Assembly (NCBI GenBank): GCA_020720625.1
Contig: DYOH01000014.1
Coordinates: 11,170-51,158, forward strand
Reading direction: 5' to 3'
DNA: 39,989 bases
Source: Acetofilamentum sp.
GTDB taxonomy: Bacteria > Bacteroidota > Bacteroidia > Bacteroidales > DYOH01
Shown here: positions 1-39,989 of the stretch, piece by piece
Layout: each line of letters begins with the position of its first letter
Numbering within the stretch: the stretch's first letter is position 1
Made by a program: the position numbers and the translations under genes
Notes under the pieces: generated by a model
What the model saw: only the letters and a program-made list of their open reading frames with translations
Told to the model about the DNA's origin: nothing
Database searches by the model: none

Positions 1-3000
1 TAAAGTATTTCTATCGGTAGAATTATCTATTATTGCAGAACCTGATGTTGTCCAAAATGCATCTTCGCCCACATTAGCAGCAGATGCATTCAAATTCTCC
101 GAACTCAAACATGTTTCAAAATCAGCACCGGCATAAGAAGTTGTTGGCGTTTCGTTAATGATTGTAACTTCGTCATAAGAAGTGCAAACTCCATTTGAAA
201 CTGTCCATCTGAGCACATTTGTACCTTTGGTAAGCAAAGTAACTGCAGAAGTATTGGTATTAATAGGTGTAAAAGTTCCGGAACCCACAAAAACAGACCA
301 TGCACCGGTTTCTCCAACAGAAAGATCACTCGCTGCCAGATTATATGTATCATTAATGCACGAATTTCCGTCAGGTCCGGCATCTACGAATGCAGGATTA
401 TCGCTGGTAATTATTACATCATCAGTAGAAGTGCAACCGTTGTATTCCACGTGCCATGTAAAAATATTCTCACCCGGCACCAAATCAGAAACTGGACTGG
501 CAGGATTAGTGGAATCATCAATGATTACTGTAGCCTGATTGACTGTCCAATAGCGATTATCGTAAGCAGATGGCGTTGCATTCAGCGTTGCAGTTTCGCA
601 AACGGATTGTGTAGCCCCTGCTTCCACCGGATTAGCCATTGATATACTAAATAAGTTCATGGCCGCAGCCGTAGGTGGTGCAAAAACAGATTGCAAATTG
701 GCAATATCGTCTTCTGCACCAGCCACCTGAATGTCAATATCATTCATGCACAGACCATTATCCACTAAAGTAAAACGTGCTACAAAATGTGTAGCATCAG
801 ACCAGGAACTTGTTATTGGGTTGTATGCTAGTGTAGACGAAAGATTAGGGTTCTCGCCCACAGTTGGAAATGAAACCGTAGGTTTAACTGCGGTATTCAT
901 ATTTTTATTGTATGTAATTGTGATATAAAAATTTGTAGTTCCATCTACAATGGTTGCAGTTGCAGGAACAATAGAAACTACCGCAGCAGTAACCGATGGA
1001 TTCGACATGTTAATATCGAATTTATCAACACCAAGAACCGTTTCAGGATTAGGATTTTGGGAATTTCCCATTATATCAAATCCATCTTCAACTGCAATAT
1101 TGATATCATTCAATACTAAATCATAATCAGTTACATCAAAATATGCCACATAAGTACTGGCGTTTGTCCATGTTCCGGAACTATAAATCAATGTTGGGTT
1201 TGGATTTTCAGCAACCGTAGGGAAATACACAGAAGGACCAGACCCAGTATTCATATCTTCGTCAAAAACTACAGAAATGGCAAAACCACTTGCACCAACA
1301 TAAGCTTCGGTAATAGTGCCTATACTTGGGGTAATGGAAACCACTGAAGGAGCATCGTTATCGATACCAGAAATATCAATTTGAGTACCAGCGATAGGAG
1401 TAATTGTAAAAGAAGTTGCACCAATCAATGCATTTTCAGTCCAGTTGCCCGTAGCATGGTCGTATTGAGCAGACCAGGGATTAGCAACTTTATCTCCGGC
1501 AGCATAATAAAAGGTAAATACCCCTACTCCGGTAGTATTTGTTAAAGCCCAGTACCTGCTTAAATAATCGGTTGCACTGGGATTATTTGGATGAATTCCG
1601 GCCACGTTGCGGATTCCTATACCTGCAGCAACAGGCATCTCGACCCTTGTTCCGGCAGTTACATCACTACCCAAATAAACAGTTACAGCAGCAACTCCAG
1701 ATTTAATAAATTCACCAGAACCATCTGTAACCAACCTACTAGATGCTGAACCAATGGTTGCGGCACCTCCCGAATAAGTTAGATTGGCACCCCCCAGTTT
1801 AAGTTTGGCATTCGCAGATAAGCTAAGCAAATTGGTAACTGTAATATTGTTGGAAAGAGCCACCAAGCCACTTGTATTTGAAACAGAAAGGCGATAAAAC
1901 GACGTAGACAGCAAACCACCCACATCCTGAGCACCGCTACCATTTAGGGTAACAGTTCTATTATTAGGATTAAAAGTACCTTGGGTGAAAATCCAATCTC
2001 CGGCAACATTAGTATTTGAGCTAAGTCTAAGTTCATTCGCAGACTTATTAATATCAATGGAATAAAAAAAATTTGTACCCGAAATGGTTTGAAGTCCGGC
2101 ACCATTGAACATAACCGTTTTATTATTATGCACAAAAGTACCCGCTGTTCTGGCCCAGTTGCCTGTAACTTCCACATCGTTGCCTAAATTAAAATTGCCT
2201 GCTCCATTAATATTTACATTATTTAAAAATGTACCATTGTAGGTAGAAGCACCTGAAGTATTATGCGTGAAATTAAGCGTATTGGGCGTGGCAGCAGCCG
2301 GAATATTGATGCTACTTGTACCAGCCGTGGTTAAAGTAGAAGATGTAGTAGTACTTAAATAACCGGCATTTACATCGGGCGAATTTCTGATGGTAAGTGT
2401 TCTCGTATTCACACTTAGCACGCCTGTAGATAGCGTTAAAACACCATAAACATCTAAATTGGCCGCTAGTGTTGAGCCTCCAGTATTATTTAAAGTAAAA
2501 TTATTTAAACTTGTTATAGATGTTGGAATATTGATAGCCGAAGTACCATTAAAAACCAAAGATGAAGTAGAGCCTCCTGCTAAGTTGGTGCTAGTTCCGG
2601 TAATAGAACCGTTAATGGTTAAAGTGTTGTCGTTTATTGTAAAAGTGCCAGAGGATAAAGCCAAATCAGTAACAGAAATACTTGCAGAAGAAGCCACTAA
2701 ATTTGTTTGCGAATTTATGTCCAATTCCTGAAAAGAACCGTTTCCGGTAATGGTGTGAGGCGGAGTACCGCCAGTAATTCTTATTCCCCCTGTACCAATG
2801 GCACTTCCATCATTTGTAATATTCCCATTCACCGTAATGTTGTTTCCATCATCATCTAAAATACAGGCAGCATTAATAGCTAAATTCCCGGCTATTGTAA
2901 AAGCATTGTCAGCAGTTTTTGTACCACTACCGGAAATATACAAATCTCTATATGTTACATCTCTAACGGGTTGGTCACCAGCCAGATTATAGTAAAATCT

Positions 3001-4605
3001 ACTTCCCACCGCATTTGCATTTAAGGTATGCGTGCCCATTGGAGTAGAATTATGGGAATAATAAAGGCTAGTATTGTTTGTAAAAGTAGATCCGGCTCCA
3101 GCACCGCTAAGTGCATTCTGGAATGTAAGACCTCCGGTATTATTGTTGGTAACCGTAAAACCCGTTCCGACAGAAACAGGCCCCTGGAAAATAATTTGCT
3201 GATTACCCCCGATGGTTTGCGTATTATTAAAGGTATATGTTCCGGAACCTGTATTAGTCATAGTTCCGTTATTAGTAAGTCCATTTTGTATACGGATATT
3301 GGGCGCACCGGAAGCCGACCAAGTACCATTATTTGTAATTCCGGCATCGAAATATTTATTTCCGGTACCCGAATTTACGATTGTTGCACCTGCATTAATA
3401 GTTGTAGCACCCGAAACAAGCAGATTTGCAGTTCCAATGGTAGAGCTACCACCAGTAAATATCAAAGAACCGGCAATATTTACGTCATCAGTTACGCTAT
3501 GATTAATCACCCCACCATTCATTTGTACATTTAGCAATGAAACAGTTCCAGTGGCATCATTGTCGGCCAAAGTTCCAGAAATATATGTGGTACCAAGCAC
3601 GTCTAAATCGAAAGTAGTAACCTGCAAGGTTGAGCCAGTACCCACCGAAAGACTTGCATTTACAGTTGTATTTGCCTGAAGCGTTTTTATACCCCCATTG
3701 GATGTGGTTAAATTTGCATAAACAAGATTGGCCACAGGTTGATTTCCTGCGAGAGCATAATCGACAGTACATGCAGCATTTAGATTTAAAGTGGGTGAGT
3801 TAGCAATTGCAGAATTGACAGCACCGTAAAAGCCATTTGCATTAGTGGTTTTAAAGGTTCCACTAATATCAGCAACACCGGTTCCAATAGTAATAATGCC
3901 ACCAACACTGAGAATGGCATTTGCACCAACCGTAAGATTGTGATTATTGGTGCTGAATGTTGCGTTATTTAATGTCAGCGTATTATTATTCGTATTGGCA
4001 AGTGTAAAAGCCCCCTGAATAGCGTTTGCTAATGTAATGGCTAAATTTACGGATTGGGATGCATCCCAGGTAATATTTCCAAAATTTTGATTCAATTGAG
4101 TTGGTACAGTAGCTGTAACACCGGTAATATTGCAATTTGAAGTAGCTCCCCATGTGGCAGTAGGTACCGCACCTGCATCGCGGGTATGATTGTATGTTGC
4201 CCCCGACAAAATGCTAAGAGTACCTGTTGTAGTAATAGTACCAGAATTAGATAAAACGCCTCCCGAGTTTACAGTCATATCCGGAACAGCTGCCGGATTG
4301 GCAATAGTGAGCGTTCTGGTAGCATCAATGGTAAGTGTACCATCCACGAATACCTGATCTACCGTTACATTGGCTGTAACATCTACCGTAACTCCACTAA
4401 GAATAGTAATAACCCCATTTGCACTACTTGGTGAAACTGCAGCAGCCACCCAAGCTGAGCCATCGAATCTTTCCCATGTGGCTGGCGCATTCCAGTTACC
4501 CGGAGCCACAGCTCTATAATCATCAAGTGTTTGAGCAAAAATTGCTGAACTGAATAAAACCAACAACAATGTAAGTTTTATCCTTTTTATATTATTAGTT
4601 ATCAT
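1..4605 (-). CDS. Giant secreted repeat protein / adhesin, 3' end outside window
   Basis: An uninterrupted frame runs from an ATG at 4605 to base 1, giving 1535 residues with no stop; the C-terminus lies beyond the left edge. Residues 1 to about 24 (MITNNIKRIKLTLLL..., ending AIFA-Q) form a signal peptide. About 1000 residues of short Gly/Asn/Thr/Val-rich strands follow (GTLTI, NSGGVLSNSGT type), as in autotransporter-like beta-helix proteins. Next come two tandem copies of a roughly 115-residue Ig-like unit (about 1368-1010 and 1009-660; both contain a 'MNT...PTV.ENPN' segment), then at least three PKD-like units of about 80 residues, each with a Cys near its start (near 600, 360 and 111). 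Such proteins in Bacteroidota are commonly type IX secretion cargo; the sorting domain would be in the missing part. The role is inferred as surface adhesion or matrix; no enzyme motif was seen. Confidence 0.85.
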   Translation of the reverse strand, partial: MITNNIKRIKLTLLLVLFSSAIFAQTLDDYRAVAPGNWNAPATWERFDGSAWVAAAVSPSSANGVITILSGVTVDVTANVTVDQVFVDGTLTIDATRTLTIANPAAVPDMTVNSGGVLSNSGTITTTGTLSILSGATYNHTRDAGAVPTATWGATSNCNITGVTATVPTQLNQNFGNITWDASQSVNLAITLANAIQGAFTLANTNNNTLTLNNATFSTNNHNLTVGANAILSVGGIITIGTGVADISGTFKTTNANGFYGAVNSAIANSPTLNLNAACTVDYALAGNQPVANLVYANLTTSNGGIKTLQANTTVNASLSVGTGSTLQVTTFDLDVLGTTYISGTLADNDATGTVSLLNVQMNGGVINHSVTDDVNIAGSLIFTGGSSTIGTANLLVSGATTINAGATIVNSGTGNKYFDAGITNNGTWSASGAPNIRIQNGLTNNGTMTNTGSGTYTFNNTQTIGGNQQIIFQGPVSVGTGFTVTNNNTGGLTFQNALSGAGAGSTFTNNTSLYYSHNSTPMGTHTLNANAVGSRFYYNLAGDQPVRDVTYRDLYISGSGTKTADNAFTIAGNLAINAACILDDDGNNITVNGNITNDGSAIGTGGIRITGGTPPHTITGNGSFQELDINSQTNLVASSASISVTDLALSSGTFTINDNTLTINGSITGTSTNLAGGSTSSLVFNGTSAINIPTSITSLNNFTLNNTGGSTLAANLDVYGVLTLSTGVLSVNTRTLTIRNSPDVNAGYLSTTTSSTLTTAGTSSINIPAAATPNTLNFTHNTSGASTYNGTFLNNVNINGAGNFNLGNDVEVTGNWARTAGTFVHNNKTVMFNGAGLQTISGTNFFYSIDINKSANELRLSSNTNVAGDWIFTQGTFNPNNRTVTLNGSGAQDVGGLLSTSFYRLSVSNTSGLVALSNNITVTNLLSLSANAKLKLGGANLTYSGGAATIGSASSRLVTDGSGEFIKSGVAAVTVYLGSDVTAGTRVEMPVAAGIGIRNVAGIHPNNPSATDYLSRYWALTNTTGVGVFTFYYAAGDKVANPWSAQYDHATGNWTENALIGATSFTITPIAGTQIDISGIDNDAPSVVSITPSIGTITEAYVGASGFAISVVFDEDMNTGSGPSVYFPTVAENPNPTLIYSSGTWTNASTYVAYFDVTDYDLVLNDINIAVEDGFDIMGNSQNPNPETVLGVDKFDINMSNPSVTAAVVSIVPATATIVDGTTNFYITITYNKNMNTAVKPTVSFPTVGENPNLSSTLAYNPITSSWSDATHFVARFTLVDNGLCMNDIDIQVAGAEDDIANLQSVFAPPTAAAMNLFSISMANPVEAGATQSVCETATLNATPSAYDNRYWTVNQATVIIDDSTNPASPVSDLVPGENIFTWHVEYNGCTSTDDVIITSDNPAFVDAGPDGNSCINDTYNLAASDLSVGETGAWSVFVGSGTFTPINTNTSAVTLLTKGTNVLRWTVSNGVCTSYDEVTIINETPTTSYAGADFETCLSSENLNASAANVGEDAFWTTSGSAIIDNSTDRNTL

Positions 4606-5165
4606 GGGAATAGAGTTATCGAGTGAACGAATATGTTTACAACTTAAATTATTTCGAGAATACAAAAAATGCTGCACTAATTTCATTTTGCTTGCTTTTC
4701 TATTTTATAAATCGGTCTTATTGAATTTGGAATAAATATCTATTTGAAAAAAGAAAAACACTAATAATGAATTCCTTAGGAATATTCTATGTTTCAAATC
4801 GAATATTTTTACCATAAATATCATAAAAATGTATATTACTATTTTCTTGCCAAACTAAAATACAAAGTAAAAGGTTGCAGCTCTTTTTTCGATAATTTTA
4901 TTTTCAATCGAAGTACAAAAGCAACAGCCTATTCTAAATTTATGATTAATAACAAAATACTAAAATAACAATTTTAGATAAAGTTTAATAATTAAACTCA
5001 AAATAATCAAATAAACTCAAAATAATCAAAAAAAGTTTTCAAAACGATAAAAAAAACCCAAATTTATCCGAAATAAAAAAATATAGCAATTTTGAGATTA
5101 ATAATCAATAGTATACAAAATTCAACAAAAATTAAAAACGCTAACAAAATGGAGATATAAGAAAA
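4606..5165. other. AT-rich gene-free region upstream of the adhesin gene
   Basis: No credible gene was found on either strand in this very AT-rich stretch. It is the 5' region of the adhesin gene. One TAnnTTTG-type box reads on the minus strand at 5059-5066, but it would give a leader of about 450 nt, and such a match is expected by chance in DNA of this composition. The 19-bp tandem repeat listed separately is the only clear structure. Confidence 0.6.
4982..5030. repeat. Perfect 19-bp tandem repeat overlapping a 17-bp palindrome
   Basis: The unit TAAACTCAAAATAATCAAA occurs twice head to tail without mismatch, at 4993-5011 and 5012-5030. The left edge overlaps the palindrome AGTTTAATAATTAAACT at 4982-4998 (8-bp arms around one central A). 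It lies about 380-425 bp before the adhesin start codon. A repeated operator site or a slippage-prone element is possible; its function is not shown by the sequence. Confidence 0.7.
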
Positions 5166-5203
5166 CAAAAACCCTCAATTCGCTTCAAGAATTAAGGGTT
5201 TTT
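5166..5203 (-). terminator. Rho-independent terminator of rpmH
   Basis: Read on the minus strand, the arms AAAAACCCTTAATTC and GAATTGAGGGTTTTT pair almost perfectly around a 7-nt loop and are followed by a T-rich tract. It begins about 20 nt after the rpmH stop codon, so it is placed to end rpmH transcription and insulate the downstream adhesin gene. Confidence 0.85.
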
Positions 5204-5223
5204 AGCAAGCGCTTTTGTGCTGC

Positions 5224-5382
5224 TTATTTTCTAAGATTTGGTTCATCAGATACACTTAATTTCTTACGACCTTTTTTTCTACGGGCTGCCAATACAGCTC
5301 TTCCTGCGGCTGTGGCCATGCGTGTTCTGAATCCATGCTTGTTTACACGCTTTCTTTTCGATGGTTGGAACGTTCTTTTCAT
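5224..5382 (-). CDS. rpmH: 50S ribosomal protein L34
   Basis: The 52-residue product starts [19 protein letters not shown] and continues with [20 protein letters not shown], the conserved, very basic L34 sequence. L34 is part of the large ribosomal subunit and binds 23S rRNA. The length is slightly above the usual 44-50 residues because of a short acidic tail ([10 protein letters not shown]), a common form in Bacteroidota. The gene has its own putative promoter box at 5430-5437 and a strong terminator at 5166-5203, so it appears monocistronic. The usual neighbours rnpA and dnaA are not in this window. Confidence 0.97.
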
Positions 5383-5429
5383 CGGTCTATACTATTTTAA
5401 TTTGTTTTTATATACTTTTTTTGGAGCTG

Positions 5430-5437
5430 CAAAACTA
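5430..5437 (-). promoter_or_regulatory. Putative -7 promoter box for rpmH
   Basis: The minus strand reads TAGTTTTG, matching the Bacteroidota -7 consensus TAnnTTTG, 47 bp before the rpmH start codon. No convincing -33 TTTG was found at the usual spacing. Matches like this arise by chance in AT-rich DNA, so support comes mainly from its position. Confidence 0.4.
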
Positions 5438-5473
5438 CTTTTTTTTTTTGAACCAGACAATTTAATTTGCTCA

Positions 5474-6418
5474 TTATTGTACAAAATTTTGAATAAGATA
5501 ATCAATATCAGAATTAATTTGCATTTTAGAAAGTTGCTCACCAATCAAAACAAGTTTGTTTTGGGGTATTTCAGATGTTACATAAGCCAGAAAAATAACT
5601 TGCGTATTCCTACCCACAGCCTGCACAATATATTTTTGATACTGATCAAAATAAATAATCGCTTTAAATCTATATACCTGATTATGAATTGATAGAAAGT
5701 ATTCAAGCCAATCTAAAAAATCTTTTTCAGAGATAAATCCCTGAAATTGAAAATTTAGCACATCAACCGCATGATTATTTAAAGCCAATAAGGAAAATGC
5801 ATTAGTTTGAATGGCCAATTGCTGATGAAAATTTTCGAATGTAAATTGGGCATCAATTATTTTACCGTTTGTAGCAACAAAATTCTTTGCCTGTGGGTTA
5901 TAAAGAGAAATCATTTCGATTATCTTGTCCTTTTGGGGTGGCGTTACCAAATCGACCTTGTTGAAAATAAAGGTATCGGCCATGATGATTTGCCTTCGTA
6001 AGTCAATATTTTCTAATTCATTCTTAATAAAATAAGCTAAGTCAATAATTACAATTACATTATATATTTCGAAATATTGCTTGTATTGCTCCAGACAGAA
6101 TGTGTTGATAATGGATGCAGGGTCTGCAATTCCGGAAGCTTCAAGAATTAATGCATTAAAAAGGTTTTTCGAATGAATAATCTGGTCGAGCGCCTCCCTG
6201 AAATCGTTTTGCACGGAGCAACACACGCAACCATCAATAATCTCAAAAACTTGGGCATCTGATTTCAACAACAAAGCATCAACGCCCGAATTACCGACTT
6301 CGTTCTCAATAATAGCTAATCTTGGGGAATTAAATTGATTGATTAGCTGAGCAATAAAAGTAGTTTTACCGCTCCCTAAATATCCGGAAACGAGAAAAAC
6401 AGGTAATTTATGAGACAT
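5474..6418 (-). CDS. COG0523 / CobW-family GTPase (putative metallochaperone)
   Basis: This 314-residue protein has the G3E GTPase signature: Walker A GYLGSGKT (12-19), a switch region with ENEVG (38-42), the metal-binding CxCC motif C64-V-C66-C67, EASGIADP (93-100) and the guanine-specificity motif NKVD (152-155). A CobW C-terminal domain follows at about 220-314. The family couples GTP hydrolysis to delivery of metals such as Zn, Co, Ni or Fe; the metal cannot be told here because the His-rich insert found in some subfamilies is absent. I place the start at ATG 6418 rather than TTG 6421, because that ATG overlaps the TGA of the preceding 53-residue gene (TGATG). That arrangement indicates translational coupling, so the two products may act together. 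Confidence 0.9.
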   Translation of the reverse strand: MSHKLPVFLVSGYLGSGKTTFIAQLINQFNSPRLAIIENEVGNSGVDALLLKSDAQVFEIIDGCVCCSVQNDFREALDQIIHSKNLFNALILEASGIADPASIINTFCLEQYKQYFEIYNVIVIIDLAYFIKNELENIDLRRQIIMADTFIFNKVDLVTPPQKDKIIEMISLYNPQAKNFVATNGKIIDAQFTFENFHQQLAIQTNAFSLLALNNHAVDVLNFQFQGFISEKDFLDWLEYFLSIHNQVYRFKAIIYFDQYQKYIVQAVGRNTQVIFLAYVTSEIPQNKLVLIGEQLSKMQINSDIDYLIQNFVQ

Positions 6419-6579
6419 CAAATAAAATAGAAATTAGCAAAAAACAAATACGAAAATAGAAAAACCAGAAATATGGCTACCACAAAAAACATATTATCAG
6501 GCTCTTTCTTATCTTGTTGTTTAATTTCTTTAAAATATACCTGAGGTTGCGGTTTTTGCGACAATTTTGCATTCGGCAT
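6418..6579 (-). CDS. 53-residue single-pass membrane protein coupled to the COG0523 gene
   Basis: A short open frame starts at ATG 6579 and ends with TGA at 6418-6420, sharing its last base with the start codon of the COG0523 GTPase. The product begins MPNAKLSQKPQPQVYFKEIK, continues with a charged linker (QQDKKEPDN), and ends in an almost wholly hydrophobic segment (MFFVVAIFLVFLFSYLFF, residues 30-47). This predicts a soluble N-terminus and one C-terminal membrane helix. It lies 34 nt after the TPR gene. I do not recognise a family. The exact stop/start overlap and the amphipathic-then-hydrophobic layout argue for a real gene. It could be a membrane anchor or partner for the metallochaperone, but that is inference. 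Confidence 0.6.
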   Translation of the reverse strand: MPNAKLSQKPQPQVYFKEIKQQDKKEPDNMFFVVAIFLVFLFSYLFFANFYFI

Positions 6580-6613
6580 ATACTTGATAAATTAGTTTAT
6601 GAGAATTTACAAA

Positions 6614-7882
6614 TTAATTAACTTTAGCATTGAGCTCAACAATGCGATTATTTGAATAAGCCAGGCAAATGCTATCGGTGCCGAGTTCAATGTACTTCTG
6701 ATACATTTGAATGGCATCAGATGTATTGGATAACTGATCGTGCGTAATTGCCAAATTATAGATTACATCTTCGTTAAGCGGCTCGTATTCAAAAGCGGAA
6801 TAATAATCATTAAGAGCTTCTACAAATTTGCCCTGGGCGTAGTAAGATGCACCGCGATATATATATGCGTGCGCGTTTTGACTATCTAATTCAATAACCT
6901 TATTAAAATCTTCTATGGCCTGCGCATATCTTTCTAATTGATAAGCGTAATAGCCTCTAGTAAGATATACCTGAAAGTTATCGGGTTTAATTTTAATGCT
7001 TTCGGCAAAATAATGAAATGCGCTATCTGGTTTATCTATTTTGGAAAAGGCCAAGGCTGTATTCATATTGATGTGGTAATTGATTGGAGAATTTTTAGAA
7101 ATAGCCAATTTAAACCATTTTATTGCTTCGTAAAAATACTCAAACTTAAAATTTAAATAGCCAAGTGCATTAATTGCCTCCACGTATTCGGGGTCGTATT
7201 TAATTGCGAGGCTATAATAATGAATGGCATTGTCGAAATCATTTTTTTCATCAAAAACCAATGCTTTCATGTAATAAAATGGTGCAAAAACGGAATCTAT
7301 GAGCAAACCTTCTTCGAGTTTTTCGATAGACAAATCATAATATCCGGAATATAAATAGGAATATGCCAATTCAAAATAGGCTTCTTTTAAATTTTGGTCT
7401 AAACTTAAAGCCTCCTGAGCATAATAATCCGCATCGTAGTATAAAAGCATAGAATTAAGGTAATGAGCATACTCGGTATAGAGTAAAGCATTCTCGTCGA
7501 AAATATCCAATGCCTGTAGGTAGTAGTACTGAGCATCATCGGTATTACCTAGATTCAATTTATTTCTGGCAGCAAAAATGTATAAAGAATCGAAATTGTA
7601 GTATTTAAGAAGAAGCACATCAAAAAGGCTATCTGCCGATTTGTATTCTTTTAGCTTAAATAAATGAACTGCATTTACATAAGTAAGCGAATCGTCGACA
7701 TTCTCAAATCGAAAAATTTCTTTATTATCATCGAACAATGCAGTTATCTGACTCCAAATCGATTGTGTATTCTGGTTATTTGTCCATGGGAAAAAATCCT
7801 TTTGAACTTCGGCAGGCTTGGTATACCAAGCCAATGCATATCCGCCAAATAAGGCGATAATTACCAATAAAAATTTATTCAT
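6614..7882 (-). CDS. Membrane-anchored TPR-repeat protein
   Basis: This 422-residue protein starts with a hydrophobic N-terminal segment (MNKFLLVIIALFGGYALAW), probably an uncleaved membrane anchor. From about residue 65 to the end it is made of degenerate tetratricopeptide repeats with the usual A..Y..LG/A...Y..A spacing, for example YYYLQALDIFDENALLYTEYAHYL and ATYDPEYVEAINALGYLNF-like units. TPR arrays are protein-binding scaffolds. No enzymatic domain is present. The neighbours on the same strand (pyrI upstream by 150 nt, the 53-residue gene downstream by 34 nt) do not reveal its partner, so the function is unassigned. Confidence 0.85.
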   Translation of the reverse strand: MNKFLLVIIALFGGYALAWYTKPAEVQKDFFPWTNNQNTQSIWSQITALFDDNKEIFRFENVDDSLTYVNAVHLFKLKEYKSADSLFDVLLLKYYNFDSLYIFAARNKLNLGNTDDAQYYYLQALDIFDENALLYTEYAHYLNSMLLYYDADYYAQEALSLDQNLKEAYFELAYSYLYSGYYDLSIEKLEEGLLIDSVFAPFYYMKALVFDEKNDFDNAIHYYSLAIKYDPEYVEAINALGYLNFKFEYFYEAIKWFKLAISKNSPINYHINMNTALAFSKIDKPDSAFHYFAESIKIKPDNFQVYLTRGYYAYQLERYAQAIEDFNKVIELDSQNAHAYIYRGASYYAQGKFVEALNDYYSAFEYEPLNEDVIYNLAITHDQLSNTSDAIQMYQKYIELGTDSICLAYSNNRIVELNAKVN

Positions 7883-8032
7883 GCTTTTTATAGGCTAGAT
7901 TTGAATGTGAAATTACAAAAAAACGATGAAAGAATCCAAAAAAGAGCGTAAAGAATTCTATAAAAAAAGGGGGAAAAGTAAAATGTAAATAGTAATTCTT
8001 ACAAAAAATCATTTCCCCACCCAAAAGAAGAC

Positions 8033-8494
8033 CTAGCTAATTTTTAAATGTTCCTGGTCGGTAATTTTTTCGCAATAATGGCACTTAAGCTCCACCCTTT
8101 GCTTATCTATTACAGTAAAACGCGTTACAATCTGTTCGTGGTTAGTAATACACTTGGGATTTACACATTTCACAATACCAACAATGAGATCTGGCACTTC
8201 TACCACGCTTTTTTCGGCCACTTCGTAATTTCTAATGACATTAATTTTGGCGGTTGGGGCAATGAGCGCAATTTTGTTAAGCTCCTCTTCTTTAAAAAAA
8301 ACGTCGCTGATTTTAATAATGGCCTTTTTTCCTTGCCTTTGGCTATACAGATTTGTACCAAAAGTAATTTGATTCTGAATAGCATCCAGTTTAAGGATTT
8401 TAATTACCTTAAATAATTGGTTTGCAGGAATATGGTCTATAACAGTACCAGATTCAATTGCGCTTACCTGAAGTTTTGTTCTATCTTTATTCAT
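8033..8494 (-). CDS. pyrI: Aspartate carbamoyltransferase regulatory chain
   Basis: This 153-residue protein matches PyrI in length and layout. An N-terminal allosteric domain (residues 1-100, including QVSAIESGTVIDHIPA, the nucleotide-binding start typical of PyrI) is followed by a C-terminal zinc domain whose four ligands are visible as C110, C115, C138 and C141. PyrI binds CTP/ATP and joins PyrB trimers in the ATCase holoenzyme, which catalyses the committed step of pyrimidine synthesis. It follows pyrB by 12 nt, in the usual pyrBI order. Confidence 0.96.
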   Translation of the reverse strand: MNKDRTKLQVSAIESGTVIDHIPANQLFKVIKILKLDAIQNQITFGTNLYSQRQGKKAIIKISDVFFKEEELNKIALIAPTAKINVIRNYEVAEKSVVEVPDLIVGIVKCVNPKCITNHEQIVTRFTVIDKQRVELKCHYCEKITDQEHLKIS

Positions 8495-8506
8495 ACCTAA
8501 AAAGTC

Positions 8507-9424
8507 TTAAAAATCGATTTTTAAACCAAGAATTTTGGCAATAATAGCCTGACGCGCAAACACCCCATTTTTGGTTTGCGGGAAATAATAAGCGCTAGGA
8601 TGGTCGTCCACATCAATGCTCACTTCGTTTACTCTGGGTAGCGGATGCAAAATTTTAAAATTATCTTTCACATTTACAAGCATTTCGCTTTTTAGCACAT
8701 AAGTATCTTTCGTTTTTTCGTATTCGATAGGATCCGAGAATCTCTCTCTTTGCACGCGAGTCATATAGAGAATATCTGCTTCGGCCAATCTGTCGGCAAA
8801 ATCGGAATACTCGAAGAATGGGATATTATTCTGCCTCAAAAAGATTTTATATTCTTCCGGAATACGCAATTTTTCGTGAGAAATGAAATGGAAAACTGGA
8901 TTAAAATGGGTCATTGCCATAAGAAGAGAATGCACAGTGCGTCCGTACTTCAAGTCGCCAACCATGAAAATGTTTAGATTTTCGAGGGTTCCCTGGGTTT
9001 TATGAATCGAATATAAATCAAGGAGCGTTTGGGTAGGATGCTGATTAGCACCATCACCGGCATTAATAACAGGCACAGCAGAAACTTCGCTGGCATATCT
9101 GGCCGTGCCTTCGAGTGGATGTCGCATCACAATTAAATCGCAATAATTGCTTACCGTAATAATTGTATCCTTCAAGGTTTCTCCTTTTTGCACACTAGAA
9201 GAAGAAGAATCCGTAAACCCGATAACTTTTCCTCCCATATAGTTTACGGCACTTTCAAAACTCAAGCGTGTTCTTGTAGAGGGTTCAAAAAAAAGGGTAG
9301 CCACCACTCTACCCTTCAATAAATCACTTACCGGATTATTCTCAAATTTTTCGGACAAACGAACTATTTCCAAAATTTCTTCTTTAGAATAATCGGTTAT
9401 CGAAACTAAACTTTTTCCTTTCAT
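8507..9424 (-). CDS. pyrB: Aspartate carbamoyltransferase catalytic chain
   Basis: The 305-residue length is normal for the family. The carbamoyl-phosphate loop [12 protein letters not shown] (S49-T50-R51-T52) is present, as are [30 protein letters not shown] and the aspartate-binding LHPLPRVNE. It condenses carbamoyl phosphate and aspartate to N-carbamoylaspartate in the cytoplasm. It starts 8 nt after a stand-alone response regulator and is followed by pyrI, so the three are probably co-transcribed. No pyrimidine leader or attenuator was recognised between the genes. Confidence 0.97.
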
Positions 9425-9432
9425 TGAGCTGC

Positions 9433-9816
9433 TTATATAAAATTGTACAATATTCTTCTCATTTTTTCTTCGGTTAATGGCTTTGTAATAATTCCATCAA
9501 TTCGAATTTGCTGAATTTGCGCCTCCACTTCGTGGGTTTCTTCGGCCGAAAGCACAAAAACAGCAGCTTTTTTTAAACTATTTTTTTCTTCAAAATCCCT
9601 TATTTTGCTTATAGATTCAAGTCCGTCCATGATAGGCATATTCATATCCATAAAAATAAAATCATATTGTTTTTTTTGCACCATTTCATAAGCTTCCAAT
9701 CCGTTTTTAGCCAAATCAAAATTTTCGTTTAACTGATTAAACAAAAACTCAATCATCTTCTGACTCACAAAATCGTCTTCAGCAATTAATATCATTAATT
9801 TTTTATGATTGCCCAT
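9433..9816 (-). CDS. Single-domain response regulator (CheY-like receiver)
   Basis: This 127-residue protein is one receiver domain without an output domain. The acidic pocket E13-D14-D15, the phosphoacceptor D57 in [13 protein letters not shown], the switch Ser in FVLSAEE and the conserved Lys in ITKPL are all present, so it should be phosphorylatable. No histidine kinase lies nearby. It ends 8 nt before pyrB, so it is probably transcribed with pyrBI, an unusual partnership. It could act as a phosphate shuttle or a protein-interaction switch for a kinase encoded elsewhere. A regulatory link to pyrimidine synthesis is only suggested by position. Confidence 0.92.
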
Positions 9817-9964
9817 CTAATTAATTAATTTAAATTGAAATAACCATTCTACCAAAACCAACCTTCTAAATAAAAATCTTTTCTAATATACAATTTTTTC
9901 ATCGAAAAACCGGAAAAATAGGCCATGTAAAAGGATTTTTTTTCGATTTTAAGTTCCTAATTCC

Positions 9965-10879
9965 TCAAAGATTTTTCAACAAAATGGAATACAAATAAAA
10001 CATTGCAAATATATCAATTTTATGAATTCTTTCGATAGGCGAATGAATATTCTCTATGGGTGCTCCCACAAAACACCAGTCAACCGGAATAGGAGTTAAT
10101 TGCAGTTCAGCACCATCGGTAGAACCGGAGTATTCCACTTCAATTTGAAATAATGCATGATTTTTTTGGGCAATTTGAACAATTTTATCAAAAAAATTTT
10201 TCCGTGGAATAACTGCATCCCTTCTCGAAATAATTGCGCCTGCACCATGTTTAATTCCGCGGCTTACAGAACTAACATCGGCCACCAAAGCCTGTCTAAG
10301 ATTATATTTTTGATATAAATATGTAGCAGCAAAGCCAATGGATCCGCCTTTTTGCTCCTCGCCACAAGTAAAAACGATGGCAGCATTTACAGCAATTTCG
10401 GCCAATTTAAGAGCCACCCAAATTCCTACACGATTATCGAGATAGGTGGCTTCTACAAACTCATCTTTTTCCTTAAATACGGGTTTAAACGAAAGGCTTG
10501 TACCTCTATCAATATCCCTGTGAAAAGAATATGCAATATGATAATCGGGATGTTTTGCATCGAGTAAACAATCGATATCACCAAGATGGTCTTTACCCAC
10601 TAAACGAATATTAGATTCTACAACAGGCGTACCGATATTAATAAGTTCTTTATCGTACCTAACGTGAAAACCCACAGTGTCCATGTGTATAAAAATGGCC
10701 GTTTGTGGCTGACCAAAAATCATCAAAAGACAATCCATCCAATCGTCGCCATAAATTAGCTGAGGCTTTTTTTTCCAGCTATGCTGATTTTGAAAAACAT
10801 AGTCGATTATGAATTTTTTCATGTAAAACTCTTCCCCAGCAGGCGAATGCACAGACACCAAATTTTTTAGAAGTTCCAT
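9965..10879 (-). CDS. M42-family metallopeptidase (glutamyl/lysyl aminopeptidase-like)
   Basis: This 304-residue protein has the expected metal and catalytic residues of M42 di-zinc aminopeptidases in order: H65 and D67 in IFIHMDTVGF, the bridging D148 in YLDNRVG, the catalytic pair E174-E175 in CGEEQKGGSIG, D201 in VADVS, and H279 in GAPIENIHSPIERIH. The family removes N-terminal residues from peptides in the cytoplasm, usually as large oligomers. It is somewhat shorter than typical M42 enzymes (about 340-360 residues), so the inserted PDZ-like domain may be reduced. It begins 5 nt after the YigZ gene and is last in a tight four-gene run. Confidence 0.9.
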   Translation of the reverse strand: MELLKNLVSVHSPAGEEFYMKKFIIDYVFQNQHSWKKKPQLIYGDDWMDCLLMIFGQPQTAIFIHMDTVGFHVRYDKELINIGTPVVESNIRLVGKDHLGDIDCLLDAKHPDYHIAYSFHRDIDRGTSLSFKPVFKEKDEFVEATYLDNRVGIWVALKLAEIAVNAAIVFTCGEEQKGGSIGFAATYLYQKYNLRQALVADVSSVSRGIKHGAGAIISRRDAVIPRKNFFDKIVQIAQKNHALFQIEVEYSGSTDGAELQLTPIPVDWCFVGAPIENIHSPIERIHKIDIFAMFYLYSILLKNL

Positions 10880-10884
10880 ATCGC

Positions 10885-11484
10885 TTATAAAATTACTAAT
10901 TTATGTAATTTTTCAAATTTTTGCATACAATCATCGAAAGAACTTGCAGCAACCAAAAATGAAAAAGTAACATTTTGTTCAAAAATTCGCTCCGATGTCT
11001 CCAGCTTGCATTGAGATGCCAGTTTCATTACATCGTTCATTAACTCGTAAGGAAATGTAATACGCAGTACTTTAGAAATCAATCTTTCTGTAATATGTGC
11101 ATTTTGAATAGCCATCTGTGCGGCCGATTTGTAGGCATTAATTAAACCCGGAATACCAAGTTTTGTGCCCCCAAAATAGCGCACCACAACCACCAAGGTG
11201 TAAAAAAGTTCAAAAGATTTAATTTGTCCTAAAACCGGGGGGCCGGAACTATTGGCGGGCTCACCATCGTCGGAAGCACGATAAAAATTTTCTTCGGGGC
11301 CTAATCTAAAGGCATAAACATGATGCCTGGCATCGAAGTATTTTTTTCGCAAATTTTTTTGAATAATTTTTACTTCATCTTCGGTTTGCACATGAAAGGC
11401 AAAGCCCAGAAATTTACTCCCTTTGTCTTTAAAAATTGCTTCACCATCAGCATCAATAGTCTTATATGCATCAATAGAGTTCAT
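10885..11484 (-). CDS. yigZ: YigZ/IMPACT family protein
   Basis: The 199 residues match the YigZ family (UPF0029): an N-terminal domain with the signature FRASDDGEPANSSGPPVL-like block (here YRASDDGEPANSSGPP) and VVVRYFGGTKLGIPGLI, followed by a C-terminal ferredoxin-like domain. Family members are related to eukaryotic IMPACT, a modulator of the GCN2 pathway; the bacterial role is poorly defined. The ATG overlaps the stop of the upstream EamA gene by one base (TAATG), so translation is probably coupled. Confidence 0.93.
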   Translation of the reverse strand: MNSIDAYKTIDADGEAIFKDKGSKFLGFAFHVQTEDEVKIIQKNLRKKYFDARHHVYAFRLGPEENFYRASDDGEPANSSGPPVLGQIKSFELFYTLVVVVRYFGGTKLGIPGLINAYKSAAQMAIQNAHITERLISKVLRITFPYELMNDVMKLASQCKLETSERIFEQNVTFSFLVAASSFDDCMQKFEKLHKLVIL

Positions 11485-12344
11485 TAGCTATGTAAAGATA
11501 AAATAATGATTGTAGCTAAAGACAAGAGTATGCCCATCCAGTTATGTGCAGATAGCTTTTCTTTAAAAAATAGAAATCCCACAAAAACGGATAACAACAC
11601 AATACCGGTATTATTAATGCCAAAGACAATAGAATCGTCGAAACTTGCATTTTTTAGCGCCAAAAGGATAAAATACAAGGAGCCAAAATTAAGTATGCCC
11701 AACAATGCACCTCCCATAAGTACATTTTTCTGAAAAAAAATGCGCCATTTAAGATTTCTAAGCACCGATAGAATAAGCCCCAAAATTGCAGCTATACCAA
11801 AAACAAAAATTGTGAATCCGTTTTGGGTTTCGGGCCTCAATAAACTGCGTTGACTAAAAACTACGATTGAATCGACCAATCCGGAGCCAATAAAAATAAC
11901 CAAAGGCAAATACCAATATTGGAAATTAGCTTTTTCTTTTTTATAACTCGTGAGTAAAACTGCTGGCACAGCTAATAAAATTCCGGCCCATTTAAAACCC
12001 GATTCCGGCTCGTTATAAAAGAAAATGGCAAATACCATGGGAATAATGAGCGACATTCTGCTGGCTACGGAGGTAACAGAAATGCCTGCCTTCTGCGCCG
12101 AAAATCCAATAAAATAAAACATCACAATAAAAAATGTTCCCAAAACAGCCGCAGCAGGCAAAACAAGTCGAATGTCATGTTTTATGGCAGCAAAATCAGG
12201 CTTGGTAAACAATATACCAAAAGCAAAAGCAACGAAATAATTAATTACAATAGGATATATAACTTTTATCTGATATTTATCCATGTACTTAAACAAAACC
12301 ATCATCAAAGTAGAGCAAATGATAGTAAAAAATAGATAAGCCAT
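11484..12344 (-). CDS. EamA/DMT-superfamily transporter
   Basis: The 286-residue protein consists almost entirely of hydrophobic helices, about ten by eye, in two repeated halves of the EamA type. Small-residue and Pro-containing helices such as GTFFIVMFYFIGFSA and GISVTSVASRMSLIIPMVFA lie in the first half, and ALKNASFDDSIVFGINNTG in the second. Members export or import small metabolites such as amino acids, nucleosides or sugars across the inner membrane; the substrate cannot be read from sequence. It lies 1 nt after the TerB-like gene and overlaps yigZ by one base, so it belongs to the four-gene operon. Confidence 0.88.
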   Translation of the reverse strand: MAYLFFTIICSTLMMVLFKYMDKYQIKVIYPIVINYFVAFAFGILFTKPDFAAIKHDIRLVLPAAAVLGTFFIVMFYFIGFSAQKAGISVTSVASRMSLIIPMVFAIFFYNEPESGFKWAGILLAVPAVLLTSYKKEKANFQYWYLPLVIFIGSGLVDSIVVFSQRSLLRPETQNGFTIFVFGIAAILGLILSVLRNLKWRIFFQKNVLMGGALLGILNFGSLYFILLALKNASFDDSIVFGINNTGIVLLSVFVGFLFFKEKLSAHNWMGILLSLATIIILSLHS

Positions 12345-12345
12345 T

Positions 12346-12756
12346 TTATAACTTATTAATTATTTTTGCATTTACACCCCAAATATTAGCCAATTGAGCT
12401 ATCCATCTTTTTTCTTTTTCATGAAAACTACTATCAGCCAAGGCAATATCCTTTAAATCGTGTAAACATGTGCTCCCGTTATGTTTGGTAAACCATTCGT
12501 GCTCAAGAAGTTGTTCAGCAAGCTCCATCACTATATCTTCAATATTGTGTTCGTTCATCTTTAATTTATAAACTCGGGTAACCTCGTCCATCAGTTTAGT
12601 AAATTCACTATATGGCAAAGCGTCAGCAATAAGGAGTTTAACTTTCTGCCAAACAACTCTTTGCTCTTCATGCGAAAATTCGCCATCGGTTTGGTGAGCA
12701 AATGCAATATAGATAAACCCGAGAATATGATAAGGAGTTAATTGAATATTTTGCAT
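12346..12756 (-). CDS. TerB-like domain protein
   Basis: This 136-residue helical protein resembles stand-alone TerB domains. It has two acidic helix pairs with the expected 'D-G-x-x-x-x-E-E' and 'A-D-x-x-x-x-x-E' pattern (TDGEFSHEEQRVV near 23-35, and ALADSSFHEKEKRWI near 109-123), which bind metal in TerB. It is the first gene of a tightly packed minus-strand operon with an EamA transporter, yigZ and an M42 peptidase. It is divergent from the TPR-phosphatase gene at 12831. TerB proteins are tied to membrane-stress and metal-related responses, but no tellurite-resistance genes are nearby. Confidence 0.7.
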   Translation of the reverse strand: MQNIQLTPYHILGFIYIAFAHQTDGEFSHEEQRVVWQKVKLLIADALPYSEFTKLMDEVTRVYKLKMNEHNIEDIVMELAEQLLEHEWFTKHNGSTCLHDLKDIALADSSFHEKEKRWIAQLANIWGVNAKIINKL

Positions 12757-12779
12757 AAAACATTTAGAAATTTAGAGTA

Positions 12780-12787
12780 CAAAGGTA
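12780..12787 (-). promoter_or_regulatory. Putative -7 promoter box of the TerB-EamA-YigZ-M42 operon
   Basis: TACCTTTG on the minus strand matches TAnnTTTG exactly, 23 bp before the TerB-like start codon in the 74-bp divergent gap. The same octamer occurs before the gene at 17064. On the plus strand of the gap, TATATTTA (12807-12814) is a one-mismatch candidate for the gene at 12831. Confidence 0.45.
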
Positions 12788-12830
12788 ATAGAATATCTTT
12801 TTTAATTATATTTAGCATCAAAAAACAGGA

Positions 12831-14720
12831 ATGAAAAATATTGCGATACTGAGCGCTATTTTGTTTTTCACGCTGCAAATGCATGGACAAACTGAAAATC
12901 AATCAGAAAAGAAACACAAACAAGCGCTATTGTATTACAACACAGCAATTACATATTTAGAGAATAAACCCGATTCTAGTATCACCTTTTTGCATAAAAC
13001 CTTAGCGCTTAATCAAGAAGATAGTTTAAGGTGTTTGGTTTATATGACGCTATCTCAAGCCCATTATTATTTAGACGATTTGGTAAATTCGGAGGAATAT
13101 TGTGTTGAAGCCGAAAAACTTGCGCTGAAACTAAAAAATACCAGATATTTAGGAAGAATATACAATATTTTAGGAATCATAGAACGTAACAAAGATAATT
13201 ATGCAGGGGCACTAACTTACTACGAAAAAGCTTTAAATATAAAATTAAAAAGTAACGATACACTTGATTTAAATGTGTTTTACACCAATATGGGAGTCTT
13301 AGCCGAATATATGGAAAACCTTTCGGCAGCCAAACAATATTACGAAGAATCGCGGGCCATAGAATTAAGGAATGGTTCTTCCGAAGATTTATCTACGAGC
13401 TACATAAACCTCGGGGGCATTTATATTAAACTCGATAAGACCGATTCTGCTGAGTATTTTTTGCTTAAATCTTTAAAAATAGCAGATTCGCTAAATCTGG
13501 GCATCGACAAAGAATACGATTATGAACTCTTGAGCCAGGTGTACGAAAAACAGCAAAGATTTGAAAAATCGCTCGGAGCTTACAAAACTTTAGATTCTTT
13601 AAAAACAGCCAGAATTTCGGAAGAACGAATAAGCGAACAACAAAAAATGGCTACCGAATTTCAAACAAGCCTAAAAAAACAAGAAATAAGTAAATTAAAC
13701 TCCCAGAAAAACATTCAGAAACTAGCCATTTACGCACTGCTTATTATTGTTGTGTTTGTTTTGGGAATAATTTTTCTAATCTATCAGGTAAATAATAAAA
13801 TAAAACGTTATAATGGAGAATTACTTCAGAAAAACGAAGAAATATTAGCCCAAAAAGCAGAAATAGAAGCCCAAAGAGATGATATTCAAGACAAGAGTAA
13901 TCTAATCAACATTCAATTACAACAGCTTGAAATACAGAATGCGCAAATAGAAAAACAAAATCAGGACATGATAGCGAGCATAAAGTATGCAAAAACAATC
14001 CAAGACTCTGCCTTACCCGATTTTGAGAGCATTGCACAGAAATATTTCAAAAATTCGTTCTTGTTTTTCCATCCGCGCGAAGAGGTAAGCGGAGATTTTT
14101 ACTGGATGAGCCAGCAAAACAACAAACTACTTCTTGCCGTGGCCGACTGCACAGGGCATGGTGTTCCGGGCTCATTACTCAGTATATTAGGTATTTCGGC
14201 CCTCAACAACATAAGCACAACAGATAAAACACTAAAAGTAAACGAGATTCTACTTCGATTACGCGAGAGAATAATTGCAACATTAAAAAACAGACAAAAT
14301 TCCGATACCGGTAACCAGAGTATTGACATAAGCCTGATTAGTTACGACAAAGAGCGCAAAATTCTTGAATATTCAGGTGCCTACAACTCGCTTTTTGTGG
14401 TAAAAAATAAAGTGCTTACCGAATACAAAGCCGATAAATTACCGGTAGGCAATAGCAGGCACCAACACGTTTATTACACCCTGCATGCTATAGAATTGCA
14501 TGAAAACGATTACCTATATCTTTTTACCGATGGTTTTCAAGACCAGCTTAGCGATGAAACAAAAAGAAAGTTTCTAAAAAAGAAATTCCGTGATTTATTA
14601 GAAGAAATATCAGATTATGAGATAGATGAGCAACGAAAACTTTTAGAATTAATCCTTCAGGCCTGGCGCGGAGAATCAAGTCAGGTAGATGATATTACGA
14701 TTATAGGTTTACAAGTATAA
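12831..14720 (+). CDS. Membrane TPR protein with SpoIIE-type (PP2C) phosphatase domain
   Basis: The 629-residue protein starts with a signal sequence (MKNIAILSAILFFTLQMHGQ). A periplasmic array of TPR units spans about residues 25-280, followed by one membrane helix near 297-319 (AIYALLIIVVFVLGIIFLIY), a charged coiled coil (about 320-385) and a cytoplasmic SpoIIE domain (about 395-629). The metal-binding motifs are intact: EVSGDFYWM, AVADCTGHGVPGSLLSILG, DISLISYD, LFTDGFQDQ and QVDDITIIG. It should dephosphorylate Ser/Thr on an anti-anti-sigma or similar partner in response to something bound by the periplasmic TPRs. No partner kinase or STAS protein is adjacent. The phosphatase domain closely resembles that of the gene at 24320-26923. 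Confidence 0.9.
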   Translation: MKNIAILSAILFFTLQMHGQTENQSEKKHKQALLYYNTAITYLENKPDSSITFLHKTLALNQEDSLRCLVYMTLSQAHYYLDDLVNSEEYCVEAEKLALKLKNTRYLGRIYNILGIIERNKDNYAGALTYYEKALNIKLKSNDTLDLNVFYTNMGVLAEYMENLSAAKQYYEESRAIELRNGSSEDLSTSYINLGGIYIKLDKTDSAEYFLLKSLKIADSLNLGIDKEYDYELLSQVYEKQQRFEKSLGAYKTLDSLKTARISEERISEQQKMATEFQTSLKKQEISKLNSQKNIQKLAIYALLIIVVFVLGIIFLIYQVNNKIKRYNGELLQKNEEILAQKAEIEAQRDDIQDKSNLINIQLQQLEIQNAQIEKQNQDMIASIKYAKTIQDSALPDFESIAQKYFKNSFLFFHPREEVSGDFYWMSQQNNKLLLAVADCTGHGVPGSLLSILGISALNNISTTDKTLKVNEILLRLRERIIATLKNRQNSDTGNQSIDISLISYDKERKILEYSGAYNSLFVVKNKVLTEYKADKLPVGNSRHQHVYYTLHAIELHENDYLYLFTDGFQDQLSDETKRKFLKKKFRDLLEEISDYEIDEQRKLLELILQAWRGESSQVDDITIIGLQV

Positions 14721-14775
14721 AACAATGAATCATAAAAAAGTGTCAGTTTTATTATTCACATCAAAACATATCTAC

Positions 14776-15249
14776 ATGAAAATAAGAATTTTACCAATCA
14801 TCGCGCTCCTATTTTTAGCAGGCTGTACCAAAAACAAGCATACAGAAGTCAAAATGAGCCAAGCGGAAGCAGATAGTTTACTTCGCCAAGAAACCGGTGC
14901 CGACAATTATGGTATGAAAGTGTATGTGATGGCCTTTTTGAAACGTGGTCCAAACAGGCCAAATGATTCTGCACATGCAGCAGAATTACAAAAAGCCCAC
15001 CTGCAAAATATAGGCAGAATGGCCAACTCCGGAGAATTGATAGTAGCCGGACCATTTTTAGATAACGACAGTTTAAGAGGCCTCAATATTTTCGATGTAA
15101 GAAGCATAGAAGAAGCCAAAACACTAACAGAAAGCGACCCTGCGATACAATTCGGCAGTTTAAAAATGGAATTAAAACTATGGTATGGCTCGGCGGCATT
15201 AGTAAAAATGAACGAAATACATCGGAGAATAGCTAAGGAAAATCCATAA
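14776..15249 (+). CDS. YCII-related domain lipoprotein
   Basis: From ATG 14776 the 157-residue product begins MKIRILPIIALLFLAGCTKN, a clear lipoprotein signal with Cys at the lipobox. I prefer this to the upstream in-frame ATG at 14725, which adds 17 residues before the signal sequence. The mature part has a YCII-like fold signature: KVYVMAFLKRGP..., AHLQNIGRMANSGELIVAGPFLDN, then DVRSIEEAKTLTESDPA. YCII domains are dimeric alpha-beta-barrel-like proteins of uncertain, possibly enzymatic, role. It follows the TPR-phosphatase gene on the same strand and ends before a strong bidirectional hairpin. Confidence 0.85.
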   Translation: MKIRILPIIALLFLAGCTKNKHTEVKMSQAEADSLLRQETGADNYGMKVYVMAFLKRGPNRPNDSAHAAELQKAHLQNIGRMANSGELIVAGPFLDNDSLRGLNIFDVRSIEEAKTLTESDPAIQFGSLKMELKLWYGSAALVKMNEIHRRIAKENP

Positions 15250-15274
15250 GCTAAGGGATTACAAACAATTTAAA

Positions 15275-15310
15275 AACAAATTTGCCAAAGCATAGGCTTT
15301 GGCAAATAGC
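15275..15310. terminator. Bidirectional terminator between the YCII gene and rpoD
   Basis: Arms ATTTGCCAAAGC (15280-15291) and GCTTTGGCAAAT (15296-15307) pair perfectly over 12 bp around an ATAG loop, in the gap between convergent genes. The A-rich left flank gives a T-rich tail on the minus strand, so it works best for rpoD but can serve both directions. Confidence 0.85.
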
Positions 15311-15344
15311 ATGATTATATCTTATCGAAATTTATTTAGGAAAT

Positions 15345-16205
15345 TTATCCCAAATATGATTTTAACAAATTGCTTCGCGATGTATTTCTAAGCCTGCGAA
15401 TGGCTTTCTCTTTAATCTGGCGCACACGTTCTCTGGTAAGACCAAATTTTTCGCCAATTTCTTCAAGACTCATCTCGGGAACACCAATACCAAAAGATAA
15501 TTTTAAAATTGTTCTCTCACGTTCGGTAAGTGTAGCAAAGGCTCTATCGATTTCTTTCGATAAAGATTCGTTTATTAAATCAGAATCGGCAATTGGTGAG
15601 TCAGAATTTTCCAACACATCCAACAAAGTATTGTCCTCGCCCGAAACAAACGGAGCATCTACAGAAACGTGCCTACCCGAAACTTTCATCGTATCGGCAA
15701 TTTTATCTGCCGGAAGCTCTAAAATTTCAGCCAGCTCTTCTTCGGAAGGTTTTCGCTGATTTTCTTGCTCAAATTTGGCCACCGCTTTATTATACTTACT
15801 TAGTGAACTCACCTGATTTAAAGGTAAGCGCACAATTCTCGATTGTTCATTAATAGCCTGCATAATCGACTGACGAATCCACCAAACGGCATAAGAAATA
15901 AACTTAAAACCTCTGGTTTCATCAAACTTTTCAGCCGCCTTGATTAAACCAAGATTGCCTTCGTTAATCAGGTCGGGCAAACTAAGCCCCTGATTTTGAT
16001 ATTGTTTAGCAACAGAAACGACAAAACGTAAATTAGCGCGTGTTAATTTTTCAATTGCATTTCTATCTCCCTTGCGAATTCGCTGTGCTAATTCCACCTC
16101 TTCTTCCACAGAAATTAAATCGTATTTCCCAATTTCCTGCAAGTACTTATCTAGCGAAGCACTTTCACGGTTGGTAATAGATTTTGTAATTTTTAACTGT
16201 CTCAT
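15345..16205 (-). CDS. rpoD: Principal RNA polymerase sigma factor (RpoD/SigA)
   Basis: The 286-residue length is typical of the housekeeping sigma factor of Bacteroidota, which lacks region 1.1. Region 1.2 ([16 protein letters not shown]), region 2 ([38 protein letters not shown], then [15 protein letters not shown]), region 3 and region 4.2 with its helix-turn-helix ([28 protein letters not shown]) are all seen. It directs RNA polymerase to the phylum's TAnnTTTG/TTTG promoters. It lies 49 nt after a leucine-rich-repeat gene on the same strand, so some of its transcription may start upstream of that gene. The strong hairpin at 15275-15310 ends the unit. Confidence 0.96.
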
Positions 16206-16254
16206 AAATTTATCCTCTCTCTCAAGCTATTATATATTGCTTTCTTACTATATA

Positions 16255-17064
16255 TTAATTTTCATCGTAACTAATTTCTACCTCCGACAATTCGCTGCTT
16301 ATTCGTCTAATTTCATCATCGGACAAGCTGTGCCTGGAGAAATATAATTCTTCAAGGCTTTCTAATTTTTTAAGGCTTACAGGCATATTGCGAATTGGAT
16401 TTTCTTTAAGATTAAGAATTTCGAGCGAACTAAGGGTGCAAAATAACTCAGGCAATACTTCTAAATTGTTGTGCTGCAAATCTAGTTCATATAGATTCTT
16501 AAGTTCGCCAATCTCGTCTGGCAATGCCACCAATTGGTTATTATTTAATTGTATTTCACCTAATTGCTTACATTTGGAAATATTCACAGGTAAATTCTCA
16601 ATTAAATTAAAAGATAAATTAAGTTTTCTCAACTTTGGTTGCTCAAAAAAAGTTTGAGGTACAGTGCTAAACTGATTTAAACTCAAATCTAAAGCAATCA
16701 TATTAGGTAATTTCGCAAATTCTTCCAAAATACCGGTATCAGCCAAAAAATTTTCGCGCAATACAACCACTTGTAAATTCATTAACTGAAAAAATTCGGC
16801 GGGCAAATTGCTTAACTCATTCTTCCATAATACAATTTTTTGAAGATTCCGGAATTTAATAATTTCAGAAGGTATATTTTTCTGAGAAATCCCGCTATTA
16901 TCAATATAGTAAACAGTTTCGGGCGAAGGAGATGCCATTGCTTCGTCCAGTGTAAATTTTGTTTGTTTCTCCAACTCCACCAAACTATGTAAAGTCTGAG
17001 CCTTTAAATCAAACACAAAAAGGCTGAGCATCACAGAAAGAATGATTCCTGTTTTAACTTGCAT
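16255..17064 (-). CDS. Exported leucine-rich-repeat protein
   Basis: I start this gene at ATG 17064, which gives a 269-residue product beginning with a good signal peptide (MQVKTGIILSVMLSLFVFDLKAQ). A longer frame to 17184 would put 40 unrelated hydrophobic residues in front, and the promoter box at 17088-17095 lies between the two starts. About seven leucine-rich repeats of 23 residues (LxxLxxLxLxxNxLxxLPxxF type) fill residues 60-250. LRR domains bind proteins; this one would act in the periplasm or at the surface. The preceding gene encodes a second, cytoplasmic LRR protein, and rpoD follows by 49 nt. No specific partner can be named. Confidence 0.85.
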   Translation of the reverse strand: MQVKTGIILSVMLSLFVFDLKAQTLHSLVELEKQTKFTLDEAMASPSPETVYYIDNSGISQKNIPSEIIKFRNLQKIVLWKNELSNLPAEFFQLMNLQVVVLRENFLADTGILEEFAKLPNMIALDLSLNQFSTVPQTFFEQPKLRKLNLSFNLIENLPVNISKCKQLGEIQLNNNQLVALPDEIGELKNLYELDLQHNNLEVLPELFCTLSSLEILNLKENPIRNMPVSLKKLESLEELYFSRHSLSDDEIRRISSELSEVEISYDEN

Positions 17065-17087
17065 AATACCGTATTTAAAAAAGTGTA

Positions 17088-17095
17088 CAAAGGTA
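17088..17095 (-). promoter_or_regulatory. Putative -7 promoter box before the exported LRR gene
   Basis: TACCTTTG on the minus strand is an exact TAnnTTTG match, 23 bp before ATG 17064. It would give a short leader, supports the chosen start, and could also supply transcription into rpoD. Confidence 0.45.
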
Positions 17096-17186
17096 AACAA
17101 AATATAAACGAATTGTAAAATTAAATGTGTATTAACAATACGATAATAAATAGATTTTGTTTCCCTATTATTCATGTTTGACAAAA

Positions 17187-18023
17187 TTAATTTTCATTAT
17201 TCTTCAAAGATTGCAGTTTTGCAATCTGCAAATCAAGATTATCTCTAATCTTTTTAAACTCATCAATTGTTTGCTTGTCGTAATTCCGTTTATAATATAT
17301 CCCTTTTGGAATATTCTCAATAAACAGATTTATCTTTTCCCATTCAGACGGAGATAAACTAAGTTGCTGATTGTTTTTTACCTGCCAATCTACCTGAGGT
17401 TTCACCCCCACAATTTGTTCAAAAAAAAGATTAAAAGCATTCACAAATTTTCGAAAAAATCCATCGATATCCTCTGGTTTAGAATCAATATTTTGCACAG
17501 TTGTTGCGCTTATAGACTCAGCCTTATGATGCAAAAGAAAAAACATGACAGAATAAAGTCCCCTATCCACAATATCTGCGGGCGGAAATACAAATGCATT
17601 CTCTTCCAAATACATTTTCTTTAGATTTATAAGCTTAACCATCGAATCGGGCAGCTTAGTTAGCTGATTGTGAGCAAGGTCTAGATATTTTAATTCAGTA
17701 TTATCACCAATAGCCGGCGAAATATATTGTAATTGATTAAAACTAATGTCGAAAACACTAAGTCTTTTAAGTCTTTCGATACCTTCCGGAATCTGCGAAA
17801 TTTTATTTCGATGTATGTAAATCACTTCCAGGCTATCGAGTTCGAAAATTACCTTTGGTATTTCGCTCAACTTATTATAGCTTAAATCAATCTCTTTCAG
17901 ATTTTTAAGTAAAGCTAACTCTTCGGGGAGTGCTTCGAGTTCCCTGTTAGAAAGATTAAGGCTTTTCAGATTAATATAATCGGAACTAAGAATAATATGT
18001 TTCAATTGTTCGGGGTTAATCAC
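17187..18023 (-). CDS. Cytoplasmic leucine-rich-repeat protein
   Basis: The 278-residue protein has no signal peptide. Residues 15-150 form about six leucine-rich repeats (for example LKSLNLSNRELEALPEELALL and LKEIDLSYNKLSEIPKVIF). A C-terminal region of about 120 residues without a recognised fold follows and ends in a charged helix (KKIRDNLDLQIAKLQSLKN). The start codon is GTG at 18023, 6 nt after the stop of the HAD gene; no in-frame ATG is placed better. It is likely co-transcribed with the HAD gene and may be a paralogue of the exported LRR protein downstream. Its ligand is unknown. Confidence 0.8.
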   Translation of the reverse strand: MINPEQLKHIILSSDYINLKSLNLSNRELEALPEELALLKNLKEIDLSYNKLSEIPKVIFELDSLEVIYIHRNKISQIPEGIERLKRLSVFDISFNQLQYISPAIGDNTELKYLDLAHNQLTKLPDSMVKLINLKKMYLEENAFVFPPADIVDRGLYSVMFFLLHHKAESISATTVQNIDSKPEDIDGFFRKFVNAFNLFFEQIVGVKPQVDWQVKNNQQLSLSPSEWEKINLFIENIPKGIYYKRNYDKQTIDEFKKIRDNLDLQIAKLQSLKNNEN

Positions 18024-18029
18024 AATATA

Positions 18030-18452
18030 CTATAATTTTAACCAATTTAATAATTTTTCTTTAAACGATTTAGAATCTTTATATAAATTTTGTCTAGATA
18101 AGGCTAAATTATCTTCGCCCAATTTGAGCATGTTCCAAATTGCACTCCACCCCGGAAATCCACCAATATTTCTATCATCGATATAAACATCAGCATCAAT
18201 TTTTCTGCTAATTTCGGTAGTATACTTTTCCTCAGGGTAATTCGCATTAACTGCGTAAAACTCTAAACCATTATCTTTGCAAAACTTAAGAGCCTCCTCT
18301 AGGTATGCACCAGAACGATAGGTCCACAAAATTATTTTATGACCATTTTTCTGCAATTCGCGCAGCGTTTCGAACGCAAAGAGATTAGTTTTTCCGATTT
18401 TCGGATATTTATGTTCTACAATAGTGCCATCAAAATCCACAGCAATTCTCAT
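18030..18452 (-). CDS. Small HAD-superfamily hydrolase-like protein
   Basis: The 140-residue protein opens with the HAD motif I MRIAVDFDGTIVEH, with the nucleophile and acid Asp residues at 6 and 8. It also has a motif II-like Thr/Ser region (IILWTYRSG) and an acidic motif near VYIDDRNIGG. It is compact, with no cap domain. Proteins of this type in Bacteroidota are annotated as polynucleotide kinase/phosphatase-like or BT0820-type hydrolases; the substrate is unknown. It lies immediately before the LRR gene (6 nt) and is probably first in the HAD-LRR unit. Confidence 0.85.
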   Translation of the reverse strand: MRIAVDFDGTIVEHKYPKIGKTNLFAFETLRELQKNGHKIILWTYRSGAYLEEALKFCKDNGLEFYAVNANYPEEKYTTEISRKIDADVYIDDRNIGGFPGWSAIWNMLKLGEDNLALSRQNLYKDSKSFKEKLLNWLKL

Positions 18453-18530
18453 AATATAAAAAATAAGCTCAGTAAACCAAAATAAGGATAATAATATAAG
18501 AAAAAACTCTAAAAAAAACAGAAAAGTTCT

Positions 18531-18571
18531 AAAAAATAATTAACCCTGCCAATTTAACGACAGGGATAATT
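18531..18571 (-). terminator. Probable terminator after the 18626-20084 gene pair
   Basis: On the minus strand the arms AATTATCCCTG and CAGGGTTAATT pair with one mismatch around a 12-nt loop and are followed directly by ATTTTTT. It lies 55 nt after the stop of the gene at 18626, so it probably ends that unit before the HAD gene. Confidence 0.7.
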
Positions 18572-18625
18572 ACACTTATAAAAACATAAGAACAATCGAA
18601 ATGAAGAAACTACCTGAAAGGGCGC

Positions 18626-19165
18626 TTATTTGTTTTTTCCAACAAAAGACATAATCCCCACGGCACAGCCTTTATTATCTTCGTAACCGGCCCGGTATTG
18701 AATAGAGACAAAATAAACACCAGATTTCTCGCAAACGAAATCGAAATGATCCATCACAACACTTCCGTCGCTTTCGAATTTATACTGCTCCGGACGATAA
18801 TTTCGCTTTAATAAATCCTTTAATCCAAGGCTATTTACTTCATCTGCTGCATAATGAGTTTTACCATATTCGTTTCTGGCATCAAATAAAGTAAGCATCG
18901 AATTATATTCAAACCCTTTAGGATCGCATAAATTGAATCGATATAAGGTTCCTTTATTTAAAACCACAGAAAATTTAGCGATAAATGCTGGATCTTCGGG
19001 TCTTGATTTTTTAAGTTTAGCATTAAAATCGCGAAGAAAAATAGCACGTCCGTTATTGGTTGCACATTCATATACCAGCGTTCTTTTACATTGGGCATTA
19101 GTTTCTTTTACACCAAACCCGGCAATTAGCAGCGCAATAGTAGTTATGATTAAAATCCTCTTCAT
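18626..19165 (-). CDS. Exported protein of unknown family, four conserved-looking cysteines
   Basis: This 179-residue protein has a signal peptide (MKRILIITTIALLIAGFGVKETNAQ). The mature part starts with Cys (CKRTLVYECATNNG) and contains LCDPKGFE, FVCEKSGVY and NKGCAVGIMSF, so two or more disulfides are possible. The region around YNSMLTLFDARNEYGKTHY and KSGVYFVSIQYRAG resembles small beta-sandwich secreted proteins, but I recognise no family. It begins 1 nt after the stop of the lipoprotein gene at 19167-20084, so the two are co-translated and both follow the ABC transporter. A role with that transporter in the envelope is inferred from position. Confidence 0.75.
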   Translation of the reverse strand: MKRILIITTIALLIAGFGVKETNAQCKRTLVYECATNNGRAIFLRDFNAKLKKSRPEDPAFIAKFSVVLNKGTLYRFNLCDPKGFEYNSMLTLFDARNEYGKTHYAADEVNSLGLKDLLKRNYRPEQYKFESDGSVVMDHFDFVCEKSGVYFVSIQYRAGYEDNKGCAVGIMSFVGKNK

Positions 19166-19166
19166 A

Positions 19167-20084
19167 TTATAATGAGATTAATTTATTACGTATTTCATTT
19201 ATTCTTTCAGTTATATTCACGATTACATTATCGTTAATGGTTACTTCGCTTCTTTCGTTTTGTTTAATCACGAAAGTTCCGTTTTGTTCTGTCATTGTAG
19301 GTTTTCCCGGTACAATTTTTATTTGCACCTCTTTGTATGCTTCGTAAATGAATTCTAGCTCCTTAATTAAATCGGCAAAGTTTTTATCCTGATCATATTT
19401 TCGCAAAATGTCCAGTATATCTTCGAGTAAAAGTTTTTGATCTCCAATTCTTTCAGCAATTCTTTCGTGCGGCACATCTTTATAAACCTGAGTAGCCAGA
19501 TACAAACCTTCCAACCAAACTCCTGTAACAACTAACGCACTTAAATGACTTCTATTATGTTGTCTTAAATGATCGTCCATCTCATTAAAACTTGTAACCG
19601 ACAGAAACATCAGAGTATCTAGATTTTCGTTACTTACGGCCAATCTTTTTAATGTTTGAAAATCGAAATATTGTCCTACACGCAAATCATCGGCCAATCT
19701 TTTTATTACAGTAAGGTATTGAACAATGGTTGATGTTTTGCTGTAAATATTCATATATCCCAAATCGGCACTATATACTCCCAGAGCTATGGCCTGTTTG
19801 AAACTGGTATTATAATTATCAGCATTTTCGGTTGGGAAAAGCATATTTGTAGAAAAGGGGGCTCCAACTTCATCTAACAAAGCAGCCATTTCAACGGGGG
19901 CAGGAAAATTTTGAACCACTTCTTTCATACTCTCCTCCTCTGCCGTGGTTAAAGTGGTGTGTCCTAAGCCTCCATCTCCTATTCCAATATCGTCTGCATT
20001 AGATTTTGTTTCACTTTCGTTACAAGCAAGTATAGCCATGTAAAAAAAAGCTGCTACAATTAATAATATTCTATTTACTCTCAT
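19167..20084 (-). CDS. Helical lipoprotein of unknown function
   Basis: The 305-residue protein has a lipoprotein signal (MRVNRILLIVAAFFYMAILAC, lipobox Cys at 21), then a low-complexity acidic/Gly linker (DDIGIGDGGLGH). The rest is a mostly helical domain with recognisable stretches such as NFPAPVEMAALLDEVGAPFS and ALGVYSADLGYMNIYSK, ending in a Val/Asn-rich tail. I do not recognise a named family. It follows the ABC transporter gene by 54 nt and precedes the secreted cysteine protein by 1 nt. A promoter-like box lies between it and the transporter, so it may be transcribed separately as well. Confidence 0.75.
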   Translation of the reverse strand: MRVNRILLIVAAFFYMAILACNESETKSNADDIGIGDGGLGHTTLTTAEEESMKEVVQNFPAPVEMAALLDEVGAPFSTNMLFPTENADNYNTSFKQAIALGVYSADLGYMNIYSKTSTIVQYLTVIKRLADDLRVGQYFDFQTLKRLAVSNENLDTLMFLSVTSFNEMDDHLRQHNRSHLSALVVTGVWLEGLYLATQVYKDVPHERIAERIGDQKLLLEDILDILRKYDQDKNFADLIKELEFIYEAYKEVQIKIVPGKPTMTEQNGTFVIKQNERSEVTINDNVIVNITERINEIRNKLISL

Positions 20085-20106
20085 ATTTTCCTAAAAGTTT
20101 GTATTT

Positions 20107-20114
20107 CAAATATA
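20107..20114 (-). promoter_or_regulatory. Putative -7 box before the lipoprotein gene
   Basis: TATATTTG on the minus strand matches TAnnTTTG, 22 bp before the start codon at 20084, in the 54-bp gap after the transporter gene. No clear -33 element is seen because the upstream sequence is transporter coding DNA. Confidence 0.4.
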
Positions 20115-20138
20115 ATATTTTTTTTGCGATTACTCTAA

Positions 20139-23100
20139 TTATTCTTTTTGTTTTTTCGGTTTTCGCTTCAGTTTTTCCTTAAATTTATCAAACTCCACAT
20201 CATCAAAAAAGTCTATTGCTTTCTTAAAATGTTCGTAATACAGTGGAGGATATAACAATAATACGATAATCCAAATAACGATTACATTAAACCAGTAGGT
20301 TTCAAATTTTTTCCCAAATAAAACTTTATGCGGAGCAAAAAAGTGTGTTCTGAAACTAAAAAAACCATTTATCTCAGGCTCCAAAAAAATTGGCTTATAA
20401 TTTTGAATAAGTTTATCGTTATATCGCAATATTTTATGCGTTTCTGTTAGTTTTTGAACAATATCGGCTAATCTTTCATTATGATAACGTTTTTTCAAAC
20501 GATTATCGTATCCGGGCAATGAGTCTTCTAAATGATTAATATAGGCTTGTCTGAGACTATCTGCGCGGAACAATATTTTCCCATAATATATTGATAACTC
20601 CTTTAGGTAGTGCCTGATGTCTTCGGCAACATCTTCATCAAAATTTTCAACATTTATTGAACTTATCAAATCATCCGGTATTCCTTTTACCAAGGTACTT
20701 TCCTTTTTAAAGGTATTGTATATCATTGCGATATTTTCTTCATAAATGTCGCCAAGCGAATCTTTATCGTAGAGCCCCATTGTTTCGTCGAGCACTTTTT
20801 CAATTTCCGGAAGGTAATAAACAGTTCTAAAGTCGGCAAAATTTAGTGCTTTTTCGTAAGCGTAGTATCTCTTTTCGTATTTATTGTTCTTAAACTGATA
20901 CACCATAAGAGCTTCGTAGGCCCACCTCGATGCCATTAATTCGGCAACTACAGGAACTTTATCAGGTGTTCCAATGGCCCTGTTTAATTTGTCGAAGCTA
21001 AAGAATGCACCACCTAAGGCCATCATCGGAATCATTATTAAAGGAATAATTACATAGATGGTAACAGCCGAATTAAAGGTGGCTGAAATGTTCAGTCCCA
21101 ACAAATTGGCAAAAACAAAAGTAGCAAAGAGTGCAAACCAATAATGAAAAAACATTTCGGTAATACCCAATATCAGATTTCCAACCAAAACATATAAAAA
21201 TGCTTGCAAAGCAGAAATTGTAGATAAAATCAGTATTTTTGATACCAAGTAACTAGATCTGGATAGATTGAGAAACTTTTCACGTTTCAATATTTTTCTA
21301 TCCCTAAAAATTTCTTCTGCGCTCACAATTAATCCAAAAAACAAAGCAACCACAATGCTCATAAATATATAAGCAGGAATATTTTCGTTTTCGCGGAAAA
21401 TATACACATTTGATTTAGGATCGGCGATGTATCTAATAAGAAATGCAAGGATAAAACCTAAAATAGGTGCTTCAAGTAAAGTTAGAATTACGTACTGCGT
21501 ATTGCTTATTTTAGAGACAATATCTCTGGTTGCAAAAATTTTAAGTTGCTTAAACCACGAAGGTATAATAGATGATTTTGGTGGCTCTTCATGAACTTCT
21601 GCTACCTTATCCAAAACAATATTCTCACGATATCTTTCTTCCCACACCTGAGGTTTAACCTTCCGATCGCTTGTATACCGCCCGTATTCGTCCACAACCC
21701 GGGCTTCCATGATATCGAAAATTAGCTCCGGGGTAACATTACCGCAAGTAGGACATTCACCCTGATCGCTATTTACCTGAGCGTCCATGCGCTTAAAATA
21801 GGTAATCGCTTCAACCGGATTTCCATAATATACCAAGTAACCACCGGTATCAAGAAAAATCATTCGGTCGAACATTTTATATATATCGGCCGAAGGTTGA
21901 TGTATTACCACATAAATGAGCTTACCTTTAAGCGATAGCTCGCTCAAAAGTTCCATTACATTTTCTGCATCACGCGACGACAAACCTGATGTTGGTTCAT
22001 CCACGTAAAGAATAGATGGTTCACGTATGAGTTCCAATGCAATATTCAACCTTTTGCGCTGCCCTCCGCTAATCATTTTATTAAGCGGAGTGCCCACTTT
22101 AAGGTCTTTTCTCTCCCAAAGCCCAAGTTGTCGGAGTGTTTTCTCCACCAATCCAAAAATTTCGTCTTCGGATTTATCGCTAAAGCAGAGTTTTGCATTA
22201 TAATATAAATTCTGATATACCGTAAGCTCTTCAATTAAGAGGTCGTCTTGCGGAATATAGCCTAAAACACCTTCGAGTTTTTCGCTCTCCCGATGCACAT
22301 CAATACCGTTAATCCTCACACTACCTTTTGTAGGCACATACATTCCAGCTAAAACATTAAGCAGAGTGGTTTTTCCCGCCCCGCTTGCCCCCATAATACC
22401 TATAAGATTACCATGAGTTTCAGAGAAAGAAATATCTCTAAGGCCAATGCCACCAGATTGAAAACGGTATTCTAAATCTTCTACCACAAAAGAAAGACTA
22501 ACAGCGTTGCTATCTTCCATAAATTTGGAAACCACGTCGCTATAATATATTGGTTTACCTTTGGGAAGTTTAATAGTGCTCCCGTTGGCAAATAAATATA
22601 TTCGTCTTTTATTAACAGGCAGTCCGTTAAGAAAAACATCCTGATTTCCGGTATACCTAACAAAATAAAGCTCTTCGCTTCGAACCCTTAAAATGTATAA
22701 TCTACCATCGAGCGCTTCCGTATTGATAAATTTGCAATCCACACATTTGTAATCGTCGATACTGGCCACAAGAATAGTAGCAATATCTAATTCATCCGGA
22801 TTGTGTTTCATTACGAAAGTTTCAATGCTTTCGTATTCTCCTTTCTCAATATTAAATACCTCGGCAATAGTATCAATAATATCTTTACCAGATTTTTGCT
22901 CAGCTTCAATTTCGTTAACTTTAAGCAATTCGAACAAACGAACAAGAACCACCACTTTTTGCTTTTGGTCCAGTCGCTTATTGATTTTTTTTGCTGGTCC
23001 GAAAATTCTAACGGAGTCGATAACCGATACAGCCCCTTTTTTTACATGAGCTTTACTGTCTATTTTATCTAGTTCAGCTTTTTCGCGAAAAAGATCCATG

Positions 23101-23240
23101 TACTCAGACACGGCTTCACTACTAAGTTGCTGTCTTAGAAAACTATAAACATAATTAATTTCGCTTTCCTGAACTCCTTGACCCTGTTTTGCAATCAGAG
23201 CGAACAATTGCATCAGCGCCTCTAGTATTTCCTTACTCAT
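20139..23240 (-). CDS. ABCG-type ABC transporter with TerB-like and FHA-like N-terminal regions
   Basis: This 1033-residue protein has several parts. Residues 1-100 are helical and TerB-like (MSKEILEALMQLFALIAKQG...). Residues about 150-235 end like an FHA domain (DVFLNGLPVNKRR...NGSTIKLPKG), but the phosphopeptide-binding Arg/Ser pattern is not clear. An ABCG-type ATPase spans about 245-460, with Walker A GASGAGKTT near 283, signature ISGGQRKRLNIALEL near 388, Walker B ILYVDEPTSGLSSRD and H-loop VVIHQPS. The membrane domain has about six helices: five between 575 and 750, then a roughly 230-residue external insert, then one near 980-1000. CVDC and CPTCG pairs are also present. One chain carries both ATPase and permease, so it likely works as a homodimer. 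The substrate is unknown. It lies 57 nt after the SiaC-like gene. Confidence 0.88.
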   Translation of the reverse strand: MSKEILEALMQLFALIAKQGQGVQESEINYVYSFLRQQLSSEAVSEYMDLFREKAELDKIDSKAHVKKGAVSVIDSVRIFGPAKKINKRLDQKQKVVVLVRLFELLKVNEIEAEQKSGKDIIDTIAEVFNIEKGEYESIETFVMKHNPDELDIATILVASIDDYKCVDCKFINTEALDGRLYILRVRSEELYFVRYTGNQDVFLNGLPVNKRRIYLFANGSTIKLPKGKPIYYSDVVSKFMEDSNAVSLSFVVEDLEYRFQSGGIGLRDISFSETHGNLIGIMGASGAGKTTLLNVLAGMYVPTKGSVRINGIDVHRESEKLEGVLGYIPQDDLLIEELTVYQNLYYNAKLCFSDKSEDEIFGLVEKTLRQLGLWERKDLKVGTPLNKMISGGQRKRLNIALELIREPSILYVDEPTSGLSSRDAENVMELLSELSLKGKLIYVVIHQPSADIYKMFDRMIFLDTGGYLVYYGNPVEAITYFKRMDAQVNSDQGECPTCGNVTPELIFDIMEARVVDEYGRYTSDRKVKPQVWEERYRENIVLDKVAEVHEEPPKSSIIPSWFKQLKIFATRDIVSKISNTQYVILTLLEAPILGFILAFLIRYIADPKSNVYIFRENENIPAYIFMSIVVALFFGLIVSAEEIFRDRKILKREKFLNLSRSSYLVSKILILSTISALQAFLYVLVGNLILGITEMFFHYWFALFATFVFANLLGLNISATFNSAVTIYVIIPLIMIPMMALGGAFFSFDKLNRAIGTPDKVPVVAELMASRWAYEALMVYQFKNNKYEKRYYAYEKALNFADFRTVYYLPEIEKVLDETMGLYDKDSLGDIYEENIAMIYNTFKKESTLVKGIPDDLISSINVENFDEDVAEDIRHYLKELSIYYGKILFRADSLRQAYINHLEDSLPGYDNRLKKRYHNERLADIVQKLTETHKILRYNDKLIQNYKPIFLEPEINGFFSFRTHFFAPHKVLFGKKFETYWFNVIVIWIIVLLLYPPLYYEHFKKAIDFFDDVEFDKFKEKLKRKPKKQKE

Positions 23241-23278
23241 TCTTTAGGTATTTCATAGGGATAATACCCTCTTACTAC

Positions 23279-23299
23279 AAAAAGTTAACCAAACTTTTT
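23279..23299 (-). promoter_or_regulatory. Small perfect hairpin between the SiaC-like and ABC transporter genes
   Basis: The arms AAAAAGTT and AACTTTTT pair over 8 bp around a 5-nt loop, touching the stop codon of the SiaC-like gene. It is AT-rich but ends in a run of five T on the minus strand, so it could be a weak terminator or an mRNA processing/stability element that lowers read-through into the transporter gene. Confidence 0.35.
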
Positions 23300-23681
23300 A
23301 ATCTACCGAATAACTAACTTGTTCGAATGGAACTTCTACAATATCAGCATATTCTTCGCCGGCTTCCTGCATATCTTCATCGTCGTCGGGATAATGCCAT
23401 CTCACCAATACATCCTTACCGTCGTCCGACATTTCTTCAAGCTTGAGCAGAACATCTAAAATAAGTTTAGATGATGCGGTATTAAAATACTCAAGTTTAA
23501 AATTAAATACGGTTTTAGGCAGCGGTTCTTGTGAATATTCATTTATCCATTTAAGAATAGGCTCAAAAAAGGCAGCAACATCCTCAGGTAAAGATCTTCC
23601 GGAAATTTCAAAAATTCCATTATCCTTGTCCAGAATAACTTGTGGCGTATCGTCTGTACCTTTAATTTTAATCGGATCCAT
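23298..23681 (-). CDS. siaC: SiaC-family regulatory phosphoprotein (DUF1987)
   Basis: The 127 residues are the length and fold of the DUF1987/SiaC family. The central segment FNFKLEYFNTASSKLIL contains Thr68 directly before A-S-S-K. In Pseudomonas aeruginosa SiaC, as I recall it, the switch residue phosphorylated by the SiaB kinase and dephosphorylated by the SiaA phosphatase is also Thr68. The C-terminus is highly acidic (DDDEDMQEAGEEY). Unphosphorylated SiaC activates the diguanylate cyclase SiaD in Pseudomonas, but no cyclase gene is in this window, so the target here must differ or lie elsewhere. The gene follows the SiaB-like kinase by 19 nt. Confidence 0.88.
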   Translation of the reverse strand: MDPIKIKGTDDTPQVILDKDNGIFEISGRSLPEDVAAFFEPILKWINEYSQEPLPKTVFNFKLEYFNTASSKLILDVLLKLEEMSDDGKDVLVRWHYPDDDEDMQEAGEEYADIVEVPFEQVSYSVD

Positions 23682-23700
23682 AGTGTATGCAAATTAAAAT

Positions 23701-24294
23701 TTAACTTTCTAAATCTTGTTGTTGTTTACGAGAAATTGTTGATATTAATATAAAAAAAGACTGATGATCGTTTATTCGAAGAAACTCGTACACGAGTTTC
23801 TCTCCTGTTTTTCTTACAATGTCGATAAAACCAAGTCCGGCTCCCCCTTTAGGCGATAATCTACCTTCGCGAATTTGCTGCTTATAAAGCTGCTTAAGGC
23901 CGATTTTATCAAGACTATTAATATTGTCGAGCATTTCAGACAATTCTTCAATTTTATCGTTACTCACTACATTTCCGGTAGTAACATTGTATTCTTCCGC
24001 ATTTTTGCTTATCATAAAAATTCCACGGCCATCTTTTGATGCCGGAAGATTTCCAATAGGCTCAGCATGCTTGCTGATATTCTGCAAACACTCTACCATC
24101 ACGTGAAAAACTTTCCTTTGCACGGTATTGTAGTCCTCTTCGTTTACCATATTTGACTCAGTAAGCGCAGTAAAAGCCTTTGTTATCTGATGTGTAATTT
24201 CTCCTTCATAAGCCAGACTAACGTTGCTGTCTCTCATTTTCAGGTAGAAATTATAAACGAATTCGAGCGAATCTATTTTTTCCTTATCCGTCAT
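23701..24294 (-). CDS. siaB: SiaB-family protein kinase
   Basis: The 197-residue protein matches the SiaB family (DUF6272), a small kinase related to the GHKL ATPase fold. The N-box-like helix HVMVECLQNISKHAEP (about 68-83) supplies the Glu and Asn used for Mg-ATP. SKDGRGIFMISKN follows, and the glycine-rich SPKGGAGLGFIDIVRK near 150-165 forms the ATP lid. In the Pseudomonas system this kinase phosphorylates SiaC. It lies between the SpoIIE-type phosphatase gene (25 nt upstream) and the SiaC-like gene (19 nt downstream), the same phosphatase-kinase-substrate order as siaABC. Confidence 0.88.
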   Translation of the reverse strand: MTDKEKIDSLEFVYNFYLKMRDSNVSLAYEGEITHQITKAFTALTESNMVNEEDYNTVQRKVFHVMVECLQNISKHAEPIGNLPASKDGRGIFMISKNAEEYNVTTGNVVSNDKIEELSEMLDNINSLDKIGLKQLYKQQIREGRLSPKGGAGLGFIDIVRKTGEKLVYEFLRINDHQSFFILISTISRKQQQDLES

Positions 24295-24319
24295 AACTCC
24301 CAGATATATAGTTAATAAT

Positions 24320-26923
24320 TTAAAATTCTATACCAATTAATAATACGTCGTCTATTTGTTTTTCTTCCTGCTTCCAATCATCAAAATCTTTTATGAAAAA
24401 TGAAAGCAAACTATCCATATCGAGATTTAATGTATCCAGAATATGCTCTCTAATTCTTTGGGCCTGATACTTTCTTCCTTTGGATCCGCCTATTTGGTCG
24501 GAAATTCCATCGGAGAAGAAAAATGCCCTATCGCCATCTTTTAATCTAATAATATGATTCACAAAATCTGTTTCCTCCCGCCGGGGGTCGGGAATTCCGC
24601 CTATTGCTTTGGAATTTCCTTTATAGATTTTTAGTTCATTATTTGCGTAAAGATACAACGGTCTGTGTGCACCTGCAAATTGTAGCTGCATTTTTTTTGG
24701 ATTTATTTTACAAAGCGCTATATCCATGCCATCGCGCCCTTTAGCTTTGTCGGTATCCTGCTTTAATGTTCGTCTTACACCTGCATGGAGCAAATCTAAA
24801 ATTTGGCCTGCATTTAAATCCTGATCGTGGTCTACGATATTATTCAGCAAAAAATATCCGATTAATGAGAGTAGAGCTCCCGGAACACCATGACCTGTGC
24901 AGTCTACAGCCGCAATATAGAAAATATCATCCTTGGCAAAAAACCAGGGAAAATCACCACTTACAACATCTCTTGGGCGGTAAAATAAAAAAGATTTGGG
25001 TAAATAATGCTTAATTAACTGATTACTTGGAAGTATTGCCGATTGAATACGATAGGCATAATTAATACTTTCAGTAATATTACGATTTTTCAGTTCTATT
25101 TCGAGTTCTATTTGTTTTCTTTCGGTGATATCATTTCCTACTATAAGTATTGATTCGAGGCTGGAATCAATAAACTCTGGAATAGCATTAAACATCACTA
25201 TTCTCTGTCCAAATTTTGCAGGGAAATCAATTTCTTTATTGAATTTTTCTTGTGTTTTATTTATCTGATTAATAACATATTCGAAGAAATGGAGCACGCC
25301 TTTTGGCAAATTTATCTGATTTAAAGATCTATCTACAAAATCTTCTTTGGGTACACCTGTATAGATTCTAACTACCGGATTAACGTAATAAAACTGACCA
25401 CTCGGACTAACGCGCATTATCATGTCTGGCGAGTTTTCGGATAATGCAGCCATCTGACCACTAAATCTTTGTGCTCTTTCGGCAATTTTGCGCACTGTAA
25501 TATCGCGGGTATTAAACAATATTCCGTTTATTGCAGGATTAGTGAGCAAATTTCGGGCAGTGGACTCCAGCCAAAGTTCTTCGTTACCCTGAATAAAAAA
25601 CTGATATTCGAAGACTTTTACATCATCAGGGTTTTCGAGTAATTCGTAAAAAATTTCCTTCGAACGTTCGCTGTTTAAAATGGTACGTGCCTGAAAAGCA
25701 TTTTTGCCAATAACATCTTCTGGATTATAGCCCAAAATACTTTTAACAGATGGGCTTTCATATCTAACTATTCCATACTCGTCGTAAATAGAAATAACCT
25801 CCGATGCATTTTCGAGCAATGCATTTAGTCTTTTTTGGGCATTTTCCACTTTCTCAATCTGCGATTCCAGGTCGGAGTTTGTTTTTTCGAGTTCCTCCTG
25901 GGTTTTTTTCATTTGAAGGGCATTTTGCTTTAATTCCTCTTCGTTTTTTCGCAGCACCTGAGTCATGCCTCTGGCTTCGCTAAGCAATCGTTCGGTACGT
26001 GAATTGGCTTTCAGATTAAAAAGCGTTTGTCCGATGATGGTATCAATTTCGTTATAGAAATCGATAATTATAGGACTAATTTTCTCATTTAATGATGCCA
26101 GCTCTATAACGCCCTGAATTTTATCATCACCAATCAATGGGATAATCAATAAGCTTTTGGGTTTTTTGTCACCCAGTATTCCAGAAGAGATAGTAAGATA
26201 ATCTTCAGGAACTTCGGTGCGATAAATCATGGCCTGCTCAAAAGCTGCCTGACCGATAAGACCTTGCCCCACCGAGAAGCTTTGTTTGAGATACTTTTTA
26301 CGGTTATAGGCGTATGTGGCAATATTTATGAGTTTATTTTGATCTTCGTCGAAAACGTAAAATGCGCCTTGAATCATTTCGGTATAAGCAATAAGTTCTA
26401 CCAGGCTATGAAAAGCAAGTGCATCAATAGTTGTATGCCTGTTAAGAATCGAAGAAAGCAGTTCTTTCCCTTTGGCAATCCAGTTTTGTTCAGATTCTTT
26501 GGCATAAGAGCTAAGAATGTTCTGATTCATTTTAAAGAGCGAGGTTGCCAGTTTGTCGTTTGCGTCAATTTCCTCTTCTCTGATCTCGAGGGAGCCTTTA
26601 CCAATTTTTTCGGCAATGGCAATATTTCTTCCAATCATTTCTTCGAGAATCTGTAAACGCACTTCTATGCTTTTCTTTTCAAATTGAAAAATTTTATCTA
26701 AAACAAAATAAAAAAATAAAGTTACGAATGGAAAAATTTCGATTAAAAGAAGCACCGGATTTTTTGAATGTATATAAATAAAGCTGGTAAAATTTACCGG
26801 GGAGTTAAAAACCCTAAAGCTAAACAAAACGGCAAAAATAATGAATAACAGGCTTATTAAGCCGTATAGCAGCATCAGTATCTGTCCTTTTTGTAGTTCT
26901 TTATTTATAAAATTATTACTCAT
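24320..26923 (-). CDS. Membrane sensor phosphatase: GAF-PAS-PAS-SpoIIE (SiaA counterpart)
   Basis: This 867-residue protein has two N-terminal membrane helices (about 14-36 and 56-75), a helical linker, a GAF domain (about 150-310), a coiled coil, two PAS domains (about 365-480 and 494-605) and a SpoIIE/PP2C phosphatase (about 640-867). Phosphatase motifs are present: DVVSGDFPWF, AAVDCTGHGVPGALLSLIG, GMDIALCKI, FFSDGISDQIG and IDDVLLIG. By position it is the counterpart of SiaA, which dephosphorylates SiaC. Unlike Pseudomonas SiaA, which senses through an extracytoplasmic domain, this protein has only a short loop between its two helices and carries cytoplasmic GAF and PAS sensors. The GAF domain shares the P.DYL.ISSG motif with the next two GAF proteins. 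Confidence 0.92.
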   Translation of the reverse strand: MSNNFINKELQKGQILMLLYGLISLLFIIFAVLFSFRVFNSPVNFTSFIYIHSKNPVLLLIEIFPFVTLFFYFVLDKIFQFEKKSIEVRLQILEEMIGRNIAIAEKIGKGSLEIREEEIDANDKLATSLFKMNQNILSSYAKESEQNWIAKGKELLSSILNRHTTIDALAFHSLVELIAYTEMIQGAFYVFDEDQNKLINIATYAYNRKKYLKQSFSVGQGLIGQAAFEQAMIYRTEVPEDYLTISSGILGDKKPKSLLIIPLIGDDKIQGVIELASLNEKISPIIIDFYNEIDTIIGQTLFNLKANSRTERLLSEARGMTQVLRKNEEELKQNALQMKKTQEELEKTNSDLESQIEKVENAQKRLNALLENASEVISIYDEYGIVRYESPSVKSILGYNPEDVIGKNAFQARTILNSERSKEIFYELLENPDDVKVFEYQFFIQGNEELWLESTARNLLTNPAINGILFNTRDITVRKIAERAQRFSGQMAALSENSPDMIMRVSPSGQFYYVNPVVRIYTGVPKEDFVDRSLNQINLPKGVLHFFEYVINQINKTQEKFNKEIDFPAKFGQRIVMFNAIPEFIDSSLESILIVGNDITERKQIELEIELKNRNITESINYAYRIQSAILPSNQLIKHYLPKSFLFYRPRDVVSGDFPWFFAKDDIFYIAAVDCTGHGVPGALLSLIGYFLLNNIVDHDQDLNAGQILDLLHAGVRRTLKQDTDKAKGRDGMDIALCKINPKKMQLQFAGAHRPLYLYANNELKIYKGNSKAIGGIPDPRREETDFVNHIIRLKDGDRAFFFSDGISDQIGGSKGRKYQAQRIREHILDTLNLDMDSLLSFFIKDFDDWKQEEKQIDDVLLIGIEF

Positions 26924-26971
26924 TCAAAAATTTTCTGCTCTAATTTAGTTTTTCCTTTGAATAAAAAAAAA

Positions 26972-27250
26972 TTACGATTCAAATTTAGCCATCAAAAAAT
27001 CAATTTCATTTAATAGATTCTGTCTAAAATCTAAATCATTTGGATTGATGGCAAATTTGTTTACTTTTTTTGATAATTCAACAATTATTTCTTTAAATTT
27101 TTCATCTGCAAATAATTCATTTTCTTCTATGGCAGAAAAAACATGAGCCACTTGCTGCAAAAGCATCTTTTCGTGGGCAATACCGAATGCTAATATCAGC
27201 ATTTTGAGTAAATGTACGAACGAAATAAAATTAAGTTTTTCTATTATCAT
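26972..27250 (-). CDS. Small helical protein of unknown function in the GAF/Sia cluster
   Basis: The 92-residue protein is predicted to be all-helical. Its N-terminal third is hydrophobic (MIIEKLNFISFVHLLKMLILAFGIAHEK) but interrupted by His and Lys, so a true membrane helix is doubtful; the rest is charged. I recognise no family. It starts 3 nt after the upstream GAF protein gene and ends 48 nt before the GAF-PAS-SpoIIE gene, so it is almost certainly translated within this operon. A small accessory or adaptor protein for the signalling cluster is the simplest guess. Confidence 0.7.
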   Translation of the reverse strand: MIIEKLNFISFVHLLKMLILAFGIAHEKMLLQQVAHVFSAIEENELFADEKFKEIIVELSKKVNKFAINPNDLDFRQNLLNEIDFLMAKFES

Positions 27251-27253
27251 AAT

Positions 27254-29479
27254 TTATAAACTATCCAGCCAATCCTTGTATTTCTTATCAATATCCTTCA
27301 TCGGATATTTCTCGCTAAGCAATTGTTTAATCTGATTGCTAAGCATATTATTTAACTGCGTTAATTTTTCTTTTTCCTCTTTTAATTTGCTAACGTCAGA
27401 TTCAATTAATGATTTTTTCTCAACCTGCAGTTTCATGTTCTCCATATACTTAGACCATGACTCAAAGATAAGGTTAAGAATAATTTTTTGTTGATGAATT
27501 CCTTTGTCCCAACCAATTTTTAATGAATCCTGATGTTGAATTAGTTCGTCGATAAGCGTTTTTTTATGCTCAACTGTTGAATTAAGGTTTTGAATAATAT
27601 CAGTAAATAGCGAAACATCGCTTAAGAAGAGTCTCATTTGCAGCAGCATTCCGGTTTCGTGTTCAAAAACAGGCACCAAAATACCGTAAAAATCTTTTTT
27701 CAGGAAATTGAATGAAAAACGAACTTCGGATTTTTTATACTCCAGGGCAGATTTCCATGTTTCGTTTAGGCTATCCACAGAATCGGACGAGAGCATTTCC
27801 TGCAAATATTTTTCGTGCACTGCACTAAAATTTATCTTTGTTAATTCCATGAATTTTTTGTTTACAGAAAGTATACGCTTATCCGGAGAAAAAATTATCT
27901 GCATCAGTTTATTTTCGATAGCATCGATAATATTTAGTAATTCTGCTTCACGTCGCTTAGACTCTTCCTGAGTTGCTCTTAATTCTTCAAGATTCTGCCT
28001 CATTTCTTCTTCTTGAGTTGCTAATTCGTCAGATTTTCGCTGAGATTCGCCAAGAAGCCTAACCGTGCGGTGATTTATTTTTTCGGTATTTATTGTAAGC
28101 GCAGTAAGGTCAGCAACTTTTTCTACAAATTCGATTTGCGCTGCAGAGAAAAGATTAAAAGAAGAGATTTCGAGTACTCCAAATACTTGGTTGTCTCTTA
28201 AAAGAGGCACAATAAGTAATGCCAGTGGTTTGGTATCGCCCAATCCGGAGCTAATTTCCAGGTAATCGGGGGGCAATTCAGTAAGATAAATAGTTCGTTT
28301 TTCAGTAACTGCGGTACCTACAAGCCCGTCGCCAAATTTTATTTTTTTATCCAAATATTTTTTTCTGTTAAAAGCAAAAGATGCGAATAAATCAAGTTCT
28401 TCGGTATTCTCGTCGTTGGTTATAAAAATTCCACCCTGAATAGCGCTGATGTATTTTACCAAAGATGTAATTAATTCAGAGCTTAACTCTTGCAAATTTC
28501 CGCTGTAAAGTCTAAGAATCTCGTTAAATTTCGACAATCCTGAATTAATCCAGTCTCTTTGCCTGGTTTCGGCTTCACGTTTATTTATCTCACTCTTATT
28601 AGATATTAGTTCGAGTCTTAAGTTTTCTAATTCTACGGAAAGAATGTCGCCTCTGAGAGAAAATCGATTATCATCTAGTTTTCCATTAACTAAATTTCCT
28701 ATAAATTCGCGTATCTCAAGGAAAAACAGGTTAGTTGATAATATTTTATCTTTAATTACATTTAAATCTGTATAAACTTGCGACATGTGCAGTTCTGAAA
28801 CTTCTTCGTTCAAAGATTTTTCAAAAGCGATACCCAGAAATTCTACAGATTTTCTAAAATTAAAAATTAGGTTCTGCAAAACAAAATAGGTGAGCAAACT
28901 AAGCACAAAGAAAAGAATTATCAAAATAAATTCAACATTTTCACGCAAATCGAAATCATCTATTGCCGTAAAATTTCTGCTATAATAATTATCTAAATTA
29001 TCGCCTACTTTTTTGGTTTTAGCAAGAAATAAGTAATACTGCTCCCATTTTTCGTTATCCGGAACGGTATTTATTGTAAGATAATTTAGGGTAATGTCTT
29101 TAATTTTTTGCACGTTAAAGAATAATTCTCTAACAAGTATTTCTTCTTCTTCAATTTTTTGAGCAAGACGCAGGGAATCCATTTGATTTTCGATTTCTTT
29201 AAATGATTGAGAAATTCGGTTTCTGTAATACAATTGTTCTTGTGCCGAAGCGGTAATATTAAATTGGTGAAAAAGTTCGGCGTTAAAAAAAACTTCTTTG
29301 AGAATTTGGGCAATGAGTGTTTGTCTGTTTGCCAAGGACATGCTAATTTCCACTTGTTCATTAAGGCGCTTGTTATTGGTTTTAAAAACCATGAAAACAA
29401 TAGCCCCTAGAAGAATAAAGGAAAAAAACAGGCCGTAAAGCCATATTTTAAAATTGAACTTATTTTGCGTTTTTGTCAT
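27254..29479 (-). CDS. Membrane sensor with GAF and PAS-like domains, no output domain
   Basis: The 741-residue protein has a membrane helix at about 12-32, an extracytoplasmic helical domain of about 150 residues, a second membrane helix near 183-205, a helical linker, a GAF domain (about 313-480), a coiled coil rich in Glu (EEEMRQNLEELRATQEES), a PAS-like domain (about 515-640) and a long C-terminal coiled coil. The GAF carries FGDGLVGTAVTEKRTIYL and ELPPDYLEISSGLGD, nearly the same as the GAF of the phosphatase downstream. No kinase, methyl-accepting, cyclase or phosphatase domain is present, so signalling must go through protein contacts. It resembles sensor proteins with an MCP-like layout but lacks the MCP signalling hairpin. 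Confidence 0.88.
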   Translation of the reverse strand: MTKTQNKFNFKIWLYGLFFSFILLGAIVFMVFKTNNKRLNEQVEISMSLANRQTLIAQILKEVFFNAELFHQFNITASAQEQLYYRNRISQSFKEIENQMDSLRLAQKIEEEEILVRELFFNVQKIKDITLNYLTINTVPDNEKWEQYYLFLAKTKKVGDNLDNYYSRNFTAIDDFDLRENVEFILIILFFVLSLLTYFVLQNLIFNFRKSVEFLGIAFEKSLNEEVSELHMSQVYTDLNVIKDKILSTNLFFLEIREFIGNLVNGKLDDNRFSLRGDILSVELENLRLELISNKSEINKREAETRQRDWINSGLSKFNEILRLYSGNLQELSSELITSLVKYISAIQGGIFITNDENTEELDLFASFAFNRKKYLDKKIKFGDGLVGTAVTEKRTIYLTELPPDYLEISSGLGDTKPLALLIVPLLRDNQVFGVLEISSFNLFSAAQIEFVEKVADLTALTINTEKINHRTVRLLGESQRKSDELATQEEEMRQNLEELRATQEESKRREAELLNIIDAIENKLMQIIFSPDKRILSVNKKFMELTKINFSAVHEKYLQEMLSSDSVDSLNETWKSALEYKKSEVRFSFNFLKKDFYGILVPVFEHETGMLLQMRLFLSDVSLFTDIIQNLNSTVEHKKTLIDELIQHQDSLKIGWDKGIHQQKIILNLIFESWSKYMENMKLQVEKKSLIESDVSKLKEEKEKLTQLNNMLSNQIKQLLSEKYPMKDIDKKYKDWLDSL

Positions 29480-29533
29480 TTGCTCAAAAAACTATTGCGT
29501 AAAAATACAAAAATTGATGTTTATCAAACATTT

Positions 29534-31327
29534 TTAATCAATTTTATTCAAATTACTTGCAAAAATGATATTTGCTACTTTATCAGCACCTTTGCAATTC
29601 ATATTATAGAACAATAAATCAGACATTTCCATTCCTCTTACAAAAATTCTGTTTGCTTCATTATATTGATCTAAAAACACATTCTCATCCAAATCACCTT
29701 CAATAATTTCGTTCAGCGTTGTATAATTAGCAATTATTTTTCGTGGCATAATTTCTGCAAAACGGTGATTAAAAGTAATCAAATTTCCGGATTTATCAAA
29801 AAAAGCAACAGGAATAGAGCCATAAAACCAATTGCTGAGTTTTTGATTCACCAATCCTAAATCATCATCTGTCAAATCTTCTGCCAAATTATCATTTTTT
29901 ACAAGAAAAAAATCTAAAACTGTTTGTTCGTCTTTTTGGCGATTCACCAAGAATAAGGCAATAATGGCAGTTGCTTCGTTTAAATAGGTAATAATTTGAT
30001 TGTTAAACGCAAAAAAAGAAGCCAGTTCAATTACTGCAATGGTTTTTTTCTGATAAACGATGGGCAATAAAATCAAATGCTGTGGATTTTTCTCACCCAA
30101 TCCGGAAGTAATTTCAATATAATTTTGCGGCACATGATTAAGCACAATCATTTGTTGTTCTTTTGCACAAGTGCCCAATAAGCCTTCGCTAATCAAGATT
30201 TCTTTCTTTATCATGCGCTCGTAATTATAGGCATAAGAAGCTTCAAGAACAAGCACCTCTTGTTGTTGTTTGTTTTTCTGAATAACAAAAAAACCACCTT
30301 GATTAATGCCAATAAACTTGATAATTTTTTGCAGGATAAGGGCATAAAGCTTATCGGAACTCACATTTTCGCGCATTTCTCTTTCAATATCAGAAAGCGC
30401 ATCGTTAATTTTAAGCTGCCAGTCGATTTTATTTTTCTCTTGTAATAATTCAGATTCTTTTTTCTTTATCAGTTCAATAAATTGGTGATAACTAGCCCCT
30501 AAAAAACTATTCTCAGCAAAAGGATACATATTTTTTGCTCCATCAAAATCTTCTTTCCCCAATGCATCAATAGAATGTTGCAGATTAGCAAATTTGGCCG
30601 ATAATTCCATAATTTTTGATTCAATCAGGTTTAGCTCGTTCTTAATTTTTTTGGACGATACATCGGCCAAATTTCCGGATGCGAGCATGGTAAGTTTTCT
30701 CATAATATGATTTCGGGAAAATCTTGCTCTATTATTTTGCCATCTAACAAAAAAGAAAAGCAGAAAAATACTGATGAACATAAAAACAAGTGTAATTGCC
30801 ATACTCAACCTGGAGCTCTTCTCATGTTTTGCCTGCATCTCTTCAGCCAGGATAAGCAATTGATCGTTAATTTTATCGAGGTTGTTGGCAATCTTTACAT
30901 GAACAGCCTGCAGCTCTATAATGTTGGCTGATGAGTTTTCGAGAAAAAGAATATAGCGTTGAAAATCTGCCTGAATATCAGTAAAATCGAGAATACTAGC
31001 ATTATCGTAATATGGTTTTAGCTGTTCGAGTATTGCTTCTGATTTGAGAATTAAATTTAAGGCATTGTTGGTATACAGCAAAGCCGAACTTTGTTGTATC
31101 AAAAAATCGGATTTTTCTATTTGCTTCACAATTCCATCGATACGATAAAAATCGCGATGTAGGGCAGAAAAATTTTGTTCTAAATCCTGATATAATATAA
31201 AGGTATTATTTTCTTTACTAAATTGATTTAAAAGCCACAAATCTCTCACTCCCGCAGCAATAATTGCCACAAAAAGCACTATCACAAAAATTTGCTCGTT
31301 TTTAATTTTCAGCCTATTTCTCCACAT
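29534..31327 (-). CDS. Membrane sensor with GAF and PAS-like domains, no output domain
   Basis: I choose ATG 31327 (597 residues, MWRNRLKIKNEQIF...). An upstream TTG frame to 31369 would run into the promoter box at 31367-31374. A membrane helix (about 12-30), an extracytoplasmic helical domain of about 150 residues and a second helix near 180-200 precede a helical linker. A GAF domain follows (about 310-465; EGLLGTCAKEQ and VPQNYIEITSGLGEKNP), then a PAS-like domain (about 495-597). It is paralogous to the neighbouring 741-residue protein and shares its GAF motif with the SpoIIE sensor. No output domain is seen. It is the first gene of the minus-strand cluster and is divergent from the CheR gene. 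Confidence 0.87.
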   Translation of the reverse strand: MWRNRLKIKNEQIFVIVLFVAIIAAGVRDLWLLNQFSKENNTFILYQDLEQNFSALHRDFYRIDGIVKQIEKSDFLIQQSSALLYTNNALNLILKSEAILEQLKPYYDNASILDFTDIQADFQRYILFLENSSANIIELQAVHVKIANNLDKINDQLLILAEEMQAKHEKSSRLSMAITLVFMFISIFLLFFFVRWQNNRARFSRNHIMRKLTMLASGNLADVSSKKIKNELNLIESKIMELSAKFANLQHSIDALGKEDFDGAKNMYPFAENSFLGASYHQFIELIKKKESELLQEKNKIDWQLKINDALSDIEREMRENVSSDKLYALILQKIIKFIGINQGGFFVIQKNKQQQEVLVLEASYAYNYERMIKKEILISEGLLGTCAKEQQMIVLNHVPQNYIEITSGLGEKNPQHLILLPIVYQKKTIAVIELASFFAFNNQIITYLNEATAIIALFLVNRQKDEQTVLDFFLVKNDNLAEDLTDDDLGLVNQKLSNWFYGSIPVAFFDKSGNLITFNHRFAEIMPRKIIANYTTLNEIIEGDLDENVFLDQYNEANRIFVRGMEMSDLLFYNMNCKGADKVANIIFASNLNKID

Positions 31328-31366
31328 AAAAATTTCATTAAATATAAACCGTTTACACAGAATATC

Positions 31367-31374
31367 CAAAGATA
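31367..31374 (-). promoter_or_regulatory. Putative -7 box of the GAF/Sia operon
   Basis: TATCTTTG on the minus strand matches TAnnTTTG, 39 bp before ATG 31327. It is one of two exact boxes in this 84-bp divergent gap; the other faces cheR. Confidence 0.5.
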
Positions 31375-31386
31375 TAAAAAAAACAG

Positions 31387-31394
31387 TATATTTG
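31387..31394 (+). promoter_or_regulatory. Putative -7 box of the CheR gene
   Basis: TATATTTG on the plus strand matches TAnnTTTG, 17 bp before ATG 31412. It lies 12 bp from the opposing box for the GAF operon, so the two units may be co-regulated. Confidence 0.5.
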
Positions 31395-31411
31395 GTGCAA
31401 GAAAGATTACT

Positions 31412-32251
31412 ATGGAATTAAATGTTGCCGAATTAAATAAATTATGTGACACGATAAAAGAAATTTCAGGCTACGATTTTACTGAGTATTCTGTAAAATC
31501 GCTATCCAGAAGGGTGGAAAAAATTCTTACCGATTATCATCTTACGATTGAACAACTAATTGTAAAACTTTACGATTCTAACGATTTTTTAGAAGAAATT
31601 GTTAGAGAAATTACTGTAAACACCACCGAGCTTTTTAGAGATCCAGATTTATGGATTTGCATCAAAGACGATATTTTGCCAAGATACAAAAATCAGGATA
31701 AAATTCGCATCTGGCATATAGGCATGTCGTCGGGACAAGAGGTTTATTCCATGATAATTCTGCTTAAGGAACTTGGCATGCTCGAAAAAACAGAAGTATA
31801 TGGCACTGATATAAATACAAGTGTAATCGCAGAGGCAAAAAAAGGGATTTACCGATTTAGAATAATTGCTGATTATCTGGAAAATTACAATAAAGTATTT
31901 ATGCTGAATGATAAAAAAGAAAGTAAGCAGCATTACGAAAAACATTTTTCAGTTGATTGGATTAAAGGAATTATCAAAATAAAAAAAGAATACACCGAAT
32001 TACCAATACTCGCAAAACACGACTTAGTAAACGACAAAAATATTTTTAATACCAACTATGATATTATTGTTTGTCGCAATTTATTAATTTATTTTAATCA
32101 GGAGCTCCAAAACCGGACTTTTTACTTCTTTCATACAATGATGAACGACAATGGCACATTGATACTTGGAGCACACGAAAGTATTATGGGAAGCATGATC
32201 ACAAAATTTGAAAAACGCGAAAATTACTATTTAAAAAAAGCCAAAGAATAG
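31412..32251 (+). CDS. cheR: CheR-type protein methyltransferase
   Basis: The ATG at 31412 gives 279 residues starting MELNVAELNKLCDTIKEISG. An in-frame ATG at 31292 would overlap the divergent gene and both promoter boxes. The N-terminal helical CheR domain (LSRRVEKIL, EITVNTTELFRDPDLW) and the SAM-binding domain (IWHIGMSSGQEVYSM, VYGTDINTSVIAEAKKGIY, IIVCRNLLIYFNQE, LILGAHESI) are both present with their usual motifs. CheR transfers methyl groups to glutamates of chemoreceptor helices. No CheB or chemoreceptor is nearby, only GAF membrane sensors with long Glu-rich helices, which could be unconventional substrates; that link is inference. Confidence 0.92.
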   Translation: MELNVAELNKLCDTIKEISGYDFTEYSVKSLSRRVEKILTDYHLTIEQLIVKLYDSNDFLEEIVREITVNTTELFRDPDLWICIKDDILPRYKNQDKIRIWHIGMSSGQEVYSMIILLKELGMLEKTEVYGTDINTSVIAEAKKGIYRFRIIADYLENYNKVFMLNDKKESKQHYEKHFSVDWIKGIIKIKKEYTELPILAKHDLVNDKNIFNTNYDIIVCRNLLIYFNQELQNRTFYFFHTMMNDNGTLILGAHESIMGSMITKFEKRENYYLKKAKE

Positions 32252-32257
32252 AAAATA

Positions 32258-32300
32258 TAAGCACTTGAATAAATTATACCCCGAAAGCGCTTAAATTTTA
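32258..32300 (+). terminator. Weak hairpin after cheR
   Basis: TAAGCACTT (32258-32266) can pair with AAGCGCTTA (32285-32293), including one G-T pair, around an 18-nt loop, followed by AATTTTATC. It begins 6 nt after the cheR stop codon. The long loop and short T-tract make it a low-confidence terminator. The rest of this 217-bp gap shows nothing else I can support. Confidence 0.3.
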
Positions 32301-32468
32301 TCAGCTAAAAATATTTTATTGGTACGTTATTTGCAATTTTTAATCTGGGTTAAATGCCATTTTAAAAATTATTTCGTATAATAAGATAGCAATCACCCCA
32401 CAAAAAAAACAAGATTATTCTATGTTGATTTTATTGACATAACGTAAGTTTTTTAAAAAAATAGTTGA

Positions 32469-33344
32469 ATGAGAAATATCATAATACATATTTGGTTGTT
32501 TATTTTTGTTCTGGCACCATTGGCCGGAAAAGCAGAATTAAAGGCAGATAGCGACCCCATTGCAGCCTTTAGTTTGATAAATAGTGCACTTTGCGAAGGC
32601 GATTCTGTTTTTTTCCTTAACGAAAGCAAAACCGTGGGCGGAGCTAATTTAAATACCATTTTGTGGTATTTTGGCGACGGTAGCGAAACCCGCGTAGAAA
32701 ATCCGATTCATAAATATACAGCACCCGGAAGTTACACAGTAAGCCTGGTTGCCTATAATATTGTAGGCGGTATAGTATACAAAGACAGCATATCTCAAAT
32801 TATAACCATAAACACGGCGCCACCTATCACATTTAGCTATTTGGGAGGCGGCACCAATATTACATCCGACACAACATTTACCCAGGGAGGCAACCTCACC
32901 ATTACGATATCCGAAAACTATCCCATCTATTTATGGGCTCCTGATGGCGAAACTACCAACAGCATAACTGTTAATAAAACAGGAACTTATACAGCAATGG
33001 TAATAGATGCGAATGGTTGCAGCAGCAAGAAAATACAAAACATAAAAGTTTTACCATTAACTGAAGGCGATTCGGCCAATATTATTATAAGCAACAACGT
33101 GTTAACTCCAAATAACGACGGCGTAAACGATTACTTTTCGATAGAAGATTTTGAAACCTACAGCTCGCCAATAGATTTGAGTATTTACAATATCTGGGGA
33201 GATATTGTATACCAAACAGCCGATTATCAAAACGATTGGGATGGAACTTACAACGGCAAACCACTCGATTCGGGAACTTACTATTATGTAATCAGCAGCG
33301 AAAACAGGAAAGGAACCATGGGATATATAGATATTTTAAAGTAA
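32469..33344 (+). CDS. Secreted PKD protein with type-B (gliding-associated) C-terminal domain
   Basis: The 291-residue protein has a signal peptide (MRNIIIHIWLFIFVLAPLAGKA) and a PKD domain (about 30-115, with WYFGDGSETRVENPIHKYTAPGSYTVSLVA). A second Ig-like part follows (about 118-195, ending GTYTAMVIDANGCSSK). The last 85 residues form a CHU_C/type-B sorting domain (NNVLTPNNDGVNDYFSI ... IYNIWGDIVYQTADYQNDWDGTYNGKPLDSGTYYYVI). Type-B domains target proteins to the type IX secretion system and, in studied flavobacteria, depend on a partner PorP/SprF protein. Such a gene follows 157 bp downstream. The protein is probably a surface or structural component. Confidence 0.92.
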   Translation: MRNIIIHIWLFIFVLAPLAGKAELKADSDPIAAFSLINSALCEGDSVFFLNESKTVGGANLNTILWYFGDGSETRVENPIHKYTAPGSYTVSLVAYNIVGGIVYKDSISQIITINTAPPITFSYLGGGTNITSDTTFTQGGNLTITISENYPIYLWAPDGETTNSITVNKTGTYTAMVIDANGCSSKKIQNIKVLPLTEGDSANIIISNNVLTPNNDGVNDYFSIEDFETYSSPIDLSIYNIWGDIVYQTADYQNDWDGTYNGKPLDSGTYYYVISSENRKGTMGYIDILK

Positions 33345-33349
33345 AAAAA

Positions 33350-33496
33350 ATGAAACATCCGGAGCAGCAAAATAAAATGATGTGTAAAAAAAAATTGATT
33401 CCGGATTGGAATGAAATTTGGATGTTTTTGGCAAACAGACAACAACAAATTCATTGGTATGGCGGCAATTTGGCCACTAACAAAAAAAACTACTAA
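33350..33496 (+). CDS. Possible 48-residue small ORF filling the operon gap
   Basis: A frame of 48 codons plus stop runs from ATG 33350 to 33496, leaving 5 nt after the type-B substrate gene and 4 nt before the PorP/SprF start. The product (MKHPEQQNKMMCKKKLIPDW..., ending NLATNKKNY) is basic, with three Trp and no signal or membrane segment. I recognise no family. The fit between its neighbours is the only evidence, so it may be non-coding leader for the PorP gene. Confidence 0.3.
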   Translation: MKHPEQQNKMMCKKKLIPDWNEIWMFLANRQQQIHWYGGNLATNKKNY

Positions 33497-33500
33497 TAGC

Positions 33501-34940
33501 ATGAAAAGAATACTCTATACATTACTGACTATAAGCATACTGCTAGAGAATACGATAGCTCAACAACTTCCATTCGATAATCAGTACTTGATAAATAAAT
33601 TCAGTCTGTCGCCGGCTTATGCAGGATTTACAAATAATACCGAATTATTTTTGGGTTTCAGACAAAACTGGGTTGGAATTGCTGGTGCACCACAAAAACA
33701 GATGCTCAACATTAACATGCCCATCAAAGAAAAAGGTTTGGGTTTGGGTATGGTAATCAATAATGAAAAAATGGGCAATTTCAGTAATTTTTACTTTCTC
33801 CCCACACTCGCCTACCACCAGCCACTGTCTTCGGATATGTCGATAAATTTTGGAATCAATGCTGAGATTTACCGTAACCAATATAATTTCTCTCAGGCCA
33901 AATCGGGCACAATCGACCCGCTAATTCAAAAGCTTCAGGCCCTGATGGGAACAACTTTTAATGTAGGAGCAGGTTTTATGTTTCAGTTTAAAGGCCTGCA
34001 TCTGGGTGTTTCGGTTCCAAGAACACTCAATTCAAAAGTGGTTTATAATAGCGAAGTTCCAGGTCTAACCTACACCCTAAGCAGGCATTATCTGGCACAC
34101 CTATCTTATTATCACAAAATAAACGATAAAATTTCTGTAGAACCAGTAGTAATAGCCCGAAGCACAGATCAAAGTCCACTGCTTTACGAGGCAGGAATTA
34201 GCGCCAAATTTGCCGATAGAATATGGACAAACATAGGATACCGCAAAGGCAACGATTTTATTATCTCAGCCGGAGCCGCCATAAGTCCATATATAGCAAT
34301 ACATTACAGCTACGAGTTTTCTAATTCAGGGCTTGTGCAATTATCCAGCGGCACACACGAAATCTCCATTGGCTTTTTACTGAAAAAAACGAAAAAACAA
34401 AATCCTCCGCTCACCATTTTCACGCTAAAAGACGAAAACCAAGTTGGCAGAGATACCATATTACAAAAACGAGTAGAAGTACTAGAGGCCCAATTGGCTT
34501 CGTGCGCCTGCGAAGAAAAAGCAGAAATGATTACCCAATTAGACAACCGCTTGAAAAAGCTCGAAAGTAATTTAGATGACCTGGATGCCGAAACTTGGGA
34601 GAAGCCGTTTATAATGAACAACATAAAATTCGCGAACAACTCTGCTCAACTCTTTGCCTCATCGTATGGCGAGTTAAATAAGTTAGCAGATAAAATAAAA
34701 CGCGACCCTGAATTAATTATCAAAATTACCGGATATACCGATAATGTGGGTTCGCCAAAATACAACACAAAGCTTTCGCTGGACAGAGCCAATTCTGTAA
34801 AAGCCTATCTTGTAAAAGAAGGAATTGAAGACGAAAGAATTGTTACCGAAGGTAAAGGAGATGAAAATCCGATTGCCAGCAACGAAACACCAACAGGTCG
34901 GGCACAAAACAGAAGAATTGAAGGACAGTTTAAAAAATAA
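33501..34940 (+). CDS. PorP/SprF-family outer-membrane protein fused to an OmpA domain
   Basis: From ATG 33501 the 479-residue protein has a signal peptide (MKRILYTLLTISILLENTIAQ). A PorP/SprF domain spans about 22-300, starting with the family pattern QQLPFDNQYLINKFSLSPAYAGF and FRQNWVGIAGAPQ. A short coiled coil with Cys-Ala-Cys follows (near 335-375), then a peptidoglycan-binding OmpA domain (about 380-479: ITGYTDNVGSPKYNTKLSLDRANSVKAYLVKEGI, GRAQNRRIEGQF). PorP/SprF proteins assist type IX export and attachment of type-B cargo; OmpA domains bind the cell wall. Having both in one chain is not the standard layout. The gene follows a type-B cargo gene, its likely client. Confidence 0.9.
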   Translation: MKRILYTLLTISILLENTIAQQLPFDNQYLINKFSLSPAYAGFTNNTELFLGFRQNWVGIAGAPQKQMLNINMPIKEKGLGLGMVINNEKMGNFSNFYFLPTLAYHQPLSSDMSINFGINAEIYRNQYNFSQAKSGTIDPLIQKLQALMGTTFNVGAGFMFQFKGLHLGVSVPRTLNSKVVYNSEVPGLTYTLSRHYLAHLSYYHKINDKISVEPVVIARSTDQSPLLYEAGISAKFADRIWTNIGYRKGNDFIISAGAAISPYIAIHYSYEFSNSGLVQLSSGTHEISIGFLLKKTKKQNPPLTIFTLKDENQVGRDTILQKRVEVLEAQLASCACEEKAEMITQLDNRLKKLESNLDDLDAETWEKPFIMNNIKFANNSAQLFASSYGELNKLADKIKRDPELIIKITGYTDNVGSPKYNTKLSLDRANSVKAYLVKEGIEDERIVTEGKGDENPIASNETPTGRAQNRRIEGQFKK

Positions 34941-34947
34941 TTTCAAA

Positions 34948-35412
34948 GTGAGCAAATACATTCTCCTATTGATATTTACGATAATAGTGTTTGCAAATGC
35001 AAATGCGCAAACGATATTGCCCATAAGTTTCAATTCGGGTAGCTGCCAAACAGATGGAAAAATTATGGTATCGGCAGTCATAGGGCAAGCATTTGTGCCA
35101 ACCGATATTAGCAGACAGCGCGATATAGGCACAAGCACACTTGTAATATTGATGCCCGATGGAGAAGAAGAATCAAGTTTTATAAAAATATACCCCAATC
35201 CGGCGACAGAACTCCTATTTTACGAAATAGTATCAGAAAAAATTGCGCAAATAAATCTATATAATGCTGCTGGACAATTAATTTTAAGTCAAAGCAGGCA
35301 AATTTTAGAGCGGGGAACCATTCAATTATCAAGCCTAAAAAAAGGAATATACCTGATAAGTTTTGTTACAGAAAATCATAAAGTTGAAACGCTTAAACTT
35401 ATCAAAAACTAA
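34948..35412 (+). CDS. Small secreted protein with type-A type IX sorting domain
   Basis: I place the start at GTG 34948, 7 nt after the PorP-OmpA stop, because it opens a clean signal peptide (SKYILLLIFTIIVFANANAQ). An in-frame ATG at 34825 would overlap the OmpA coding region by about 115 bp. The 154-residue product has a roughly 50-residue N-terminal part (ILPISFNSGSCQTDGKIMVSAVIGQAF), then a Por-secretion tail (about 78-154: IYPNPATELLFYEI ... INLYNAAGQLIL ... LKKGIYLISF). The cargo part is very small, so it may be a structural piece of the complex formed with its neighbours. The GTG start is inferred. Confidence 0.8.
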   Translation: MSKYILLLIFTIIVFANANAQTILPISFNSGSCQTDGKIMVSAVIGQAFVPTDISRQRDIGTSTLVILMPDGEEESSFIKIYPNPATELLFYEIVSEKIAQINLYNAAGQLILSQSRQILERGTIQLSSLKKGIYLISFVTENHKVETLKLIKN

Positions 35413-35457
35413 ATAAAGCATTAGCATACAAAAAAAGAAATAAAAAAGAAAAGGCCG

Positions 35458-37521
35458 ATGAAAACTATAAAAATTATAATTATACTACTTATTTTTAGCA
35501 GTATAATACAAGCCCAAATACCAAAAACATTTAATTATCAGGCCGTAGCACGCAACGAAGCCGGAAATAGTATAGCCGATCAGGATATTGTAGTAGAAAT
35601 ATCGGTAAGAAGCGGAAGTGCAAGTGGCACTGCAATCTGGCAAGAAGTGCACTACACCAAAACGAATGCATTTGGATTATTTACGGTAGAAATAGGAGGC
35701 AGCACGGCCATTCGCACAGAAACCGGCACAGTAAGCTCTTTCGAAGCCATCGACTGGTCCGACAATACCTATTTTATACAAACCAGAGTTGACTTTGGGC
35801 AGGCAGAGTTTGTAAACGGCTTTATTGATATGGGCACCGTAAAACTAACCAGCGTTCCTTACGCATTTGTAGCCGATAGTGCGCTCAAAGTACCAATACC
35901 AAGTTTGAGTAAGGTGCTTGGCGTTGACGAAGCGAGTTTAAATGCCAATGATGTTCCTAAATGGAACGGAACCCAATGGACAGTAGGATCTGCAGGAGTA
36001 AGCGGTAACTTTTTAACAGACGATGGAACCACAGACTTAACAGGCGACTGGACCGTATCCGGAAATTCTATCAATTTAACAAGCGGAAACCTAAGTCTTG
36101 GATCCGGCATTTTGAGTACACCTATTTTTAATTTTGGAGGCACTACTTTCACCAGTGTTTCCAGCAATTTAAGCACCAATAGTTCCGCAACAGCTTTAGT
36201 AACTGCAAGCGCCATAAAAACGTATGTTGATAATAATATAGGTGTTAGTTATTGGAGTTTGGGAAGTGGAAACGTATACAATACAGCCAATTACATTGGA
36301 ATAGGCACAGCCAGCCCCACCGAAAGACTGCATGTAAACTTAACCAGCGAAGAAACAGTTCTCTTTACGGGCACTTACGAAGTAACAGGAAATATAAAAA
36401 ACAGAGGAGCCGGAACACGTTTTGAGTTTTCGCCTGCCAAAGCAGTTTTACGTGCCGGAACAGTTGACGGAACACAATGGGACGACATCAATGCCGGATT
36501 TTACTCCGTAGCTTTTGGAAAAAACAATAGGGCCTCGGCCAACTTTTCATTTGCTCAAGGTGAGGGAAATACCGTGGGTGGAACTTATGCATCGGCCTTT
36601 GGAAATTCTAATGTGGCCAACGGAGCCAAATCCATGGCCATTGGCGAATCTAATGTAACCAGCGGAGCATCTTCATTTGCAGCTAACCAGCAAAATACGG
36701 CCAACGGTGGTTACGCAACGGCCTTAGGTTATAATACCGAAGCCAACGGCGACCAATCCTTATCCCTGGGATTAAATACAACTACAGATGCCACTGCTGA
36801 TGGCTCAATAGCAGCAGGATCGGGCAGCACAACCTATGGACCAAATTCGTTTGCATTTGGAGTGCAGTCACAAACCAATACAAGTGCCGAAGGGTCTTTT
36901 GCATCCGGAAATAAAACAATAGGTGGAGGAATGTATGCGGCATCATTCGGGGACAACACAGCGGCTTATGGATATTCCGAATTTGCTATCGGAAGATTTA
37001 ATACCCTATTTTCTCAAAATCTTACCAGCTGGGTGCTTACCGACAGGGTTTTTGTAGTAGGAATTGGTGCCGATGCCATAAGCAGAGCCAATGCCATGGT
37101 AGTACTAAAAAACGGTAATATTGGAATTGGTATTGATGCACCTACAGAAAAATTAGCTGTAAGCGGCAATATTACAGCCACAGGAAGCATAAATAGCTCA
37201 TCCGACATTCGCTACAAAAAAAATATCAGCACAATTGCAAATCCTTTAGAAAAAATAAACAAGCTGCAAGGTGTAAATTATATGTGGAAAGCAGAAGAAT
37301 TTCCAGAACTAAATTTCTCCGAAAATCCACAAATTGGACTGATAGCGCAGGATGTAGAAAAAATTGTACCCGAGATTGTTTTAACAGATGGAAATGGATA
37401 CAAATCTGTTGATTATGCGAAACTTAGTGCAATCTTAATAGAAGCTATCAAAGAGCAGCAAAAACAAATTGATGAACTGAAAAAAAATCAGGAAATTTTA
37501 CTTAATCAACTAAAAAAGTAA
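35458..37521 (+). CDS. Tail-fibre-like surface protein with YadA-type repeats and S74 chaperone
   Basis: The 687-residue protein has a signal peptide (MKTIKIIIILLIFSSIIQAQ). A roughly 120-residue N-terminal domain follows (IPKTFNYQAVARNEAGN ... TSVPYAFVADSA), common at the start of Bacteroidota surface proteins. A Gly/Ser/Thr-rich stalk comes next, then about 12 YadA-head-like units of about 14 residues at about 346-517 (SVAFGKNNRAS, SAFGNSNVANG, ALGYNTEANG types). The C-terminal S74 intramolecular chaperone (about 580-687) starts SSSDIRYKKNI (Ser582-Asp583) and ends in a trimeric coiled coil. S74 domains fold and may cleave trimeric fibres. No type IX sorting tail is visible, so how it reaches the surface is open. 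Confidence 0.9.
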   Translation: MKTIKIIIILLIFSSIIQAQIPKTFNYQAVARNEAGNSIADQDIVVEISVRSGSASGTAIWQEVHYTKTNAFGLFTVEIGGSTAIRTETGTVSSFEAIDWSDNTYFIQTRVDFGQAEFVNGFIDMGTVKLTSVPYAFVADSALKVPIPSLSKVLGVDEASLNANDVPKWNGTQWTVGSAGVSGNFLTDDGTTDLTGDWTVSGNSINLTSGNLSLGSGILSTPIFNFGGTTFTSVSSNLSTNSSATALVTASAIKTYVDNNIGVSYWSLGSGNVYNTANYIGIGTASPTERLHVNLTSEETVLFTGTYEVTGNIKNRGAGTRFEFSPAKAVLRAGTVDGTQWDDINAGFYSVAFGKNNRASANFSFAQGEGNTVGGTYASAFGNSNVANGAKSMAIGESNVTSGASSFAANQQNTANGGYATALGYNTEANGDQSLSLGLNTTTDATADGSIAAGSGSTTYGPNSFAFGVQSQTNTSAEGSFASGNKTIGGGMYAASFGDNTAAYGYSEFAIGRFNTLFSQNLTSWVLTDRVFVVGIGADAISRANAMVVLKNGNIGIGIDAPTEKLAVSGNITATGSINSSSDIRYKKNISTIANPLEKINKLQGVNYMWKAEEFPELNFSENPQIGLIAQDVEKIVPEIVLTDGNGYKSVDYAKLSAILIEAIKEQQKQIDELKKNQEILLNQLKK

Positions 37522-37916
37522 ATTTTAATCTTGCGATTATAAATTCAATTGTAAAAAAATAATTGATTCCAGACTACATATCATTAAACATCAATAACTT
37601 ATTTCTTGTTTAACGCCATATAATGGTAATAACATCGACTAATTTCTTTTTTTTCTATTGAGGCTAAAGCAACCTAGGCTTTATAGGCCGCTGTAAATTT
37701 TGGTCTTGTCTTTTTCATTATTATATCCAAAATTGATACTTTTTTCAACTTAATTGCTGGTCTTTATTTTTGTGGAATATTCTACCATTAATTTCCATTT
37801 TATTATGCATTTTTATATTGCATCCGAAAAAATTCAAAAACTTTACTAATACTTTTTTTTTGATAAATATCAGTATAAATTAGAGTCCAAATTACAAATT
37901 ACAAAATGCGTAAAGT
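37522..37916. other. 395-bp AT-rich gap before the acetylesterase gene
   Basis: No gene was found on either strand. A 6-bp hairpin (TAAAGC/GCTTTA, near 37664-37682) lacks a T-tract and is not called a terminator. No exact TAnnTTTG box precedes the gene at 37917; TTTG at 37859-37862 could be a -33 element but has no good partner. Confidence 0.5.
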
Positions 37917-39950
37917 ATGAAAAATCAATATTTTTTAGCGATTCTATCCTTCATCCTAATACTTATGAACATCTCCTGCAAACAAGAGAAAGCCTTTATT
38001 ACATTACCATCCATAATCAGTAATGGAATGGTTTTGCAGCAAAAAACACAAATAAAATTATGGGGCGAAGCCAATGCCAATGCAAGCATAGTAATTACTG
38101 CGGGTTGGGGTAAAACGATTAAAACAAAAGCAAATGAAAACGGCAAATGGATGGCCATCATCAATACACCCGCTGCGGGGCCAGCATTTGATATTCAGTT
38201 TCGGAATGATGATACAGTATTTACAGTTCATGATGTGCTATTGGGCGAAGTATGGCTTGCCTCCGGGCAATCGAACATGGAAATGCCATTAGAAGGCTGG
38301 CCACCAAACGATACAATACAAAACTCCGAAACCGAGATAAATCAGGCTCATTTTGCGGATATACGCGTGTTTACGGTAAACAGAGCATATTCCTTCATTC
38401 CGCAAACCAATGTAAGCGGACAATGGGAAAAAGCAGACACTAGTTTGGTGGGCGAATTTAGCGCTACGGCATATTTTTTTGCCAAAAAATTGCATCAAAA
38501 GCTAAAAGTGCCTGTGGGTATTATACATTCGAGTTGGGGCGGCACACCAGTTGAATCATGGATTAGCGCAGAAAAACTCCATGCCGCCAACGAATTTATT
38601 CCAGAAATACAAGCCATAAAAGAAGCAATACCTTTAGAACAAAACTTAAACAACTGGCTCGATTCCCTGCCTAGCATTACAATCAGCGACACAGTCCCAG
38701 AGATTTCTTATGAAACCACCGAATTTATGGACAGTATGTGCGCATCCCAAACATTTGACGATAGCCAATGGGCAAGCATGCAGCTGCCAATAAGCTGGGA
38801 AACAACAGAAGTTGGTCATTTCGACGGAAATATCTGGTTTAGGAAAATGATTGAAATTCCTGAAACATGGTTAAATAAAAACCTGATTCTTGAGCTTGGT
38901 CCCATTGATGATATGGATTTGAGCTACTTTAACGGCGAAAAAATAGGAGAAAATCTTGAAGATGGATTGTGGCAGAAAAAAAGAATTTACAAAATAAACA
39001 AATCACTGGTAATAAATACTATAAACTTAATAGCGATTAGAGTTACGGATATACAAGGCGGAGGCGGAATTTATGGAAACTGGAACGATTTAAAAATCTA
39101 TCCCGAAAATGACATTTCAAAAGCTATATCGCTGGCCGGAGAATGGAAATATTTGCCCACAGCCGAATACAGAAACAACAAATTCTATTTATACAATATA
39201 GCAAACCGCGAATACTTTGCCCGTCCGAAAGTGCCCATACAAGCTTCGCCAAATACACCTACATGTCTTTACAATGCCATGATAGCGCCGCTGCTACAAT
39301 ATACCATCAAAGGAGCTATTTGGTATCAGGGCGAATCAAATGTAGGCCGCGCAAAGCAATACAGCAAAACATTTCCGTTGATGATAGAAAACTGGCGAAA
39401 AGAATGGCAATTAGGTAATTTTCCATTCTATTTTGTTCAAATAGCTCCTTTTCAATACGAAAGCGGAACTAATTCGGCCCCTTTGCGCGATGCACAACGT
39501 TTGAGTTTGCGCACACCCAACACTGGAATGGCCGTAACTTTAGACATAGGGGATATAAATAATATCCATCCCGCCAACAAAAAAGATGTTGGTGAACGCC
39601 TGGCGCTATGGGCATTGGCAAAGGATTACGGAGAAAGCATCGTATATTCAGGGCCACTATATCATCAAATGAAAGTGGAAAATAGTCTTTTGCGAATAAG
39701 TTTCACTCATATTGGCTCAGGCCTTATGATAAATGGAACAACATTAAAAGAATTTGAGATAGCAGGCGAAGATGGCATTTTTTACCCTGCCAAGGCCACT
39801 GTAAATAATAATGTAGTAATTTTGCAGTGCGAAAAAGTAAAAAATCCGAAAGCTGCCCGCTATGCCTTTAGCAATGCTCCCGACGGCAATTTGTTCAACA
39901 AAGAAGGTTTGCCTGCATCATCGTTTACTACAGAAAAACTAACAAACTAA
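37917..39950 (+). CDS. Sialate O-acetylesterase-family lipoprotein
   Basis: The 677-residue protein has a lipoprotein signal (MKNQYFLAILSFILILMNISC, lipobox Cys at 21) and an SGNH-type esterase. The nucleophile block LASGQSNMEMP is near 120, followed by GIIHSSWGGTPVESWIS, then GAIWYQGESN near 465, and the Asp/His block near 540-555 (DIGDINNIHPANKKDVGERL). Between the second and third blocks lies a beta-sandwich insert (about 275-400: DDSQWASMQLP ... IWFRKMIEIP ... IAIRVTDIQGGGGIYG) resembling galactose-binding-like domains, a known layout in long members. The family removes acetyl groups from sialic acids or other glycans. It probably acts at the cell surface. No sialidase or SusC/D pair is in the window. 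Confidence 0.92.
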   Translation: MKNQYFLAILSFILILMNISCKQEKAFITLPSIISNGMVLQQKTQIKLWGEANANASIVITAGWGKTIKTKANENGKWMAIINTPAAGPAFDIQFRNDDTVFTVHDVLLGEVWLASGQSNMEMPLEGWPPNDTIQNSETEINQAHFADIRVFTVNRAYSFIPQTNVSGQWEKADTSLVGEFSATAYFFAKKLHQKLKVPVGIIHSSWGGTPVESWISAEKLHAANEFIPEIQAIKEAIPLEQNLNNWLDSLPSITISDTVPEISYETTEFMDSMCASQTFDDSQWASMQLPISWETTEVGHFDGNIWFRKMIEIPETWLNKNLILELGPIDDMDLSYFNGEKIGENLEDGLWQKKRIYKINKSLVINTINLIAIRVTDIQGGGGIYGNWNDLKIYPENDISKAISLAGEWKYLPTAEYRNNKFYLYNIANREYFARPKVPIQASPNTPTCLYNAMIAPLLQYTIKGAIWYQGESNVGRAKQYSKTFPLMIENWRKEWQLGNFPFYFVQIAPFQYESGTNSAPLRDAQRLSLRTPNTGMAVTLDIGDINNIHPANKKDVGERLALWALAKDYGESIVYSGPLYHQMKVENSLLRISFTHIGSGLMINGTTLKEFEIAGEDGIFYPAKATVNNNVVILQCEKVKNPKAARYAFSNAPDGNLFNKEGLPASSFTTEKLTN

Positions 39951-39989
39951 ATAATGTCATAACAATCAAAGCTTTTGCAAGAAAGCCGT

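Follow-up and report, generated by a model that had tools for sequence, protein, structure and literature searches.

The six-gene unit and its surroundings

Six closely spaced genes on the minus strand span positions 18626-26923 of the window, by which we mean the whole stretch of 39,989 nucleotides that was analysed (Table 1). From siaA to gene six, they are separated by gaps of 25, 19, 57, 54 and 1 nt, in this order. The coordinates that the first-pass annotation gave for the open reading frames of SiaA, SiaB, SiaC and the transporter were borne out, all four being on the minus strand, and its limits for the unit, 20139-26923, stand for these four genes; in extent they are too short, because the genes at 19167-20084 and 18626-19165 also belong to it. 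The siaC and transporter genes share a reading frame, and the joined stretch contains three stops.

Table 1. Features of the unit (positions in the window)
Feature	Position	Strand	Remarks
SiaA-like PP2C/SpoIIE phosphatase, 867 aa	24320..26923	-	N-terminal membrane segment, GAF, two PAS sensor domains
SiaB-family protein kinase, 197 aa	23701..24294	-	DUF6272/NF038262
SiaC-family phosphoprotein (switch protein), 127 aa	23298..23681	-	PF09345
Thr68 codon of siaC	23478..23480	-	aligns with the P. aeruginosa SiaC phosphorylation site (PMC8457831)
ABCG-type half-transporter, 1033 aa	20139..23240	-	TerB-/FHA-like N-terminus, long membrane-domain insertion
TerB-like helical domain, transporter residues 1-146	22803..23240	-	putative SiaC docking site
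FHA-like domain, transporter residues 153-244	22509..22784	-	phosphopeptide-binding residues not conserved
Nucleotide-binding domain (NBD), transporter residues ~246-480	21801..22505	-	
ABC2-type membrane domain with large insertion, residues ~565-1033	20142..21548	-	
Lipoprotein, 305 aa, gene five of the unit	19167..20084	-	conserved in 99/103 clade-1 loci
Small exported protein, 179 aa, gene six of the unit	18626..19165	-	conserved in 98/103 clade-1 loci
Terminator-like stem, 60 nt past the last gene	18544..18565	-	weak: number of matches in the region equals chance

Upstream of siaA, positions 27254-31369 encode a pair of GAF-containing membrane proteins (741 and 611 aa) with no recognised output domain, which are possible candidate sensors for SiaA, and a CheR-type methyltransferase-like gene (31292-32251, plus strand, identified by eye) adjoins them. 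On the opposite strand, at 12831-14720 and roughly 4 kb away from where the Sia unit ends, there is another gene for a SpoIIE/PP2C-type phosphatase, whose product carries a membrane segment and, at its N-terminus, a repeat region.

The switch proteins and the domains of the transporter

As judged from sequence, the switch is a Sia-type partner switch in all tested parts except the effector. SiaA contains SpoIIE, GAF and two PAS domains (Pfam/NCBIfam); its phosphatase domain matches the SiaA-PP2C of Pseudomonas aeruginosa (6k4e) with an E value of 2.9e-31 and, in the alignment to 6k4e, keeps the PP2C metal-ligand motifs GDF, DCxGHGVPG, DG and DD. SiaB matches the SiaB_fam_kinase family (NF038262) with 169 bits (cut-off 85), and its catalytic Glu68 and a Gln-Asn motif align with the SiaB structure 6kko. 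SiaC, a member of the family formerly called DUF1987, matches PF09345 with 141 bits (cut-off 24.5), aligns in register with P. aeruginosa SiaC at Tyr65, Asn67 and Thr68 and, in the linked model described below, matches SiaC structures with a Z score of 19.9. All three proteins fall below the NCBIfam equivalog cut-offs (152.7 of the required 700 bits for SiaA, 82.1 of 225 for SiaB and 88.1 of 150 for SiaC). Among SiaC proteins linked to the transporter (144 distinct linked pairs, corresponding to about 25 effective linked SiaC sequences), residue 68 is Thr in 141 of 143, and Tyr65 and Asn67 are invariant. The family matches and structure-based alignments bear out the earlier view that phosphatase, kinase and SiaC protein are adjacent in the order of Pseudomonas siaABC, and the register confirms Thr at SiaC position 68.

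The first-pass annotation had also reported that the diguanylate cyclase SiaD is missing, with the transporter in its place, and had suggested looking for a GGDEF gene elsewhere in the same genome. Its report was correct, and the search of the organism's own genome (3.8 Mb, 98.5% complete) found no GGDEF domain; among 49 other transporter-bearing genomes, GGDEF is absent from 48 and present in one. Because GGDEF genes are absent from nearly all of these genomes, the usual output here cannot be c-di-GMP from a GGDEF protein.

The transporter joins PF00005 (residues 267-418) and, downstream of it, PF01061 (residues 565-783) in one chain. It matches TIGR00955 with an E value of 7e-79, yet remains under the cut-off of this family, and ABCG1, ABCG2 and White are among the best PDB sequence matches over its nucleotide-binding and membrane domains. 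Between these two domains, residues 495-501 (window ~21738-21758) form an E-C-x-x-C-G-N motif, which is invariant in 14 of 14 aligned sequences and is a possible metal or redox site.

The N-terminus had been described as partly TerB-like and partly FHA-like, and both labels hold as folds. PF05099 (TerB) matches 11 of 14 transporter orthologues at an E value of 0.01 or better (best 3.9e-10); the window's own transporter scores weakly, with 13 bits (cut-off 24.4). The best structure matches for a model of the isolated N-terminus are the TerB-like proteins 2h5n (Z 9.5, 3.1 Å over 112 residues) and 2ou3 (Z 9.4, 5.3 Å over 130 residues), the next one reaching 5.8; these Z scores are moderate for a helical bundle and are backed by the sequence matches. 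Foldseek alone gave no TerB match for the isolated domain, and it was structural realignment that yielded it. The FHA fold was read from a model that joins SiaC to residues 1-245 of the transporter and corresponds to the siaC-transporter stretch read through its three stops; each part of it is well folded (mean pLDDT 88; pTM 0.64). The FHA-like part matches an engineered Rad53-type FHA domain (6c4u) with a moderate Z score of 7.7 (2.5 Å over 83 residues), its list of structure matches is dominated by FHA domains, and Foldseek assigns E values of about 5e-3 to 1e-2 to FHA domains; a Pfam search of the transporter did not detect FHA. When the FHA loops were located by the strand order of the model and by sequence, not by residue-level structural alignment, the columns of the phosphopeptide loops proved variable across 188 transporters, with no Arg, Ser, His or Asn conserved among them, and only Gly198 and the structural Asn205-Gly206 are kept in this set, as anticipated by the earlier remark that the region does not clearly keep phosphopeptide-binding residues.

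Linkage of the switch and the transporter

The gene neighbourhoods compared comprise 90 loci from the same order and, from the genome collection, 80 named ones; the two samples partly overlap. The transporter tree of these loci has two main clades. Within clade 1 (at least 48% identity), the transporter gene is directly preceded on its own strand by siaA-siaB-siaC or siaB-siaC at 44 of 47 loci from the order and at 45 of 54 named loci, which include Bacteroidales, Marinilabiliaceae and Salinivirgaceae as well as Cytophagales and others (Fulvivirga, Marivirga, Nafulsella, Flexithrix and Cesiribacter). The first-pass annotation had proposed scoring how often the transporter adjoins siaBC in related genomes, and in clade 1 it does so in nearly all; together with the scarcity of GGDEF genes, this upholds the idea of a Sia-type switch in which a transporter replaces the cyclase. 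In clade 2, siaBC and the transporter gene converge, tail to tail; in this lower-identity group the convergent arrangement occurs at 18 of 41 loci, and no siaBC is near at 22. The absence of siaBC near about half of the clade-2 transporters means that SiaC acts there in trans, or that some copies are not under SiaC control. The occurrence of two arrangements of the same partners argues against mere co-transcription.

The organism's own genome holds two transporters of the family, both of which adjoin siaBC, the second on contig 78 in the tail-to-tail arrangement, and 11 SiaC matches distributed over ten contigs. Given roughly ten SiaC genes in a genome of 4 Mb, we estimate that well under 1% of genes would lie within 1 kb of one by chance. 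Among 198 genomes of the order, the transporter is present in 86 and SiaC in 87; 81 have both, 5 only the transporter, 6 only SiaC and 106 neither (Fisher p 1.6e-41, not corrected for kinship). In a phylum-wide draw dominated by lineages that lack the transporter, it was found in 6 of 395 genomes, and the system is therefore patchy. The association of the Sia switch with the transporter is real, old and conserved far beyond the window, and we estimate that a functional linkage between them is very likely.

The gene that directly follows the transporter belongs to one family at 106 of 120 clade-1 loci, and profile searches found the lipoprotein downstream at 99 of 103 clade-1 loci and the 179-residue family at 98 of 103. 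Of the 31 convergent loci with room for it, 17 have the lipoprotein gene upstream of the transporter and on its strand, and this gene lies within reach of all five transporters of SiaC-less genomes, in one case with a weak match. As the lipoprotein is thus conserved also at SiaC-less loci, transporter and lipoprotein look like a constant core to which siaABC is attached as a control module. Family searches gave a useful match for neither the lipoprotein nor the 179-residue protein.

Several observations concern the wider SiaC family. Of 73 SiaC genes examined, 61 do not adjoin the transporter, and SiaB is adjacent to only 12 of these 61. SiaC has expanded to about 21 copies each in two genomes (G042 and G192), in a set of genomes mostly without GGDEF. 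In one genus (L062:9085-9115 and L067:8093-8107), siaC is missing between siaB and the transporter gene while 15-21 other SiaC genes are present, which makes it a natural test of supply in trans. Relatives of Nafulsella and Cesiribacter (L197, L198 and L203, ~12000-15800) have, 2 kb downstream of the transporter, a second block of a SpoIIE phosphatase, a SiaC and a double SiaB of about 366 aa. At L050:5697-7253 (G000 contig 80), two SiaB-like domains are naturally fused with one SiaC in a single protein of 518 aa, and a similar frame of 525 aa occurs at G104:C16:32632-32982. At L048:9585-12205 (G000 contig 44), a RelA/SpoT-type gene is followed, after 29 nt and on the same strand, by a SiaC-family gene, and a further RelA/SpoT homologue lies beyond; a link of SiaC to (p)ppGpp is possible for this gene pair, and RelA/SpoT was rejected as a general neighbour of SiaC, as this is the only case among the 61 unlinked SiaC genes.

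The putative docking site, alternatives and known systems

In P. aeruginosa, unphosphorylated SiaC binds the stalk of SiaD via helices 2 and 3; Thr68 is located inside this interface, and its phosphorylation prevents binding (PMC8457831). Linked SiaC were compared with 53 unlinked SiaC from the same genomes or related ones. Selective conservation in the linked proteins was seen at the 14 SiaD-contact positions, with a mean entropy difference of 1.14 versus 0.51 for all positions (p 5e-5 when positions are drawn at random). With general variability regressed out, the value of the contact positions was not reached by any of 50,000 random sets, and among the variable SiaC positions those in the contact showed the stronger conservation (Mann-Whitney p 5.9e-5). 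SiaC is contacted near Thr68 by SiaB and SiaA as well, and part of the conservation of this face may be due to them. Three contact residues differ from P. aeruginosa SiaC (Arg103 to Asp, Leu107 to Ala, Asp114 to Ile), and therefore the docking cannot be a copy of that between SiaC and SiaD; the changes would, as expected, fit an effector other than SiaD.

On the side of the transporter, five transporter-bearing genomes that are 92-99% complete lack SiaC. In this set of few and related sequences, the fraction of kept positions, scored over those conserved among SiaC-linked transporters, is 49% in TerB, 75% in FHA, 83% in the nucleotide-binding domain and 80% in the membrane domain. By comparison, 69-97% of such positions in TerB are kept by the twelve SiaC-positive transporters that have diverged most, whose overall identity is similar. 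SiaC-less and SiaC-positive genomes differ in the value for TerB minus that for the nucleotide-binding domain (p 7.7e-5), and no significant difference was found for FHA minus the nucleotide-binding domain (p 0.15). The TerB positions lost in SiaC-less genomes include Ser76, Val77, Leu80, Asn87, Gln94, Lys95 and Thr124, and the same relaxation of TerB is seen in three SiaC-positive genomes, in second transporters that are unlinked (L255-L257). The decay of TerB without SiaC is a lead that points to TerB as the part that would meet SiaC.

The observed basis comprises gene content, gene order, co-occurrence, folds, catalytic residues and the fact that the SiaC face and TerB are selectively conserved. 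Together they suggest that the Sia switch directly turns a membrane exporter on or off. On the grounds of sequence comparison, SiaC probably acts directly on the transporter, mainly through TerB, by direct binding to a predicted docking site. At rest, SiaB would phosphorylate SiaC on Thr68; a signal at the GAF/PAS part of SiaA would lead SiaA to remove this phosphate; and dephosphorylated SiaC would dock on the N-terminal TerB domain of the transporter, presumably via the same face that holds SiaD in P. aeruginosa. Docking would change the assembly of the half-transporters or their ATPase state, most likely switching the transporter on, and transport would be in the direction of export and involve the products of genes five and six, or a substrate that these handle. 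The broader view, that an ABC exporter is the direct effector of a Ser/Thr partner switch, that TerB is the dock for a dephosphorylated STAS-like switch protein, and that this is a widespread output in Bacteroidota, is one towards which we lean only slightly.

SiaC might instead target another protein, the transporter being merely co-produced from a shared operon. The nine further SiaC matches in the genome that do not adjoin this transporter indicate that SiaC has other targets; however, the clade-2 pair lies on opposite strands, so that common transcription cannot explain its linkage, and the co-occurrence at the level of the families and the decay of TerB in SiaC-less genomes likewise speak against shared production as the sole connection, which we regard as unlikely. 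ABC transporters act as sensors in other bacteria, and the membrane segment and sensor domains of SiaA would suit a transporter that stands upstream of the switch, its flux or the lipoprotein being the signal that SiaA senses and SiaC-TerB binding reporting or feeding back the state of the transporter. This arrangement is nevertheless very improbable, as a large extracytoplasmic part is not seen in the SiaA sequence and the gene order mirrors siaABCD, in which gene four encodes the effector.

The first-pass annotation had called a direct read-out of SiaC phosphorylation by the transporter an attractive idea. In this reading, the FHA-like domain would bind Thr68-phosphorylated SiaC in the way that FHA I of Rv1747 binds phosphorylated Rv2623. 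The FHA fold is present, and Rv1747 is a precedent for an FHA-bearing ABC exporter that is regulated by a phosphothreonine protein (PMC5549992). However, all five binding residues are present in FHA I of Rv1747 (Gly32, Arg33, Ser47, His50 and Asn69; PMC5549992), whereas no Arg, Ser, His or Asn is conserved in the loops across the 188 transporters; phosphorylation of Thr68 in P. aeruginosa abolishes effector binding, which is achieved by the unphosphorylated form, that is, the reverse (PMC8457831); and FHA is not the part that decays where SiaC is absent. Thus, the read-out by FHA is not supported; it was rejected as the main reading on the variable loop columns, and it is very unlikely.

Both the Sia-type switch and an FHA-bearing ABC exporter under the control of Thr phosphorylation (Rv1747) are already known. 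That a Sia switch is combined with TerB and an ABCG exporter plus its lipoprotein is new in the sense that it was not found in the literature searched, which left most subscription journals outside, and in the literature found, the sole SiaC effector that has been worked out is a diguanylate cyclase. Direct action of SiaC on the transporter through TerB would give one SiaC subfamily a concrete effector outside c-di-GMP, and TerB, which to our knowledge has no settled function of its own, would gain a testable job. Furthermore, the unit identifies an uncharacterised exporter-lipoprotein system, the activity of which should be addressable by changing a single Thr, and it makes a direct test possible of what the other DUF1987 proteins regulate, the question of the eLife paper.

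The N-terminal domain shares with the TerB family (PF05099; 2ou3, 2h5n) the helical fold and, in most orthologues, a significant family score, but here it forms part of an ABC transporter and is associated with SiaC. The transporter itself resembles the eukaryotic ABCG half-transporters ABCG1, ABCG2 and White in that the nucleotide-binding domain precedes the membrane domain in one half-sized chain; the TerB-FHA extension and the long insertion in the membrane domain set it apart. Mycobacterium tuberculosis Rv1747, an FHA-ABC exporter linked to PknF and phospho-Rv2623 (PMC5549992, PMC3908365), is likewise an ABC exporter with a cytoplasmic domain of FHA fold and under the control of Thr phosphorylation, which is predicted for the present system. 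Unlike Rv1747, however, the present transporter has one FHA-like domain without the binding residues, plus TerB, and its kinase is of the SiaB type and its regulator a STAS-like SiaC. SiaABCD of P. aeruginosa (PMC8457831, PMC7647112) has the same order of phosphatase, kinase and phosphoprotein genes with the effector gene in fourth place, and the Tyr65-x-Asn67-Thr68 motif, the PP2C metal ligands and the kinase Glu are kept here. The two systems differ in that gene four here encodes an ABC transporter and not a diguanylate cyclase, and in that two extra conserved genes are present.
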